From: Natrinema halophilum
Lineage (GTDB): Archaea > Halobacteriota > Halobacteria > Halobacteriales > Natrialbaceae
Length of the DNA: 64,000 bases
Assembly (NCBI RefSeq): GCF_013402815.2
Contig: NZ_CP058601.1
Location: forward strand, 1,364,001 to 1,428,000
Reading direction: 5' to 3'
Part shown: positions 1 through 64,000 of the stretch, in pieces
How the letters are laid out: each line of letters opens with the position of its first letter
How positions within the stretch are numbered: the stretch's first letter is position 1
Program-made: the position numbers and the translations under genes
Notes under the pieces: generated by a model
The model's database searches: none
What the model was told of the DNA's origin: nothing
What the model saw: the letters and a program-made list of their open reading frames with translations, nothing else

Positions 1-1
1 A

Positions 2-373
2 CACGGCGGGATAATCCGAGAGTGTACGGTTTCCGACGGAATCGCCGATCTCGCTATCGAACTGCCGGACGGACGATCTGCGCGTTCGGTTTACGACCTA
101 TTGGACCAGCGCTACGATCGTGTGGAACTGGTGAGCTACCACGAACGAGAGGAACCGGCACAGACGCCTCGAGGTATGACCACGCGACTCGAGTCGTCCC
201 TGACTGACCGTCAGCTCACGGCGCTCCGAACGGCCTACTACGCCAACTACTTCGAATGGCCTCGCGACGTTACGGGTGAGGAAGTAGCCGCATCGATGGA
301 CATCACCCGGTCGACGTTCCATCAGCACTTACGAACCGCTCAGCGAAAACTGCTCGACGAACTATTCGAGTAA
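2..373 (+). CDS. Bat-type HTH-10 transcriptional regulator, 3' end only
   Basis: The reading frame is open from the window edge to the TAA at 371-373, so this is the C-terminal part of a longer protein. The last ~55 residues (from LTDRQLTALR to the end) form the HTH_10 domain of haloarchaeal bacterio-opsin-activator-like regulators; YFEWPRDVTGEEVA and the recognition helix STFHQHLRTAQRK are typical. Full-length relatives usually carry PAS/GAF sensor domains upstream, which are off the window. It lies on the same strand as crtB, with an IS element between them, so a link to carotenoid or retinal control is plausible but unproven. The IS right end begins directly after the stop codon. Domain call is secure; the target is not known. 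Confidence 0.85.
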   Translation, partial: HGGIIRECTVSDGIADLAIELPDGRSARSVYDLLDQRYDRVELVSYHEREEPAQTPRGMTTRLESSLTDRQLTALRTAYYANYFEWPRDVTGEEVAASMDITRSTFHQHLRTAQRKLLDELFE

Positions 374-377
374 ACTA

Positions 378-428
378 CCCCACCCTACTTCGCTCACCGC
401 ATACGAGGCTCGCTCGTTGAGGGTGGGG
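378..428 (-). other. Right-end stem-loop of the IS, probable 3' part of an omega RNA
   Basis: Nine-base arms CCCCACCCT and AGGGTGGGG enclose a 33-nt loop, 23 nt downstream of the tnpB stop. In this IS group the tnpB 3' end and right end encode the omega RNA whose guide is the flanking host DNA. The arms are seen; transcription as a guide RNA is inferred from the family. Confidence 0.55.
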
Positions 429-450
429 CTTTGATGTGGACTCCTGACAA

Positions 451-1703
451 TCAGTCCCCAGCGATACGCTGGTAACTCTCGCCGTTCAACGTCCCACCAT
501 TCACTCGCACGTCTACTGGTGCGTCTCCGCTCCCCGACGTGGGCGAGGAACGGAGTCCGTGTTGCCGTTTTCGAGCGTCTCGTAGCCCGATGTTTTTCGC
601 TGCATTGTAGTCCGCGTTAACTTCGTAGCCGCATTTTTGGCAGCAGAACTGTTCGCCGTCACGGTTGCGTGAGTGCGTGAACCCACAATCTGTTCGAGAA
701 CACCGTTGAGACGTGTGATTCGGCACAACCAGTTTGACCGCGGTGCCGCGTTCCGGAGCCTTGTATTCGACGTATTCGAGCAGGCGACGGAACGCCCAGA
801 TATGGTGCCACTTCGCGTTCGGAATTTCGTCTCGAATGTCCGTCAACTCTTCAAACACGATTACGTCACAACCGTGTTCAACGGCTTCCGTGACGATCTC
901 AGTAGCGATAGTGTGGATATACTGTTTGCGCCATGCTTCTTCGCGCTTACCGAGCCGAAGGAGCGCGTTGTGCGCGGCTTGCGTCCCGCGCTGGTGCATC
1001 TCTCCCCGTCGCTTCTCGAACTCGCGGCACCAATGATCGTACTCGTCGCCCTGCCAGAACGTACCGGTCGAAGCTACTGCGAGGCTGTTGACGCCGAGGT
1101 CGATACCGAGGACTGTTTGGTGCTCGGCATCTTCCGAAACCTCGGATTCCTCATCGGAATCGCTGTCGTGCTTTCGGGTTGTGATGTGGAAGTAGAACTC
1201 GTCGTCCACTGCGTCGTACTGGAGCGTACTCGCCCGGAACTCGTACTCCTCAGAAAGGACATACTGTTCGTAGGGCGTCGGACTATCCACCGGGAGTTCG
1301 AAGTCACTGTTGACTCGTCCGTGACGGTCGAGAGCGACACACGGTCGCGGTGGAAGGTTGCGCTCCGCTTGTCGTAGACCATGCTCCATGACGTGAACTC
1401 CCGTTGACTCACCCGCTTGCCCTGCTTCCACCGTTCGACGCATCCTTTCGTCGCTTGAACAGCGCGTCGAATGGCCTCTTGGACGAGGTTGGCGGTGAGG
1501 ACGGTTTCCTCTCGCAGTTCCGTGTAGAGTGCGTCTCGCGCGGTCGAGTTCGCCGTAATGCAGTTCGTGTAGGAGTTGTCGTCCCAACAGAACTCGGCGG
1601 CACGGTTCGTACAGTGGAGGAACTGCTGGGCGGATTCGTGGAGGTCGTCGCGACGCCCATCGGGAACGGTAAGTTTAACCGGTGCGGTTCGACGCACCTC
1701 CAT
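451..1703 (-). pseudogene. tnpB: TnpB (IS605 OrfB) RNA-guided nuclease, frameshifted
   Basis: Two overlapping frames together encode one TnpB of about 415 residues. The N-terminal part starts at 1703 (MEVRRTAPVKLTVPDG) and runs in one frame to SLSTV near 1330. The rest continues in another frame from GRVNSDFELPVDS to the stop at 451. One missing base at about 1316-1330 explains the break. The RuvC-like motifs are intact in the second part: GIDLGVNSLAVAS (first Asp), IVFEEL (Glu) and the C-terminal NADYNAAKNIG, with a CX5C...CX2C zinc ribbon between. The frame break could be a true mutation, programmed frameshifting or a sequencing error. As written no full-length TnpB is made. Confidence 0.85.
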
Positions 1704-1790
1704 GTTTCAGATCACGACTCTACGGTAGTTATACATACGGGAGTCGAGTGGCTGCTATCGTGCGGTTGCGTCGTCCTTCGTCGATTTCCT

Positions 1791-1833
1791 CTCCGACCTC
1801 AAGGAACGAGTGAAGCGAGTGAGTAGGTCGGAG
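1791..1833. other. Left-end stem-loop of the IS
   Basis: CTCCGACCT at 1791-1799 pairs with AGGTCGGAG at 1825-1833. It sits about 90 nt upstream of the tnpB start, as expected for the left end of an IS200/IS605 element. Confidence 0.65.
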
Positions 1834-1933
1834 ACTCCACCTTGAACTATGCTGAAACGGTCCAGAACAGCGACAGCGATCGTCGTGAAAATAGTCAGCG
1901 CTGGAGACGGTATACATAGTGAGGGAGTGATAC

Positions 1934-1940
1934 TTTATAT
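1934..1940 (+). promoter_or_regulatory. TATA box for crtB
   Basis: TTTATAT in an otherwise mixed-composition stretch, 57 nt before the crtB ATG. Transcription would start near 1965 and give a short leader. Position and composition fit a haloarchaeal TATA element; no experimental support. Confidence 0.5.
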
Positions 1941-1997
1941 GCATCTGTCGTAGCATCTCCATCCGATAGCCGTCGGGCAGAGTCAACGAGGCAGCGG

Positions 1998-2966
1998 ATG
2001 TCACAGGAACAGAGGATGCAACAGGAACACATCAACGCAGGCAAGGCGATACAGAAGCGGACCGGGAAGACGTTCTATCTCGCAACGCGGTTTCTCCCCG
2101 AACGAGTGCGACACGCCACACACGTCCTCTATGCATTCTTCCGGATCGCCGACGAGGTCGTCGACGACGCAGACGGCGTCGGCTCGGAAACCCAGCGGAC
2201 CCAACTCGAGAACCTTCGAGCCCAGGCCCTCGGCGAAAGACCCCCAGATGACCCGGTTCTCGAGGCGTTCCAGGAACTTCGGGAGCGGTACGGCATCACC
2301 GACGAGGAGATCGACACCTTCATCGACGCGATGGCGACCGATATCGAGACGAGCCGATACGAGACGTACGCAGATCTCGAGTCGTACATGCGGGGGTCGG
2401 CAGCATCAGTCGGCGTGATGATGACGGCGATCATGAATCCCGCAGACGAAGAAACCGCACTCCCCCACGCCGTCAAACTCGGTGAGGCGTTCCAGATGAC
2501 GAATTTCCTGCGCGACGTTCGCGAAGATATTCTCGAGCGCGATCGGATCTACGTCCCACAGGAGACGCTACGGGAACACGGGGTCGATCCCGCACAGATC
2601 GAGCGACTCGAGTTCTCCGATTCGTTCGCATCGGCGATGGCCAGCGAACTCCAGCGGACGGAAGACCTTTATCGCGAAGGCGTGGCCGGGATTCGATATC
2701 TCCCCACGGATTGTCAACTCCCGGTATTGCTGGCGGCGGTTCTCTACGCGGAACACCACAACGTGATCCGGTCGCAAGATTACGACGTGCTTTCAACCGA
2801 GCCGTCGTTGTCGACGACCAGAAAGCTGTGGTGTCTCGCGAAGACGCGCTGGCACTGGCATTGGAACAGTGATCCCGAAGCCGTGTTCCAGCGGGTATCA
2901 GCGGTTCCGGCGGCCGAACCCGAGCGTCGCAGTCCCGAACACGGAGACAGCATTCCGACCCGGTAG
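1998..2966 (+). CDS. crtB: Phytoene synthase
   Basis: The 322-residue protein condenses two geranylgeranyl diphosphates to phytoene, the first committed step to carotenoids. Both Asp-rich, Mg-binding motifs of the trans-isoprenyl synthase fold are visible: DEVVDD near residue 51 and the longer NFLRDVREDILERDRIY near residue 166. Length is normal for the family. It converges with crtD-lyeJ-cruF on the other strand, which supplies the later steps to bacterioruberin, so the two units form one pathway locus. ATG at 1998 is chosen because the downstream residues match the usual short N-terminus and a TATA box is suitably placed upstream. Confidence 0.95.
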   Translation: MSQEQRMQQEHINAGKAIQKRTGKTFYLATRFLPERVRHATHVLYAFFRIADEVVDDADGVGSETQRTQLENLRAQALGERPPDDPVLEAFQELRERYGITDEEIDTFIDAMATDIETSRYETYADLESYMRGSAASVGVMMTAIMNPADEETALPHAVKLGEAFQMTNFLRDVREDILERDRIYVPQETLREHGVDPAQIERLEFSDSFASAMASELQRTEDLYREGVAGIRYLPTDCQLPVLLAAVLYAEHHNVIRSQDYDVLSTEPSLSTTRKLWCLAKTRWHWHWNSDPEAVFQRVSAVPAAEPERRSPEHGDSIPTR

Positions 2967-3221
2967 CGAACTGGGACGATCAACTCCTGTGAGAGGGGCC
3001 GCTCCGTCCGTAGCCTCGGCAGACGAATCGACAGCCCGTTCGGAAAAGCGACCTCCGCGACCGCGCTACCGACGGAAAATGCCGACCGGCCAGAGCGGCG
3101 ACGATCAATCTCGGTACGTCTCGCCGTGACGATTGCCGCCACAATCCTGTAGCCACTGCTCGGGAGCGCACTCTCGAGTCCGTTCGTCCAATCTGACGGG
3201 GGTGGCCGGTTCGAACCGCGT

Positions 3222-3388
3222 ATCAGCCAATTGACTGTGTATCGGTCAACTGGCTGTGTATCGGTCAACTGGCTGTGTATCGGTCAACTGGCTGTGTATC
3301 GGTCAACTGGCTGTGTATCGGTCAACTGGCTGTGTATCGGTCAACTGGCTGTGTATCGGTCAACTGGCTGTGTATCGGTCAACTGGTT
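3222..3388. repeat. 19-bp tandem repeat, eight near-perfect copies
   Basis: The unit CGGTCAACTGGCTGTGTAT recurs at 3243, 3262, 3281, 3300, 3319, 3338, 3357 and 3376, with a degenerate copy before it at about 3224. There are no spacers. The array lies between crtB and the convergent carotenoid genes. Because 19 is not a multiple of 3, the apparent 196-residue reading frame through it is an artefact. Confidence 0.95.
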
Positions 3389-3419
3389 TCGATCGGGCAC
3401 TCGAGTACGGAGTCTGGTG

Positions 3420-3581
3420 TCACTCCGAAACGTAGTCGCTGGTGACCGCGGTCGTTTCGGCGACGATGAACTTTGCCAGCTTTCGTTTGGAGTGTTTGGC
3501 GAGCAGATGGTCCTCGAGTTGTCGGTCGCCAGTGGGTACCTCCCGACAGACCGGGCACTCGACCGGTTCTTTAATCGCCAT
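3420..3581 (-). CDS. Small C2H2-type zinc-finger protein, 53 residues
   Basis: Reading from ATG at 3581, the protein begins MAIKEPVECPVCREVPTGD and ends VTSDYVSE. It contains CPVC and, 14 residues after the second Cys, DHLLAKHSKRK, giving a CX2C-X14-HX4H zinc-binding pattern followed by a basic stretch. Mini zinc-finger proteins of this size are common in haloarchaea and are thought to act in regulation. Codon choice is typical of the window. It sits between the 19-bp tandem array and cruF, on the same strand as cruF. Function is unknown. Confidence 0.75.
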   Translation of the reverse strand: MAIKEPVECPVCREVPTGDRQLEDHLLAKHSKRKLAKFIVAETTAVTSDYVSE

Positions 3582-3676
3582 ACAAATGGGTACCGTTCAC
3601 AGAACCAAAATCGGACTGCCGGCATAGTCCTCCGGTTCGACATCGAAACGAGCGACGGGCGCAAATCGTTGTCGAA

Positions 3677-3740
3677 ATCGATCCCTCGGGCACGCAGCCC
3701 GTGCCACCATCGACCCCTCGGAACGCAGCCCGTATCACCC
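3677..3740. repeat. Two imperfect copies of a 32-bp direct repeat
   Basis: ATCGATCCCTCGGGCACGCA at 3677 and ATCGACCCCTCGGAACGCAG at 3709 start adjacent 32-bp copies that differ at a few positions. They lie just downstream of the cruF stop codon, which falls within the second copy. Confidence 0.55.
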
Positions 3741-4727
3741 CTGAGATCGACCTGTCGAAAATGCTGTCGTGATCATCTCGATATCGTACCGATCTGTCTG
3801 TCCGAGTCCGAGACAGAATAGACCGGCGACGCCGGCGGCCAACCAGTTCCCGTAAACGACGTTGATCGTCCCCCAGAGCAGGACGAAACTCACCAGGTCA
3901 TCCAGTGCATACTCACAGGATTGCACGCGATCGAGCAGTGCTCCACGATCGAACGCGATATCGACGAGGACGACGGCGACGACGCTCGAGAGGAGCCACC
4001 CCCAGTAGTTCGAGACGGGAACGCCGTAGTACCCTCCCGGCGGCGTGTACGTCCAGAATCCGATCGCGACGGCTCCCGGATCGAGGACTAGATCGATCGC
4101 GAGGACAGCCGTAATAGCTCCGAGAAGCCGCGGGAGGTGGCGATCAGCGCGATTGCCGAGTACGAGAAGCGAAAGCAGGTAGGCGTTTACTACCAGCGGC
4201 ACGAAAAACAGCGGAAGGGCAAGCGGCACCTCGTCGCCGAGCATCGGCCCCAGACGGACGCCGTATTCGAACGCCCCGTATGGCCAGTTCGTTCTAACGC
4301 CGATCAATTCGATCGCGTAGGTGTATCCCGTCAGGACGGAAAGGGGGACGATCGCTCGCCTGTCAACCTGTGGCAAGAGCGCGACGACCAGGGGGGAGCG
4401 CATTACCAGGGTGCCGAACAGGAGCAACAGCGGGTTGTACGAAAGCGACGGGGGAAGCAGTCCCTCGGCACTGGCCAGCAGCGACACTGCGCCGACAACC
4501 GGAAAGACCACCGCGATCGTAAACCGGTTCTCGCAGACGAGTTCCTCGAGACGGTGCTGAAACACATCTCGAGTCGTCTCCTCGGCGTCGCTGGAAGGGG
4601 CGTGCGATCGAATGGTTGGGTCGGTCGTCTTCGGATTCGAACCGACGTTCGCCTTCGGGTCTGGATTTGCGCCCGGTTTCGGGTTCGAGCTCGACGTCGA
4701 CGATCCGTTCCGCTCGCCGTTATCCAT
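3735..4727 (-). CDS. cruF: Bisanhydrobacterioruberin hydratase (CruF family)
   Basis: This multi-pass membrane protein of about 330 residues belongs to the CruF carotenoid hydratase family. In haloarchaea it adds water to the C2'' double bonds of bisanhydrobacterioruberin, giving bacterioruberin. After a low-complexity polar N-terminus (residues 1-60) there are about seven hydrophobic segments. GVRTNWPYGAFEYG, ALPLFFVPLVVNAY and GGYYGVPVSNYWGW are characteristic. ATG at 4727 is preferred over the one at 4751 because it overlaps the lyeJ stop (ATGGATAA), a usual translational coupling. It is the last gene of crtD-lyeJ-cruF, an order known from other haloarchaea. Confidence 0.92.
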   Translation of the reverse strand: MDNGERNGSSTSSSNPKPGANPDPKANVGSNPKTTDPTIRSHAPSSDAEETTRDVFQHRLEELVCENRFTIAVVFPVVGAVSLLASAEGLLPPSLSYNPLLLLFGTLVMRSPLVVALLPQVDRRAIVPLSVLTGYTYAIELIGVRTNWPYGAFEYGVRLGPMLGDEVPLALPLFFVPLVVNAYLLSLLVLGNRADRHLPRLLGAITAVLAIDLVLDPGAVAIGFWTYTPPGGYYGVPVSNYWGWLLSSVVAVVLVDIAFDRGALLDRVQSCEYALDDLVSFVLLWGTINVVYGNWLAAGVAGLFCLGLGQTDRYDIEMITTAFSTGRSQG

Positions 4728-5598
4728 ACAGGAGCCTCCAGAGTCCCCCAATCGTCAGAAGCGAACCAAGGACGGTGTTGATCGCCGGGAACCACCAGTA
4801 GGCGCGGTCGACGGAGACGCTTGCGGTGGCGATTGCCGCGATCAGTGCCGGATAGCCGAGCATGAGCGCCCCGAGTCGAACGTCGAGCGCGCCGAAGGCG
4901 GCCGCACTGGCGAGCCAACACGCTCCGCAGTAGGCATAGGTCCGCCGCTCGCCAAGAACCGTCGCGGTCGTCCGAATACCCGTCTTCCGATCGGGTTCGA
5001 TGTCCGGGATCGCTGAGAACGTGTGCATCCCCATGGCCCACAGCCACCCGCCAGCGATAGCGAGGGCCGGTGGTTGGACACCGGAGACCGCTACGTAGGC
5101 GATGGCCCCCGGAGTAATATAGAGGCCGTTGGAGACAGAATCCAGCAGGGGCGTCGTTTTGAACCTGACTGGAGGGGCGCTGTATGCCGCCCCGAGAACC
5201 AGGAACGCAACGAGCCAGGGCAATGCCCGGGTTGACAGCACCGGTGCGAATAGTATCGGAAGAGCCCCGCAGAGTCCGACTGCGGCGGGAACGAACCGCT
5301 GTCCTCGATAGCGCGCTTCGCGCTCCTCTTTCTTTGGATTCGCCGCGTCGATCTCGCGGTCGTAGAAGTCGTTGATCCCGTAGAGGAAGACGTTCGCCGG
5401 TACGAGGAAGTAACCGAACAGCACGACCGTCAACGGAGTGACCAGTTCGCCGACCGAATCGGCGGCGTATACGACACCGACGAGGACGGGGCCGGCCAGG
5501 TACAACCAGAACCGCGGCCGCGACAGTTCCAACAGGTACGATAGTTGCTCACCGAACGGGGATTCACTCGCGGTAGTCGAACTCCGTCGTTCCGTCAT
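4720..5598 (-). CDS. lyeJ: Lycopene elongase / prenyltransferase (UbiA family)
   Basis: The 292-residue membrane protein belongs to the UbiA prenyltransferase superfamily. It carries the first Asp-rich motif NDFYDREID near residue 75 and the second, DIEPDRKTG, near residue 200, separated by several transmembrane helices. LyeJ adds C5 units from dimethylallyl diphosphate to both ends of lycopene to make the C50 skeleton, and in haloarchaea also hydrates it. Its position between crtD and cruF strongly supports this specific role over menaquinone or lipid UbiA paralogs. The stop overlaps the cruF start by 8 nt. Confidence 0.93.
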   Translation of the reverse strand: MTERRSSTTASESPFGEQLSYLLELSRPRFWLYLAGPVLVGVVYAADSVGELVTPLTVVLFGYFLVPANVFLYGINDFYDREIDAANPKKEEREARYRGQRFVPAAVGLCGALPILFAPVLSTRALPWLVAFLVLGAAYSAPPVRFKTTPLLDSVSNGLYITPGAIAYVAVSGVQPPALAIAGGWLWAMGMHTFSAIPDIEPDRKTGIRTTATVLGERRTYAYCGACWLASAAAFGALDVRLGALMLGYPALIAAIATASVSVDRAYWWFPAINTVLGSLLTIGGLWRLLYG

Positions 5599-5656
5599 CG
5601 ATATCTCCTCGAAGGCGTGGCGATTTCGTTTCGGTCGGTCGTCTCGTTTCGGTTGG

Positions 5657-7138
5657 TCATCCGTGGTCTTCGAGCACTGCCTCGGCCGTTAGCTTGCCGC
5701 TGATGAGACACATGGGCATGCCGATTCCGGGTGTGGTATCCCCGCCCACGAAATAGAGGCCGTCGACTTCTTTCGAGCGGTGCGGTGGCCGAAAGAGCGA
5801 TGTTTGCCGGAGGGTGTGTGCAAGTCCCAGTGCTGTCCCGTCGTAGCTATTGTATCGGTTCGCGAAATCCTCGATACAAAAACGCTCCTCGAAGACGATC
5901 CGGCCGCGGAGATCGGTTTCAGTGTGTGCAGCGACGTCGGCGAGGATCAGGTCGCGGTATCGGTCGCGTATTTCGGGCGTGTCCTCGAGGTCGGGAGCGA
6001 TAGGCACGAGGATGAAGAGGGCGCTGTGGCCCTCGGGCGCGACGGTATCGTCGGTTTCAGAGGGGACACAGATGTAGTAAGCGGGGTCGTCGGGCCACCG
6101 CGGATCCTCGAAGATCCGGTCGAAGTGCTGGTCCCACTCTGTCGGAAGGACGAGCGTATGATGAGCCAGTTCGTCGACGTCGCCTTCGACGCCGAGGTAG
6201 AGCAAGAACGCGGACGGCGCGTACGTACGCGACTCCCAATAGTCGGCATCGTAGCCGCGCCGTTCGGGCGACAGCAGTTCCTGTTCGGTGTGTGCGTAAT
6301 CGGCGTTGCTCACGACCAGATCCGGATAGAGGTCCCCCGTCTGCGTTTCGACCTTGAATCCGCCCGCGTGACCCTTGATTTTCGTCGCCGGGCGACCAGT
6401 GTCGTATTCGACGCCCAGTTCTCCGCCCAGTTCCGCGATGGAGTCGATGACCGTGCCGATACCGCCGTCGGGATACCAGACGCCGAGGTTGAAATCGACG
6501 TGACTCATCAGGTTGTACAACGCCGGCGTGTTCGTGGGTGAGCCACCCAGAAACACCAGCGTGTACTGCATGATCTGCTGGAGTTTCGGATGGTCGAAGT
6601 AGTCCTCGACGTGGCCCTGCATCGACCCCAGCAGCGAAAGACCGCGGGCCTGCCGAGCGACGTCGATGTCCAGATAGTCACGGAGCCGTGGCCGGTCCTC
6701 GTAGACGAAGTGTTCCATCCCCACCTCGTAGTTCTCCCTCGAGGTCGCGAGATAGCGCTCGAGCGTCTCGCCGGCGCCCTCCTCGTACTCCTCGAAGACT
6801 GCCTTCGTCCGCTCGATGTCCGGCGTGACGTCGACCTGATCCCCGTCTTTGAAGAAGATCCGATAGTGGGGATCGAGGTGTGTGAGTTCGTAGTACTCGC
6901 TCGGCGTCCGCCCGAAGTCGGCAAAGAATCGCTCGAAGACATCGGGCATCAGGTACCACGAGGGCCCCATGTCGAACCGAAAGCCATCTCGCTCGAGGCG
7001 GCTGGCCCGCCCGCCTACCTGCTCGTTTTTTTCGATAACGCGGACGTCGGCACCCGCATCCGCGAGGTAACAGGCCGTCGAAAGACCACCGATCCCGCCT
7101 CCGATTACGACGACCGACTCACCGCCCAGCGATTCCAT
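5657..7138 (-). CDS. crtD: Carotenoid 3,4-desaturase (CrtD-like, CrtI family)
   Basis: The 493-residue FAD-dependent desaturase begins MESLGGESVVVIGGGIGG, with the dinucleotide-binding GXGXXG close to the N-terminus. It ends with the CrtI-type signature around VGGDTTPGIGMPMC. In haloarchaea, CrtD forms the 3,4 double bonds of C50 intermediates. Because CrtI (phytoene to lycopene) is very similar, that role cannot be excluded from sequence alone; the lyeJ-cruF neighbours favour CrtD. ATG at 7138 is chosen over 7183 because a TTTAAC box sits 25 nt before it, as expected for a leaderless transcript. It is the first gene of the crtD-lyeJ-cruF unit. Confidence 0.93.
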   Translation of the reverse strand: MESLGGESVVVIGGGIGGLSTACYLADAGADVRVIEKNEQVGGRASRLERDGFRFDMGPSWYLMPDVFERFFADFGRTPSEYYELTHLDPHYRIFFKDGDQVDVTPDIERTKAVFEEYEEGAGETLERYLATSRENYEVGMEHFVYEDRPRLRDYLDIDVARQARGLSLLGSMQGHVEDYFDHPKLQQIMQYTLVFLGGSPTNTPALYNLMSHVDFNLGVWYPDGGIGTVIDSIAELGGELGVEYDTGRPATKIKGHAGGFKVETQTGDLYPDLVVSNADYAHTEQELLSPERRGYDADYWESRTYAPSAFLLYLGVEGDVDELAHHTLVLPTEWDQHFDRIFEDPRWPDDPAYYICVPSETDDTVAPEGHSALFILVPIAPDLEDTPEIRDRYRDLILADVAAHTETDLRGRIVFEERFCIEDFANRYNSYDGTALGLAHTLRQTSLFRPPHRSKEVDGLYFVGGDTTPGIGMPMCLISGKLTAEAVLEDHG

Positions 7139-7163
7139 AGTCGAAGATGAATAGGTGACCGGT

Positions 7164-7169
7164 GTTAAA
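7164..7169 (-). promoter_or_regulatory. TATA-like box for the crtD operon
   Basis: TTTAAC on the minus strand, with 25 nt between it and the ATG at 7138. The spacing fits leaderless initiation and decides the crtD start. Confidence 0.6.
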
Positions 7170-7540
7170 CGTATGTCAAACATAGGTAGGGAATCCGACC
7201 GATTGCCGAGGTGGAACGCAGCAGGGGCACTGTCCGTCGGCGGACTCTCGTAGTCGTTCGAAGGAGGGGATCGTCACGGCTCACGTTCGAGAGTCGGGGT
7301 CCGTTCGCTATCGTCGCTCGATCCGTCGAGTCACTCGAGGCGACGCCACAGCGCGGACCTCTTCGCAAAAGGCCTTGGCGAGGCGCATGAGATCCGTGAC
7401 GTCCGTTATCGCCGGCTCCCTATCAGACGATGTCGATAATTGGTGACCGACGAGGAGGACAAATTCGGCGCTTCAGTGGTGTCTCTCGAACCGATCGGTG
7501 TTTCGGGCTCTAGACAGTCGGCCGACGCGAAAGCGCGTCT

Positions 7541-7702
7541 TTAGAACCCACCGAACGCCATCAGGAATAACGCGACGGCGATAACCGCGAACAGGCCACC
7601 GACGCTTTTTTGATCGTTCCCGTATCCAGCGCGACCGAAACGTAGGGAGCGGTTTGCCCGCCGAGCGCCGTCGCGACGACGTGATTTATTACGGTGATCA
7701 CG
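7541..7702 (-). pseudogene. Remnant of a membrane-protein C-terminus
   Basis: A frame with no start codon at its upstream end encodes a basic segment (SLRFGRAGYGNDQK), then a clean hydrophobic segment GGLFAVIAVALFLMAFGGF and a TAA stop. An in-frame TAG precedes it at 7703-7705. The hydrophobic tail with haloarchaeal codon use looks like the last transmembrane helix of a lost gene. The family is not recognised. Confidence 0.35.
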
Positions 7703-7713
7703 CTATGTACTAG

Positions 7714-7905
7714 CACAATGAGTTTTCCAGAGGGGCCCGCAAACCGGGCGAACTGTCCGCCGTAGACGACGGCGGCGCAGTCGACCGCGCCCCCGCGGAC
7801 GGACTCATCGCGACACCACTCGAATTACTCAAGACTCACGTCCGGACGTGGGCGAGTCGCTACGTCGAGATGCGCGTAGAGGCGCACTCGGGCAGTGAAA
7901 AGTGA
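7714..7905 (+). pseudogene. Remnant of an unidentified C-terminus
   Basis: An open frame without a start codon encodes acidic, codon-biased sequence including ADGLIATPLELLKTHV and ends EAHSGSEK at a TGA. A TAG (7711-7713) closes it upstream. Composition looks genuinely coding, so it is probably the end of a truncated gene. Family not recognised. Confidence 0.3.
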
Positions 7906-7971
7906 CGAATCGACCGCCCGTCTCTTTCTGATCGAAGTGGCAATCACGACGAGCGCGGATCGGTCACGTCA

Positions 7972-9339
7972 CTAGTCGACATCGACGCGCGATCCATATC
8001 CGGTTTCGCCGACGACGGTACCGTCCTCGGCTACCACCTCGCCGCGGACGACCGTGGTGACCGCCTTCCCGGTGAACGACTCTCCTTCGAACGGCGTGAC
8101 GCAGTTCTTCGAATGGAGGTCGGCTCGATCTGCCAGCGTCCACTCGAGCGTCGGGTCGACGATCGTGAAGTCGGCGTCGGTGCCGACCTGTAGCGATCCC
8201 TTTTGCGGATACATCCCCCAGACCTGAGCAGGCCGAGTCGAATGGCGGCGAACCCACTCCTCGAGCGTGAGCCGGCCCTGATCCACGAAGGTAAGCATGG
8301 CCGGTACCTCAGTCTCGAGTCCGACGAATCCCGATATCGCATCCCAGGTATTTCCGAATGGATCGTCCACTTTCTTTTCCTCGGGGGTGTGGGGCGCGTG
8401 GTCGGTAGCGATGCAGTCGATCACGCCGTCATCCACGCCGACGGACCAGAGCCGCTCGCGCTCGTCGGCGTCGCGAATCGGTGGCTGAACCCGCGCGACG
8501 TTGCCCTTCTCGCGCATCACGTCCTCGGTGAACCAGAGGTAGTGAGGGGTCGTCTCCGCCGTTACGTCGACGCCGCGATCTTTCCCGCGGGCAACTGCTT
8601 CGGCCGCCGAACCCGACGAGACGTGAAACATGTGTATTTTTGTCCCTGTTTCCTCGGCGAAGGTGATCATCCGTTCGACGGCCTCCCGCTCGGCGATTAC
8701 CGGCCGTGAGTGGGAGTGATCGATGGGATCGTTCCGCCCCTCGGCTTTGAACGCCGCCGTATAGTAGTCGATGATGTCGCCGTTTTCTTCGTGGAAACCC
8801 AGCCGCTTTCCTGTCTCGGCGATCCGTTCCATGGCCTCGAGGATCTCGCCGTCGCCTGGCGGCGGAACGTCGCCGACAGTCGATCCCAGAAAGATCTTGT
8901 AACCGAGTGCCCCGGCCTCGTCGATCGCCGAGATCTGATCGAGGTTCTCCGAGGTGACGACGGCGTAACTCTGAAAGTCGACGTGGGCCGACGCCTCGCC
9001 GCGTTCGAATTTCAGTTCGAGGTGGTCCGGACGGTCGATTACCGGGTCCGTATTCGGCATCCCGACGACGGTCGTCACGCCGCCAGCGGCGGCCGCTCGC
9101 GTCGCGGACTCCCAGTCCTCCTTGTACTCGAGTCCCGGTTCGCGGTTGTGGATGTGGCAATCGACGATTCCCGGCACGAGGACGTTTCCCTCTGCGTCGA
9201 GGACGCGATCCGCATCCGGAAGGCAATCGGTTCTGCCGACGGCGACGATCGTTCCGTCTTCGACAGCGACACCGGCATCGGGTGTGCGACCCGCAGGCGT
9301 AACGATGGTGCAGTTGCACACGACGAAATCGACGGTCAT
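7972..9339 (-). CDS. Dihydroorotase/allantoinase-family cyclic amidohydrolase
   Basis: The 455-residue metal-dependent hydrolase starts at MTVDFVVCNCTIVTPAG. The first metal motif is DCHIHNREPG (DXHXHXREPG), followed by AAAAGGVTTVVGMPN. GYKIFLGSTVG contains the Lys that is carboxylated to bridge two metals; later metal ligands appear in FHEENGD, HMFHVSSG and CIATDHAPH. These fit dihydroorotase, allantoinase or dihydropyrimidinase, which open cyclic ureides. The aminotransferase and aldehyde dehydrogenase across the divergent gap suggest ureide or pyrimidine catabolism rather than pyrimidine synthesis, but the substrate is uncertain. ATG 9339 is preferred because the family begins about ten residues before the first beta strand; the frame upstream is the broken regulator. 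Confidence 0.85.
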   Translation of the reverse strand: MTVDFVVCNCTIVTPAGRTPDAGVAVEDGTIVAVGRTDCLPDADRVLDAEGNVLVPGIVDCHIHNREPGLEYKEDWESATRAAAAGGVTTVVGMPNTDPVIDRPDHLELKFERGEASAHVDFQSYAVVTSENLDQISAIDEAGALGYKIFLGSTVGDVPPPGDGEILEAMERIAETGKRLGFHEENGDIIDYYTAAFKAEGRNDPIDHSHSRPVIAEREAVERMITFAEETGTKIHMFHVSSGSAAEAVARGKDRGVDVTAETTPHYLWFTEDVMREKGNVARVQPPIRDADERERLWSVGVDDGVIDCIATDHAPHTPEEKKVDDPFGNTWDAISGFVGLETEVPAMLTFVDQGRLTLEEWVRRHSTRPAQVWGMYPQKGSLQVGTDADFTIVDPTLEWTLADRADLHSKNCVTPFEGESFTGKAVTTVVRGEVVAEDGTVVGETGYGSRVDVD

Positions 9340-9407
9340 TGCCGTGGAGTTGCCGAGGGCTGCGCATATAGCTTCCCCAACCGACTCGTCGCGCATCGAT
9401 CGGGCAG

Positions 9408-9830
9408 TCACTTCCCGTCCATCGTTGTCTTCACTACCGCCTCCAGCTCGAAGTCGTGTAGCGGACCCGGTTCGTATTTGTTCGTTTCGCCGACGAACTG
9501 GAATCCCCACGGATGATCTCGTCGACCCCCGTGTGAAAGACGCTCGATTTGCCCCTTTGACGTCGGCAGGTTTCTCTCCGACCTCATTGTGATACCGCTT
9601 TTCGTACTGTGCGAGTACTCCGTTATACCCGCAATCTCTGGCCCGAGTATCTCCAGACCGACGTCCGGTAGATCGATCGTGACGATGTCGTCGCCTTCGA
9701 GCTTCGCGATTCGATCATAGACGGTCGACTTCAGTACCTCGGTATACTCGGCGATTTCGTCCGAACTCCCCGCTTGCAGTTCCGCGATAGGCCGACGAAT
9801 GCGGATATTTGGCTCGTCCATACCTCGCAT
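9408..9830 (-). pseudogene. Broken Lrp/AsnC-like transcriptional regulator
   Basis: The first ~60 residues form an Lrp/AsnC-type winged helix: SSDEIAEYTEVLKSTVYDRI, then LEGDDIVT and LGPEIAGI. After residue ~72 this frame loses family resemblance. A different frame from about 9618 reads YEKRYHNEVGEKPADVKG, which matches the start of an Lrp-type effector domain. A frameshift near 9620 therefore splits the gene, and the remaining downstream sequence is also scrambled. It lies between the amidohydrolase and the divergent aminotransferase, where a local regulator would be expected. It is probably inactive, though a short DNA-binding fragment could still be made. Confidence 0.6.
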
Positions 9831-10027
9831 GCGGTCCCAAATTCAGAATTTGACGTCGTTCGAACCCGAACCGAGAAAATAAAATCGTGTTGAACGTAGT
9901 TCGATCGCACGGTCGGTGGCGACGTCCGGTGTCAATTGACCGAGTCGATTCGTCTCAGACGTTCCACGTAATAGTACTGTGTCCCATACAGAATGCTTTA
10001 TTAGGATAAAGTACGACTAATCACATA

Positions 10028-11356
10028 ATGCCTGAACAACAATCGGACGCCAACCGAAGATCTAACTCGGCCATCGTCTCGTCGTACGACGAACGTGTCA
10101 TGCCAGTCTGGAAGTCACTCGATGTGCCGGTCAAGCGTGCGTCGGGATGTACGCTCGAGGACTTCGACGGAAACGAGTACCTCGACATCTTCTCCGGTAT
10201 CTCGGTGACGAACGTCGGCCATAGGAACGAAGCTGTCGTCGATGCTGCGAAGGAACAGCTCGACGAATTCGTTCACGGGTGTTCGTACCTCCACCCGAAC
10301 GAGCCCGTCGCGGATCTCGCCGAACGGGTCGCAGAAGTCACACCGGGTGACTTACAGAAGAGTTTCTTCTGTAACTCCGGGACGGAGGCAGTCGAGGGTG
10401 CGATTAAACTCGCCCGAAAATATACGGGATCGAAGGAGGTCGTCGCGCTCGAAATGGGGTTTCACGGCCGGACCCTCGGAAGCCTCGCGCTGACGGGAAA
10501 CAAATCGTACAAGCAGGGCGTGGCACCGACTCTCAACGACGTTGCACACACTGCTCCGCCGTACGGCTACCGATGTCCGCGATGCGACGGCACCCACTGT
10601 GACCCCAGTTGTGCCGACGAGTTAGAGCGAATCATCGGGTCTCACACCAGTGGCGATGTCGCGGCGGTCGTCGTCGAACCCGTCATGGGAGAGGCAGGCA
10701 TCATCGTCCCACCGGACGGCTGGCTGAATCGCGTTCAAGAGATCGCTCACGACCACGGGGCGTTGCTCATCCTCGACGAAGTCCAGACCGGGTACGGACG
10801 AACGGGCGAGTTCTTCGCGAGCAGTCATTTTGACGTCGAACCGGATATCCTAACGCAGGCAAAGGGGATCGCGAACGGGCTCCCACTCGGGGCGTTCACT
10901 GCCTCCGCGGAAATCGCGGACGCGTTCGAATCCGGCGACCACCTCTCGACATTCGGCGGGAACCCGGTCGCCTGCGCGGCTGCACTGGCGACTATCGACG
11001 AACTTCGCGGAGGGATAGTCGACAATGCTCGCGAACAAGGCGAGTGGCTCGGGTCCGAACTCGAGGCGCTGGAAGACGAATACGACGTCGTCGGGCAAGC
11101 ACGCGGACTCGGATTGATGTGGGGAGTCGAACTCGTAGAACCTGGAACGACCGGTCCACACAGCGACGCTCCGCGACCGGATAGCGATCTCGCGGCGGCC
11201 GTAAGCGATCACCTTCGCGAGGAGTCGAACGTCGTAATGGGCGTTGGCGGGTACTACAAAAACGTCATGCGAATCCAGCCCCCGCTTACGATTTCCCGTA
11301 GTCAACTCGAACGCGCCACCTCGGAACTACGAACTGCACTCGATCAACTGACGTAG
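10028..11356 (+). CDS. Class III PLP aminotransferase (GABA / beta-alanine type)
   Basis: The 442-residue protein belongs to the class III aminotransferases, with EMGFHGRTLGSLALTG, ILDEVQTGYGRTG and the PLP Lys near residue 279 in TQAKGIANGLPLGAF. These enzymes move an amino group from omega-amino acids such as GABA or beta-alanine (or ornithine derivatives) to 2-oxoglutarate or pyruvate. The next gene, 49 nt downstream, is an aldehyde dehydrogenase that could oxidise the semialdehyde product. An insert with CPRCDGTHCDPSC (residues ~181-193) resembles a small metal-binding loop seen in some haloarchaeal members. The upstream TTTATTAGG at about 9997 is a plausible promoter. Exact substrate is not determined. 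Confidence 0.88.
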   Translation: MPEQQSDANRRSNSAIVSSYDERVMPVWKSLDVPVKRASGCTLEDFDGNEYLDIFSGISVTNVGHRNEAVVDAAKEQLDEFVHGCSYLHPNEPVADLAERVAEVTPGDLQKSFFCNSGTEAVEGAIKLARKYTGSKEVVALEMGFHGRTLGSLALTGNKSYKQGVAPTLNDVAHTAPPYGYRCPRCDGTHCDPSCADELERIIGSHTSGDVAAVVVEPVMGEAGIIVPPDGWLNRVQEIAHDHGALLILDEVQTGYGRTGEFFASSHFDVEPDILTQAKGIANGLPLGAFTASAEIADAFESGDHLSTFGGNPVACAAALATIDELRGGIVDNAREQGEWLGSELEALEDEYDVVGQARGLGLMWGVELVEPGTTGPHSDAPRPDSDLAAAVSDHLREESNVVMGVGGYYKNVMRIQPPLTISRSQLERATSELRTALDQLT

Positions 11357-11405
11357 TACGGCCGCAGGAATCGGTTGCTACCCCACTCAGTTATTTTAAA
11401 CAATT

Positions 11406-12854
11406 ATGGAATTTGACTCGTGTCAACGGTACCCCCTGTTCATAAATAACGAGTTCGTACAGCCGTCGAGCGGCGATTATTTCACGACCAGAGATCCGGC
11501 AACCGGCGATTCGATCGCAGAGGTTGCGGCTGCTACCGACAGCGACGTCGACCGCGCCGTCGAGAGCGCAAACGAGTCGCTTTCCGCGTGGCAATCAATG
11601 TCTCCCGACGAACGAGGGCGGATCATCCAGCGCATTGCAGACGGTCTCCGAGACGACGCTGCAAACCTCGCTCGACTCGAGAGCCGGGATCAAGGAAAAC
11701 CCCTGACTCAGGCCCAAAACGACGTAGAAGGAGCGGCTCGATACTTCGAGTACTACGCCGGCGCAGCAGACAAACTCGAGGGAAAAAGCGTCCCACGTGG
11801 ACGGGAAACATTCGATTTCACCGTCCGAGAACCATACGGTGTTAGTGGACAGATCATTCCCTGGAATTTCCCGCTCAATATCACTGCTCGGGGGGTTGCT
11901 CCGGCACTCGCGGCCGGAAACACGGTCGTAATCAAGCCCGCACCAACGACACCGCTTTCCGTATTGCACTTCGCAGAACTCTGTCGAGATGCCGGCGTTC
12001 CCGACGGCGTCGTAAACGTCGTTACTGGGGCATCGGAGCCGGGTGCTGCGCTTGCGACACACGAAGACGTCGACCAAATTACGTTCACGGGAAGCGGCCC
12101 CACAGGGCAGTCGGTCATGAAATCCGCGGCCGAGAGCGTGACGCCCGTCACCCTCGAGCTCGGCGGGAAAAATCCCGCAATCGTGATGCCCGATGCCGAC
12201 CTCGAGGAGGCGGTCGTTTCGATCGCGGAGGGTATCTTTACGAACGCCGGACAAATCTGTTCCGCTGCCGACCGCGCGCTCGTACACGAAAACGTTTACG
12301 ACGAGTTCATCGATCGAATCGTCCAGCAGGCAGAATCGTACACGCTCGGGCCGGGAATCGATGACCCGGATATGGGACCACTCAACCACGCTGCCCACCT
12401 CGAGACGGTCGTCGAGTACATCGATGAGGGTCTGCGCGAAGGTGCAACGATCGAAACTGGAGGAGAGCCACTCGACAGAGACGGACATTTCGTCTCACCG
12501 ACAGTTTTCTCGGACGTCGACAACGGGATGCAGATCGCACAGGAAGAGATATTCGGTCCGGTACTCTCGGTGATACCCGTCTCCGACCGTGAAGAGGCCG
12601 TTGCACTGGCGAACGATACCGAATACGGACTTACGGGTGGCGTTTTCTCGCACGACGTCAAACGGGCGCTCCGAATAGCTCGTGACATCGAGGCTGGAAG
12701 CGTATACGTAAACGAGTGGTTCGGTGGTTCGGTCGAGACGCCGTTCGGCGGTGTCAAAGGGAGTGGCATCGGTCGCGAGAAAGGACTCGAGGCGCTCGAG
12801 TCGTATCTTCAAACGAAGAACATCTCGGTGAACCTCGCAGCCAGAGACAGCTGA
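11406..12854 (+). CDS. NAD(P)-dependent aldehyde dehydrogenase
   Basis: The 482-residue protein is a full-length ALDH-superfamily enzyme. It shows GQIIPWNFPL (cofactor region), the Glu-containing VTLELGGKNPAIV near residue 250, and the catalytic Cys near residue 284 in NAGQICSAADRA. The C-terminus has TPFGGVKGSGIGREKG. It oxidises an aldehyde to the acid with NAD(P)+. Pairing with the preceding aminotransferase suggests a semialdehyde substrate (succinate or malonate semialdehyde). An AT-rich tract (TTATTTTAAAC) in the 49-nt gap is too close to the ATG to be its leaderless promoter, so cotranscription is likely. Confidence 0.9.
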   Translation: MEFDSCQRYPLFINNEFVQPSSGDYFTTRDPATGDSIAEVAAATDSDVDRAVESANESLSAWQSMSPDERGRIIQRIADGLRDDAANLARLESRDQGKPLTQAQNDVEGAARYFEYYAGAADKLEGKSVPRGRETFDFTVREPYGVSGQIIPWNFPLNITARGVAPALAAGNTVVIKPAPTTPLSVLHFAELCRDAGVPDGVVNVVTGASEPGAALATHEDVDQITFTGSGPTGQSVMKSAAESVTPVTLELGGKNPAIVMPDADLEEAVVSIAEGIFTNAGQICSAADRALVHENVYDEFIDRIVQQAESYTLGPGIDDPDMGPLNHAAHLETVVEYIDEGLREGATIETGGEPLDRDGHFVSPTVFSDVDNGMQIAQEEIFGPVLSVIPVSDREEAVALANDTEYGLTGGVFSHDVKRALRIARDIEAGSVYVNEWFGGSVETPFGGVKGSGIGREKGLEALESYLQTKNISVNLAARDS

Positions 12855-13606
12855 ATGTAGCCGCCTTTGATGCCGGCTCACGGTCCGTCCCACCAACTCT
12901 CGAACGCCGATGACGATTCGACGACAATCCGGACCGGAAACCCACACCTCAGTCGCAGCTAGTCAGCGAGGATCGAATCTGTCGAAAGCGGAGTCGCGAG
13001 GGCATCTCTCACGTGTTGGGTCCACAGAGGTGATCGCTGTCACCGATCCGATGAACCCGTCGCACCACCTGAGTTTCGTCCGAAACGGGCACTGTCGCCA
13101 CCGGAGGTCACTCCGATTAGTTTCGGCACCTCGGTGGTGTGCCTTTCCGTGATAGTGTCCGTGGCATCACACATCGATCGGAGGGGATCGTCCGGTTCGA
13201 ACACGTGTCTTCCGAGAACGGCGACGTCCTCCGTCGAGGGATTCGACGGTCGCGTTCCGCATCCGTCTCGGAAATCAAACCCGGGACGATCGGGAGCGGG
13301 ATAGCCTTCTGCCGTCCACCCCGGACGGCGAAACTGTCTCGCCGAAACGACCGATCAGTTTGCGGTTCAATCGTCCGATTCTGTCCGTCACCTCCGAACG
13401 GGCCGTCCGGCTGCCGGTTGCTTGGACGTGACTCTCGAACGGGGGCAGCGGAGTCGCGACGATCAACCCGTACACCGATCCACCGACGCCCTCAGTTACC
13501 AGTACCGAACGACGCGCGGTAGGAAACGCATTACACTGCCGCAGGAACCGGATACGCGAGGGTACGAATCGGATACTAAACAGCGAGGTGCTGGTAGCAG
13601 CGGGAA
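12855..13606. other. Intergenic region, no gene recognised
   Basis: About 750 bp between the ALDH and epimerase genes. Open frames here are Arg/Ser-rich, lack acidic haloarchaeal composition and have no start signals. Nothing else seen. Confidence 0.5.
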
Positions 13607-14596
13607 ATGGACTCGCCATTGCTCCGTGACAGAACGATACTCGTGACCGGCGGTGCAGGCTTCATCGGTAGCCACCTCGTCGGCGCCTTGACCCCGCACA
13701 ACGAAGTCAGGATCCTCGACAGCTTCGAAACCGGTGATCGAGCCCATCTTCCCGACGGCGTAACGGTAATCGAAGGCGACATCGGCGATCCAATCGCCCT
13801 CCAGAGAGCCGCTCGCGGCGTCGATCTGATCTTTCACCACGCCGCTCTCGTCAGCGTCTCCCAGAGCGTCGACGCGCCGCGACGGAGCAACCAGACGAAC
13901 CTCGAGGCGAGTCTCCTCGTTCTAGAGCAGGCCCGCCAGGAGGACGCCCGCGTCGTCGTCGCCTCGAGCGCGGCCGTCTACGGGCATCCCGAAGAGCTAC
14001 CCATCACGGAGTCGGCACCGACGAATCCGACGTCGCCATACGGCGTCCAGAAACTCGCACTCGACCAATACACCCGCCTCTACGAGGAACTCTACGATCT
14101 TCCCACCGTCGCCCTACGGTATTTCAATGTTTACGGCCCGCGCCAACAGGGTCCCTACAGCGGTGTCATCTCGACATTTCTCGAGCAAGCGCGAGCGGGC
14201 GAACCGATCACGATCGAAGGTGACGGCCGGCAGAGCCGCGATTTCATCCACGTCGCTGACGTCGTCCGGGCGAACCTTCAAGCGGCGACGACAGACGCGA
14301 CAGGCGAGGCGTACAACATCGGAACAGGACATCGAACGACGATCGAGGAACTCGCCGAGACGATCCGGGATGCGGCAGAATCGTCCTCACCGATCGTCCA
14401 CCGCGAACCCAGAGCCGGTGACATCAGACACAGCGGAGCAGACACTTCGAAGGCGAACCAGGGTCTCGGGTTCGATGCACGAATCGGGCTCGAGGCGGGC
14501 ATTCAATCGTTGATCGAGGACGACTCGACTGCACAGTCCACCGAAGACACAGGCGCACCGCTGCGTTCGAATCACGAAAGCGGATCCTACAGTTAG
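13607..14596 (+). CDS. NAD-dependent nucleotide-sugar epimerase/dehydratase
   Basis: This 329-residue extended SDR starts with the NAD-binding VTGGAGFIGSHL. It has the catalytic pair Ser (ASSAAVYG) and YXXXK (YGVQK), plus RYFNVYGPRQ and DGRQSRDFIHVADV, typical of UDP-glucose 4-epimerase-like enzymes. It probably interconverts UDP-hexoses or UDP-N-acetylhexosamines for surface polysaccharides. It stands alone, 6 kb before the main glycan locus, and lacks the ATAACAAAG motif found there. GalE, WbpP or other SDR specificities cannot be separated from sequence alone. Confidence 0.88.
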   Translation: MDSPLLRDRTILVTGGAGFIGSHLVGALTPHNEVRILDSFETGDRAHLPDGVTVIEGDIGDPIALQRAARGVDLIFHHAALVSVSQSVDAPRRSNQTNLEASLLVLEQARQEDARVVVASSAAVYGHPEELPITESAPTNPTSPYGVQKLALDQYTRLYEELYDLPTVALRYFNVYGPRQQGPYSGVISTFLEQARAGEPITIEGDGRQSRDFIHVADVVRANLQAATTDATGEAYNIGTGHRTTIEELAETIRDAAESSSPIVHREPRAGDIRHSGADTSKANQGLGFDARIGLEAGIQSLIEDDSTAQSTEDTGAPLRSNHESGSYS

Positions 14597-15039
14597 TTGT
14601 GGCTGGAATCACCCCGTTTCGGTCCGTCGTGACCGCTCGTATCCGATTCCTCGAGTATCCTCGAAGCGGATAGTTACTTCTGAATCCGGAGTGAATTCAC
14701 GCTAACCGTTTCAAACGTCCGGTTGAGTTTATTCGGCTAGTCGAGCAAAGACCGCCTATACCATGACTGGGACGTATTTCACGAACCAGGACTGGAAGTC
14801 GCCCCACCGCGACCCAGACACGCAGAGTGATCGAACACTGACTGATAGCCGCTTCCACGGTATTTGTGGCATGTAAACCGATGGAAGCGTTCGATTCACG
14901 GCCTGTTAGCAGGTATGAATGTACGTTCACGAGCAGATACAGTCGATATAATAACAGCATATGGTTTATAAAAAGCGATTTGTGGGCCGGTCACGACGGT
15001 ACTGGACATGAATCATAAAAACGCTCTCCATAGGCAGCC
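14597..15039. other. Intergenic region with promoter-like AT-rich tracts
   Basis: No gene is visible. The right half is AT rich; CATAAAAACG near 15013, about 25 nt before the next ATG, could be a core promoter, and GGTTTATAAAAAG near 14970 is a second candidate. Confidence 0.45.
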
Positions 15040-15564
15040 ATGAGTATCCGAGGAGAGGTCCCCATAGAAATGGGCACGTTCGGGTCGACGGCCGATGAAG
15101 CAGTGGTATCAGTCGTTGTGACGAGCTTGCGAGGGAGGATCGTTTCGGGACCCGATCACCCGCTTCAGATCGACGGAAACGCACATATCGCTGCGCTCAT
15201 CGGCATCATCGCACTCGCCCTGCTCGGCGGGATACTCGTTATTCGAAACCGATACGATCAACCGACCGCCCTCGCGACCGAAACTGAACAGAACCCCGAC
15301 GAGTTCGTGACCGATCGAGAACGCGTCCGGCAGCTCCTTCGAGAGAACGACGGTCGGATGAAACAATCAGCTATTGTGGAGTCGGTCGACTGGTCGAAGG
15401 CGAAGGTGAGTCGACTTCTCGCCGACCTCGAGGAAGACGACCAGGTCACGAAACTCCGTCTGGGACGGGAGAATCTTGTTTGTCTCCCGGGAGAGGAACC
15501 CACGGCGTCGAAGTCGCCGACACAGCCGATCGACGATCAACCGAAACAGCCGACCGACGATTAG
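15040..15564 (+). CDS. Membrane-anchored winged-helix regulator
   Basis: The 174-residue protein has an N-terminal extracellular-looking segment and one transmembrane helix near residues 50-68 (AALIGIIALALLGGILVI). The cytoplasmic winged-helix domain follows (residues ~95-150), with VRQLLRENDGRMKQSAIVE, the recognition helix SKAKVSRLLADLEE, and a wing around KLRLGRENLV. The acidic/Gln tail ends QPTDD. Membrane-tethered wHTH proteins of this kind are frequent in haloarchaea and are thought to couple envelope state to transcription. The next gene, 175 nt downstream on the same strand, encodes a secreted surface protein that may be its target or signal source. That link is inference. Confidence 0.8.
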   Translation: MSIRGEVPIEMGTFGSTADEAVVSVVVTSLRGRIVSGPDHPLQIDGNAHIAALIGIIALALLGGILVIRNRYDQPTALATETEQNPDEFVTDRERVRQLLRENDGRMKQSAIVESVDWSKAKVSRLLADLEEDDQVTKLRLGRENLVCLPGEEPTASKSPTQPIDDQPKQPTDD

Positions 15565-15739
15565 TCACACCGTCTCTCGAAAGCAATCGCCACCGTTCCT
15601 ATCAACAACCGTTGTTTTCTTCTGACGAACGCGCCATTGAATCCGTTACTCCCGGGCCGTAGTTTGCAATTTCGTATCGTAATGGTTCTGCTGGTTTATC
15701 CGCAGAAGTCACGACGAATCGGATGCCTTCACGGCAACC

Positions 15740-17539
15740 ATGAATGCACGCAATCAGCTACTCGTCGTAGTTACTGCGCTGATGCTTGTGTTCTCGAGCG
15801 GGGCGATGGTCACAGCAGCGTCGAATGCTGGGGCTATGAGCGAGAACACATCAGCCAACGGAGACGAGTACGAACAGACGAACAACGAAACGACGAACGT
15901 GACAGTAGGTAACGGCGCGGACGTCGAAGAGAACGACACCGTCACCGACGATGACGATGACACGCTCGATAACGAGACCGAAGCCAACGAAACGGACGAG
16001 GCCCAACAGGCCGCGTACGTGACGTTCAACGATCAGACGACCGATGGCGAGACGGTCGTCGTCGAGAACGTTTCGCTGGCAAGTCCCGGGTTCGTGACGA
16101 TCCACGACAGCAGTCTCCTCGTGGGTGACGCCATCGGAAGTGTCATTGGCACCTCCGAGTACCTCGAGGCAGGCACGCACGAGAACGTGACGGTAACGCT
16201 CGACGAGCCCCTCGAGGAGGACGAAACCCTGATCGCGATGCCACATCGCGATACGAACCAGAATCAAACGTACGACTTCGTCGAAACGGAAGGACAAGAG
16301 GACATCCCGTTCCTCACGGCCGACGGCGAGCCAGTGACCGACGATGCAGTGGTTACTGTCGAAACAGCCGCGGATGAGGAACCGACCGACGACGAAGAAC
16401 CGGTCGACGACGAAGATAACATCACTGACGAAGAGCCGCTCGATGACGAAGAGCCGCTCGACGACGAAGAGGACAACATCACTGACGAAGAGCCGCTCGA
16501 CGACGAAGAGCCGCTCGACGACGAAGAGGACAACATCACTGACGAAGAGCCGGTCGATGACGAAGAGCCGCTCGATGAGATGCCGATGGACGACCTTCCG
16601 GTCGATGGTGACCGCGGACCAATCTTCATCACGGTCGAGAATCCCACCATCGAGAACCTGAACGTCGAAAACGTAACCGTATACGTTCTCGTCGTCAGTG
16701 AGGACGTCGACGCCGACGAGATCGCGGATCAAATCGACAACGTCACTGACGAAGAGCCGGTTGACGAAGAGGACAACGTCACTGACGAAGAGCCGGTTGA
16801 CGAAGAGGACAACGTCACTGACGAAGAGCCGGTTGACGAAGAGGACAACATCACTGATGAAGAGCCGCTCGACGACGAAGAGGACAACATCACTGACGAA
16901 GAGCCGGTCGATGACGAAGAAGACAACATCACTGATGAAGAGCCGCTCGACGACGAAGAGGACAACATCACTGACGAAGAGCCGGTTGACGACGAAGAGG
17001 ACAACGTCACTGACGAAGAGCCGCTCGAGGAGAACGTCACTGAAGAACCTCCCGCAGCTGAGGAAAACATCACTGAAGAAGATAACGAAACCGAGGAAGA
17101 ACCAGCTGCCGATTCGTTTAACGTCACGGATCTCGAGGCACCCGACACCGCGACGATCGGTGATACTATCACCGTGAACGCGACGGTCGAGAATCCCGCT
17201 GACGAAGAACGAACCGAGGCTATCCAGTTCCGGCTGGACGGTGACCTCGTTACCGAGCAGAACCTGACGCTCGAGAGCGATGAGAGCGACGACGTCGAAT
17301 TCGAAGTCGACACCAGTGATCTCGCGCCCCGCGAGTACATCCACATGGTGTTAGCCGACGAGTCCGGCGAGGTCGCAACCATCGAGCTCACCGAAGAGAC
17401 CGACGTCGACGAGACGAACGAAACCGAGACCGAAGACGACGGTTTCGATACCGACACGAACGAAACCGAGACCGGTCTCGACGACACTGCAAACGAAACA
17501 GCTAACGAATCCGAGTCCCTCCTCGGGCCTCTGGCCTAA
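15740..17539 (+). CDS. Secreted DUF7282 protein with acidic, sequon-rich repeats
   Basis: This 599-residue exported protein starts with a Sec-type signal peptide (residues 1-27, hydrophobic LLVVVTALMLVFSSGAM). Residues ~85-205 form a DUF7282 domain (DQTTDGETVVVENVSL to VVTVETA). Residues ~210-440 are tandem Asp/Glu repeats such as DNITDEEPLDDEE and DNVTDEEPVDEE, interrupted near 285-325 by a short ordered segment. Residues ~465-560 look like a CARDB-type beta-sandwich (APDTATIGDTITVNATVENP). Each repeat contains an N-I-T or N-V-T sequon, so the stalk could be densely N-glycosylated. No C-terminal anchor is obvious. Likely a cell-surface or matrix protein of unknown ligand. Confidence 0.85.
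   Translation: MNARNQLLVVVTALMLVFSSGAMVTAASNAGAMSENTSANGDEYEQTNNETTNVTVGNGADVEENDTVTDDDDDTLDNETEANETDEAQQAAYVTFNDQTTDGETVVVENVSLASPGFVTIHDSSLLVGDAIGSVIGTSEYLEAGTHENVTVTLDEPLEEDETLIAMPHRDTNQNQTYDFVETEGQEDIPFLTADGEPVTDDAVVTVETAADEEPTDDEEPVDDEDNITDEEPLDDEEPLDDEEDNITDEEPLDDEEPLDDEEDNITDEEPVDDEEPLDEMPMDDLPVDGDRGPIFITVENPTIENLNVENVTVYVLVVSEDVDADEIADQIDNVTDEEPVDEEDNVTDEEPVDEEDNVTDEEPVDEEDNITDEEPLDDEEDNITDEEPVDDEEDNITDEEPLDDEEDNITDEEPVDDEEDNVTDEEPLEENVTEEPPAAEENITEEDNETEEEPAADSFNVTDLEAPDTATIGDTITVNATVENPADEERTEAIQFRLDGDLVTEQNLTLESDESDDVEFEVDTSDLAPREYIHMVLADESGEVATIELTEETDVDETNETETEDDGFDTDTNETETGLDDTANETANESESLLGPLA
16422..17040 (+). repeat. In-frame repeats encoding Asp/Glu-rich sequon units
   Basis: Units of 12-13 codons (core GACAACATCACTGACGAAGA) occur three times at 16422-16560 and about eight times at 16735-17030. 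Copies are nearly identical at the DNA level, implying recent expansion. The two blocks flank a non-repetitive 130-bp segment. Confidence 0.9.
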
Positions 17540-17937
17540 ACGAGGGTCGACCTACCGGACAGAGCGTCTTTTTACGCCGTCGTCGAGGGCTGTCAGAGAG
17601 TAACGACGGCGTGCATTCTCACGGAGGCGAACTCGGCAACGAACTGTGGAGTGGCGACACTGAACTCCATCAAGGTAACCAAGTGACCGACTGCCATCGA
17701 AACCGCCTTCGGCTGTCGAACTCGCTCCGAAGACGTGGCTATCGGGTGTTTGATTACTCGAACGGATATGAGCTGCTGTGCCAGGTATGGGGCCCCATCT
17801 CGAGAGTGTCCCACGGGTCGAACGACGTTTTTCGTGTGTCGAAGATGAACGGGGAGAAACAACCGAGGTAACAGCGATTCTCGAGTCGAAATACGACTTC
17901 CAACGCTCGGTGCTGCCACCTCCACGAGCGTGCTCGC
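17540..17937. other. Intergenic region, no gene recognised
   Basis: Nearly 400 bp between convergent genes. It holds a T-run terminator candidate (17569-17573) and nothing else supported. Confidence 0.5.
17569..17573 (+). terminator. T-tract terminator candidate for the DUF7282 gene
   Basis: TCTTTTTA lies 29 nt after the stop codon. Archaeal termination commonly uses such U-runs without a required hairpin. Confidence 0.4.
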
Positions 17938-18441
17938 TCAGCCGAGGAGGCGATAGAGGCTGCTCGCCGCAACAGCGAGGAACACGAGGACGCTCCAGAG
18001 CACCAAGTTGATATTCGAGACCAGGGGGACGCCGAGACCGACCAGAGCGATCACAACGAGTCCGAGCACACAGAGTCCGAGATGAAACTGAAGGATGCTA
18101 GAGTGGTTATCGTTGTGACCGTCGACGTACTGAAGGACGTCGTCGAAGTGCCGGCCAGGCTGGATCGTCTTCGCATCCGAATCGTACTCGATCACCGCAT
18201 CCTCTTGGAGTTGTGGAAGATGTGTCTGCTGGAGGGAAACGTAGACGCTCTTGTAGAGGTTGTTCGGGACGGGCGTCGTGTCCGATTCGGTCGCAGCGAT
18301 TTCGGTCGCGACGTCAGAGACATCGATCTGACCGCCATCGTCTGCAAGCTGCTGGACGATAGCTCGCCGGCGATCGTTACCGAGGATGTGAAACACCTCG
18401 CTCTCTTCGAGGGGTTCAGTTCTGTTCGTTTGAACTGACAT
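17938..18441 (-). CDS. DUF7344 winged-helix protein with two membrane helices
   Basis: Starting at MSVQTNRTEPLEESE the protein has 167 residues. The N-terminal half is the haloarchaeal DUF7344 winged helix: VFHILGNDRRRAIVQQLAD, then VSLQQTHLPQLQEDAVIEYD. Two transmembrane helices follow near residues 115-160. Two further paralogs lie in the window at 22617-23153 and 53984-54580. The family is regarded as DNA-binding regulators of surface or motility functions, but the target here is unknown. ATG 18441 is preferred to 18489 because family members begin shortly before the helix-turn-helix. Confidence 0.8.
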   Translation of the reverse strand: MSVQTNRTEPLEESEVFHILGNDRRRAIVQQLADDGGQIDVSDVATEIAATESDTTPVPNNLYKSVYVSLQQTHLPQLQEDAVIEYDSDAKTIQPGRHFDDVLQYVDGHNDNHSSILQFHLGLCVLGLVVIALVGLGVPLVSNINLVLWSVLVFLAVAASSLYRLLG

Positions 18442-18785
18442 CGATGAGAGAGAAGGGGCACTGATTCTCGACGGACAGTCCACCACCAATGACCATGTAT
18501 CGCCTCTTCACCCACTACTAACTTTAACTTTTGCAGGTTACGGCGAGGTCCGGTGCTGACGGTGAACTGAGAGCAGCTCAGGTCGTGTGTAGGAAGCCAC
18601 TACAGTGGTCAGTACAATGACCCCTCCGAAGGGATTCTGGAGAGACGAGAGTCGGGAGTCAGGGGGACGCTCGAACGGCCGGCCCAGGGACGAACTACGG
18701 TGTGGACGGTTCAGGACATCATCGCATTCGATTCGAGCGGAAAACGGGTCGTATCCGCAGTACGTTCAGCGATCGAAAACCGAAG
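18442..18785. other. Intergenic region with upstream AT-rich promoter tract
   Basis: ACTTTAACTTTTGC near 18520-18535 is a probable promoter for the minus-strand DUF7344 gene. No gene seen in the remainder. Confidence 0.4.
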
Positions 18786-18977
18786 TTAGTCGCCGGGCAG
18801 GTGACCTCCCGACTGCATTTCCCGGTACGTCGTACAGGACGGACACCCGTGGACGACGTCGCCATTGTCTCCGAAGACGCGAGCGAACTGTTGTGTTACG
18901 TGAGTTCCGCAGTTTCGACACCGAGCACCGGCTGTGGACGATTCCATGGGCTTCCAGTCTTGCTGTGGGGAGTTCAT
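18786..18977 (-). CDS. Small zinc-ribbon protein (DUF7563-like), 63 residues
   Basis: The compact protein contains CRNCG near residue 20 and CPSC near residue 45, separated by THVTQQFARVFGDNGDVVHG. This four-Cys zinc ribbon with the conserved VFGDN and VHGC segments matches a widespread haloarchaeal small-protein family (DUF7563). The ATG at 18977 gives 63 residues; an alternative ATG at 18947 would give 53 and begin closer to the first Cys. Stands alone between regulators. Molecular role unknown. Confidence 0.75.
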   Translation of the reverse strand: MNSPQQDWKPMESSTAGARCRNCGTHVTQQFARVFGDNGDVVHGCPSCTTYREMQSGGHLPGD

Positions 18978-19551
18978 GGTTGGTTGGGGGTGTACTCGGA
19001 GGAGTCTCGATCGATTCCGTTCGGGGGGCGGTCCCTCCCATCAGTGACGGACTCGGTGCGGACGCGTACCGTAACCGTACTGGAACGAGACTCGTCCGGG
19101 CATCATCGTATCGAGGGGAGCAAACGCGAATAAAGGACGTTGACTGTTCACCCGGAGAGCGAGACTGAGAAGCGAGAAATACGCACTTTCTGGCGACTAC
19201 GGGCCCAGAGCGGGGCAGTCGATATGGAAGAGGGTAAACGGGTGACCACGGCTGTCAAGCCGAGTTTAGCCGTGTTGGTCCGTATTCGGCGGTCAAACTG
19301 GCAATTGTCTATCCGACGAATGCCAGAAAGGTGTGATTTCCGGATCGAAATACGATCTTACGTCTCGGAACGAAGTTCTGGCGACGGGTAAGGTACATCG
19401 TTATAAAATACCACTACGGCTTACCGATCGGTGTGCCAGAATATATGGTGGACACCTCGACAGTGGTGGACCCGCTCTCGACTGTTTCGAATCGTCACCT
19501 CTCCCGGAGAGCGAACGGATCCCGCACATCATCGACGACAGACTACTAAAG
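18978..19551. other. Intergenic region, no gene recognised
   Basis: About 570 bp with only Arg/Ser-rich random frames on both strands. The last 30 bp hold the likely promoter of the next regulator. Confidence 0.45.
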
Positions 19552-19884
19552 ATGTCAACGCAAGTGAGCAACACGAGATCGGAACCGACCTCCAATCCGT
19601 CCGCCCAGCTCGACGTCCTCGGCGACGACTGCGCGCGGACGATTCTCACAGCGACGAGCGAGGGACCGAAGACTGCAAAGGAGCTGACGAACCGAACGGA
19701 TAGCTCGTCTGCAACGGTGTACCGACGAATCAACAATCTGCTCGAAAGCGATTTGCTGGCGGAGTGCGTCCGGTTCGACGACGACGGGTCGCACACGACT
19801 GCCTACGAAGCAACCGTCGATGTCCTCCGCGTTCAGATCGACGCTGATGGTATCGACGTCGTGATTTCGGATACCGACGGGTGA
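19552..19884 (+). CDS. ArsR-like winged-helix transcriptional regulator
   Basis: From MSTQVSNTRSEP the protein has 110 residues. LDVLGDDCARTILTATSEG is the first helix pair, AKELTNRTDSSSATVYRRIN the helix-turn-helix, and LLAECVRFDDDGSHTTAYEA the wing. It has no sensor domain or metal-binding Cys pattern, so the signal is unknown. The frame continues upstream to 19333 but that extension lacks family-like composition, so the internal ATG is preferred. It precedes the PadR gene and the glycan locus. Confidence 0.78.
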   Translation: MSTQVSNTRSEPTSNPSAQLDVLGDDCARTILTATSEGPKTAKELTNRTDSSSATVYRRINNLLESDLLAECVRFDDDGSHTTAYEATVDVLRVQIDADGIDVVISDTDG

Positions 19885-20073
19885 CGGCACCCGATCGAGC
19901 CGAAAAACAGTTACCGGAACCGACGGGACGAACGTCGATAGTTAGTATCCTTCGCATTCCGCCTCGAACAGTCGGATTGAGATATCTTCAGCGACTGCGG
20001 TATCTTCGCGAAAACAATCACTTTCGCTCGAGTAAAACGTCTCAAAATGATGACCCAGTGCTGTATGATACGG

Positions 20074-20082
20074 ATAACAAAT
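20074..20082 (+). promoter_or_regulatory. ATAACAAAT, variant of the glycan-locus promoter motif
   Basis: One base different from ATAACAAAG, 34 nt before the PadR gene ATG. It may be the core promoter of that gene. With only one such regulator it could also be chance. Confidence 0.4.
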
Positions 20083-20116
20083 ATCTATTCAGTGGAACGG
20101 TCAGTGTGATTGAGCA

Positions 20117-20392
20117 ATGCACGATCTGACCGGCTTCCAGCGTGACCTATTATACGTAATCGCAGGTGCTGACCGACCGTCGGGACAGACCGTTAAAGAC
20201 GAGGTCGAGAAGTACTACAGTTCCGAAATCAATCACGGACGACTGTATCCGAACCTGGATACGCTCGTCAACAAGGAACTGGTGGAAAAAGGGCAACTCG
20301 ACAGACGGACGAATTACTACGCGATCACTGATGACGGCCAACAGCAGATCGAAGAGCGCCGCAAGTGGGAAGAGCAATACGTTAGCTTTTAG
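20117..20392 (+). CDS. PadR-family transcriptional regulator
   Basis: The 91-residue protein is a minimal PadR winged helix: LTGFQRDLLYVIAGADRPSG, the DNA-recognition region around VEKYYSSEINHGRLYPNLDT, and the wing RRTNYYAITDDGQQQIEERR. PadR proteins usually repress nearby genes in response to small molecules or stress. This one lies directly before the DUF1616 gene and the glycan locus on the same strand, and has a variant of the glycan promoter motif upstream, so it is a candidate local regulator (inference). Start codon position fits the family length. Confidence 0.85.
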   Translation: MHDLTGFQRDLLYVIAGADRPSGQTVKDEVEKYYSSEINHGRLYPNLDTLVNKELVEKGQLDRRTNYYAITDDGQQQIEERRKWEEQYVSF

Positions 20393-20501
20393 CAAATTCG
20401 CGTCGCGTCGACCCGGTCATGTGTTCACTTCTTCGTCACTCGGTGGAACGTCGAGAAGGAGATAGCTCGAGTGACGGCCGCGTTTTCTCGGTAATTCAGC
20501 C

Positions 20502-20510
20502 ATAACAAAG
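20502..20510 (+). promoter_or_regulatory. ATAACAAAG motif upstream of the DUF1616 gene
   Basis: Exact copy. It ends 54 nt before an in-frame ATG at 20565 and 90 nt before the preferred ATG at 20601. Confidence 0.6.
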
Positions 20511-20600
20511 CACGAGAAAGTAAACCGACGCAACGAGAATGGTATCAGTACTGTTCGCCCGGAGATGTACTGCAAAGCATCGGTTGCCGGTGTATGCTCG

Positions 20601-21596
20601 ATGAGCCATCGGACGAATACTTCGACGCGGTTCGCGTTCGTTCGCCGCTATCCGTTCGATCTCGCGGCCGTCTCCGTCGCCGCACTGAGCGCGTATCTAA
20701 TCGTAACGACCTACGGGAGCGACAGTAGCCTGCGACTGTTCGTTACGTTCCCACTTGCCCTGTTTCTCCCCGGGTATGCGCTCGTCTCGGTCCTGTTCCC
20801 GGCCGGTAAGCGACGCGCTCGCGACACGGTTTCGGCAGCAGCCAGCACTCACCCCCGTGGAATCGATGGCATAGAGCGCGTAGGATTGGCGTTCGTCCTA
20901 TCGCTCGCGATCACTCCAGTGGTCGTCCTAGTGTTACCGTTTACGGATTGGGGGCTGACGACCAGGTCTATTACAGCGGGACTCGGTATCGTCACGATCG
21001 TTACCGCTCAATTCGGCGTCGTCCGACGACTTCGTACGCCGGACGGTGAGCAATTTACCGGCTCACTTAGCGCTGTCCTCCAGTTTCTTCGTCCCGAAAA
21101 AAACGGGAGCAGTACGCTGTCGTCGGTACTGCTCGTATTAGCGATCGGAGCAGCGGTGAGCGCGTTGTTCGTCGGGTTTTTGATGCCGGTCTCGGCTGGC
21201 GGATATACCGAGCTCGCACTGTACAGCGAGGATGAAGACGGCGAAATGGTTGCTGGAGAACTTCCGAGCGAAATCGAACCGGGTGACACCATTCCGTTGC
21301 TGCTCTCCATCGAGAATCAGGAAGGGGAGGACCAGACGTATACGGTCGTCGTCCAACAGCAAGTCGTCGAGGATGGCGACGTCGTCGAACGAACCGAGTT
21401 GCAACGAATCGACGCGAGCGTCTCCGACGGATCGACGGGGACCGGCGAACGGTCGATCACGCCGACGGCAGCACCCGGTGACACGGTTCGGATCAGTATG
21501 CTACTCTATCACGGTGATCCGCCGGACGAACCGACGAACGAAAACGCTGCACAGGTGACGTACTTCTGGGTAACCGTTTCATCCCCCGCCGAATGA
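20601..21596 (+). CDS. DUF1616 membrane protein
   Basis: The 331-residue protein has about five transmembrane helices: VSVAALSAYLIVTTYG, LFVTFPLALFLPGYALVSVL, VGLAFVLSLAITPVVVLVLP, a fourth near TAGLGIVTIVTAQFGVV and a fifth near SVLLVLAIGAAVSALFVGFL. The C-terminal domain (residues ~200-331) is extracytoplasmic and beta-rich, with SIENQEGEDQTYTVVVQQQV. LFLPGYAL is characteristic of DUF1616, which in haloarchaea is often found beside surface polysaccharide genes. Function is unknown. ATG 20601 is chosen because it leads into the usual basic N-terminus; 20565 is possible and would shorten the leader to 54 nt. Confidence 0.85.
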   Translation: MSHRTNTSTRFAFVRRYPFDLAAVSVAALSAYLIVTTYGSDSSLRLFVTFPLALFLPGYALVSVLFPAGKRRARDTVSAAASTHPRGIDGIERVGLAFVLSLAITPVVVLVLPFTDWGLTTRSITAGLGIVTIVTAQFGVVRRLRTPDGEQFTGSLSAVLQFLRPEKNGSSTLSSVLLVLAIGAAVSALFVGFLMPVSAGGYTELALYSEDEDGEMVAGELPSEIEPGDTIPLLLSIENQEGEDQTYTVVVQQQVVEDGDVVERTELQRIDASVSDGSTGTGERSITPTAAPGDTVRISMLLYHGDPPDEPTNENAAQVTYFWVTVSSPAE

Positions 21597-21892
21597 AGCC
21601 GGAGAACTCCCGAGCGGTGAAAGAACCTGCTCATGTCCCGCTGCGTTCACAAAGCGTCCGAGCGTTCATCATCACGTCGCAATAGCACGTCTCGACGTTG
21701 AAATCACCGTTTGTACTGAAAGACAACCGACTACTCTCAGCCGCCCGTTATAAGCATAGGCCGACTCGGAATAGTGAAATCGATCGGTCGTCCTGGAGCC
21801 GGGGGTATTTTCGGCGGCTGTAGTCGTTCTGTTCCCGAATCGGGTTCCTCCGTAAGTGGTGTGGTAGGGGCGAATCCCTCACGGGAACGTAA
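21597..21892. other. Intergenic region, no gene recognised
   Basis: No supported gene or signal. It precedes a decayed coding fragment. Confidence 0.4.
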
Positions 21893-21910
21893 ACCGACAC
21901 GAACCACGGG

Positions 21911-22225
21911 GTCGTACTCGCACAGACAGGTGATCTCGCCGTCGAAGCGGGATCGTACGACGACGGGTTCGAAGAGTTACAGGTGGTGATTGTGGACGCT
22001 GAACTGGAACGTGCGTTACGATTCGAGTATCGTGCCTACCACGATAAATCCATGTGAAACGTTCGAGAAAATCCGCAATACGGCGTGGAGACGGGGAGAC
22101 GTTCAGCCTCTCGAGTGAACAGAGCGCTCTTCATCTCCGTCGATGTCCATGGCGAAGTCACGCTCGAGAACGTTGGAACGGATATCCCGCATATTCGGAA
22201 CTTCGCCGACGTATCCATTGATTGA
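21911..22225 (+). pseudogene. Decayed gene fragment with internal stop
   Basis: One frame reads VVLAQTGDLAVEAGSYDDG and VVIVDAELERALRFEYRAYH, meets a TGA at 22055-22057, then continues in the same frame through NVRENPQYGVETG, FISVDVHGEVTLENVGTDIP and IRNFADVSID to a second TGA. Composition is acidic and codon-biased on both sides of the internal stop, as in real haloarchaeal genes, and there is no start codon (TAA at 21890-21892). It looks like the 3' end of an inactivated gene of unknown family. A 20-bp tandem repeat lies just downstream. Confidence 0.45.
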
Positions 22226-22303
22226 ATGACGGACGATCACCCCGACGGCATGCCACAGTTCCGGTCGACGGGGCCGTCACGAACCCGACTGCCGTCAACG
22301 AAA

Positions 22304-22402
22304 GTGGCGACGTCGGTGCGGAAGTGGCGACCTCGATGTGGCAGTGGCGACGTCGGTGCGGAAGTGGCGACCTCGATGTGGCAGTGGCGACGTCGGTGCA
22401 GT
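22304..22402. repeat. 20-bp tandem repeat with a 40-bp higher-order period
   Basis: GTGGCGACGTCGGTGCGGAA and GTGGCGACCTCGATGTGGCA alternate: A-type at 22304, 22344 and 22384 (partial), B-type at 22324 and 22364. Copies of the same type are identical, so the 40-bp pair has been duplicated recently. It lies in non-coding sequence downstream of a pseudogene. Confidence 0.9.
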
Positions 22403-22616
22403 TGGTACTCGTTACTAGAGTGACGGTGCGTTCCGCTGCCCGGTTGTCGTGGAGTGACGCCCGCAAAGCGTCTACCCGAGGGACGTATCGACTTCAGCCG
22501 GAGCCAAAAGGAATCGTCTCGGATCGTCTGCAAACGGCCGTCTGACCCGAGAAGAGTGCCGCGGGGAGACACGGGTGCCTGACACGATTGGGGCGGAAGG
22601 TGAGTGTCGATTCGGG

Positions 22617-23153
22617 TTACCGACTTGGAAAGCCAAGCGGCAGGGACACGCCGGGACGACGCGACAGATATTGTGCTGCAGCGAGACCGAGAACGACGAA
22701 ACAGAGTGCCACCGCGACGGCCGGTGCGAGGGCCGTCGTCAGCGGGCCGACTGCCAGCGATGACAGCCCGAACGCGACGATACCGAGTCCTGTCACCGAC
22801 GCATAGAGCTGGTGCCACGGCTGCTGGTCTTCGAGACGGCGGTCGAGATACGGCTCGAAGCGGTCCTCGTTCGGGAGCAATTCGATTTTGTGGCCGTCCG
22901 GGTCCCAGTCGACGATGCCGTGGTCCTCTAACATCGGCAGGTGAGTCTGGTACAACGAGATGTAGACTCGGCGGCGCTGCGTCCGGGTCACGTTGTCGGT
23001 GTCGGTATCGTTCTCCCAGGCGGCGACCTGTTCGACGAGCGGCGCGAGGTCGCACGTACAGCCCTGTCGTTTGAGATACTGGACTGCCCGTCGTCTGCGT
23101 GCGTTACTGAACACGTCGAACAGTTCGGCCTGGGTGAGATCGCTGTCAGCCAT
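22617..23153 (-). CDS. DUF7344 winged-helix protein with two membrane helices
   Basis: The 178-residue protein has the DUF7344 winged helix in residues ~8-95: AELFDVFSNARRRRAVQYLK, VEQVAAWENDTDTDNVT and RRRVYISLYQTHLPMLEDHG. The C-terminus has two hydrophobic segments (ASVTGLGIVAFGLSSLAVGP and ALAPAVAVALCFVVLGLAAA). It faces the glycan operon divergently across 464 bp, so it is positioned to control it, but no operator is evident. The WENDT signature is closer to the 53984-54580 paralog than to the 17938-18441 one. Confidence 0.88.
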   Translation of the reverse strand: MADSDLTQAELFDVFSNARRRRAVQYLKRQGCTCDLAPLVEQVAAWENDTDTDNVTRTQRRRVYISLYQTHLPMLEDHGIVDWDPDGHKIELLPNEDRFEPYLDRRLEDQQPWHQLYASVTGLGIVAFGLSSLAVGPLTTALAPAVAVALCFVVLGLAAAQYLSRRPGVSLPLGFPSR

Positions 23154-23617
23154 GTCTACCCTCGTCGTATCGTGTCGAATCCGGGTCCCGTCTGACGGAT
23201 GTGGTCGGATATCTCACAGCATCGAATGCCAGTCTGTGGCACTTTACTATCTCTTGACTACCCGCTCGAAAGGGTATTATACCAGTTAGCATCCGTGAGA
23301 GACCGGGTATTCGATGATTGGGGACTCAATCGCACAGCCATCGAGGGATCGCATTTCGGAACGGGCAGCTCACGGTGGTTGCGACCCGGTTGGCTGGGTG
23401 GAACTGTAGTTCGTGGCTACGGGTGTCTCAGGCCAGGGATAACAAAGGCTCGTTACCGGCTGTATCAGCACGATTGCCCACGTGGGTATCGATTCACTAT
23501 GAAACGACTACGCAACCGACTACGACGTCGAGTAGCGGTTCGAACTGACGGCACGAGCCATCGTCGTCGCGTTGGCTCGAGCGAAAACTGCGGCGACCGG
23601 AACGGTGGTGGGCCGCG
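23154..23617. other. Divergent promoter region of the five-gene glycan operon
   Basis: This 464-bp gap holds an ATAACAAAG motif (23439-23447) and a small basic frame (23499-23621) that overlaps the acetyltransferase start. Nothing else supported. Confidence 0.5.
23439..23447 (+). promoter_or_regulatory. ATAACAAAG motif upstream of the wbp-like operon
   Basis: Exact copy. It lies 51 nt before the ATG of the small leader frame at 23499 and 170 nt before the acetyltransferase gene. Confidence 0.65.
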
Positions 23618-23621
23618 ATGA
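23499..23621 (+). CDS. Possible 40-residue basic leader peptide
   Basis: ATG at 23499 opens a frame of 40 residues, beginning MKRLRNRLRRRVAVRTDG, whose TGA overlaps the ATG of the acetyltransferase gene (ATGA). It is unusually Arg-rich for this genome, which argues against a stable protein. The ATGA overlap and its position downstream of the ATAACAAAG motif suggest it might be a translated leader that couples initiation of the operon. It could also be a chance frame. Confidence 0.3.
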   Translation: MKRLRNRLRRRVAVRTDGTSHRRRVGSSENCGDRNGGGPR

Positions 23622-24208
23622 GCGAGGCGCTGCGGGAGGTAGTCAGCGGCGAGGGTTGTACCGTCGATGCCGGGGCGACCGTCGGCTACGGGGAGTTCGA
23701 TAACCCCACCAGGCTCGGCGACGGTGCGACTATCAGGGCCGGATCGATTGTCTACGGCGACGTGACGATCGGAGATGGATTCGCGACCGGTCACGACGTA
23801 CTGGTTCGCGAAGGGACTACTATCGGCGACGACGTCCTCGTCGGCACCAAGACCGTTATTGATGGCCAGACGACGATCGGCTCTCACGTCAGTCTGCAGA
23901 CGAACGTCTACGTCCCGACCGAGACGACGATCGGAAGCAACGTTTTCGTCGGTCCTGGTGCCGTGTTAACCAATGATGAATACCCCATTCGGACCGACAC
24001 GGAACTCGAGGGGCCGACGATCGAAGACGGGGCATCGATCGGGGCAAACGCGACGCTGTTACCGGGCGTCACGATCGGCGAAAATGCGTTCGTTGCGGCC
24101 GGTGCCGTCGTCACGACCGACGTTCCCGCCAGGAGCCTCGCAGTCGGAGCGCCTGCGACAGTGCAGTCGCTTCCGGATCCACTGGAGGGGGAAAATCAGA
24201 TCGCATGA
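23618..24208 (+). CDS. Left-handed beta-helix acetyltransferase (WbpD/WlbB-like)
   Basis: The 196-residue protein is built of hexapeptide repeats throughout (VGYGEF, TRLGDGATIRAGSIVYGDVT, TTIGDDVLVGTKTV, VTIGENAFVAAGAVV). This is the trimeric LbetaH fold of sugar N-acetyltransferases. ALREVVSG at the start and YPIRTDTELEGPTIEDGASI fit the WbpD/WlbB family. These acetylate the 3-amino group of UDP-2-acetamido-3-amino-uronic acid. The stop overlaps the next start by 4 nt, and the downstream aminotransferase, oxidoreductase and dehydrogenase complete such a pathway. Acts in the cytoplasm; acetyl-CoA is the expected donor. Confidence 0.88.
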   Translation: MSEALREVVSGEGCTVDAGATVGYGEFDNPTRLGDGATIRAGSIVYGDVTIGDGFATGHDVLVREGTTIGDDVLVGTKTVIDGQTTIGSHVSLQTNVYVPTETTIGSNVFVGPGAVLTNDEYPIRTDTELEGPTIEDGASIGANATLLPGVTIGENAFVAAGAVVTTDVPARSLAVGAPATVQSLPDPLEGENQIA

Positions 24209-25455
24209 CGGATACCGAAACGAACCACGAGGCCGAGATGGACGTCGAACCGAATACGGATGGCGGTACGGACACCGAAACTGAGAGTACGGAAAGCGAT
24301 ACGGGACCGGAGACCGCCGAGACCGTCGACTCCGTAGCGGATACGGCGATGCCGGTCTCTATCGCGGACCCCGATCTCAGCGCCGATGCCGTCGATCGGG
24401 TCGTCTCAACACTCGAAGACGGCCGGCTCGCCGACGGGCCGGAAGTCAGAGCGTTCGAGGACGAATTCGCGGCTTACTGCGGGACGAACGAAGCGGTTGC
24501 GACCGCAAACGGGACGACCGCGTTGCACGCCGCCCTCGAGGCGATGGGACTCGAGGACGGCGATGCAGTTATCACCTCGCCGTTCTCGTTCGTCGCGAGT
24601 GCGAACGCCATCCGAGTGGCCGGCGGCGCGCCCGTCTTCGCCGACATCGATCCCGATACGTACACGCTTGACCCGACCGCCGTCGAACAGGTCCTCGCGG
24701 AGCGAGACGATATCGTGGGTATCCTTCCCGTCCACCTCTACGGGCTCCCCGCCGATATGCCGGCTCTGTGTGAAATCGCCGACGAACACGACTTGTTCGT
24801 CGTCGAGGACGCGTGTCAGGCCCATGGTGCAACCGTGGGCGGTCAACGGGTCGGCGGGTTCGGCGACGCCGCGTGTTTCTCGTTCTACCCGACGAAGAAC
24901 ATGACCACTGGCGAAGGTGGGATCGTCACCACCGACCGTGACGACGTCGCGGAACGGGCCGCGAGTTACGTCAACCACGGCCGAACCGTGAGCGGAACTG
25001 GTGGCTACGACCACGTCGATCTCGGGCACAACTTTCGAATGACGAGCATCGAGGCAGCGATCGGTCGCGCCCAGCTCGAGCGCCTGCCCGAACTCAACCG
25101 CACGCGCCGGGAGAACGCGGCCGTTTACGACGATCGACTCGCCGATCTCCCGATCGATACGCCGTCGGAACCGACCGGTTACCGCCACGTATACCACCAG
25201 TACACCGTACGGACGGAAGACCGAGACGCGCTCGAGGCGACCCTCTCCGAACGCGACGTCGGAACCGGCGTGTATTATCGGACGGCAATCCACCGCCAGC
25301 CGGCGTACGAAACGGTGAGTTCGGCCGCGGCGAAGTTCCCGCGAGCAGAGCGGGCGGCCGACGAGGTCCTCTCGCTGCCGGTCCATCCGGGCCTCTCCGA
25401 GCGTGACCGCCGGATCGTCGTCGAAGCAGTACGGGACCACTTCACCAGCCAATGA
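24205..25455 (+). CDS. DegT/DnrJ/EryC1/StrS sugar aminotransferase (WbpE-like)
   Basis: The 416-residue PLP enzyme has an acidic disordered N-terminus (residues 1-48). The DegT fold follows: ANGTTALHAALEAMGL, VEDACQAHGATVGG and the PLP Lys in FSFYPTKNMTTGEGG near residue 232. It transfers an amino group, usually from glutamate, to a 3-keto nucleotide sugar, here probably the product of the neighbouring Gfo/Idh oxidoreductase. The ATG overlaps the acetyltransferase stop, and the stop overlaps the oxidoreductase start (ATGA), showing tight coupling. The long acidic extension is unusual for the family. Confidence 0.9.
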   Translation: MTDTETNHEAEMDVEPNTDGGTDTETESTESDTGPETAETVDSVADTAMPVSIADPDLSADAVDRVVSTLEDGRLADGPEVRAFEDEFAAYCGTNEAVATANGTTALHAALEAMGLEDGDAVITSPFSFVASANAIRVAGGAPVFADIDPDTYTLDPTAVEQVLAERDDIVGILPVHLYGLPADMPALCEIADEHDLFVVEDACQAHGATVGGQRVGGFGDAACFSFYPTKNMTTGEGGIVTTDRDDVAERAASYVNHGRTVSGTGGYDHVDLGHNFRMTSIEAAIGRAQLERLPELNRTRRENAAVYDDRLADLPIDTPSEPTGYRHVYHQYTVRTEDRDALEATLSERDVGTGVYYRTAIHRQPAYETVSSAAAKFPRAERAADEVLSLPVHPGLSERDRRIVVEAVRDHFTSQ

Positions 25456-26477
25456 GTACTGACCACCTAGCGGACGCGACGACCGAAGAACCGATTCGAG
25501 CCGGCGTTATCGGCGTCGGCTCTATGGGCGAGAACCATGCGCGCGTCTACGACGAATTACCGGGCGTCGAACTCGTCGGAATTGCCGACCGCGACGAAGA
25601 GATCGCCCTGCGCGTCGCAGCCGAATATGGGGTAGAGCCGATCGATCCCGAGACGCTGTGCGAGCGGTGTGACGTCGTGACGGTGGCGGTCCCGACTCAC
25701 GCTCATTACGAAGCCGTCTCGACCTGTCTCGAGGCCGGCGTTCACGTCCTCGTCGAAAAGCCGATCGCCGAAACGGTCGAGCAAGGTCGGCAGTTGGCCG
25801 AGCAGGCTCGCGAGGCAGGACTGACCCTGCAGGTCGGCCACATCGAGCGGTTCAACCCCGCAGTTCAGGCCGTCAAGGAGGTGATCGAAGACCTCGACGT
25901 GATCAGCGTCGAAGCCGAGCGGCTCGGACCGCCGATCGATCGGACGGCACCGGGCAACGTCATCTTCGATCTGATGGTTCACGACGTCGACGTCGTTGGA
26001 TCGATATTGAACGAACAACCGAGTTCGGTCGCCGCGATGGGCACAGAAAACGGACGGTACGCCACTGCGACGATCGAGTACGGAGAGACCGTCGCGACGG
26101 TAACGGCGAGCCGCGTGACCCAAAAGAAAGTTCGAAAGCTCACCGTCACCGCCAGCGAGTGCCTCGTCGAAGTCGATTATCTCGAGCAGTCGGTGCTGAT
26201 CCATCGCGACTCGTACCCCGAATACCTCACGAACGACGGGACGCCTCGGTATCGCCACGAAAGCGTCGTCGAGCGGCCCCGTGTCGATAGCGGCGAGCCG
26301 CTTCGAAACGAGCTCCGGTCGTTCGTCGAAACCGTCAAAACCGGCGCCGAACCGGAAGTTACCGCCGAAGACGGGATCGCGGCTCTCGAGACGGTCCAGT
26401 TGATCGACCGACTCGCGACGGGTCGGAGAGACGAAACGGACGGTGACCCGACTCGGGAATCGGAGGTGGAAGTCTGA
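25452..26477 (+). CDS. Gfo/Idh/MocA oxidoreductase (WbpB-like)
   Basis: The 341-residue protein has an N-terminal Rossmann fold (AGVIGVGSMGENHARVYDEL) and the family signature EKPIAETVEQG near residue 100. The dimerisation/substrate domain carries MVHDVDVVGSIL. WbpB-type enzymes oxidise C3 of UDP-N-acetylglucosaminuronic acid to give the 3-keto sugar used by the aminotransferase. Gene order acetyltransferase-aminotransferase-oxidoreductase-dehydrogenase matches this pathway. Overlaps both neighbours by a few bases. Confidence 0.9.
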   Translation: MSTDHLADATTEEPIRAGVIGVGSMGENHARVYDELPGVELVGIADRDEEIALRVAAEYGVEPIDPETLCERCDVVTVAVPTHAHYEAVSTCLEAGVHVLVEKPIAETVEQGRQLAEQAREAGLTLQVGHIERFNPAVQAVKEVIEDLDVISVEAERLGPPIDRTAPGNVIFDLMVHDVDVVGSILNEQPSSVAAMGTENGRYATATIEYGETVATVTASRVTQKKVRKLTVTASECLVEVDYLEQSVLIHRDSYPEYLTNDGTPRYRHESVVERPRVDSGEPLRNELRSFVETVKTGAEPEVTAEDGIAALETVQLIDRLATGRRDETDGDPTRESEVEV

Positions 26478-27979
26478 TGACGGGAACGTCGCCCGCCGAC
26501 GTCGAGTCCAGCGCGACCGACGACTCCGAAACTACTCCCACGCACGGACTCTACGGTACGGACCTGTCTCCGGACGAACAACGCGACCGGCTGACGAACG
26601 GCGAGATTCCGGTGGCCGTCTACGGCCTCGGTAAGATGGGACTCCCACTGGCGGCGGTCTACGCCGAAACGACGGGAAACGTAACCGGTATCGACGTCGA
26701 CCCCGACGTCGTCGCAGCGATCTCCGACGGTGAGAGCCACGTCGTCGGCGAACCGGGCCTCGCGGACCTCGTGGCCGAGCAAGTCGATGATGGGCGACTC
26801 ACGGCGACGACCGACGGCCCGGCTGCAGCCGACGCGTCTCGGGTTCACGTCGTCATCGTTCCGACCCTCTTAGACGACGAAAACGATCCGGATCTGGCGA
26901 CCGTCGAGTCGGTCGCCGACGACATCGCGACCGGACTCGCTCCCGGTGATCTGGTGATCGTCGAGTCGACGCTTCCGCCGATGACCTGCCGAGACGTTCT
27001 CGAGCCACACCTCGCGAGTCAGAGCAGTCTCGCGCCCGACGAGTTCGGGCTCGCGTTCTGTCCGGAACGGACCGCTTCGGGGACGGCCCTGCGAGACATT
27101 CGCGGCCAGTACCCGAAAGTCGTCGGCGGCGTCGACGATGAGAGTACCAGGGCCGCGGCGATCGTCTATGACGAACTCTCGACCAACGAGGTCCATCGCG
27201 TCTCGGATGCGACGACGGCGGAGGCTGTCAAGGTGTTCGAGGGGGTCTATCGGGACGTGAACATCGGCCTCGCAAACGAGCTGTGTCAGCTCGCCGACGA
27301 ACTCGGAATATCGGTCCGCGAGGCGATCGACACGGCCAACGACTTGCCGATGTGCCAGCTTCACGATCCGGGCCCGGGCGTCGGCGGCCACTGCATTCCC
27401 TACTACCCGCATTTCCTGCTCAGGCAGACGGGCGAGTCGATGGCCGTGACCCGAGCCGCTCGCTGCACCAACGCCGAGATGCCGTCCGTGGTCGTCGACC
27501 GACTCGAGCGTGAACTCGATAGTGCGGGAACCGACATCGAGGGGGCGTCGGTCGTCGTTCTCGGAATCACATACCGCCCGGGCGTCGAAGAGACTCGCGC
27601 TTCGCCGGCACTCGGTGTCATCGACGAACTCTCCGAGCGCGACGCTCGCGTTTCGGGGATCGACCCGCTCGTCGATCCGGCCGACTATGGCGCAAGCCCC
27701 GTCGAAATCGACGAGCTAGCCGAAGAGTCGTTCGACGCCGCCGTCGTCGTCACCCCGCACGAAGAATTCGATCGAATCGACTGGAACGCCATCGATCCGA
27801 TGGTCGTCGTCGACGGCCGGGATACGGTCGACCTCGAAGAGACTGCGCATCGAGAGTACGCGCTCGGGGGCTCGAGCGACGGTCGACCTCCTCGGGGTGA
27901 TCGCGGCCGCAGAAGGGGTGTCGAACGACGGGATTCCGAGACGATGAGCGCGACGACGGATGGGGGAACGGATGTATAA
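26477..27979 (+). CDS. UDP-N-acetyl-sugar 6-dehydrogenase (WbpA/WecC-like)
   Basis: The 500-residue NAD-dependent enzyme oxidises C6 of a UDP-N-acetylhexosamine to the uronic acid. VAVYGLGKMGLPLAAVYAE (residues ~38-56) binds NAD. AFCPERTASGTAL and the conserved Lys region AEAVKVFEGVYRDVNIGLAN form the active site, and the catalytic Cys is in PGVGGHCIPYYPHF near residue 305. The UDP-binding C-terminal domain shows VVLGITYRPGVEETRASPA. The first ~35 residues and the last ~35 are low-complexity extensions. It starts in a TGATG overlap and its end overlaps the glycosyltransferase gene, so all five genes are one transcription unit. Confidence 0.9.
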   Translation: MTGTSPADVESSATDDSETTPTHGLYGTDLSPDEQRDRLTNGEIPVAVYGLGKMGLPLAAVYAETTGNVTGIDVDPDVVAAISDGESHVVGEPGLADLVAEQVDDGRLTATTDGPAAADASRVHVVIVPTLLDDENDPDLATVESVADDIATGLAPGDLVIVESTLPPMTCRDVLEPHLASQSSLAPDEFGLAFCPERTASGTALRDIRGQYPKVVGGVDDESTRAAAIVYDELSTNEVHRVSDATTAEAVKVFEGVYRDVNIGLANELCQLADELGISVREAIDTANDLPMCQLHDPGPGVGGHCIPYYPHFLLRQTGESMAVTRAARCTNAEMPSVVVDRLERELDSAGTDIEGASVVVLGITYRPGVEETRASPALGVIDELSERDARVSGIDPLVDPADYGASPVEIDELAEESFDAAVVVTPHEEFDRIDWNAIDPMVVVDGRDTVDLEETAHREYALGGSSDGRPPRGDRGRRRGVERRDSETMSATTDGGTDV

Positions 27980-29060
27980 GGACAAGCGTATCGGCGTCGT
28001 CGTGACGGCGTACGATGAGGCTGCGTTCGTCGGCCGCGTCATCGAGACGGTGCCGGAATACGTCGACCGGATCTACGCCGTCGACGATCGGTCGCCGGAC
28101 GCAAGCTGGGACGTGATCCAGCGAGTTGCCGAGCGGATAAATGGAGAGCGAGAAAACGAACCCGCCGAGGCGACACTCACGGTGGCCGACGGTGGTGACG
28201 GCCGGCGCGTCGTTCCCATCCGTCACGATGAGAACCGCGGCTACGGAGCGGCGGTCAAAACCGGCTATCGCCACGCCGCTGCGGACGGTATCGACGTCGT
28301 CGCAGTGATGAACGGTGACGGTCAAATGGATCCCGCTATTCTCGACCGGATCATCGATCCGGTCGTCACCGGCGAGGTAGACTATGCCAAGGGTAACCGG
28401 CTACGGAGCCCGGAAGATAGAGAAGGCATGTCGAAGTTTCGGTTCGCCGGGAACGCGATACTCACCGGCCTTTCGAAGTTCGCCACCGGCTACTGGTCGA
28501 TCAGCGACTCGCAAAACGGCTACACGGCCATCTCACGGGAGGCGATCGAAACCCTCGACCTCGAGTCGATCACCGACAGGTACGGGTTCCTCAATCACCT
28601 TCTGACCCACCTCAACGTAGCCGGCTGTCGGGTCGCAGACGTCCCGATGTCGGCCGTTTACGGCGACGAAGAAAGCAGCATTCGGTACACGTCGTTCATC
28701 AGATTCGTCTCACTTCTGTTACTTCGGAATTTCTGCTGGCGGTTGAAAACGAGATACCTCGTTCAGTCGTTCAATCCTGCGATCGTCAACTACGGCGTCG
28801 CTGCCGTGGGACTGGCGGGCGGACTGATTGGACTAATCAGGTCAGCCACGCGGGCGGCAGCCGGAGAGGACGGCTTTGTCGGGGGGATCACATCATTCGT
28901 CGCCGCGCTGCTCGGGCTGGTCTCGCTTTGCACCGCTATCCGACTCGACGCCGCGGCAAACGAAGAACTGGAAGCTCCCTCTGGCGAACGCGACGCCGAG
29001 ACCGAACGAATTCGGGGACACGAACCCGATGAGCCGGTGCAGACTCAGTCGATCGAGTAA
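27972..29060 (+). CDS. Family 2 glycosyltransferase with C-terminal membrane anchor
   Basis: Reading from MYKDKRIGVVVTAYDEAA, the 362-residue protein has the GT-A fold of GT2: the nucleotide site around YAVDDRSPDASWDV and the metal-binding NGDGQMDP near residue 115. Its core resembles polyprenyl-phosphate glycosyltransferases. Two hydrophobic helices near residues 265-285 and 300-320 would anchor it to the membrane. It likely transfers a sugar, possibly the one made by the four genes before it, to a lipid carrier. ATG 27972 is preferred over 27960 because haloarchaeal relatives begin MYRGK-like and it overlaps the upstream stop by 8 nt. Confidence 0.88.
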   Translation: MYKDKRIGVVVTAYDEAAFVGRVIETVPEYVDRIYAVDDRSPDASWDVIQRVAERINGERENEPAEATLTVADGGDGRRVVPIRHDENRGYGAAVKTGYRHAAADGIDVVAVMNGDGQMDPAILDRIIDPVVTGEVDYAKGNRLRSPEDREGMSKFRFAGNAILTGLSKFATGYWSISDSQNGYTAISREAIETLDLESITDRYGFLNHLLTHLNVAGCRVADVPMSAVYGDEESSIRYTSFIRFVSLLLLRNFCWRLKTRYLVQSFNPAIVNYGVAAVGLAGGLIGLIRSATRAAAGEDGFVGGITSFVAALLGLVSLCTAIRLDAAANEELEAPSGERDAETERIRGHEPDEPVQTQSIE

Positions 29061-29251
29061 GTCACGAGATCGTCACCCTCGCAGGTAGGACACTGCGCTG
29101 TACCGGCCGAGACGTTCGTTCCACAATCACGACACTCGTGAACGACCGTAACCGATTTGCTGGTTTCATCGTTCTCCGTAGCTGGTACGGGTGCGTTTGT
29201 CTTGGACTCCGTTCCGCCGAACAGTTCGGTGATGAGGGTAGAGAGGGGCAT
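29045..29251 (-). CDS. Small zinc-ribbon protein, 68 residues
   Basis: From MPLSTLITELFGG the protein has a polar N-terminal half and a C-terminal zinc ribbon (CRDCG...CPTCEGDDLVTYSID) at residues ~40-68. Such short rubredoxin-like ribbons are widespread and uncharacterised in haloarchaea. It converges with the GT2 gene, their ends overlapping by 16 nt. ATG 29251 is preferred to 29272 by family length. Role unknown. Confidence 0.75.
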   Translation of the reverse strand: MPLSTLITELFGGTESKTNAPVPATENDETSKSVTVVHECRDCGTNVSAGTAQCPTCEGDDLVTYSID

Positions 29252-29367
29252 AGAACGGGGGTGTGCGGTCATATTCAGGAAGCGACGATAAACGTTTCGT
29301 GACCGTGCGAATATTATTATCTTCCATTATGGTTTGTCAGTGATCGCGGACAATGAGGGTGCAGCGG

Positions 29368-29591
29368 GCGATGCGAAGTCAGGACAGTTCGGCGGGCGAT
29401 GCGAAGTCAGGACAGTTCGGCGGGCGATGCGAAGTCAGGACAGTTCGGCGGGCGATGCGAAGTCAGGACAGTTCGGCGGGCGATGCGAAGTCAGGACAGT
29501 TCGGCGGGCGATGCGAAGTCAGGACAGTTCGGCGGGCGATGCGAAGTCAGGACAGTTCGGCAGGCGATGCCAAATCAGGACAGTTCGGCGG
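29368..29591. repeat. 28-bp tandem repeat, eight copies
   Basis: Copies beginning GCGATGCGAAGTCAGGACAG start at 29368, 29396, 29424, 29452, 29480, 29508, 29536 and 29564. The last full copy (GCGATGCCAAATCAGG) is diverged. No spacers are present, so it is not CRISPR. It ends 8 bp before the stop codon of the DUF354-like gene on the minus strand. Confidence 0.95.
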
Positions 29592-29598
29592 GCGACGG

Positions 29599-30699
29599 CT
29601 ACATCGATTGCGATCGCGGTTGGAGGATCCGTTTCGTCGAGCGGTCCAACCGCTCGATAGTCCCGCGAGACTGAGCAACGTCGACGAGTAAGTCGGTTAG
29701 ATTCACGAGGTCGCCGACGTACTCCCGGCGACGCCGTTGCCACCGATCGGCCGCCTCGTCGTCGGCGAGAATCTCGAGAGAGCGATCACGAACCGCGTCG
29801 TACGCGTCGAACTGTTCAGCCAGGCCGGCGCGCTCGAGTTCTTGAAACTCGCCGTATTCGTGGTCGTCGGTGCCCCGATACCGGAAGGCAGGTGTTCCTA
29901 ACAGCGCGGCTTCGGTGGCCATCGTGCCGGTGTCGGCGACGAGCAGCGACGCGTCAGCCATCGCGTCGTGGATCAGTGCGGGGTGGAGATCGTACGCTCG
30001 CGCCGGGAGATCCTGCAGGTCCATCTCGCCACCCTCGTCGGAGACGAAGACGGTCGCCTCCTCGCTCAGGCGTTCGATCAGGTCCCGTCGCTGTTCCGGG
30101 CGGAATCCCTCGAGATCGGTGTCGTGGAGAGCGTCCAGCGCGTTGAACCGGACGAGGACGTACGGTTCGTCGGAATCGACGCCGAGGTGTTTCCGAACGG
30201 CTTCGTTCGGCTCGAATACGTCGGGGTGGAGGTAGGCGCACTCTTTGAACCCGTCGAACGTGTAGTGATCGTCCCCGAGATCGCGACGGGTGACCGCCGG
30301 CGAGAGAATGCAATCCGCAAAGGGACGCGAGACGGTGTGATTGAAATCACCGGGTTCATCGTCGAGGACGAGGACGACCGGCGTTCGCGTAAGCGTCCCG
30401 GCGAAGGCCGCGTACGGACCACGGCCGAAGACGACGTCCGGATCGAAGCGGACAGCCTGTGTCCCGATCGAACGGATCTGCCCTCCCAATTCGCTGGCGA
30501 ACTGCAGTTTCGAGTACCCCTCCGTACGGTGGTCGCCGTACACTCGGTACGGCATGTCGAAATAGCCGAGTAAGTCGGTCGTACAGGCGTACTCCCGGGT
30601 CAGGACGAGAACGTCGTGTCCCGCCGTCTCGAGGCAGTCGACGGCGTGTCGATACTGGTGGACGTGTGCGGGCGTATTGGCCAAGACGAGGATCCGCAT
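29599..30699 (-). CDS. DUF354-family glycosyltransferase-like protein
   Basis: The 366-residue protein starts with a GT-B-type N-terminus (MRILVLANTPAHVHQYRHAV). It has VFGRGPYAAFAG, VLDDEPGDFN and, in the C-terminal domain, ASLLVADTGTMATEAALLGT followed by GTPAFR. This pattern matches DUF354 proteins, which resemble UDP-N-acetylglucosamine 2-epimerase and GT-B glycosyltransferases. A role in surface glycan assembly fits the neighbours and its ATTACAAAG promoter motif. Whether it is a transferase or an epimerase cannot be decided. Its 3' end abuts the 28-bp tandem array. Confidence 0.82.
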   Translation of the reverse strand: MRILVLANTPAHVHQYRHAVDCLETAGHDVLVLTREYACTTDLLGYFDMPYRVYGDHRTEGYSKLQFASELGGQIRSIGTQAVRFDPDVVFGRGPYAAFAGTLTRTPVVLVLDDEPGDFNHTVSRPFADCILSPAVTRRDLGDDHYTFDGFKECAYLHPDVFEPNEAVRKHLGVDSDEPYVLVRFNALDALHDTDLEGFRPEQRRDLIERLSEEATVFVSDEGGEMDLQDLPARAYDLHPALIHDAMADASLLVADTGTMATEAALLGTPAFRYRGTDDHEYGEFQELERAGLAEQFDAYDAVRDRSLEILADDEAADRWQRRRREYVGDLVNLTDLLVDVAQSRGTIERLDRSTKRILQPRSQSM

Positions 30700-30724
30700 C
30701 GCTCTGAGCTATCCGCCGTTGGCC

Positions 30725-30733
30725 CTTTGTAAT
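30725..30733 (-). promoter_or_regulatory. ATTACAAAG, variant glycan promoter motif
   Basis: One-base variant on the minus strand with 25 nt to the ATG at 30699, the position normally held by a TATA box. Confidence 0.6.
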
Positions 30734-30886
30734 AGCATCGCTACGGGGGTGAGCCGACGGAACCCTCCGTTTACCGATCGAACGTACACGAGTACGTGAA
30801 GAAAAACGTCGTCGACGCCGCGGCCGCCCAACGGGGCGCATCCGTAGCCAGGGCCTGTCCGGCGCGTCGAAGGGGCTGTTCGGCGG

Positions 30887-30895
30887 ATAACAAAG
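30887..30895 (+). promoter_or_regulatory. ATAACAAAG motif upstream of a GT4 gene
   Basis: Exact copy, 31 nt before the ATG at 30927. The intervening sequence is G+C rich with no other TATA-like box. Confidence 0.7.
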
Positions 30896-30926
30896 CCGTT
30901 CCGGTCTGTCCCCTCTCGTACTCGAG

Positions 30927-31916
30927 ATGCACGTCCTCACGCTTACGACGAACGCCGATGCGCCGTTCATGACCCAGCAGATGGCCGCGCTCGAGGACCG
31001 AGGCGTAACCTTTTCGACGGTGTCGGTGGCCGGCGATGTCGGCGCCGATACGTCACGGACGCCGGCCGATTATCTCCGGACCGTCCCGAAGGTCATCCGA
31101 GAGGCGGGAAATGGCTACGATCTGATCCACGCTCACTACGGGCTGACGGCACCGATGGCGCTCGCACAGATCCGAAAGCCCGTGGTTCTCTCACTGTGGG
31201 GATCTGACGTCCACGGGCCAGTCGCACCCGTTAGTCGAGCGTCTGCGCCGTTCTGCGACGAGGTCGTCGTCATGTCGCGGGAAATGCGCGAGGTCCTCGA
31301 CCGCGACTGTACGGTGATTCCCGACGGCGTCGATCTGGAGAAGTTCCGTCCCGAACCGCAGGATCGGGCCGCGAAGAAAGTGGGCTGGAACGACGATGGG
31401 TACGCACACGACGTCCTGTTCCCGTATTCACCCGCACGGGAAGTGAAGAATTATCCGCGGGCCGAGCGCATCGTGACCGTCGTCGACAACCTCCTCGAGC
31501 ACCCGGTGCGACTCCGAACGGTCTCCGGCGTCGATCACGACTCCGTCTCGGACTACATGAACGCAGCGGACGCCCTCATTTTGACCTCCCACAGCGAAGG
31601 ATCACCGAACTCGATAAAGGAGGCGCTGGCCTGTAACCTCCCCGTCGTCGCCGTCGACGTCGGCGACGTCCGAGAGCGCCTGTCGGGCGTGAATCCTTCC
31701 TGCGTTTGCTCGAGCGACGAGGAACTGATCCAGGGCCTGCTGGAAATCCTCGAACGCGGCGAGCGATCGAACGGTCGCGAAGCCGCTCGTGAAGTGAGCA
31801 TCGATCGAACGGCCGACCGAATGCTCGAGGTGTACGAGCGCGTTGCCGGACAGATGATCGAAACCGAAGACTGCACCGACGAACTCACCGTTCAAGGCAT
31901 CTCGAGACTCGAGTGA
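30927..31916 (+). CDS. Family 4 glycosyltransferase
   Basis: The 329-residue GT-B protein has DLIHAHYGLTAPMALAQI, the linker IPDGVDLEKFRPEP, and the donor-binding signature SHSEGSPNSIKEALACNLPV (E-X7-E type) near residue 220. It is slightly shorter than usual for GT4 but has both Rossmann-like domains. Probably adds a sugar to a lipid-linked or nascent glycan on the cytoplasmic face. It is divergently arranged with the DUF354 gene, and each has its own copy of the promoter motif. Confidence 0.88.
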   Translation: MHVLTLTTNADAPFMTQQMAALEDRGVTFSTVSVAGDVGADTSRTPADYLRTVPKVIREAGNGYDLIHAHYGLTAPMALAQIRKPVVLSLWGSDVHGPVAPVSRASAPFCDEVVVMSREMREVLDRDCTVIPDGVDLEKFRPEPQDRAAKKVGWNDDGYAHDVLFPYSPAREVKNYPRAERIVTVVDNLLEHPVRLRTVSGVDHDSVSDYMNAADALILTSHSEGSPNSIKEALACNLPVVAVDVGDVRERLSGVNPSCVCSSDEELIQGLLEILERGERSNGREAAREVSIDRTADRMLEVYERVAGQMIETEDCTDELTVQGISRLE

Positions 31917-32047
31917 GCACCGGCGCACATCTCGGGAGAACGACGCGTAGAGAGAACAGTCGGTTCGGCCATCGTCGGCGTCCGAGGACGACCGGGACGA
32001 TTTTGCATCCGTTTACGGACGGGTGATCCGCGACGTCGCTTTCGAGA

Positions 32048-33028
32048 CTACGTGACCGACGCCCGATACCATTCCATCGCGTCCGGCACGTGCGCCTCGA
32101 GGGGCTGGTACTCGTATCCCAGCTCCTCGTTCGCTTTCCGCGACGTATAGAATAGCCGCTGGGTCGCGAGTGTGGCCATCTGTCGATCGAACGGGAACAT
32201 TCGGCGATCGGCGACTGCGTCGACGACCTCCGCGACCGGTCCAGCGGCCCGGATCGCAGTCGCCGGGACGCGGATCCGCGCGGGCGAGCCGTCGACTGCA
32301 TCGGCGATCCGTGAAACTGCTCGGTCGTACGTGAGGTTCTCGCCGCCGAGGATGTAGTGGTCGCCGGCCTCGCCGTGCTCGTAGGCGGCAAGCAGTCCGT
32401 CGACCACGTCCGAGACGCCGACGATACTCAGGCCGCCGGGAAGATAGGCTGGCATGGTGGGTTCGGCGCCCATCGCGAGCAACTGGGCGGTGAACTCCTC
32501 GTCGCCGGGACCGAAGATCGACGTCGGATGAACAGTGAGGGCGTCACCGTTCGTCTCAGCGTATCGGTCGACCAGTCCTTCGGCCGCCGCTTTCGAGGCC
32601 TGATAGGCGCCGATCGGCTCGGCGACGTCCGACTCGTCGGCGAAGTCGGTGTCGCCTACGGGGCGCCGCGTTCCCGACGTGCTGGTGAAGACGACTCGAC
32701 CCGCGTCGGCGTCGCGACAGGCTTCGAGCACCCGCTCGGTGCCGTCGCGGTTGACCGTCCAGACGGTATCGGGACCGGCGCTCCAGAGGCCGATTCCCGC
32801 GAGGTGGAAGACGGCGTCGGCTCCGTCGACGAGCGACCGCAACGTCCCGTCGTCGAAGAGGTCGCCGACGTACCAGTCGATCCCCTCGAGGTCGCCTCGT
32901 TCCGATGTCGGTCGACTGAGTCCGCGAACCTCCCAGCCATCGTCGAGCAGGCGGTCACACAGGTGGGTCCCGAGAAAGCCGGTCGCACCCGTCACCGCCG
33001 CCGTTCGCGGTTCGCTCGTCGCCGTCAT
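32048..33028 (-). CDS. NAD(P)-dependent epimerase/reductase (extended SDR)
   Basis: The 326-residue protein starts with a Rossmann motif, AVTGATGFLGTHLCDRLLDD. It has a Ser region FTSTSGTRRPVG and the catalytic YQASK near residue 155. The sequence is closer to the dihydroflavonol-4-reductase-like SDR branch than to GalE. It is the last gene of a three-gene operon with DUF362 and Gfo/Idh genes, overlapping the former by 4 nt, so a nucleotide-sugar or polyketose-like substrate is plausible but unproven. Confidence 0.85.
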   Translation of the reverse strand: MTATSEPRTAAVTGATGFLGTHLCDRLLDDGWEVRGLSRPTSERGDLEGIDWYVGDLFDDGTLRSLVDGADAVFHLAGIGLWSAGPDTVWTVNRDGTERVLEACRDADAGRVVFTSTSGTRRPVGDTDFADESDVAEPIGAYQASKAAAEGLVDRYAETNGDALTVHPTSIFGPGDEEFTAQLLAMGAEPTMPAYLPGGLSIVGVSDVVDGLLAAYEHGEAGDHYILGGENLTYDRAVSRIADAVDGSPARIRVPATAIRAAGPVAEVVDAVADRRMFPFDRQMATLATQRLFYTSRKANEELGYEYQPLEAHVPDAMEWYRASVT

Positions 33029-33960
33029 CGACCGCCCTCGAGTTGCGGCGGCACGGCGTCGCCGGCCACCGTCGCGTACATTCGGTAGGCGGTCGAGACG
33101 GCAGGGTGGGTCTCGTCGGCCGGTGGCAAGTCACCGTCGGGAATCCGTGCCCGAAGCCGATCGAAGTCGATGCCAGTCCCCTCGACGGTGATCGGTTCGG
33201 CCTCGTCACCGCGGACCGTCTCGAGCGCACCGTCGTCCGCGGGTGATCGCCCCAACAACGAACTGGCGACGGCATCGACGGCCGAAACAGCTCCCGAAAA
33301 CAGCGTGTTCGCTGCTGCGGGTTCGCCGCCGTAAACGGTCGTCGCGTCGACGACGGCGGTTTCGGGCTCGACGAGCCGCGTCACCGCGACGGGCACTCGA
33401 TCGGCGTCGGCGGCGTCTAAAACGAGCGATGCAAGCGTTCGCATCGCGCCCGCGACCGTGCCGTTCTCGGTCGGCCGCAACGATGGCACGACGATAACGG
33501 TGTCCTCGTCGAGTCGGTTCGGGACCGTGAGCGATACCGACCGTCCGTCCACCGGTTGGACGTGTTCGGTATGGGGTTCGTCCGCCAGATCGACGAGGTC
33601 GGCCTCGAACCCCTCGAGTACGTCGGTGTAACCGAGGTACGCCGCCGTTCTGTCGAACGACATCCGATCAGTGCTCGCGCCAGCAACGGCGACATCTGCG
33701 TCGGTGCACCGCTCCAAATGACCGACGATCGTGCCGATGACGGCCGGATCGGTGATCATTCCGGACGACGGGTGAAACGGGTAGTGCACGTCGGGGACGA
33801 GCGTGATCCGGTCGGCGCTCGAAAACGATTCCAGTGTGGGCTCTAGCAGGCCACGAACCGGAGCCTCGAGACCGGCTATACGGGCGTCAACATCGGGCAC
33901 CCAGCTGCCGTGATGGTCGGGTTCGTCGACAGTGACCGCACGGACCCGCGCCCCACTCAT
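33025..33960 (-). CDS. DUF362 domain-containing protein
   Basis: The 311-residue protein resembles DUF362: LVPDVHYPFHPSSGMITDPA, DVAVAGASTDRMSFDRTAAY and VIVVPSLRPTENGTV. It lacks the Cys-rich ferredoxin motifs found in some DUF362 members. Starts and ends overlap its neighbours by 4 nt, so its product probably acts with the oxidoreductase and the SDR. Biochemical activity unknown. Confidence 0.75.
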   Translation of the reverse strand: MSGARVRAVTVDEPDHHGSWVPDVDARIAGLEAPVRGLLEPTLESFSSADRITLVPDVHYPFHPSSGMITDPAVIGTIVGHLERCTDADVAVAGASTDRMSFDRTAAYLGYTDVLEGFEADLVDLADEPHTEHVQPVDGRSVSLTVPNRLDEDTVIVVPSLRPTENGTVAGAMRTLASLVLDAADADRVPVAVTRLVEPETAVVDATTVYGGEPAAANTLFSGAVSAVDAVASSLLGRSPADDGALETVRGDEAEPITVEGTGIDFDRLRARIPDGDLPPADETHPAVSTAYRMYATVAGDAVPPQLEGGR

Positions 33961-35066
33961 AGGGTCACCTCCGGCGCTTCGAGTTCGTCCGCACCGTCGG
34001 CATCGACGGCCGCACGTTCGTAGGCCGTCTCGGCGAGGGCCAGCGTCCGGCGGCCGTCTGTTCCGTCGACGGGTGGTCGGTTGCCGGCGCGGATCGCCTC
34101 ACAGAAGTCAGCCAGTGCGTCGTAGTGAGCCTGCAGGTAGAACGTCGGGCCGAACACGTCGGGCTCGTCGTTCGTGAACCGGCTGGCGACGTTCGAAAGG
34201 GCGGACTTCGCTGCGCCGGCGTAGAAATTATCTGGCAGGTGGTCCCGGTTGCTGAGCGTCCCGGTCACGCCTTCGAGGCGCAGTCGAGTGTTGACCTCGG
34301 GGAGTTGCTCCCACTGGTAGGAGCCGCAGTGAAGCGTGATCGTCGTTCCCGTCTCCCGTGCCTCCAGGAGCACCGTCGCGGCGTCCTCGACGTCGATTTC
34401 GAGCGTCCGCCCCATCGATGCATCCAGAACCTCGAGGTCGCCGAACAGCCACTCGAGGACGTCGAAGCAATGAACTCCCAGTTCCAGCAGCGACCCGCCG
34501 CCGGCCGCGTCGGGATCTAGCGGCCACGACGGCGGCGCGTTTTCCACGGGCGGCCGCCCCAACGGGCCGTCGTTGAGCCTGGTGATCGAAGCGTACGGGA
34601 CGTGGCCGACGCTTCCCTCGTCGTAGGCCTCCTTGAGGCCCGTCATGTCCGGTTGGTAGCGCAGCGTGTGATCGACGCCGACGGCGATTCCGGCCTCGCG
34701 GGCGGTCTCGAGCAAGTCGTCAGCCTCTTCAGTCGAGCGTGCAAGCGGTTTCTCGACGAAGACATCGATACACTCCTCGGCGGCACGCTCGACGGCTTCG
34801 GCGTGGAGAAACGGCGGTAACGCGACGACCGCGGCGTCGAGATCTTCGGATTCGAGCAGCGCCGCGTAATCGTCGTACGTGCGCGAGACCCCGGCACGAT
34901 CGGCTCGATTACGGTTCTCGGGAACGGCGTCGGCGGCTGCGACGACCTCGACGTTCGGCATCGCGAGCGCTGATTTCAGGTGTACCATGCCGATGTTCCC
35001 GACGCCGAGGACGCCGAGCGAGAGTCCACTCGAGTCGGTCCATCGATCCAGAATCGGTAGTTGCAT
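33957..35066 (-). CDS. Gfo/Idh/MocA oxidoreductase
   Basis: The 369-residue protein has the NAD(P)-binding LGVLGVGNIGMVHLKSAL, the family motif VFVEKPLARSTEEADDLL near residue 118 and the His in LELGVHCFDVLEWLFGD. These indicate a sugar or inositol dehydrogenase, or nucleotide-sugar oxidoreductase. It is the first gene of the operon reading 33957-DUF362-SDR and has the ATAACAAAG motif in the TATA position, 25 nt before the ATG. It is a paralog of the 25452-26477 enzyme but clearly different in sequence. Confidence 0.88.
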   Translation of the reverse strand: MQLPILDRWTDSSGLSLGVLGVGNIGMVHLKSALAMPNVEVVAAADAVPENRNRADRAGVSRTYDDYAALLESEDLDAAVVALPPFLHAEAVERAAEECIDVFVEKPLARSTEEADDLLETAREAGIAVGVDHTLRYQPDMTGLKEAYDEGSVGHVPYASITRLNDGPLGRPPVENAPPSWPLDPDAAGGGSLLELGVHCFDVLEWLFGDLEVLDASMGRTLEIDVEDAATVLLEARETGTTITLHCGSYQWEQLPEVNTRLRLEGVTGTLSNRDHLPDNFYAGAAKSALSNVASRFTNDEPDVFGPTFYLQAHYDALADFCEAIRAGNRPPVDGTDGRRTLALAETAYERAAVDADGADELEAPEVTL

Positions 35067-35091
35067 CTGTCGAAAAAGGGCCGGCTGCGGG

Positions 35092-35100
35092 CTTTGTTAT
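35092..35100 (-). promoter_or_regulatory. ATAACAAAG motif of the oxidoreductase operon
   Basis: Exact copy on the minus strand with 25 nt to the ATG at 35066. Confidence 0.72.
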
Positions 35101-35178
35101 CGTCGCCGTACCCGGACGGGCAAACGAGTAGTTCGTCCATTCGGACGACAGCGTCCGTCTACCGACCGTCCCGACTCG

Positions 35179-36111
35179 CTAGCTCCAACTCGGTGTCGCC
35201 CGCTCGCTCGTGCTCGTTGGATTCCTGAACCGATCAGCGACGTCGGCCATCGTCTCGACGGTGAGGTCAGTGGCGGACCGCCGGCGCTCGAGGTGCGACA
35301 GGATCGCCCGCATACGCCGATCATCCCGCTGGTGAGTCAGGTTGTTCGGATGGAGCCACATGTGAAAGAGACCGTCGGTCCGCGCCGCCTCGTCGATGCC
35401 GCGGCGAGCGAGGACGACCATCGGATCCTCCCAGATCGATTCGGCGACCACCCGTGCCGTCCCCTCGAAGCCAAAGAGGAACATCGAGGCAGGGACGTTG
35501 ACGAGCCCGTACTCATCAACAATCGGGGTAACCAGCATCGATCGATCCCGGATCGCAGAATCGAAAACGCCACGAACACCGTCCCGGGTCGGCGAGGTTC
35601 CCCGGTAGGCACCGATTCCGTGTTCGGCCAGCACGTCGCGGTGGCCGACGTCATTTCGCGGATAAATGAACGAGTCGATCGATTGACCCCAGTCGTCTGC
35701 GAGTTCGCGACAGCGCTCGAGTTCCGCGATGGCGAGTTCGCGGTTGGTCTCCGGCCGGCCGAACAAAACGTGTGAGAACGAGTGACTGGCGAACTCGTGT
35801 TCGACATCGGACTCGAGGACGTCGCGTACCAGATCCCGGCCGAATCGGAGGTCGGGGCGTTCTGCCCACGCTGTTCGTTCGCGGTCGAACCAGCCGTTGG
35901 GAGCCGGGTGGTCGGCGTGGGTAGCATCACAATTATCGAGCATGAGGTGTCCGACGATGGCCCACGTCGCCGGTACGTCGAACTCCTCGAGCAATTCGAC
36001 CATGGACCTCCAGCCTCGGCGTCCAGATTCGACCCGTTCTACCGGCGGCTCGGGAAGATCGTGAAATCCCCACCCGAGTTCGGCGTCGAGAGAGATTACG
36101 ACGCTTCCCAC
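35179..36111 (-). CDS. Polysaccharide deacetylase-like protein
   Basis: The 310-residue protein has the NodB-like fold: VISLDAELGWGFHD at the N-terminus (first Asp), SFSHVLFG with the metal-binding HXXXH-like Ser/His region (FASHSFSH), and YPRND and LHPNNLTH further on. These enzymes remove acetyl groups from N- or O-acetylated glycans. GTG at 36111 is chosen because MGSVVISLDAEL is the usual family start; no ATG lies in this frame until far upstream at 36594, which overlaps the divergent gene. An ATAACAAAG motif lies 53 nt upstream. Confidence 0.82.
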   Translation of the reverse strand: MGSVVISLDAELGWGFHDLPEPPVERVESGRRGWRSMVELLEEFDVPATWAIVGHLMLDNCDATHADHPAPNGWFDRERTAWAERPDLRFGRDLVRDVLESDVEHEFASHSFSHVLFGRPETNRELAIAELERCRELADDWGQSIDSFIYPRNDVGHRDVLAEHGIGAYRGTSPTRDGVRGVFDSAIRDRSMLVTPIVDEYGLVNVPASMFLFGFEGTARVVAESIWEDPMVVLARRGIDEAARTDGLFHMWLHPNNLTHQRDDRRMRAILSHLERRRSATDLTVETMADVADRFRNPTSTSERATPSWS

Positions 36112-36164
36112 GGAAACCACCACGATTGAACGCGTTTCATATTGGGACGGTTGCGTTTTGGTGG

Positions 36165-36173
36165 CTTTGTTAT
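36165..36173 (-). promoter_or_regulatory. ATAACAAAG motif upstream of the deacetylase gene
   Basis: Exact copy on the minus strand, 53 nt before the GTG at 36111 and 24 nt before the ATG of a 14-codon frame (36140 to 36096) that overlaps the start. Confidence 0.65.
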
Positions 36174-36313
36174 GGAGGACCTGTCTGAACGACGCCTGGA
36201 TTCTGTGACGCGATACACCGTCACTCGGGAGTGTACGGGCGAGAGGATCTGGACGTGGAGTTAATGGGTCCGAACAGCTCTCTCTTGGGACCGTCGTGGG
36301 GTGAAATCTCTCT

Positions 36314-36322
36314 ATAACAAAG
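36314..36322 (+). promoter_or_regulatory. ATAACAAAG motif upstream of the phosphatase-fold gene
   Basis: Exact copy, 56 nt before the ATG at 36379. It mirrors the copy at 36165-36173, so the divergent pair has two motifs facing outward. Confidence 0.65.
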
Positions 36323-36378
36323 CGCTCATCGGGCGACCGGAAAGACAGCAGACGTCGTTGACGTCTCAAAATATAATC

Positions 36379-37971
36379 ATGAGCGGATATACAGCCCCTT
36401 CCGAGCGAGCGTTCGTGCTCGGACTCGACGGCGTGCCGTGGAGACTCATCGAGCGATGGAGCAATGCGGGCGAACTCCCCGCATTCGCCCGACTGCGAGA
36501 GGAGGGCGCCTCGGGCCCACTCGATAGTACCCGCCCGCCGACGACGCCACTCGCATGGCCGTCGATCGCGACCGGGGTATGGCCGGACAAACACGGCATC
36601 TACGGCTTCCAGAACCTCTCTTCAGAATACAGTCACGAAATGTACACCAGCCAAGATCTCGCCCAGCCGGCCCTCTGGGATCAGCTCGCGCCGGCACACG
36701 TCGGGAACGTCCCGATGACCTATCCGGCCAGCGAGATCGACGGCACCATGGTCACGGGGATGATAACGCCCTCGACGGATCGGGAGTTCACGCAACCGGC
36801 TGATCTACAAGACGAGATCGACTCCCGCATCCCCAACTACGAAATTAGTCTCGACTATCCCGAGTATGCCGATCGGCTGGACGACTTTCGGGTTGCCGTC
36901 GACGACATGCTCGCGAAGCGCCGTAAGCTGATGCGTATCCAGATGGACCGGGCCGGCACCGACTGGCAACTGTTTTTCTTCGTCTACACCGCTCCCGACC
37001 GATTCCAGCACCTCGTCTGGGACATGGACAAGCTTCTCGCCCACTACAAGAAACTCGACGACATCCTCGGCGAAGTCATCGAGTACACCGACGACCACGA
37101 CGCCGATCTCTACGTCGTCTCCGATCACGGCTTTGGCTCGATCGAGGAACTCGTCTACGTCAATCGCATCCTCGAGAAAGAAGGATACCTGGTTCGACGG
37201 GACGACGATGGAACGCGCGGCGCGCTCGCGAGTCTCGGAATCTCGCGGGACGCCATAACGGGTGCACTCAATCGAGTCGGAATCACCGAAGAGACGCTCG
37301 TTCAGTCGCTCCCCCGCCGGCTCGTCGACTCAGTCGCTGAGCAGATACCCGGCGATCATGCGTTATACGACGTCGACTTCGATCGGACCGTGGCGTTCGT
37401 CCACGACACCGGAAACTGTTACATCAACGACACCGGTCGCTTCGACCGCGGGGTCGTCTCGCCGAGCGAGATCCCACAGGTCAAAGCGGATATCAGGGAC
37501 GCCCTCGAGTCGGTGACCGACGAGAGCGGCGAGACAGTACTGGAGGTATTCGACGGCGACGACCTGTTCCCGACGGACGAGAAGTCGCCTGACCTGGTCG
37601 TCGGTGGCCGGGGTACCTACGAGTCACGCAGCGCGGTTTCGGACCGGACGCTCGGCGATACAGGGACGTACGATGCGAGCCACCGGAGCGAAGGGATCGT
37701 CCTCTGTCGCGGCCCGTCGATCGAAGCCGACGCGACCTTGCGCGGCGCCCGAGTGGTCGATATCGCACCGACACTGCTCCACGGAATCGGCGAACCGGTA
37801 CCGGAAAACGCCGATGGACGAGTATTATTCGACGCCTTCGCAGACGACGTGCGGCCGGCGGAGACGAAAGTGGAATGGACGACTGTCACCCAAAACGATA
37901 GCGATACGACGGTCGATGAGGATTTCGACGACGTCGAGGACCGGCTGAAAGGACTCGGCTATATGGAGTGA
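36379..37971 (+). CDS. Alkaline-phosphatase-fold phosphodiesterase/transferase
   Basis: From MSGYTAPSERAFVLGLDGVP the protein has 530 residues. The alkaline phosphatase/NPP fold is shown by FVLGLDGVPW (first metal Asp), the nucleophile region PPTTPLAWPSIATGVWPDKH, VVSDHGFGS (second metal site) and a late His in YDASHRSEGIVL. Such proteins hydrolyse or transfer phosphate-linked groups and are common in glycan loci. A second member starts at 63902 with the same promoter motif. ATG 36379 is preferred over 36301, which would place the motif inside the coding region. The last codons are duplicated downstream (see repeat). Confidence 0.85.
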   Translation: MSGYTAPSERAFVLGLDGVPWRLIERWSNAGELPAFARLREEGASGPLDSTRPPTTPLAWPSIATGVWPDKHGIYGFQNLSSEYSHEMYTSQDLAQPALWDQLAPAHVGNVPMTYPASEIDGTMVTGMITPSTDREFTQPADLQDEIDSRIPNYEISLDYPEYADRLDDFRVAVDDMLAKRRKLMRIQMDRAGTDWQLFFFVYTAPDRFQHLVWDMDKLLAHYKKLDDILGEVIEYTDDHDADLYVVSDHGFGSIEELVYVNRILEKEGYLVRRDDDGTRGALASLGISRDAITGALNRVGITEETLVQSLPRRLVDSVAEQIPGDHALYDVDFDRTVAFVHDTGNCYINDTGRFDRGVVSPSEIPQVKADIRDALESVTDESGETVLEVFDGDDLFPTDEKSPDLVVGGRGTYESRSAVSDRTLGDTGTYDASHRSEGIVLCRGPSIEADATLRGARVVDIAPTLLHGIGEPVPENADGRVLFDAFADDVRPAETKVEWTTVTQNDSDTTVDEDFDDVEDRLKGLGYME

Positions 37972-38039
37972 GGGAAGCGGCCAGGCAGACTCGGCTACAT
38001 GGAGTGAGGGAAGCGGCCAGACGGACTCGGCTACGTGGA
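37952..38039 (+). repeat. 36-bp repeat that includes the gene's stop codon
   Basis: GACTCGGCTATATGGAGTGA, which encodes the final residues and stop, recurs with period 36 at 37952, 37988 and 38024 (partial). The first copy is coding and the others lie after the stop. The unit is 12 codons, so the copies stay in frame. Confidence 0.9.
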
Positions 38040-38097
38040 ATACCGATGATCAGACGAATCAGCCACCGGGAGCGACGATAAATTGAACGACGGCTGG

Positions 38098-39501
38098 TCA
38101 GGACGGTGCTCGCGGCAGTGAGACGGTAATCGTGTTGCCCGTCTCGGACCGCTCGAACTCGATGTGACCGTTCGAGCGATCGACCGTCCAGTAGACGAGC
38201 CACAGTCCCAGGCCCGACGTGTGATACACGTCGTTCATCTCCCATTCGCCTGTCAAGACGCGAAACTCGACCTCGGGGATCGGCGGACAGGTATCTCGGA
38301 TTTCCACGTCGACGGTCTCTCGATCGAGCTGAAGCGTAATCCCTAGCTCGGGCAGACCCTCTGGGTCGTGTTGAACGGCGTTTTCGAGGAGTTCCGTGAC
38401 GGCCCCCTGAATCTCGCGGACTGTACAGGCGACCGCTGACTCGGGACGGTTCGGGTTCGTGTGGATCGTCACGTTCGGGTGCCGATCACGGATCGTCTCG
38501 ACTGCGTCCGAAACGACCGTCACGATGTCGATCGACTCCCTCACGGTTCGGTCGCCGAGCAGTTCGATTATTTTTCGTTGTTTGTCGGCGCTCTGGAGGA
38601 GCTCCTGACCCTGCTGACGGATGATCTCCGCGCGCCGTCGAGACGGGTTGGAAGCGTCCTCGGCGATGCTCTCGGCGTTGCCGAGGATGACGGCGAGGTC
38701 GTTTCGCAGATTGTGTCGAAGGAGGTTGTCCATGACGGTTAACTGTCGTTCTCGTCGCCGCCGATCGGTGATGTCTTTGCTGAAACCGACGATCCGAACG
38801 ACGTCGCCGTCCTCGAGAAGCGGTTCGGCTCGAACCCAGACCCAGCGGTTGTAGTCGGTCCCGGGATTGACGCGGTATTCGAGGTCGACGGATTCGCCCG
38901 CAGACGCGCGGGCCATAGCCTCTCGAACGCTGCGGACGTCGTCAGGATGGACCATATCGAGAAAGGTGCGGGGATTCGCCTCGAGCGTTTCGGCGGACTG
39001 ACCGTAAACGTCCTCGTACGCGGGGTTGACGAACAGCAATTCGGACCAGTCGCCGTTGAACATCCACAGGACGTCACCGATAGTTCCTGCGATCGTCTGG
39101 AGTCGGCATTGAGCGGCCCGACGTTCTCGCTCCGCCATCACTCGTTGAGAAATGTCGCGCGAGCTGACGACGTACCCGTCGATGGCGTCGTCAGGCGGAT
39201 TCGTAAACCGGCTTTCGAGCCAAACCCACCCGTCGTTTCGGGTAACGTGCCGATAGTGAACCGTCGACGACGCCCGTGCGACCCCGCTTACCCGGCCGAA
39301 TCGATCCGCGACCGTCTGCCTATCGTCCGGATGAACGAAATCGATCACGTACTCGTCGATCAGCCGGTCCGGCTCGAACCCAAGCATGGACGCACTCGCT
39401 TCGTTGACGTAGACGTACGTCCCTGCTTCATCGACGATGGCGAGTGTATCGTGTGCATGTTCGAGGAGGACTGAAGCCAGATCGTCGATCTTTGGGTCCA
39501 T
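38098..39501 (-). CDS. Soluble PAS-PAS sensor histidine kinase
   Basis: The 467-residue protein has two PAS domains (residues ~12-115, with VDEAGTYVYVNEASASMLGF, and ~130-245, with MFNGDWSELLFVNPAYEDVY). The histidine-kinase core follows: the phospho-acceptor His in NLLRHNLRNDLAVILG and the ATPase N-box ELLENAVQHDPEG, with GLGLWLVYW near the end. It has no membrane segment, so it senses a cytoplasmic signal such as redox or light. No response regulator is adjacent, as is usual in haloarchaea. It sits between glycan genes but has no ATAACAAAG motif. Confidence 0.9.
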   Translation of the reverse strand: MDPKIDDLASVLLEHAHDTLAIVDEAGTYVYVNEASASMLGFEPDRLIDEYVIDFVHPDDRQTVADRFGRVSGVARASSTVHYRHVTRNDGWVWLESRFTNPPDDAIDGYVVSSRDISQRVMAERERRAAQCRLQTIAGTIGDVLWMFNGDWSELLFVNPAYEDVYGQSAETLEANPRTFLDMVHPDDVRSVREAMARASAGESVDLEYRVNPGTDYNRWVWVRAEPLLEDGDVVRIVGFSKDITDRRRRERQLTVMDNLLRHNLRNDLAVILGNAESIAEDASNPSRRRAEIIRQQGQELLQSADKQRKIIELLGDRTVRESIDIVTVVSDAVETIRDRHPNVTIHTNPNRPESAVACTVREIQGAVTELLENAVQHDPEGLPELGITLQLDRETVDVEIRDTCPPIPEVEFRVLTGEWEMNDVYHTSGLGLWLVYWTVDRSNGHIEFERSETGNTITVSLPRAPS

Positions 39502-39937
39502 TGCGGTTCTCTAGACCAATTTCGATACTCCCTCAGAAAAGTGTGGTGCTACGGAACACAGTCACAACCAGTGACCGGTTACGGCCGGGAGGGAAGCCAG
39601 CGTCGGGACCGAGCCGAAATTCCCCCACCGAACCTCGATCGGAGGGACGCCGATCAAGCGGTCGGGAACCGCTCGTCGAACGGGGCGACTCGAGTTCATC
39701 CCGTCAGTTCCGGCGAAACGGATCTGTACCCGACCCATCGGTGGGCAGGCCACTACTCCAGTATCCACAGGATTCCAAACACCGAGATAGCCAGGTACTG
39801 AAACGACCTTCGAACCGTCACTTAAATTATACCACATCGAGTTACGCGGAAAATCGGTCGTCGCCGGACTCGATCGCAAGAGATCGGACCGAGAAACTCG
39901 AGGAACAACCGCGAATGCCCGTCGACGGCCTGATGCT
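39502..39937. other. Intergenic region, no gene recognised
   Basis: About 440 bp between two minus-strand genes. A TATA-like CTTAAATTATACC occurs near 39820. A 22-codon hydrophobic frame there is too short to support. Confidence 0.45.
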
Positions 39938-41245
39938 CTATCGATTGGACCGGACGAATCGAAGGCCAGCCTTTGCAGTCGTCCAGGCCGGATACATGGC
40001 GTTGTAGACGATGTTAGGCGCGTTTCTCGCTCCGGCCCGAAGGATGCGGTGGGTGAGCGGCGGACCCGACGTAGAGACCAGCACGTCCAGGTCTGCGTCG
40101 TCGAGCCAGTCGAAGAAGGTTTCTTCGGCCGGTGTGGCCGGTTCGGCCTCGCGTGCGCGGTCACGAATATCGCCCCACATGTGACGTTCGTCCTGTCCGA
40201 GGACCCAGTCACCCCGCTCGAGAGACTGCCGAAGGTCGTGGTAGTCTGCGTCCGAGAACGGATAGCCGTGGTCCGACGGCTCGAGACCCGCCAGACGGAG
40301 GCCGACGGCAGTCCGGTAACACTTCTCGCAGTGACCGCAGTTGCCGTCTATCCGGTCGTTGCACGTCTGGAGTTCGAGCGATGGATCCTCGCGACGAACG
40401 TAGTCGGCGATGACGTCGAGTCGCTCCTGTCTAGTGAGTTCGTAGGCATCGTGATGGCACTTCGTGCCGGCCCAGCGGACGTACTCGTCGACGTCGGGCC
40501 GAGAACCCCATTCGAGATCGATCCCCTTCCAGTGGGTCGCGGCGACGTAGAGATCGTTCATCCCGCGCGCGTAGGCCATCGGCGCACAAAGTCCGAGTAG
40601 TCCCAGTCCGTGGCCCACGGAACTGTACCAACCGCCGTCGACGTATCGTTTGTAGTGGGCCAGCAGCATCGGATGATCGAGAAACGAGAGCATGTTCGAC
40701 TCGATATAGGCGGTCTCGAGGCCGTGGTCTTCGGCAAATCCGGAGACGCGTGTTTTGAGGGCATCCCACTTCTCGTCGTCGGCCGAACTCGGCGTAATCG
40801 TCCATCCACGAATGCTGACCAGCGTCGGCGATTCCTCGCGGTGACGAACGTACGAACACGTCGAATCGACACCGCCGGTAAACAGCAGACCGCTCTCATC
40901 GCGCGTCTCCGGTTCCGGTTCGATCGTCCGGCGGGCATACAGCGTCCCGCCCTCGAGAAAGTCGTGCATGTCACACAGCGACTTCTCGACGTTCTCGAGC
41001 GCTCGTGCGAACGTCGCGTCGATTTCGTCGACGTACACGTCGGCTCCGTTGGCCCACGCGACCGGACAGACTTGCGCGAGGATGGGAATCGCCAGAACGC
41101 CGTCAGGGACGTCTTCGATCGATACGTCGTAGCGGGTTCGAAACGGATCGTCGGAGATGAACCGCTCGAGGTCGGTCGAAGTGCGAACCGAACACTGGAG
41201 GGTCCCGCCGTCGGTGGTGAGTTGATCGATGAGGATCGATGACAT
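39938..41245 (-). CDS. PP-loop ATP-pyrophosphatase-like enzyme of unknown substrate
   Basis: The 435-residue protein has the ATP-pyrophosphatase P-loop in LLFTGGVDSTCSY (SGGXDS-type) near residue 120. A Cys cluster, CNDRIDGNCGHCEKCYRTA, lies near residue 295 and probably binds zinc. This architecture resembles QueC or tRNA-thiolation enzymes, which adenylate a substrate before amide or thio transfer. However, the ~110-residue N-terminal domain and length differ from QueC (~230 residues). Its place among glycosyltransferases suggests it may modify a sugar or carboxylate, for example by amidation. That is inference. Confidence 0.7.
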   Translation of the reverse strand: MSSILIDQLTTDGGTLQCSVRTSTDLERFISDDPFRTRYDVSIEDVPDGVLAIPILAQVCPVAWANGADVYVDEIDATFARALENVEKSLCDMHDFLEGGTLYARRTIEPEPETRDESGLLFTGGVDSTCSYVRHREESPTLVSIRGWTITPSSADDEKWDALKTRVSGFAEDHGLETAYIESNMLSFLDHPMLLAHYKRYVDGGWYSSVGHGLGLLGLCAPMAYARGMNDLYVAATHWKGIDLEWGSRPDVDEYVRWAGTKCHHDAYELTRQERLDVIADYVRREDPSLELQTCNDRIDGNCGHCEKCYRTAVGLRLAGLEPSDHGYPFSDADYHDLRQSLERGDWVLGQDERHMWGDIRDRAREAEPATPAEETFFDWLDDADLDVLVSTSGPPLTHRILRAGARNAPNIVYNAMYPAWTTAKAGLRFVRSNR

Positions 41246-41500
41246 AGGTAGGGGGAGTCGATGTGTCGGTCGACTGGATCACGACCTGCTACAAAAACCA
41301 TCAGAACCGTTGATCGATCCCGTGTCGAGAAATCGGACCGTAGCTAATCGGGCGTCCCCGACAGGGTCCACATATTTTGTCGCATATATTAGGTTGCAGA
41401 TTTGCCGAAATCACCCGGCGTAGCAAATCCTCTGACGGACAGCCGTCCGTATACCGGACGTGCAGTACCGACAACAACTCCTTTCGAGGGTAGGATCTGT

Positions 41501-41509
41501 ATAACAAAC
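41501..41509 (+). promoter_or_regulatory. ATAACAAAC, variant glycan promoter motif
   Basis: One-base variant, 70 nt before the ATG of the membrane protein gene and 29 nt before the ATG (41539) of a 14-codon frame whose TGA overlaps that start. Confidence 0.6.
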
Positions 41510-41579
41510 CCTGACAGCGGCGACGGCTGGTCTAATACATGCGTATCGAGACTGACCGGGACGAGTCCGGTGAGAGAAT

Positions 41580-43370
41580 ATGAGACGATCGACGCTCAAC
41601 GCGACGGTCGCAGTCGGTTTTCTCGCGGTTTCGATGGGGATTCTCGTCGCGAGAGCGAATCCGGCGACTGCATACGAGTCATCGGTGTACGCGGGGGCTC
41701 CGACGATCACCTGGGGAGGGTTCGCGCTCGCGCTCGCGATTGCAGTCGGCACGTGTCTCACGTGTCGGGGGCGAACGCAGGGATACGGGATCGGTCTCGG
41801 CGCGATGGCCGTCACGGCGATCGTGAGTCTCCCCGTGATTCGGAACTACCACTACGCCGGGATGGGTGATGCACTGACGCACCTCGGCTGGACGAGAGAC
41901 ATCGTCACCGGCGGAACCGCGCCGCACGAACTATTCTATCCGGGATTGCACGCCCTCGCGACGACCCTCCACTTCGCCGGTGGCATCTCGATCGAGCGCG
42001 CCCTCCTGGTCGGAATCGTCGTCCTGTTCGTTCCGTTCGTGATCTTCGTCCCGCTTGTCGTTCGCGATATGGCCGGCGGTGGACCGGCGGTCGGCCTCGC
42101 TGCGATCGTTTCCTGGATGGTCCTTCCAATCAATAACATCGCGACGCACATGGGCATCCACACGAACTCGAACGCGCTGTTCCTCGTCCCCGCCGTCGTC
42201 TTTGCGCTCGTCGCCTATCTCCGCCGGCGGTCGACTGTCGAGCGCCTCCCCTTCGGCGTGTCGCCGTTTAGCGCCCTCATCTTTCTCACCGCGCTTGCGC
42301 TCCTGTTAATCCACCCACAGCAGATGTTCAACGTGGTCGTCTTGATCGGCGCGATCAGCGGGGTCCAGTATCTCGCTCGACGTCGCTTCGACGACCATCC
42401 GATGATCGAGCACCCGACGACATACGTCCATACGATCAGCCTCGGCGGCTTGTTCGGGCTCTGGGCACTTGGAAACGAGCGGTTCAGACGGGCTGCTATC
42501 GGACTCGTCTCCGGGCTCCTCGCACAGGATATCGGTGGCGGGTCGACTGTCAACCAGCGCGGATCGTCGTTGACCGATATCGGCGGGAGCCTCGGCGAAC
42601 TATTCGTGACGATGTTTCTCGATGCGGCGGTCATCGGCCTCATCGTGGGTCTGTTCATCCTGCTCGTCTGGCTCGGCTGGTCGAACCTCGACGGTGAAAC
42701 CAGCTCCTTCGTCAACTACTTCGCGCTCGCGTTGTTCCCGTTGTGTGGCATGTTTTTCGTCTACTTTCTCGGGACGCCGACGATGGCGTTCCGGCAGATG
42801 GGGTTCATCTACGTGGTGTTGACGATCCTCGCCGGCATCGCCCTGGCACAATTCGTCGGCGGTCTCTCGAGTGTGATCACGTCCCCGGGCGCGAATGCGG
42901 TTGCGGCGCTGGTACTCGGAGCCTGTCTCGTCCTCGGCCTGATGACGGTATTTACGTCGCCGCTGATATACAATCCGGGCCAGCACGTGACTCCCGAGAT
43001 GATGAGCGGGTACGATGACGGGCTAGCCCACGGCGCGGAGGGCGTTCCCTACGCCGGAATGGGATACGACCCCTACCGATACGATCACGGCATAAACGGT
43101 CTCGCCGGAAGCGACAGCCTCAGCGGTGCTTCGGCAGCCACAGGATCCGTCAACGCCACCGTCTTCAGCAGCGGGAACTACAGCGGTGCCTATCCGTCCG
43201 ACGAGTACTACTTCGTCTACACGGAGTGGGACAGAACGAAAGAGATCCAGGTGTACGAGGAACTCAACTACGACCGCGCTGCGCTCGAGGGACTCGAAAC
43301 CGAACCCGGAGTGAACAAGGTAATTTCGAACGACGAGTTCACGATGTATGCGGTCGACGCCGAACCGTAG
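41580..43370 (+). CDS. Multi-pass membrane protein, GT-C glycosyltransferase-like
   Basis: The 596-residue protein has about 12 transmembrane helices in residues 1-460 and a soluble extracytoplasmic C-terminal domain (residues ~465-596). NYHYAGMGDALTHLGWTRDI in the first loop places an acidic residue where GT-C enzymes hold the catalytic or metal Asp, and GLHALATTLHF follows. The C-terminal domain has several NXS/T sequons. It probably transfers lipid-linked sugars at the outer face or polymerises a glycan. The family is not securely recognised, so flippase or polymerase roles are possible. It is preceded by the promoter motif and a short overlapping leader frame. Confidence 0.7.
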   Translation: MRRSTLNATVAVGFLAVSMGILVARANPATAYESSVYAGAPTITWGGFALALAIAVGTCLTCRGRTQGYGIGLGAMAVTAIVSLPVIRNYHYAGMGDALTHLGWTRDIVTGGTAPHELFYPGLHALATTLHFAGGISIERALLVGIVVLFVPFVIFVPLVVRDMAGGGPAVGLAAIVSWMVLPINNIATHMGIHTNSNALFLVPAVVFALVAYLRRRSTVERLPFGVSPFSALIFLTALALLLIHPQQMFNVVVLIGAISGVQYLARRRFDDHPMIEHPTTYVHTISLGGLFGLWALGNERFRRAAIGLVSGLLAQDIGGGSTVNQRGSSLTDIGGSLGELFVTMFLDAAVIGLIVGLFILLVWLGWSNLDGETSSFVNYFALALFPLCGMFFVYFLGTPTMAFRQMGFIYVVLTILAGIALAQFVGGLSSVITSPGANAVAALVLGACLVLGLMTVFTSPLIYNPGQHVTPEMMSGYDDGLAHGAEGVPYAGMGYDPYRYDHGINGLAGSDSLSGASAATGSVNATVFSSGNYSGAYPSDEYYFVYTEWDRTKEIQVYEELNYDRAALEGLETEPGVNKVISNDEFTMYAVDAEP

Positions 43371-43906
43371 ATGTCGCTGTTCGAACGGGCCGCAGTGGAA
43401 ACCGACGCGATTGAACTGCCACAACCAAGACCAAGTCGTGGAATTCGGAGCCGACTCGAGACGACCGGCAGCGAATGACACGTCGCTTGCCGAGATGACG
43501 AACGGGCGACCGTTCGTCGAGATTGTCAACCCGTCCGTGCTCGCCAACTCCCGAGATGTCCCTCATCCGGCAGTCCCTATCTCGACGTGATTTCGACGGG
43601 TAACAGAGTATTACTGGCCGGAAACGGCGATATGATCGAACGAAACAGTCGGTCGCTACGGTCGATCACCTATCCGCTAGTTCGTGGAAAAACGACTCAT
43701 AACTGGTTCGACCCTGGGATATGCTCATATTTCCCCACAAAATCTGATGTTGCGATCGGAACATCATGCTATCGTAAAATTCGTATTATACAATCTAAAT
43801 ACGGATAGATTGTGTATATTTATGTACTGATGGGAAGAATGTCTGTAAATTGTAGCTACGGTGGCAAGAAAAAGTTTATGTTCGTAAGGCGGAGTTGCAT
43901 AGGTGT
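43371..43906. other. Intergenic region, AT rich toward the right
   Basis: No gene is visible. The last 250 bp are much richer in A+T than the surrounding DNA and include the promoter of the first beta-helix gene. Confidence 0.5.
43870..43879 (+). promoter_or_regulatory. AAAAGTTTAT core promoter of the first beta-helix gene
   Basis: 27 nt before the ATG at 43907, fitting leaderless transcription. The same AAAGTTTAT core occurs before the two paralogs. Confidence 0.7.
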
Positions 43907-44860
43907 ATGGCGCAGAACCCCCGTACGTCCGAGACGGATTCCACTCCGACTACAGGCCGTAATACCAAATTTACACGCCGTAACTACGTTCGCTCGCTCG
44001 CCGCGATGGCGACGGCGACGACCGCACTCGGCGGAGCCGGTTCGGTAGCGGCCCAGGACGACTACGAGGTTATCGAAGCCCAGGGACAGACGATCACCCT
44101 CGACGCTGGTGAAACCTGGGAGAACAAGCTCATCGATATGACGACCGGTCAGGACATCGTTATCACCGCCCACAGTAGCGACTGGACGGTTCGCAATATC
44201 GGCTTCAAGGGCGAGAACACGTCCGGGACCGGCTCTGCCACGTTCGGAATCTCCGATACGGCAGGTGGCACGTGCACCGTCGAGAACGTCTATCTCGGTG
44301 ACGGTTCGAGCACGGGTAACAACAATCCGAACGGCCACGGCCAGACCGCGTTCTGGGTTGCCCCCGATCACTCCGGGCACATCGACTTCTCGAACGTAAA
44401 CATCCAAAAATTTGCTGACAACGCAATCTACGGCTCCGCACCCGGGACCAACGGGGGCGGCACGATCCACATCGATAGCAGTTTCGCCGCGAACTGTTAC
44501 GTCTCTCACTTCCGACTGGCCACGGAAGGCAGCAAAGTCACGAACTCGAGCGTGTACGTCGACGGAAGCGAAGGGTACGCCGGCCGCGGCATCTGGGGCT
44601 GGGCCCCAGGAGCGATCGAGGTCAAAGACTGTCAGATCGAGATGAACGGCCACAACACCGCCATCGACGCCGGTGCCAACGGGAAGCCGACCCAAGTCGT
44701 CGTCGAGAACTCCGACTACGACGATCAAGCGGGCATCGCCGAACACGCCGGTTCGAACGTCAAACTCGGAGACGATGTCGGAACGAACCCCGATGCCGTC
44801 ATCCCCGAAGGCGTCCCGACGTCACCCGAAGAAGCCGCCTCGGGAACTGAAACGAAGTGA
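43907..44860 (+). CDS. Tat-exported parallel beta-helix protein, short form
   Basis: The 317-residue protein has a twin-arginine signal (FTRRNYVRSLAAMATATTAL, cleavage after residue ~50). A mature domain follows with repeated short beta strands: WTVRNIGFKGENTSGTG, CTVENVYLGDGS and IDFSNVNIQKFADNAIYG. This is a right-handed parallel beta-helix, as in pectate lyases and surface glycan-binding proteins. The sequence EVIEAQGQTITLDAGETWEN is nearly the same in the paralogs at 45429 and 48737. It ends at VIPEGVPTSPEEAASGTETK, where the paralogs continue into extra modules. Ligand or substrate unknown. Confidence 0.85.
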   Translation: MAQNPRTSETDSTPTTGRNTKFTRRNYVRSLAAMATATTALGGAGSVAAQDDYEVIEAQGQTITLDAGETWENKLIDMTTGQDIVITAHSSDWTVRNIGFKGENTSGTGSATFGISDTAGGTCTVENVYLGDGSSTGNNNPNGHGQTAFWVAPDHSGHIDFSNVNIQKFADNAIYGSAPGTNGGGTIHIDSSFAANCYVSHFRLATEGSKVTNSSVYVDGSEGYAGRGIWGWAPGAIEVKDCQIEMNGHNTAIDAGANGKPTQVVVENSDYDDQAGIAEHAGSNVKLGDDVGTNPDAVIPEGVPTSPEEAASGTETK

Positions 44861-44873
44861 GAACCCCGACACG

Positions 44874-44878
44874 TTTTT
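44874..44878 (+). terminator. T-tract terminator candidate
   Basis: CGTTTTTC lies 13 nt after the stop codon of the short beta-helix gene. Confidence 0.4.
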
Positions 44879-44897
44879 CTGGTTGAAATCGATTCCG

Positions 44898-44996
44898 CTG
44901 ACGTTTCTCTCCACAACCGACGTCCCCGCTGACGTTTCTCTCCACAACCGACGTCCCCGCTGACGTTTCTCTCCACTAACCGACGTCCCCGCTGAC
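44898..44996. repeat. 31-bp tandem repeat, three copies
   Basis: CTGACGTTTCTCTCCACAAC begins copies at 44898, 44929 and 44960; the third has a 1-bp insertion and a fourth begins at 44992. It lies between two beta-helix genes, downstream of the first. The remainder of the gap to 45428 holds no gene and becomes AT rich. Confidence 0.9.
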
Positions 44997-45391
44997 CAAC
45001 GGCATCCTCAACCCGGTTTTCACCGACGGTTCGTTCGTCCCCTCTGAGCGACTCCCCGTTCTCCCCGTCTTTTCTCTCGTTCGAGCGGCGGCTCGTCGAC
45101 TCGAGTATCGACTATCCACTCCGGGGGACACGACGTTTCCTGAACCGCTTCGGAATTCCGAAACCGTTCTTGCCGTCTCGGCGTGGAGTAATAACCTATT
45201 ACCGGCCGTCGGCGACCCGCAGATTATGTAGCCAGGACAGCCCTCGACCGTGATTTGTAGGCTAATACCTGATTACCAGCGACCGAAATTGAACTGTCGA
45301 CATATAATACTTCATGACCTATAATCACTCATTCTTCTATAATTAGTACAGATAGTATCTACAGTCTGTAAATTTTAAGTGTAGAGATGGG

Positions 45392-45401
45392 GAAAGTTTA
45401 T
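45392..45401 (+). promoter_or_regulatory. GAAAGTTTAT core promoter of the second beta-helix gene
   Basis: 27 nt before the ATG at 45429. It also decides the start: an upstream in-frame ATG at 45387 lies before the promoter core. Confidence 0.72.
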
Positions 45402-45428
45402 ACCGTTAGTACCGGATTACCCGATTGC

Positions 45429-47240
45429 ATGGCACGCGACTCTTCGGTACGGAATGACGAGTTGAACGCTTCCGGGAACGAGGAAGCTGGAGATAACGGC
45501 GGTAATAACGGGTTACTGCACCGGCGATCGTACATGAAGCTAGCTGGTGCGACGACGGCTGCCGCGACGCTCGCGGGAACTGCAAGCGCCGGGACCGATT
45601 ACGACGTCATCGAGGCACGCGGACAGACTGTCCGCATCGGAAGCGGTGAGACATTCGAAAACAAACTTATCGACCTGACGACCGGCGAGAGCTTTCTGCT
45701 CTACGTCGAGGGTTCGAACTCCGTCATTCGGAATGTCGGGTTCAAAGGCCTCTACCGGGGAGATTCGTTCATGATCGCGATCAATGCAGGCCCGGGCGAC
45801 GTACTCGTCGAAAACGTCTACCTCGGTGACGGAGCAACGAAAGAAGGCTCGAGCTTCGTACACGGCCCCGGTGGAGTTTTCATGCACAAGGGCAGCGAGG
45901 CGGATCTTACCTTCCGCAACTGCAACGTCCAGGGGTACCCGAACAACGGATTTTACTGCTCCAACACGCCATACGGCGGCAGCGTTCGTTTCGAGAGCTG
46001 TTTCGGCAAGAACAACGGCGTGACCACGTTCCGATGTGGCAGTGAGGACGACGAAATCGTCAACTGCGTCGCGTACAACGACAACACAGACTACGGCCGC
46101 GGCTACGGCGGCTACGGCGAGACGAACGGCCGCCCCGTCTGGGTCTGGAACGGCGGCACCGTGACGATCCGCGATTCGCACTTCGCTGACGGACCCTATC
46201 CGTATTCGATGGTCGCCGGCGCGAACGGTTCCCCCGGTAGCGTCGAATTCCAGAGCGGCGGTATCAGCGGGCAGATCCGACGCGCGAACGGGTCGACGGT
46301 CTCCGTTGCTAGCGACGTCTCGAGCGAACCCGACCTTTCGATCCCCGAGGGCGTCCCGACGTCTCCCGAAGCCGCTGCGGCGGGTAGCGAAACGACGGAC
46401 TTGAGCGGCGGGTCCGACAGCGACCAGTCAGACGACGAGAATCCCCAGCTTCCGAACGTCCTCCTCGTCGACGGCAGTCCGTCCGATGCGACCCGGTACG
46501 AATTCAGCGTCGACGGCGAAATCGAACACTCGAATTACGAGGGAGCATCGATCGACGACGAGGACACAATCGACGGCACCGACGTTTCCGGTAGCGTCGC
46601 CGACTGGAAGGATGCCTTCCGATTCGACGGCGAGCTAACCGATCTCACCGTGGATGGGCCCGGATCGGTACTGGTCAACGGCGAAGCGGTCGATCCCGCC
46701 GACTACGGCCAGCAGCTTCCCCACGTCCTCGAGATCGCGGGTCGTGGCACGCCGACGAGCTACGAGATCACGGTCGACGGGACGATCGAACTCGTCTCGA
46801 ACGACCAGCCGAAATCGGAGGCGACAGTCATCTCGGGGACGACCGTGCAGAGTTCGCTTACGGACGGCAGTCAGACCTTCCGGTTCTCGGGGGCACTGAC
46901 GGACGTGACGTTCACCGACGGCGCGGCTGACGTTACCCTCGACGGCGAGTCGATCGATCCGAGCGAATACGGCGACAACCAACTGCTGCCCCACGCCATC
47001 GTCATCGACGGCGTCCAGGCCGACGGGCCGAGTACGTACTCGTTCGAAGTCGACGGAACGGTTGTCCAATCGGCCTTCCAGAACGCCTCTATCGACGACG
47101 AAGACGTGATCGAAGGTCAGGCGGTTCGCGGTGCCGTCGGTAACTGGCTCGACGCCTACTGGTTCGACGGCGACATCGCCGACTTCCACCTGCGCGGCGA
47201 CGCCGCGGTCGACGTCCAGTACAACGCACGCGACCAGTAA
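45429..47240 (+). CDS. Tat-exported beta-helix protein with three C-terminal modules
   Basis: The 603-residue protein starts at MARDSSVRNDELNASGN. It has a twin-arginine signal (LHRRSYMKLAGATTAAATLA), then a parallel beta-helix domain of about 270 residues like that of the 43907 gene, ending in SIPEGVPTSPEAAAAG. After a linker come three related modules of about 85-90 residues, starting LPNVLLVDGS, LPHVLEIAGR and LPHAIVIDGV. Each has YEFSVDG-like, FRFDGELTD-like and VNGEXVDP-like parts. The C-terminus DAAVDVQYN is shared with the 48737 paralog. Likely a surface or matrix protein; the modules may bind glycans or partners. Confidence 0.88.
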   Translation: MARDSSVRNDELNASGNEEAGDNGGNNGLLHRRSYMKLAGATTAAATLAGTASAGTDYDVIEARGQTVRIGSGETFENKLIDLTTGESFLLYVEGSNSVIRNVGFKGLYRGDSFMIAINAGPGDVLVENVYLGDGATKEGSSFVHGPGGVFMHKGSEADLTFRNCNVQGYPNNGFYCSNTPYGGSVRFESCFGKNNGVTTFRCGSEDDEIVNCVAYNDNTDYGRGYGGYGETNGRPVWVWNGGTVTIRDSHFADGPYPYSMVAGANGSPGSVEFQSGGISGQIRRANGSTVSVASDVSSEPDLSIPEGVPTSPEAAAAGSETTDLSGGSDSDQSDDENPQLPNVLLVDGSPSDATRYEFSVDGEIEHSNYEGASIDDEDTIDGTDVSGSVADWKDAFRFDGELTDLTVDGPGSVLVNGEAVDPADYGQQLPHVLEIAGRGTPTSYEITVDGTIELVSNDQPKSEATVISGTTVQSSLTDGSQTFRFSGALTDVTFTDGAADVTLDGESIDPSEYGDNQLLPHAIVIDGVQADGPSTYSFEVDGTVVQSAFQNASIDDEDVIEGQAVRGAVGNWLDAYWFDGDIADFHLRGDAAVDVQYNARDQ

Positions 47241-47399
47241 CGGGATTCGATTTTCTCTCCTCAACCTCGGCAGTCCTGCCAGCGGCGGCTCTTCACGCGT
47301 TCGATCTACGGGTAGGGTTTCTCAGCGACGAGTTCCAGCGAGAGACGATATCGTTTCATACCATTACGGTAGGGACATTGTACTATCGGTACGAGAGTA

Positions 47400-47408
47400 A
47401 TAACAAAC
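47400..47408 (+). promoter_or_regulatory. ATAACAAAC, variant glycan promoter motif
   Basis: One-base variant with 24 nt to the ATG at 47433, in the TATA position. Confidence 0.68.
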
Positions 47409-47432
47409 TAATTGATACGCTTGTGTTGGTGT

Positions 47433-48593
47433 ATGGACATTGGGTTCTATCACGACGCTGCGGGCACTCGCCACGCTGGAGGCATTGCAGTGTACACCCA
47501 GCGAATGGCGGCCGAACTCAGCAAGAGACACGACGTCACGCTGTACACCGGCAGTGGCGAGATCGCTCCCGTACTGTCCGACTCCGACGTTACAATCGTC
47601 GAGACCCCATCGTTCCGCGATCATCCGACGCGCTGGCTCGACCCGTTGAATCCGCTGGGTGCGCAAAACCGGGAGAAGTTCCTGATGACGCTGTGGGCAG
47701 CGCGAAACGACGTGATCGACCACATGAACGATCACCTCGACGTCCTCTGTACGTACCAGTTCCTCGACGATCTCCTCCTCTCGAACCTCGTCGATATTCC
47801 AACGCTCCATACGTTTCACAGGGCGTCGTCCGTCAGTCCCGCAGCCTGGGTCCGAGATCGACTTTCGCAGACGGACCTTCTCGTCGCCAACTCCGACGAC
47901 ACCGCCCGTCAACTCACCGAGGCGTTCGACTACGACTTCGAGGGGATCGTTTACCCGGGCGTCGATCTCGATCAGTTCCGACCCGGCGTCGAACCCGCTT
48001 TCGAGACGGACCGGCCTGCAATCCTGTTCGTTGGGCGGCTCGTGGAATCCAAGGGAATCGACGACCTGCTCGAGGGAGTGGCAGCCCTCGACGTGGATCA
48101 GGAAGTCCACTTCGTCGGCAGGGGAGACCACGATCGAATCCGTCAACGAGCGACACGTCTCGGAATCCACGATGACGTCGTCTGTCACGGGGAAGTCCCT
48201 CATCCGGACCTGCCGGCGTACTATGCAGCTGCGGACGTATTCTGTCTCCCGAGCCACACTGAGAGTTTCGGGCTGGTAAACGTCGAAGCCATGGCCTGCG
48301 GGCTCCCGGTCGTCACGACCGATCTCGAGGGCATCAAAACCTACCTTTCCAACGGCGAGAACGGCCTGCTAACACAGGTCGGCGACCCCCAGGACCTCAC
48401 GGATAAGCTGACTATGCTCCTCGAATCGCCCGCGCTACGGTCGCGTCTCGGCGAGCAGGCACGAGCGGACGTACAGGATTTTTCCTGGACCGCGCAGGCA
48501 CGGCATCTGGAACGAATCTGTCGTAACGGACTCGAAACAGTCACAGAGATCGATCGGCCGTCGACGGTCCCGGCCCGAGCGGACACAATATAA
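47433..48593 (+). CDS. Family 4 glycosyltransferase
   Basis: From MDIGFYHDAAGTRHAGGIAV the protein has 386 residues. The GT-B fold is shown by the acceptor-domain glycine loop (HAGGIAVYTQRMAAEL), the linker YPGVDLDQFRPGV, ILFVGRLVESKGIDDLLEGV, and the donor signature SHTESFGLVNVEAMACGLPV (E-X7-E). Likely a cytoplasmic sugar transferase in surface glycan synthesis. ATG 47433 is preferred over 47412 because the motif then sits in the TATA position. It lies between two beta-helix genes, so it could glycosylate or build what they bind. Confidence 0.9.
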   Translation: MDIGFYHDAAGTRHAGGIAVYTQRMAAELSKRHDVTLYTGSGEIAPVLSDSDVTIVETPSFRDHPTRWLDPLNPLGAQNREKFLMTLWAARNDVIDHMNDHLDVLCTYQFLDDLLLSNLVDIPTLHTFHRASSVSPAAWVRDRLSQTDLLVANSDDTARQLTEAFDYDFEGIVYPGVDLDQFRPGVEPAFETDRPAILFVGRLVESKGIDDLLEGVAALDVDQEVHFVGRGDHDRIRQRATRLGIHDDVVCHGEVPHPDLPAYYAAADVFCLPSHTESFGLVNVEAMACGLPVVTTDLEGIKTYLSNGENGLLTQVGDPQDLTDKLTMLLESPALRSRLGEQARADVQDFSWTAQARHLERICRNGLETVTEIDRPSTVPARADTI

Positions 48594-48736
48594 CGGTCGG
48601 AGCTAGATACCACGACCTCGATTACCCCCTCTGAACCGGCAGCCGAGTGCGGCGGTATCTCGTCTCGATGCTCCCGCCGGCGGCCAGACGGATCGGTGTC
48701 GCCAGAGAGGACGGACGAAAACCCGCGTAAAACGGT

Positions 48737-50773
48737 CTAGTCGCTCCGAACGTTGTACTGGACGTCGACCGCGGCGTCGCCGCGCAGGTGGAAGTCGGCG
48801 ATGTCGCCGTCGAACCAGTACGCGTCAATTTCGTCGTCGATGCGTCCGGTGATAGAGTTCCCGTCGATTTCGTCGCTGGGATCGATCGATGCGTCTCGGT
48901 AACTCGAGGTGATCACCTCACCGTCGACGGTGAACGAATACGACGTCTCGCCGTCAGTGTCCGTGCCGTCGACTACGATTGCGTGGGGCAACAACACCTG
49001 TTCACCGTACTGATCGGGGTCGATACGTTGATCGTCGAGGTAGACGTGGGCGGAGCCGTCGAGGAAGGTCACGTCGGTGAGCGCCCCGGAGAATCGGAAT
49101 CGCTGCGCACCCCGTTCGATCGAACCTTCGACGGTGTTGCCCGACATAACCGTCGCGTACTCTTCTGAGTCGTCACCAGCGACCGTGTCGATCGTTCCGT
49201 CGACCGTGATTTCGTAGTTCGCAGACGAGCCGTTGCCGACGAGCGTCAGCACGTGGGGCTGTTCGTCACCGTAGTCGGCCGGATCGACCTGCTCGCCGTT
49301 GACGTAGATTCGGGCGTCACCATCGATCGTGAGCTCCTCGAGTTCGCCGTCGAACCGGAAGCCGTCTCGCCAGCCGGCAACGGAACCCGTCACGTGCCCG
49401 CTCTCGATCGAATCCTCGTCGTCGATCGTCGCACCCTTGACCGTCGCTTTCTCGGCCGTTCCGGAGACCGTAAATTCGTAGCGTGACCCACCGGACGTAC
49501 CGACGCCGTCGACCAGCAGCGTGTTCGCGAGGCTCGACTGATCGCCGTTGTACTCGGCGGGGTCGATCACCTCTCCGTTGACCTCGACGCGGGCCGAGCC
49601 CTGGCGGAACGCGACCTCGTGGAGATCGCCGGCGAATCGGAACTGGTCGACGTGTGAAGACGTCGTCACCCAGCCCGTTGCGCTCGTCCCGTCGATCGCG
49701 TCGTACGTCTCGAGCGGGCCGGCGTTCGGATCGTCGACGAGTTCGTCAGTGGTCTCGACGTAGTATTCCGTCGGCTCACCGGTGCCGGTAACCGTGAGGG
49801 TGTTCGACGGCAACTCGTCGCTCTGGCCGTCCTCATCGTCCGCCGGTGGACTGGACGATCCATCGTCGCTGCCGCCGCGTGCGGCTTCCTCGCCGCTTTC
49901 CGGACACCCTTCGGGGACGAAGTGTCGGGGGTTCGATCCGTCACCGCGACCGTCATCGGTGTGAACGTTGTCGATCGTCAGGTTGGGATTGCCGTACGTG
50001 ACGACCGATCCGCCGGTGCCGTTCGTTATGAAGTGGGAATTCCGAATCGTTGCGCCGCCACCGTAGTCGCCCTCCCAGACCCAGGCGTTGCGGTTCGCGG
50101 CTCGCGTTCCGCTCTTGTAACTCATGCAATTTTCGATCGACATCCCGCAGTCCCCGATCCGGAAGGCGGTGTGATGACAGTCGTTGCCGTAACAGCTATC
50201 CAGTGCGATGGAGCCGCCGTTTCCGTTGTATGCGGGCGCGGAACCGTAGATGCCATTGTTTCCAGGGACGTTGAAAGTAACGCGTTTCACGTCGAGATGG
50301 CCGGAGTGATCCGGGTCAACCCAGATACAGATCGAGCGCTCGCTCGCGGGTTGTTCGCCGGTCGACTCTCCGAAGTATATGTTCTCCATGACCGACGTGC
50401 CGGAACCCGAGTCGCAGACGCCGAAAATAGTCTCGTTGTACGGAATGGTTCCCGTAAACCCGACGTTCCGGATCGTCCAATTCGTTCCCTTGGCGACGAT
50501 CAAAATGTCGTTTCGGTCGCCGAAGTCGATGAGTTTGTTCTCCCAGGTTTCACCCGAGTCGATGCGGATCGTCTGTCCGCGCGCCTCGATGACGTCGTAC
50601 TCGCCGCCGGCCGCACTCGCCGCGGACGCTCCAACGCCCGCGGTGATTGCGGTTGCGCCGGCTAATTTCAGGTACGAACGGCGGTCAATTACACCGTGAA
50701 CGTCACGTTCGTCGTCGCTAACTGTCGTTTCGGCGGGACTGTCTCTGTCCCGTACCGGTTCGTCGCGTGCCAT
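48737..50773 (-). CDS. Tat-exported beta-helix protein with four C-terminal modules
   Basis: The 678-residue protein begins MARDEPVRDRDS. It has a twin-arginine signal (IDRRSYLKLAGATAITAGVG), a parallel beta-helix domain ending near FVPEGCPESGEEAARGG, then a polar linker and four modules. These begin SNTLTVTGTG, ANTLLVDGVG, PHVLTLVGNG and LPHAIVVDGT; the last three correspond in order to the three modules of the 45429 protein, so an extra first module was gained or lost. Shared ends (DAAVDVQYN) show recent common ancestry. The shared promoter core suggests coexpression with its paralogs. Confidence 0.88.
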   Translation of the reverse strand: MARDEPVRDRDSPAETTVSDDERDVHGVIDRRSYLKLAGATAITAGVGASAASAAGGEYDVIEARGQTIRIDSGETWENKLIDFGDRNDILIVAKGTNWTIRNVGFTGTIPYNETIFGVCDSGSGTSVMENIYFGESTGEQPASERSICIWVDPDHSGHLDVKRVTFNVPGNNGIYGSAPAYNGNGGSIALDSCYGNDCHHTAFRIGDCGMSIENCMSYKSGTRAANRNAWVWEGDYGGGATIRNSHFITNGTGGSVVTYGNPNLTIDNVHTDDGRGDGSNPRHFVPEGCPESGEEAARGGSDDGSSSPPADDEDGQSDELPSNTLTVTGTGEPTEYYVETTDELVDDPNAGPLETYDAIDGTSATGWVTTSSHVDQFRFAGDLHEVAFRQGSARVEVNGEVIDPAEYNGDQSSLANTLLVDGVGTSGGSRYEFTVSGTAEKATVKGATIDDEDSIESGHVTGSVAGWRDGFRFDGELEELTIDGDARIYVNGEQVDPADYGDEQPHVLTLVGNGSSANYEITVDGTIDTVAGDDSEEYATVMSGNTVEGSIERGAQRFRFSGALTDVTFLDGSAHVYLDDQRIDPDQYGEQVLLPHAIVVDGTDTDGETSYSFTVDGEVITSSYRDASIDPSDEIDGNSITGRIDDEIDAYWFDGDIADFHLRGDAAVDVQYNVRSD

Positions 50774-50801
50774 GCGACCTGACTGAGAACACTACCGAAC
50801 C

Positions 50802-50811
50802 ATAAACTTTC
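50802..50811 (-). promoter_or_regulatory. GAAAGTTTAT core promoter of the third beta-helix gene
   Basis: On the minus strand, 28 nt before the ATG at 50773. Identical core to the two paralogous genes. Confidence 0.72.
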
Positions 50812-51061
50812 CTCCCTCGTTATTAGTAAGATTTCGTGATTATAATAATATCGTTACTAACTATTTCTTCTATTAGGGCATATTGTACTGGTTTCTTATA
50901 TCCAAAACCGGCAGGCGTGATCGTGGGCAGTGCTTCGTACACAATCGTCTCAAATGAGGAAAAGATAGTGACGAGAGGACAACTGTCAGGCTCGAACACC
51001 CGAGGCGATACACACGAATCGTGACCTGACGAGTCGCGTGTCGAACATCGATTCTTGACAG

Positions 51062-52885
51062 TCAGCCGAAGACGGCATCACGACGCGTTTCGAGAACGCT
51101 CTGCGAGGAGTGAATATCGTCGATAAACGACGTTAGCGCGAAGAGTCGGTACACGGACGTCCGGTCGTGATCGGCGTTTGCATCGAGAAACGCGTGAAGT
51201 TCGTCAGTCGAAAAGACGTCGTCGACGGCCTCACACTGGTCGATCTGGGTTCGGATGCAGTCGACTGTATCCGGTCGGAGCTGTGAATCCGTCTCGAGTC
51301 CGTTTATCGACTTGACGATGGGACGGACCGTCTCGAACAAACGGGGATACCGCGATAGTAGATCGTCAACGAACGCGGCTGCACTGTGACGGAGAGACGC
51401 GACGGGCACCCCGTAGTCCGGATGAGTCAGCGCTGCAGCGGCGGGCTCGAGTTCCGTGAGAAACGACCGATAGAGATCGTACCGCGCCTTCTGGCTGTCC
51501 GGACAGTTCATCGCGTACCGGAAGAAATCGATCGAATAAAACGGCGTCGTACTCCAGAAGAAGAACCGATTGCGATCCTCGCCTTCGAACAGGAAATTGA
51601 CGGCTCGCTCGTAGACTAGAAAGTGGACGTACGTCGCAGCCGGGTCCGTCTCGGGATACATCTCGAGTCGATCGCGAACGCTCCGGCGGATGGCCGCCGC
51701 CGGCAGTCCGGTGATCCGGGAGACCTGTTCGAGCGTGAGAAAGCAGTTCTCTTCGATGATGTAGTCGATCAACTCGGATTCGTCGTCGATCGATCTCGCA
51801 GGGGTCAGGTCCGGGAGGACTTTGTCCCCGCCGTCGCCGGTGACGTACGTGAGACCGGCATCGTACTCCGCGCGAAGCTGGCGGAAGAATTCGAGAATGA
51901 ACGAGGTCAATAGCCCGATCTGACCGTTTTTGGTCTTGACCAAACGGTCGAGGTCAGAACCGTTCGGCGGCCCGACTTCGTAGCGCTGCCACTCGACGTC
52001 TAGTTCAGCAGCCAGTTCGCGGGCGATGGCCACGTCCGACGGCGGGACGAATTCGTCGGAGGACACCGTCGCCGCGATCGTCGGAATCCCTTCGGCGTGG
52101 TACCCAGCCAGTACCGATCGGGAGTCGAGCCCCCCGCTCAGCGAGATCACGTCGCGGCTACCATACCCCGACCGCTGTCGACACGCCCGCTCGAACCGGT
52201 CGACGAGTTCCGTGGCATTTCGTGATCGATTCCGGTCGGCGTACCGTGGCTCCTCGAAGTCGAACCGGTGCAGCGACGTTTCCGTGACCGCACCTCGGTC
52301 CGGATCGACGGTAAGTTTCGTCCCTGGACGGAGTCGGTTGGCCCCGTCAACGAGCGTTCGGTCACCCAGCGAGTAGCCAAAGAGCAGACACTGGGCGACG
52401 CCCATCGGGTCGAATCCGTCGATCGGCGCTTCGTTGATGAGATATCGGAGTTCGCGTGAGAATAGAAAGGTCTCCCCGTCGTGAAAGTAGTACGCCGGAA
52501 GCCGTCCGAGCGGATCGTTGAGTAATCCGAGTCGACCACTGTCCTTGTCCACGGCGACGAGCAGGAACTCCCCGTCAGTCTCCAGTAACCAGTCCGCCAG
52601 AAATTCGTCGTCGTCTGCCACGAGGACGTGGTTCGCTACGTCGAGCAATTCACGTTCGACCGACTCCTCGTCTCGATCGTAAATTCGTCCCTCCAGACAG
52701 ACCCAGCAGTGGTCGTCCTCGACAATTCGAAGGGGGTACTCCGGGTAAGCCGTCGTTCCGACGGAGCAAGATGGCGAATCGAAGACGACCTCGGCCTGAT
52801 ATCGATCGGTGTGTGTCAGCGGCTCGAGCGAGCCAGCGAACGACCGGTCGTCGTGATTCGTGGTTCGGCCAGAGATACCTACCAT
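51062..52885 (-). CDS. Asparagine-synthetase-like protein lacking the N-terminal Cys
   Basis: The 607-residue protein has the AsnB layout: an N-terminal Ntn-type glutaminase-like domain (LEGRIYDRDE, ETDGEFLLVAVD, LGLLNDPLGRLPAYYF), then an ATP-pyrophosphatase domain with VISLSGGLDSRSVLAGY near residue 250. It begins MVGISG where active glutamine amidotransferases have MCG, so the catalytic Cys2 is missing and it cannot use glutamine in the standard way. Similar proteins in glycan loci are thought to amidate sugars or act with ammonia, but this is not shown here. It has neither promoter motif described for the neighbours. Confidence 0.8.
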   Translation of the reverse strand: MVGISGRTTNHDDRSFAGSLEPLTHTDRYQAEVVFDSPSCSVGTTAYPEYPLRIVEDDHCWVCLEGRIYDRDEESVERELLDVANHVLVADDDEFLADWLLETDGEFLLVAVDKDSGRLGLLNDPLGRLPAYYFHDGETFLFSRELRYLINEAPIDGFDPMGVAQCLLFGYSLGDRTLVDGANRLRPGTKLTVDPDRGAVTETSLHRFDFEEPRYADRNRSRNATELVDRFERACRQRSGYGSRDVISLSGGLDSRSVLAGYHAEGIPTIAATVSSDEFVPPSDVAIARELAAELDVEWQRYEVGPPNGSDLDRLVKTKNGQIGLLTSFILEFFRQLRAEYDAGLTYVTGDGGDKVLPDLTPARSIDDESELIDYIIEENCFLTLEQVSRITGLPAAAIRRSVRDRLEMYPETDPAATYVHFLVYERAVNFLFEGEDRNRFFFWSTTPFYSIDFFRYAMNCPDSQKARYDLYRSFLTELEPAAAALTHPDYGVPVASLRHSAAAFVDDLLSRYPRLFETVRPIVKSINGLETDSQLRPDTVDCIRTQIDQCEAVDDVFSTDELHAFLDANADHDRTSVYRLFALTSFIDDIHSSQSVLETRRDAVFG

Positions 52886-53436
52886 ATCAGTCCTCGAGTG
52901 AGTAACCCGTATTGTAATGTTGGCGTTTATCGGCGCAAGTTGCGGGCTACCCGTAGATGTAGTTGTCCGTGGAATTCCGTCCGGAGATGGCTATCTTCAA
53001 GCAGCGAGAGAATCCCGCCGTCGTCGGGCTATGCCCGACTGCCTGCGGGATCAAAGATCCCTCTCCGTTCACGCCGGGTGAGGATGTCACTTCTACGCCC
53101 CTGTGTTCGGGAATATGCTGGCGCCCTTCGACCTCTGTCGGAGTGGATTCTCAAGAAGACCAGTTGGACCGACGCCTGTACGAGAAGGCTCCCGCGCCTG
53201 GAACAGCTGCTGGCACGCGACTGTTCCGGTACTGGATGACGGTCGTCGGGAGCCATTCGAACGTACGGAACCTGGTAATAAAAACCCTTCTCAGCAGTCG
53301 AACGACCCTGTTGATCAGCATACGCATCACGATTGGGCGCCCATCTAGAACGGAGAGACGCGTGAGTCGAAGGTGATGGTCCAAGAACGATCGGACCGAT
53401 GCTGTTGATCGCTCACACGCGGTGATCGTTGGCGCA
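52886..53436. other. Intergenic region, no gene recognised
   Basis: About 550 bp with only low-quality frames. It leads into a 16-bp tandem array and an IS-end-like segment. Confidence 0.4.
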
Positions 53437-53508
53437 TGGGAACATTGGTGCGTGGGAACATTGGTGCGTGGGAACATTGGTGCGTGGGAACATTGGTGCG
53501 TGGGAACA
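53437..53508. repeat. 16-bp tandem repeat, about five copies
   Basis: TGGGAACATTGGTGCG begins at 53437, 53453, 53469, 53485 and 53501 (partial). It directly abuts the IS-end-like segment starting near 53517. Confidence 0.92.
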
Positions 53509-53516
53509 GAGGCGGG

Positions 53517-53760
53517 ACGTTGACATTCACCTCGCGCTTCAGCGCGAGGATTCCTTCGTTGGCCAGCAGGCCGCTCCTGCGTCCCCGAAGGCTCTTGACC
53601 AAAACCGAGGGGGCTTCGGCTGTGGTCTGTGGGCGTGCGCGTCGGACCTCGTGAGAGGCGAGATGTGCGTAGGTATCCGTTTGCACCCGACGGGCCGTGC
53701 CATCGACCCGACTCGGCCCGAAGGCCGAGTAGCCGTCCGACGCAGGTTGCTTTTTGATGA
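53517..53760 (-). mobile_element. Possible solo right end of an IS200/IS605-type element
   Basis: Two perfect hairpins are seen: CCTCGCGCT/AGCGCGAGG (53530-53549, 2-nt loop) and ACTCGGCC/GGCCGAGT (53711-53730, 4-nt loop). On the minus strand the first is followed by TGAATGTCAACG, a tail resembling the right ends of haloarchaeal tnpB elements. No tnpB is recognisable. It could be a decayed element or a solo omega-RNA-like unit. Confidence 0.35.
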
Positions 53761-53983
53761 TGGAGACCCCAATCCACCTCCACTTTTCGCCAAACGCATT
53801 CAATCAATCATATGCTGTCAAAGATTTACTATCCGTGATTGGTGTCTTTGGTGTCGGATTCATTCCTGCACTGAGGCACGGAGCTTTCACCTTGACTTTT
53901 CGTAATGACCGCCAGCAAATCGTAAGCGGACAACGGCAGAACACTATCGACGTAGACTACGCAGAATCGTCGTCAGTGCAGGG
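53761..53983. other. Low-G+C stretch, no gene recognised
   Basis: Composition is visibly more AT rich than the surroundings, hinting at foreign origin. A frame from 53754 reads FNQSYAVKDLLSVIGVFGVG but has no family match or start context. Confidence 0.35.
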
Positions 53984-54580
53984 TTATTCGATTCGAGATA
54001 GTTTGCCGTCCACGTTGCGTTCGCGTCGGTGATTCGTAACGACGTGCATAACCGAAAGGAGGAGAAACGCAGCGATAACTGCGCTCGCGAGGCCGAGCAA
54101 CGGAGCGGCCGCCAGGACTGGCATCTCGAGGAATGCTGCGCTGAGGAGGAGAGCGCCGATCACGCTGACTCCGGCGTACCATCGGTCCCACCGATCCTGT
54201 CGATGCGTATCCGTATCCAGATACATCATCAACAGGTCTGCGTTGTCCGAAAGTGTGATCAGACCACGGTCCTGATCGTATTCGACGATTCCGGCATCGT
54301 CCATCTTCGGCAGGTGGGTCTGGTAGAGGGCAACGTAAACGCGTTTTCGTTGATCGGAACTAAGTGCGTTGACTTCAGTATCGTTCTCCCAGGCAGCGAT
54401 CTGTTCGGCGAGTTCTCCGAGGGTGACCGTTTCGTCTGCATCCAGCAAGTATGCGAGGACTTCCCGGCGACGACGATTCTTTAATAGCTCAAAAATAACG
54501 TCCTTCGAAAGACGTTCGTCCTCGTCGGTGTCGGCGACCGATGCGATCTCATCCGGTAACGACGTATCGATCGAGGACAT
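53984..54580 (-). CDS. DUF7344 winged-helix protein with two membrane helices
   Basis: The 198-residue protein has the DUF7344 domain at residues ~25-110: SKDVIFELLKNRRRREVLAY, LAEQIAAWENDTEVNALSSD and RKRVYVALYQTHLPKMDDAG. Two C-terminal transmembrane segments follow (AGVSVIGALLLSAAFLE and LGLASAVIAAFLLLSV). It is the third such gene in the window. It is separated from the TFB gene by 752 bp and read away from it. Target unknown. Confidence 0.88.
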   Translation of the reverse strand: MSSIDTSLPDEIASVADTDEDERLSKDVIFELLKNRRRREVLAYLLDADETVTLGELAEQIAAWENDTEVNALSSDQRKRVYVALYQTHLPKMDDAGIVEYDQDRGLITLSDNADLLMMYLDTDTHRQDRWDRWYAGVSVIGALLLSAAFLEMPVLAAAPLLGLASAVIAAFLLLSVMHVVTNHRRERNVDGKLSRIE

Positions 54581-55332
54581 TAGTCTGAACCTCCGGCTGT
54601 AAAGGCGCCATTCGAGCTCACTGACCCCTGTGCCTTCCCGTATACGTCGCTGGAGTCTCGGCTCGACGGCGACCGTCGTACGTTCGAACGGCGGGTCGAA
54701 ATCACGATTGACACACCAGGTTGTACACCAACAGAGATACTCTTAAACACGCCTACGTTTCGCACCGTCTGCAAAGGGGGTACGGAGCATCTTCTCAACG
54801 GGGACGTTACGCTAGCCACCTGCCGTCGGCATCGACGGTTGCCGTCGCTCGCGACTCCGATCGGTATTAGTCGATTGTGTGGCTGTATCATCTTCGTACG
54901 CCCAGACTGTCGGAGGAAACCGAACGCTGACCGGCCACGGTGGACTGGATGGCACACGGCACTGTTTCTGAACGTTCGATCCGAGCGATATAAAGTCGAA
55001 CGACAGTTCATCGACGAAAGACGGATTTACGTGATGAACCGGCCATTGATATCATAAATCCTAAAAAACTATCTGCATGTTTCTTGTGCCGTGTGGACAT
55101 TGACCAAAGTGGGTCGAAACGACCGTTTGACGTTGAACAGTCGTTTCACCCGAACGCGACCGATGGGACACGGTCTCGACGCGGTCTTCACGCATAGTCG
55201 CTCGAATTGTGTGAACGATCGCGTCTTTTCTCTCCGTTCTTCTCCGGATGAGACGAACGGAGCAGTAAGTCGGTGTTTCCCCCGAAACCATGTTAACCCC
55301 TTACAGTGCCGGCACGGCTTTGTCCAGTACTG
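54581..55332. other. Intergenic region between divergent regulators
   Basis: About 750 bp between the DUF7344 and TFB genes with no supported gene. AT-rich stretches near 55050-55080 may hold promoter elements; the long gap is unusual for this genome. Confidence 0.45.
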
Positions 55333-56292
55333 ATGACGCGGTCTATCATCGATCAAAGCAGCAGCGAATCACAGTCAGAGGAGGTTGAGACTGGTCTGTG
55401 CCCCGACTGCGAGACCGACACGGTCGTCCACGATCCGGATCGCGGCGAACAGGTCTGTGAGGAATGCGGTCTCGTCCTCACCGAGGACCCGATCGACTAC
55501 GGTCCGGAATGGCGGGCGTTTAACGCGCAGGAACACGACGAACTGTCCCGGGTGGGTGCCCCGTTGACGCAGTCGATGCACGATCGAGGGCTGACGACGA
55601 CGATCGACTGGCGCAACAAGGACGCCAACGGCCATTCGATGTCGGCCGATAAACACGGCCAACTCCATCGGCTCCGCGTCTGGCAGGAACGAATCAGAAC
55701 GAAAAACGCGGGCGAACGAAACCTCAAGTACGCCCTGTCAGAAATCGATCGAATGGTGAGCGCACTCGGAGTTCCCAAGCCGGTCAAAGAGACCGCAAGC
55801 GTCATCTATCGACGCGCACTCGAGCAGGACCTCATCCGCGGCCGATCGATCGAAGGCGTTGCGACCAGCGCGCTCTACACCGCGTGTCGTAAGGAAGATA
55901 TTCCCCGGAGTCTCGAGGAAGTAACGTCGGTTTCACGAGTCGATCAGCGAGAGATCGGTCGAACCTACCGGTACATCGCGGATGAACTGGACATTAACCT
56001 CGAGCCGACGAACCCGCGTCAGTTCGTGCCACGGTTCTGTTCCGAGCTCGATGTCGACAAAGACGTCGAGACGAAGGCCATCGATATCATCGATCGGACG
56101 ACCGAGCAGGGGTTGCACTCGGGGAAGTCACCGACCGGTTTCGCCGCCGCCGCCATTTACGCCGCCGGTCTCCTCTGTGACGAAACTATCCCGCAACGAG
56201 CCGTCGCCGATACCGCACAGACGACCGTCGTCACCGTTAGAAATCGCTATCGCGAGCAACTCGAGGCCATCGACCAGCAGCCGGCTACATGA
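55333..56292 (+). CDS. tfb: Transcription initiation factor IIB (TFB)
   Basis: From MTRSIIDQSS the protein has 319 residues, normal for archaeal TFB. The N-terminal zinc ribbon is complete (CPDC...CEECGLVL, residues ~22-45), followed by the B-reader/linker (DYGPEWRAFNAQEHDELSRV and GLTTTIDWRNKDANGHS). Two cyclin folds follow; the first includes VIYRRALEQDLIRGRSIEGV and the second TGFAAAAIYAAGLLCDET and ends in the helix-turn-helix QTTVVTVRNRYREQL, which contacts BRE. TFB recruits RNA polymerase to TBP-bound promoters. Haloarchaea carry several TFBs with different promoter preferences, which is relevant to the two promoter classes seen here. Confidence 0.95.
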   Translation: MTRSIIDQSSSESQSEEVETGLCPDCETDTVVHDPDRGEQVCEECGLVLTEDPIDYGPEWRAFNAQEHDELSRVGAPLTQSMHDRGLTTTIDWRNKDANGHSMSADKHGQLHRLRVWQERIRTKNAGERNLKYALSEIDRMVSALGVPKPVKETASVIYRRALEQDLIRGRSIEGVATSALYTACRKEDIPRSLEEVTSVSRVDQREIGRTYRYIADELDINLEPTNPRQFVPRFCSELDVDKDVETKAIDIIDRTTEQGLHSGKSPTGFAAAAIYAAGLLCDETIPQRAVADTAQTTVVTVRNRYREQLEAIDQQPAT

Positions 56293-56461
56293 CCGACCGG
56301 TCGTCCTCTTCGTAAACCTCCTCGTCTAGCAGCGCATGCAGGTTACTGTACGGAACGAACGCGAGGAACTGGTCGCTACCGTCGTACAGTTCGAGTCCGT
56401 TTTCGGTGTGATCGTAGCGTTCGCAAGTGATCTGACCTTCGGGCAGGATTGCACGGTACAT
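56285..56461 (-). CDS. Small conserved-looking acidic protein, 58 residues
   Basis: Starting at ATG 56461, the protein begins MYRAILPEGQITCERYDHTE, continues LELYDGSDQFLAFVPYSNLH, and ends EEVYEEDDRSVM. Its acidic composition and codon use are those of a real haloarchaeal gene, and short proteins with this MYRA...FVPY...L layout occur in haloarchaea. No domain with known activity is recognised. It converges with tfb, the two coding ends overlapping by 8 nt. Confidence 0.72.
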   Translation of the reverse strand: MYRAILPEGQITCERYDHTENGLELYDGSDQFLAFVPYSNLHALLDEEVYEEDDRSVM

Positions 56462-56656
56462 GGTAGTTGCAAGGCCGGCCAGACTGATATAGTCACAGCC
56501 TCGATACGTGATCCGAACTCCCGGTGAAAAGACTCACGTCCGGCGTGACGTCGAGAAACGGCAGCTCGTTCAGCGACGACGATAGTTCTCCGATGCGACA
56601 TGGTTCGCATCATTCGGGACACAGGCATCGGTCAACGGAAACTGACGCGGTCCGGG

Positions 56657-58438
56657 TCAGCTGGTCCCCATCTGCTCACCCGTTCGACCGCCGTCGGATC
56701 TGGCTGGCTCGACGGGCTTGACGCCGCTGACGATGAACCGAGCACCGTCGCTCGATGGATCGAGTTCGATCGTCCAGCCGTGGACCTCGAGGAGGCGCTG
56801 GACGATCGCCAGTCCGAAGCCAGTCCCGCTGTCGCTCGTCGTATAGCCGTACTCGAAGACGTCATCACGGTCCTCCGACGGAATGCCGGGGCCGTCATCC
56901 GCAACTGCGAACCCATCGTCGAGGCCCGTGACCGTCACTGTTACCCCCGCTCCGGCTTCGGCCGGTTCGGCAGCATCTATTTCCGCGTCGGACCCGTGTT
57001 CTATGGCGTTCCGGAAGAGGTTCTCGAAGACCCGCAGTAGCTTGGTCCGATCGGCCCGAAGGTGCCTATCGACGTCGACGTGGAGCGTGGCCCCGGCAGT
57101 GTCGACGTTGTCCCACGCGTCGCGAACGACGTCGGCCAAATTGAGTTCGGATCGATCGACCGTGGAGTCCTGGCGTGCGAGCAACAGGACATCGTCGATG
57201 ATTGCGCTCATCCGTTCGTGTGAGTGATCGATCTCCTCGACCGTCTCCAGCGCCTCGCCGTCGACCTGTTCTTCCAGGGCCAAAAGATACCCCTGAGCGA
57301 CGTTCAGCGGATTTCGCAGGTCGTGACTGATCGTCGATGCGACCTGATCGAGCCGCTGGTTCTGTTCTCTGAGCTGTTGTCGGGACGTCTCCAGTTCGGT
57401 CACGTCACGGAGGAGCAACGAATAGCCGCTCAGTTCGTGGTCGGTTGATTTCCGAACGGGTGAAATGAGCAAGGAGTAATACCGTCGTTGTCCGTCGATC
57501 CGCAGCGTCAGCTGGGTGGTGTGGCGAGTGGAAACGTCGAAGTCGACCTGCGAGGCGAGTGCCGGCCAGACTGCCGCTAACAGCTCCCCTTCCTCGTCCG
57601 GGAGCGATGACCGCATCGACGCCGCTTTCTGGTTGTAGTCGACGACACACCGGCGTTCATCGACGACGATCACAGCATCGTTCAACGACTCGACCAGCGT
57701 GTTCCGCGCGACGGGAATAATATCGAGCAACTGGAACTGGTAGATTGCAACCATCGTCGCCAGCGCAGTCGGCAACGCGCCGAACGAGGCGTAATTGAAT
57801 CCAGGAAGGGGAACCCTCCCGCTAATCGATAAGAAGTTCAGGATACTCACGAAAACGGCCGATGCCATCAGAAAGAGAATACGGGGCCACGCGGTGCGAC
57901 GCGTTTGCAAAATAAACCGAACGAGTATGATCAGCCCGACTGTGGTAATCGCATAATTGAGGTTCAATGCGAAGAAATACAGCGGGCCTCGATCGAACGC
58001 CGCGAACGTGAACGGAACGCCGCTTTGATGCACGGTGAACTCTTCGATCGTGAGCCGTCGAAGAGATGGCACCGTAGCCATGACGACGAGAAATACGGGG
58101 AGACCGACCAGAACAGCCTGGACCCACCGCCGCCTGTGGTAGTCATTGTTCGTATACTGTGATATCAGCGTGAAATACACGGATCCACCGATTATCCCGG
58201 TGACTTTCTCACTGTACGTGAGGAATTTCAAAAGGGCTGTGTCGGATGTGAAATATATTGTGAGGATTTCAAGTTGCCAAAAAGCAGCAATGAGGATCAA
58301 CAGGAGGAACATTCCAAACCCACTGAATTCGGCACCGCTCCGATATGACCAGAGAGCGAGCAGCAGAAGTGTCAAAAATGTCATACTGGTCAGCAGAACA
58401 TGCCCGAAGAAACCCGCTGAAACCTCCGGTAAGACCAT
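56657..58438 (-). CDS. Histidine kinase with N-terminal 7TM sensor domain
   Basis: The 593-residue protein has seven hydrophobic helices in residues ~10-235 (the histidine-kinase N-terminal 7TM domain). A PAS-like segment follows (NTLVESLNDAVIVVDERRCV, residues ~245-345), then the kinase core: phospho-acceptor His in VASTISHDLRNPLNVAQGYL, N-box ENLFRNAIEHGSD, and ATP lid motifs VADDGPGIPSEDR and GTGFGLAIV. It senses an unknown signal at or in the membrane. The DNA encoding the 7TM part is noticeably poorer in G+C than the kinase part. No response regulator is adjacent. Confidence 0.9.
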   Translation of the reverse strand: MVLPEVSAGFFGHVLLTSMTFLTLLLLALWSYRSGAEFSGFGMFLLLILIAAFWQLEILTIYFTSDTALLKFLTYSEKVTGIIGGSVYFTLISQYTNNDYHRRRWVQAVLVGLPVFLVVMATVPSLRRLTIEEFTVHQSGVPFTFAAFDRGPLYFFALNLNYAITTVGLIILVRFILQTRRTAWPRILFLMASAVFVSILNFLSISGRVPLPGFNYASFGALPTALATMVAIYQFQLLDIIPVARNTLVESLNDAVIVVDERRCVVDYNQKAASMRSSLPDEEGELLAAVWPALASQVDFDVSTRHTTQLTLRIDGQRRYYSLLISPVRKSTDHELSGYSLLLRDVTELETSRQQLREQNQRLDQVASTISHDLRNPLNVAQGYLLALEEQVDGEALETVEEIDHSHERMSAIIDDVLLLARQDSTVDRSELNLADVVRDAWDNVDTAGATLHVDVDRHLRADRTKLLRVFENLFRNAIEHGSDAEIDAAEPAEAGAGVTVTVTGLDDGFAVADDGPGIPSEDRDDVFEYGYTTSDSGTGFGLAIVQRLLEVHGWTIELDPSSDGARFIVSGVKPVEPARSDGGRTGEQMGTS

Positions 58439-58673
58439 ATTTGGGGTTTATTGGATGGATAGTTGAATATTGTGGCTACGAATACGATTCGGCGCTGCTC
58501 GGACGGGCGAACGACGGCGAACGTAGTTTGACGGGAATCCGGGAGCATGCGACGGAATCCCGAAAATATCGACTCGTTCCATCGGTAGTCCGTGGCTCGT
58601 CGGTTCGGGTCACACACCGGACGTCGCTCGCTGAGCGAAATCGGTTTACCTGCACCGCCAGTACGACCTGTCA

Positions 58674-60641
58674 GTGACAGACGAACGTTCTTCGATGCCG
58701 AGCGACGAGCAGCGAAGCCACTCCGCGGCACCGAACAACGGGAACCCGGACGATGCAAATCCGAACGAAGAACCGACGAATGAGACGGATCGCACTGACT
58801 CGGAGACGACCGATACCGAGGGACGGACCGACGCGGACGACGAGTTCACGATCGCGGATTTCCACGACGCCAGCCAGCAAGCGGGCCGACCGGTTCTCAC
58901 CGCCGCTGCCGTCGCTCGCGCCCTCGAGATCCCCCACGAGGAAGCCAGCGACCGACTCGAGACGCTCGCCGACGCGGGGAGTATCGAGCGCCTCTCCGTG
59001 TCGACGGACCCGGTGGTCTGGTACCCCAGCGAACTCGAGGATCTCACGGATCGCGAACGCGTCATCGTCTTTCCGAAACGGCGGGAGATCGTCGTCGATC
59101 GACCGGACCAGTTCACGCGCGCCCAGCTTTCCCAGTTCGCCCACCTCGCGGACGCGAACGGGGAACAGGGGTATCGGTACGTCGTTCGGCCGGCGGACGT
59201 CTGGGGGACCCCTCACGACTCGTTCGACGACCTCGCGCAGACGATGCGCCAGGCGCTCGGGCAACGCTCCGCGGACCTCGAGGACTGGGTGGAAAGCCAG
59301 TGGGATCGCGCCCACCAGTTTCGGCTCGTCACGCACGAGGAAGGGTATACCGTCCTCGAGGCACAGAGTCCGGAGATCATGGGGAACGTTGCGCGACAGA
59401 AACTCGACGAGGAACACGTCCACGCGCCGATATCGGACACCCAAGACTGGGTCCGCGAGGGATCGGAGGCCGCGATCAAGCGCATTCTTTACGAGGCAGG
59501 CTATCCGGTTCAGGACCATCGCGAGCTCGCGTCCGGCGAAGCGTTGTCGATCGACCTCCAGGTTCGGCTGCGCGACTATCAACAGACCTGGGTGGACCGC
59601 TTCGGCGAGGCCGGCGAAGGCGTCTTCGTTGGCCCGCCAGGGAGTGGAAAAACGATAGCCGCGATGGGTGCGATGGCCCGCGTCGAAGGCGAGACGCTGG
59701 TGTTGGTGCCGAGTCGGGATCTGGCCCAGCAGTGGGCTGACGCGATCCTTGAATATACGACGCTCGAGCCGGAGCAGGTCGGGCAGTACCACGGGGGCCG
59801 CAAGGAGGTACGACCGGTGACGATCGCCACCTACCAGATCGCGGGCATGGATCGCCACCGATCGCTGTTCGACGACCGAGAGTGGGGGCTGGTCGTTTTC
59901 GACGAATGCCAGCACGTCCCGTCGGACGTCTACCGACGCAGTACCCACTTACAGTCCAAACATCGACTCGGATTGTCGGCGTCGCCCATTCGAGAAGACG
60001 ATCGCCAGACCGAGATCTTCACCCTCGTCGGTCCACCGATCGGCACGGACTGGGAGGCGCTGTTCGACGCGGGTTTCGTCGCGGAGCCCGAACTCGAGAT
60101 CCGATACGTACCCTGGGGCGACGAGGAACAGGGGAACGCCTACGGCTCCGCAGACGGGCGAGAGAAGTATCGGATCGCCGCGAAAAACCGAGGAAAAATC
60201 GACGAGGTTCGCTATCTGCTCTCCGCACATCCGGACTCGAAGGCGCTGGTCTTCGTCGATTACCTAGAACAGGGTCGCGACCTCTCAGACGCGCTCGACG
60301 TTCCGTTCGTAAGCGGTGAGACACCCCATCACGATCGCCGGCGGCTGCTCGAGGAATTCCGGCGAGACGAACGCGATTTACTGATAATTTCGCGGGTCGG
60401 CGACGAGGGGATCGACCTTCCCACGGCCGACCTTGCCATCATCGCCTCCGGACTCGGCGGTTCGCGCCGACAGGGAACCCAGCGCGCCGGGCGGACGATG
60501 CGCCCGGCCGGCGGGGCGCTCGTATACGTCCTCGCGACGCGAGGGACCCGCGAAGAAGACTTCGCTCGGAAACAGCTTCAGCACCTGGGCCGAAAGGGGC
60601 TGACGGTCCGCGAGCAAACGGTCGAAGGCGAAGAGCACTGA
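58674..60641 (+). CDS. XPB/Rad25-like superfamily 2 helicase
   Basis: The 655-residue protein has a charged, disordered N-terminus (to ~residue 58) and a winged-helix-like/damage-recognition region. Two RecA folds follow: the Walker A GVFVGPPGSGKTIAAMGAM near residue 320, the DEAD-box equivalent VVFDECQHV (DECQ) near residue 407, motif III LGLSASPIRED, and motif VI RRQGTQRAGRTMRP. These are features of XPB-type DNA helicases in nucleotide excision repair or transcription. The start is a GTG at 58674; ATG at 58695 is possible. A HerA-like ATPase follows 104 nt downstream. Confidence 0.88.
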   Translation: MTDERSSMPSDEQRSHSAAPNNGNPDDANPNEEPTNETDRTDSETTDTEGRTDADDEFTIADFHDASQQAGRPVLTAAAVARALEIPHEEASDRLETLADAGSIERLSVSTDPVVWYPSELEDLTDRERVIVFPKRREIVVDRPDQFTRAQLSQFAHLADANGEQGYRYVVRPADVWGTPHDSFDDLAQTMRQALGQRSADLEDWVESQWDRAHQFRLVTHEEGYTVLEAQSPEIMGNVARQKLDEEHVHAPISDTQDWVREGSEAAIKRILYEAGYPVQDHRELASGEALSIDLQVRLRDYQQTWVDRFGEAGEGVFVGPPGSGKTIAAMGAMARVEGETLVLVPSRDLAQQWADAILEYTTLEPEQVGQYHGGRKEVRPVTIATYQIAGMDRHRSLFDDREWGLVVFDECQHVPSDVYRRSTHLQSKHRLGLSASPIREDDRQTEIFTLVGPPIGTDWEALFDAGFVAEPELEIRYVPWGDEEQGNAYGSADGREKYRIAAKNRGKIDEVRYLLSAHPDSKALVFVDYLEQGRDLSDALDVPFVSGETPHHDRRRLLEEFRRDERDLLIISRVGDEGIDLPTADLAIIASGLGGSRRQGTQRAGRTMRPAGGALVYVLATRGTREEDFARKQLQHLGRKGLTVREQTVEGEEH

Positions 60642-60745
60642 GAGAAATCGGCTCGCGAGGCTGCGGTCGGTTCGAGGCCAATATTCAAGGGTGCGTATTC
60701 GAACTGTACAAGTAGTATGAACGAATCACGCGTACTCGAGGTGGT

Positions 60746-62506
60746 GTGACGGTGAACGACGAACCGACGCAACGCCAGATTATGGTCGGGGAGACGGCTG
60801 ACGGAGCGAACCTGAAGCTGCCGGTCGTCGAATTGCTTACCGGCCGCGGATTCGTCACCGGAAAATCGGGGTCCGGGAAGTCGAACACCGCGTCCGTCAT
60901 CGCCGAAGAGTTGCTCGAAGCCGGCTATCCCCTCCTCATCGTCGATACCGACGGTGAGTACTACGGGCTCAAAGAGGAGTACGAGATGCTCCACGCCGGG
61001 GCCGACGAGGAGTGTGACATCCAGATCGGACCGGAACACGCAGAGCAGATGGCGACCATCGCACTCGAAGAAAACGTTCCGGTGATTCTCGACGTCTCGG
61101 GGTATCTCGACGAGACCGTAGCGGACGAACTGCTTCGCGAGGTGGCCCGTCAGCTGTTCGTCAAGGAGAAAAAGCTCAAGAAGCCGTTCCTGCTGGTCGT
61201 CGAGGAGGTCCACGAGTACATCCCGGAGGGCGGCGGCGTCGGAGAGACGGGGAACCTCCTGATCAAGATCAGCAAGCGCGGCCGCAAACACGGCCTCGGA
61301 ATTCTGGGGATCAGCCAGCGGCCGGCCGACGTCAAGAAGGACTTCATCACGCAGGCCAACTGGCTCGTCTGGCACCGGCTGACCTGGGACAACGACACGA
61401 AAGTCGTCGGTCGGATCATCGACTCGGAGTACTCGGAACTGGTTGCGGATCTCGACGACGGGCAGGCGTTCGTTCAGACCGACTGGACGGAGGTCGACGT
61501 CCGCAAGATTCAGTTCCGGCGAAAACGGACCTTCGACGCGGGCGCGACCCCCGGGCTCGAGGACTTCGAACGGCCCGAACTCAAATCCGTCTCGGACGCG
61601 CTCGTCGGCGACCTTCAGGAGATTTCCGAGCGCAAGGACCGGAAGCAAGATCGCATCCAGGAACTCGAAACCGAACTGGAGAAGAAAGAAAAGCGAATCG
61701 AAACGCTCGAAGACGAGTTGTCCTCGGCCCGGGACGTTTCGAGTGCGGCGAAGCAGATGGCAGACGCCCTGCAGAACACGGAAACGGTCCAGTCGCAACT
61801 ACCGGGCGGTGGCGAAGATGTGCGTCGGCTACACGAGGAGATCGCCGATCTCGAGTCCGAACGCGACGAGTTACGGTCGGAGCTTGCCGCCCGCGACGAT
61901 CGAATCGAGGATCTCGAAGACGAGCTCACGGCTCGGACGTCGAAGCTGAACCGAATCAAGAAGGAAAACGATCAGTTACGTACCGTCGTCCGCAAACTCG
62001 AACGCGAGCGGCCCTACGCCGAGAGTGCCGAGGATGAGACGGACGACGAAGACGACGCATCGTCACCGATCGTCCAGGCCGGCGGCGAGGCCCACGAGTA
62101 CGGGTACACGCCGGTCGATGGGGACGCGGACGCGGGTTCGGACGCATCGCCGAACGCCGACGGGGAAACGGACGTGGCCAGCGACGGCGCGTTTGTCGTC
62201 GCAAACGAGGAGCGCAAACCCGCGGAACTGCTCGAGATACAGTGGGTCAGCGACCGCGTTCACCGCGCGAGTGAGGGGTCTCAGTGTTCGATCGAAACGG
62301 CCGAGGAGGTTCTGGCCGTGTTCGCACACGAGGGGCCGCTCGAGGCGGAGACGATCGCAAACCGGGTCGATCGGTCGACGGTCGCGGTTCAGAGTCTCCT
62401 GTCCGAACTCCGGACGGAAGGAATGCTCGAGCGGTCCGCTGAACGGACGTATTCGCTGAGCGACGACGTTCGCGCCGCGCTGACCGAAACGCCGCCGGCG
62501 GAATGA
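60746..62506 (+). CDS. HerA/DUF87-like ATPase with coiled coil and winged helix
   Basis: The 586-residue protein starts (GTG) with a beta-strand region, then Walker A FVTGKSGSGKSNTASVIAEE near residue 40, Walker B FLLVVEEVHEYIPEGG near residue 150 and sensor-like GLGILGISQRPADVKKDF. This is the HerA/FtsK-type motor fold. Residues ~290-430 form a long coiled coil, rich in E/K/R/L heptads (QDRIQELETELEKKEKRIET). After an acidic linker a C-terminal winged helix ends in LLSELRTEGMLERSAERTYS. It may translocate DNA in repair or chromosome handling. It follows the XPB-like gene on the same strand, suggesting cooperation. Confidence 0.85.
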   Translation: MTVNDEPTQRQIMVGETADGANLKLPVVELLTGRGFVTGKSGSGKSNTASVIAEELLEAGYPLLIVDTDGEYYGLKEEYEMLHAGADEECDIQIGPEHAEQMATIALEENVPVILDVSGYLDETVADELLREVARQLFVKEKKLKKPFLLVVEEVHEYIPEGGGVGETGNLLIKISKRGRKHGLGILGISQRPADVKKDFITQANWLVWHRLTWDNDTKVVGRIIDSEYSELVADLDDGQAFVQTDWTEVDVRKIQFRRKRTFDAGATPGLEDFERPELKSVSDALVGDLQEISERKDRKQDRIQELETELEKKEKRIETLEDELSSARDVSSAAKQMADALQNTETVQSQLPGGGEDVRRLHEEIADLESERDELRSELAARDDRIEDLEDELTARTSKLNRIKKENDQLRTVVRKLERERPYAESAEDETDDEDDASSPIVQAGGEAHEYGYTPVDGDADAGSDASPNADGETDVASDGAFVVANEERKPAELLEIQWVSDRVHRASEGSQCSIETAEEVLAVFAHEGPLEAETIANRVDRSTVAVQSLLSELRTEGMLERSAERTYSLSDDVRAALTETPPAE

Positions 62507-62546
62507 GTATCGTCGGTTCGAAATTCATCGAGGACAGCGGGCAGGT

Positions 62547-63671
62547 CTAGCGACGAAGCCCGTCACCCGCTGCCTCGATCGCTGCGGTTTCGATCCCCTG
62601 GTGGACCGGGAGGACGACGAGTTCCTCAGAGAGGCGGTTTGCGATGTCGTACTCCTCGTTTCCGTAGACCGACTGGCGGAGTATCGGCCAGGTGTGGGCC
62701 CCGATGACCCCGCAGTCTTCGAGTTCCGCCAGAAACGCGTCCGGTTCGTCGGCGCGGACTGGGAATTCGTACGGGCTGATCCCCTCCGGGAGACGGTCGT
62801 AGACGATGGTCACGTCGTCGCGTCCGGCCAGAGCGCGTTGCCAGGCGCGGTAATTCTCCCGCCGTGCTGATCGGATCGCTCCCGGATCCGCGGCGTCGGC
62901 CACGGCTTTCGAGAACCTCGACATCGGCGCTTTGGTGGCCTCGTACCGGCTCCCGGGATCGACACTCGACGGATCGTCGGTGCCGTCGGAGAGGAGGGCT
63001 TCGACAGATCTGTGAAGCGATCGGCTCGTCCCGAGGACCGTTTCGGCGACCGACGTGGCGACGTACCGACAGTCCGCGGCCGCAACTCGGTCCGATACGC
63101 CGGCGAGCGACGAGGGCTCGAACGCTTCGCGGACCGCTTCGTCCCGACAGTACAGGACCGCACCGTCAGGAACCGGAAGGAGTTTCCGCAGGGTCGTCAC
63201 CCCGAGATCGCCGGCGGTCCCGAGCAGCGTCTCCCCGTCGACGCTGAGTGGCGCGTGCGCGTTATCGTCGATGTGATAGCAATCGTATTCGTCGGTCAGC
63301 GACGCGAAGGTTTCGAGGCCGGGTTGCGGGAAGCCGAAGTAGTTGACAGACATGACCGCGACGGTATCGTCGTCCATTCGTCGTTCGAGGTCAGTAAAAT
63401 CGGGTTCGAGGGTCTCTTTGATCGCGTAGAACCGCGACTCGAGGCCGAGGTCGTGAAGCGGCTCGACGACCGCTGGTGAGAGATAGGCGGGAACGAGGAC
63501 GTTTTCACCGGGCTCGACGAGCCCGGCGAGGCCGTCACGGAGCGCGACCTTCCCGGCGCCATAGTACGTGTAGTCGACGGACGGGGCGTGCAGGTCGACG
63601 AACGACTCGATTCCCACGTCCCCCGACCGTGAGAGTGATGCGTCGAACACGGAGGGGGTTGCACTGATCAT
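62547..63671 (-). CDS. DegT-family PLP enzyme (sugar aminotransferase-like)
   Basis: The 374-residue protein has the DegT/aminotransferase fold: YYGAGKVALRDGLAGLVEPG, VPAYLSPAVVEPLHDLGL, YHIDDNAHAPLSVDG (Asp for PLP) and TTLRKLLPVPDGAVLYC with the likely PLP Lys near residue 165. The sequence is divergent from the 24205-25455 member. Its substrate is probably a nucleotide sugar or a related keto compound, because the next gene is of the glycan-locus phosphatase type. It lacks the ATAACAAAG motif. Confidence 0.75.
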   Translation of the reverse strand: MISATPSVFDASLSRSGDVGIESFVDLHAPSVDYTYYGAGKVALRDGLAGLVEPGENVLVPAYLSPAVVEPLHDLGLESRFYAIKETLEPDFTDLERRMDDDTVAVMSVNYFGFPQPGLETFASLTDEYDCYHIDDNAHAPLSVDGETLLGTAGDLGVTTLRKLLPVPDGAVLYCRDEAVREAFEPSSLAGVSDRVAAADCRYVATSVAETVLGTSRSLHRSVEALLSDGTDDPSSVDPGSRYEATKAPMSRFSKAVADAADPGAIRSARRENYRAWQRALAGRDDVTIVYDRLPEGISPYEFPVRADEPDAFLAELEDCGVIGAHTWPILRQSVYGNEEYDIANRLSEELVVLPVHQGIETAAIEAAGDGLRR

Positions 63672-63867
63672 ACGTGTGATTGGTATGCGATGGAAGTGGC
63701 GACGATCATCGACGTAATACAGTAACGGCCGGTACCTTAGTGATACGGTCAGTACCGTTCGCTATCGATTCGCAATCGATACTTACAGGCTCGGGTCGGT
63801 CCCTCGGTAGGGCAGCTATTCTGACCTTACAGGCGGCAGTACGATCCTAGAGACGGCCAGCACTTGC

Positions 63868-63876
63868 ATAACAAAG
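63868..63876 (+). promoter_or_regulatory. ATAACAAAG motif upstream of a second phosphatase-fold gene
   Basis: Exact copy with 25 nt to the ATG at 63902, in the TATA position. Confidence 0.7.
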
Positions 63877-63901
63877 CACGGGTGGACAAATACCGCTTCA
63901 C

Positions 63902-64000
63902 ATGGCAGGTTCGACCGACGAAGAAGACCTTCGTCTGCTCGTCGTTGGGCTCGACGCGGGCTGTCGACCGATACTCGAGCCCTTATTCGAGTCGGGCGAT
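63902..64000 (+). CDS. Alkaline-phosphatase-fold protein, 5' end only
   Basis: The first 33 residues (MAGSTDEEDLRLLVVGLDAG and on) are present before the window ends. LLVVGLDAGCRPILEPLFES matches the start of the 36379-37971 protein (FVLGLDGVPWRLIERW), where the Asp is a metal ligand. The same promoter motif precedes both. The remainder is off the window, so identification rests on this short segment and on the promoter. Confidence 0.6.
   Translation, partial: MAGSTDEEDLRLLVVGLDAGCRPILEPLFESGD

Follow-up and report, generated by a model that had tools for sequence, protein, structure and literature searches.

Tandem arrays of conserved N-glycosylation sequons in an acidic, predicted exported DUF7282 protein of Natrinema halophilum

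AglB-dependent glycans are common on exported haloarchaeal proteins, according to the glycoproteomics of Haloferax, and in Haloferax volcanii one such protein, HVO_2160, has 19 confirmed sites (PMC8241124). A looser association with the cell is described for halomucin of Haloquadratum walsbyi, a secreted protein proposed to hold water (PMC4378361). In the window, by which we mean the whole 64,000-nucleotide stretch of Natrinema halophilum DNA that was analysed, we characterized a gene whose product is likewise a predicted exported haloarchaeal protein with many sequons. HVO_2160 is larger than any other protein of its genome and is predicted to be anchored at its C terminus as an ArtA substrate (PMC8241124); compared with it by description, the present protein lacks such an anchor and differs in having its sites in tandem acidic repeats. 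As a haloarchaeal protein that is secreted yet stays loosely associated, halomucin is a precedent (PMC4378361), and this likeness is also one of description: halomucin has 9159 aa and was named for its similarity to mammalian mucins, whereas the present protein has 599 aa. The DUF7282 (PF23951) proteins of Halobacteria share the same full-length profile match and the N-terminal position after the signal peptide; others are encoded in the same genome, and a literature search found no paper naming DUF7282. The gene, the segments of its product and the flanking genes are as follows (window positions).

15040..15564, + strand: upstream neighbour with one membrane segment and a winged HTH (DUF7343; PF24034, E 1.8e-28)
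15740-17539, + strand: gene for the 599-aa predicted exported acidic repeat protein, stop codon included
15740..15817, + strand: signal peptide MNARNQLLVVVTALMLVFSSGAMVTA, predicted from sequence, with a strongly conserved N terminus (AF2 helix 2-19)
15818..16012, + strand: N-terminal acidic disordered segment with 6 sequons (pLDDT <50)
16013..16357, + strand: DUF7282 domain, predicted beta sandwich with 3 sequons (PF23951, E 1.2e-43; AF2 mean pLDDT 87)
16415..16579, + strand: array 1, three units, the first two of 57 bp each, DNITDEEP(L/V)DDEEPLDDEE (TRF period 57)
16580..16735, + strand: conserved middle beta segment PIFITVENPTIENLNVENVTVYVLVV, lying between the arrays in orthologues (strands 295-299 and 314-318, low confidence)
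16736..17041, + strand: array 2, eight units of 12-13 codons, DN(I/V)TDEEP(V/L)D(D)EE (TRF period 39/78)
17042..17098, + strand: degenerate end of array 2, ENITEEDNETEEE (TRF period 33)
17111..17398, + strand: CARDB-like beta-sandwich domain (AF2 pLDDT ~94; Foldseek E 9.9e-6)
17399..17536, + strand: acidic tail at the C terminus, bearing 4 sequons and ending in ESLLGPLA (from sequence)
17938..18489, - strand: downstream neighbour, a winged HTH (DUF7344) with C-terminal membrane segments (PF24035, E 9.4e-25)

The protein contains 118 Glu and 101 Asp (37% Asp+Glu) with only 6 Lys+Arg, and 401 of its 599 residues have pLDDT <50 in the AF2 model, indicating extensive disorder. The DUF7282 assignment made by a sequence-only reading of this DNA was borne out: residues 92-206 matched positions 1-112 of the 112-position profile with 148.2 bits against a cut-off of 27, all 26 aligned orthologues matched it as well, and the domain modelled alone folded into a confident beta sandwich. 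A sequence search for solved relatives of DUF7282 returned none at E <= 1. Its best structural match, the carbohydrate-binding module 8wae_B (Z 7.8, rmsd 3.5, 98 aligned), was too weak to assign a function from the fold, and this candidate was rejected. The C-terminal domain shares its fold with CARDB proteins (PF1109, PDB 3idu/2kl6), with a VIA Z of 13.5 to 3idu_B (rmsd 3.3, 98 aligned) and of 13.0 to 2kl6, although the Pfam CARDB profile was absent among the families reported at E <= 0.1 for the 26 orthologues, which gave weak matches to related Ig-like families. In the region 12000-20000 of the window, Rfam gave no match. A bacterial-type promoter scan also gave none; its model is bacterial and thus uninformative for Archaea.

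Export of the protein is predicted from the N-terminal signal peptide, which is conserved in orthologues and in which sequence inspection found no lipobox. The sequence-only reading had proposed a mucin-like stalk. Because searches of the protein revealed neither a lipobox nor a PGF-CTERM or membrane helix at its C terminus, an anchored stalk is unsupported: NCBIfam gave no PGF-CTERM match at E <= 1, the C terminus is ANESESLLGPLA, the chain stops shortly past the acidic tail, and the PGF motif, hydrophobic helix and basic end of ArtA/PGF-CTERM-anchored proteins are missing. The other forward frames downstream of the gene likewise encode no PGF-CTERM-type anchor, and a single stalk anchored at its C terminus was rejected. 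The term mucin-like is acceptable only as an analogy: the sequons here are N-linked and lie in Asp/Glu-rich repeats, not in the Pro/Thr/Ser-rich O-glycosylated repeats that define mucins. We also observed that 33 of 64 orthologue C termini finish with a short hydrophobic (A/V)(I/L)G-like motif straight after the acidic tail.

The whole protein has 31 N-X-S/T sequons (X not Pro), and the mature protein has 31 against 5.6 +/- 2.1 in the shuffled sequence. They are abundant outside the arrays too, in the N-terminal acidic segment, both folded domains and the C-terminal tail. Where one continuous array of 12-13-codon repeats with about 14 sequons had been read at 16422-17040, we found 12 sequons (1.05 expected; maximum 6 in 10,000 shuffles), or 15 over residues 227-449, and the first sequon begins slightly upstream, at 16418. 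Tandem Repeats Finder (TRF) resolved two arrays, with period 57 at 16387-16575 and period 39/78 at 16736-17028, split by the conserved non-repetitive segment at about 16580-16735. The repeat length of 12-13 codons accordingly applies to array 2 (sequon-unit starts at 16736, 16772, 16808, 16844, 16883, 16922, 16961 and 17000), whereas the units of array 1 (starts at 16415, 16472 and 16529) are spaced by 19 codons. Array 2 has one sequon per unit, N-I-T or N-V-T as had been noted, and ENVT follows its last unit; the repeats are 51% Asp/Glu with one Thr per unit.

The unit pattern GAYAAYRTNACNGAYGARGAR (DN[IV]TDEE) occurs 11 times in the 4.84-Mb genome, always within this gene, and the reversed-pattern control gave 0. 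The 27-bp cores of the 11 copies are on average 92% identical (minimum 85%), so the near-identity of the DNA copies was correctly perceived, and the sequon Thr codon is ACT in 11/11 units versus 6/58 of the other Thr codons of the gene. Because the cores are nearly identical and ACT is used in every one, the 11 units are copies of one seed, and the array grew by copying. On the opposite strand, a 497-codon frame is open at 15851-17344, with similar antisense frames at orthologous loci; it is a by-product of the codon make-up of the repeats.

Other tandem arrays are present in the window. At 29364-29595, immediately ahead of where a convergent gene ends, a 28-bp unit is repeated 8.3 times head to tail with 98% identity; it is not a CRISPR because it has no spacers. 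Shorter ones lie at 3220-3386 (19 bp), 22302-22399 (20/40 bp), 44895-44996 (31 bp) and 53429-53508 (16 bp). At 43895-50773, three related exported proteins with a common YDVIEARGQT-type start are encoded within a sugar-biosynthesis cluster.

We then compared the gene across genome collections holding one genome per species. First-pass matches were all Natrinema, with a match in 29/29 genomes of the genus group (its own included), and orthologues occupy the same locus in 28 further Natrinema-group genomes, one of which (G010; L051/L146) is truncated past DUF7282, with both arrays lost. The DUF7343 neighbour adjoins the gene in 28/28 of the other genus genomes and the DUF7344 neighbour is kept in 27/28, which suggests a regulatory link between the gene and these flanking membrane-associated winged-HTH genes. 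Intact genus copies have 553-803 aa and vary in the sequence, length and number of their repeats. Nevertheless, every intact member has sequon-bearing repeats, and 498 of 585 array Asn (85%) lie in sequons, versus 56 (~10%) expected, in the 28 genus orthologues including the gene itself. Non-array segments of the same orthologues gave 97/121 Asn for the N-terminal segment and 85/90 for the tail. After collapsing to unique contexts, X-S/T follows Asn in 314/377 cases and Asp in 89/1325. One DUF7282 paralogue in the N. halophilum genome (L142, G000:C1:1862535 on), an open frame of 1525 codons with a C-terminal EPEQPDTPA-type repeat, has 26 of 42 Asn in sequons.

The sequon background was taken from the proteins of the window and the fetched loci. 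Other window proteins have 12% (three exported) and 10% (cytosolic) of their Asn in sequons. Over 6083 aa, the cytosolic acidic FtsY linkers of the same 29 genomes have 41 Asn, a frequency of 0.67 per 100 aa versus 7 in the arrays; sequons account for 17 of these Asn, 8 of them at one conserved site. These linkers, together with the sequon-poor orthologues described below, rule out acidic low-complexity composition alone as the cause of the sequons.

Since copying alone would also spread sequons, we matched the repeat copies of each genome to one another by their flanks, excluding both sequon positions. The sequon Thr showed 51 silent and 5 replacing changes between copies, compared with silent:replacing ratios of 94:80 for Asp, 103:75 for Glu, 36:19 for Pro and 6:11 for non-sequon Thr. 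Replacements were relatively fewer at sequon Thr than at Asp/Glu in 13 genomes versus 1 (p 0.0018, the genomes being phylogenetically non-independent); the genus genomes are related, and the counts are likewise not independent. The silent excess therefore supports selection acting on the sequon Thr. The sequon Asn gives no such evidence: its codon had 10 silent and 17 replacing changes, all 17 of them Asn/Asp swaps, and it is no more conserved than Asp or Glu, its exchange with Asp being roughly as frequent as change at other acidic positions.

By profile search, the N. halophilum genome encodes a full AglB (G000:C1:1742742-1745384, - strand; TIGR04154, 864 bits) with STT3, AglB_core-like and AglB_L1 domains. 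Predicted export, 31 sequons and an oligosaccharyltransferase in the genome, three of the features of an archaeal AglB N-glycoprotein, are found here. Among the family genomes, AglB scored above the cut-off in 117/125. The genus genome G017 yielded no canonical AglB by profile or protein search (completeness 100%), and yet 18/23 of its array Asn lie in sequons; this weakens the link between AglB and the sequons without breaking it. The absence may reflect a recent loss, an assembly gap or the use of a second AglB_L1-containing protein. All that was found in G017 was a divergent STT3-like protein containing an AglB_L1 domain.

Matches to the N-terminal half occur in 109/125 family genomes, not all of them orthologues, and 40 loci outside the genus were fetched for comparison of linkers and sequons. 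Acidic linkers were general among them, but sequons were not: groups g4, g8, g10, g15 and g26 are sequon-rich (70-95% of Asn), g14, g19 and g23 are mixed, and sequons are nearly random in g13 (0/27 Asn), g16 (5/48), g18 (1/13) and g20 (2/13). Conservation of the sequons in the repeats of relatives, which the sequence-only reading had named as a test, is thus seen within the genus and fails in several other genera. In the domain tree all 28 rows of the genus fall in one clade and are sequon-rich; for the family, a minimum of 11 switches between rich and poor states is required on a poorly resolved gene tree with many unresolved forks. Presence or absence of AglB was ruled out as the explanation of the sequon state, AglB being nearly universal and G017 showing the opposite pattern. 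Because several genera keep arrays without sequons, the acidic array and not the sequon is the family-wide feature, and because sequons are absent or random in these arrays despite AglB, the protein can work without them. A short beta motif, V/I-x-I-E-Q-A-T-I-F-V-V, is present in multiple copies, interspersed with acidic linkers, in orthologues from other genera such as L133, L135 and L118, possibly as a self-association element; the window protein has one segment of this type.

One could regard the sequons as passengers, a single Asp-to-Asn change in the seed having been amplified, so that only the acidic, proline-containing array matters and the sites are largely unglycosylated. The ACT codon and near-identical DNA shared by all 11 units, the sequon-less acidic arrays that persist in other genera and the swapping of Asn and Asp between copies agree with this account. 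It is nevertheless unlikely, since the non-array segments are equally enriched, silent changes at the sequon Thr far exceed replacements in other genomes, and genus members differ in their sequon (NIT, NVT, NET, NAS, NDT); array Asn that do look like passengers, being randomly placed, are those of the sequon-poor genera. The selection on Thr might alternatively serve the backbone and not glycans: N-X-T would form a structural motif, namely an Asx turn or cap, or its side chains would be cation ligands within an acidic linker that binds cations. Acidic repeats together with a CARDB domain fit cation binding, metal ions are present in the solved structure of the PDB relative 3idu, and the sequon state does not track AglB. 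However, position +2 tolerates Ser and a broad range of middle residues occurs (E, I, V, L, A, D), as for a sequon, and the tails and domains are equally enriched, leaving this account quite improbable. That the array is a non-functional minisatellite, open by chance, has in its favour the other tandem arrays of the window and the open opposite strand, but it is barely credible given the genus and family orthologues with conserved flanking domains and synteny, and the selection on Thr.

AglB probably glycosylates the protein densely, because the differing repeats of relatives keep their sequons, the Thr is under selection and AglB is encoded; the proposal of AglB-dependent N-glycosylation is to this extent upheld, by inference from export, gene content and the genus-wide sequons. 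We consider it reasonably probable that the protein is a secreted, disordered polyanionic linker with DUF7282 and CARDB-like domains, and that in this lineage its arrays have turned into dense acceptors of N-glycans. A soluble polypeptide would be exported by Sec, in which long Asp/Glu/Pro arrays, themselves disordered, connect the DUF7282 beta domain, the middle beta segment and the CARDB-like adhesion domain; as the repeat unit in this lineage bears an N-X-T sequon, AglB would add N-glycans to many of the sites during export. The product would be a stiff, hydrated, protease-resistant extracellular spacer between two beta domains, charged and perhaps made more so by its glycans, lying in the matrix or else at, or close to, the S-layer and either soluble or loosely surface-bound, and the number of glycan sites would be set by repeat copying. 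More tentatively, N-glycan density may be an evolving modular trait, in which sequon units arise, spread by copying, and are retained through selection on the sequon Thr in some genera and absent in others. On the same tentative footing, the extracellular spacers of one family may alternate between two states, acidic only and acidic with glycans.

Taken together, the feature is real and well conserved, and the protein is a candidate multi-site secreted glycoprotein of haloarchaea. If its arrays are glycosylated, they would make up a compact tandem acceptor for N-glycans that occurs naturally in Archaea and could show how repeat number governs glycan density at molar salt, with the sequon-free orthologues as natural controls. 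The family would then separate acidity, which is kept throughout, from N-glycosylation, kept in some genera, two roles that are as a rule hard to tell apart in the surface proteins of haloarchaea.
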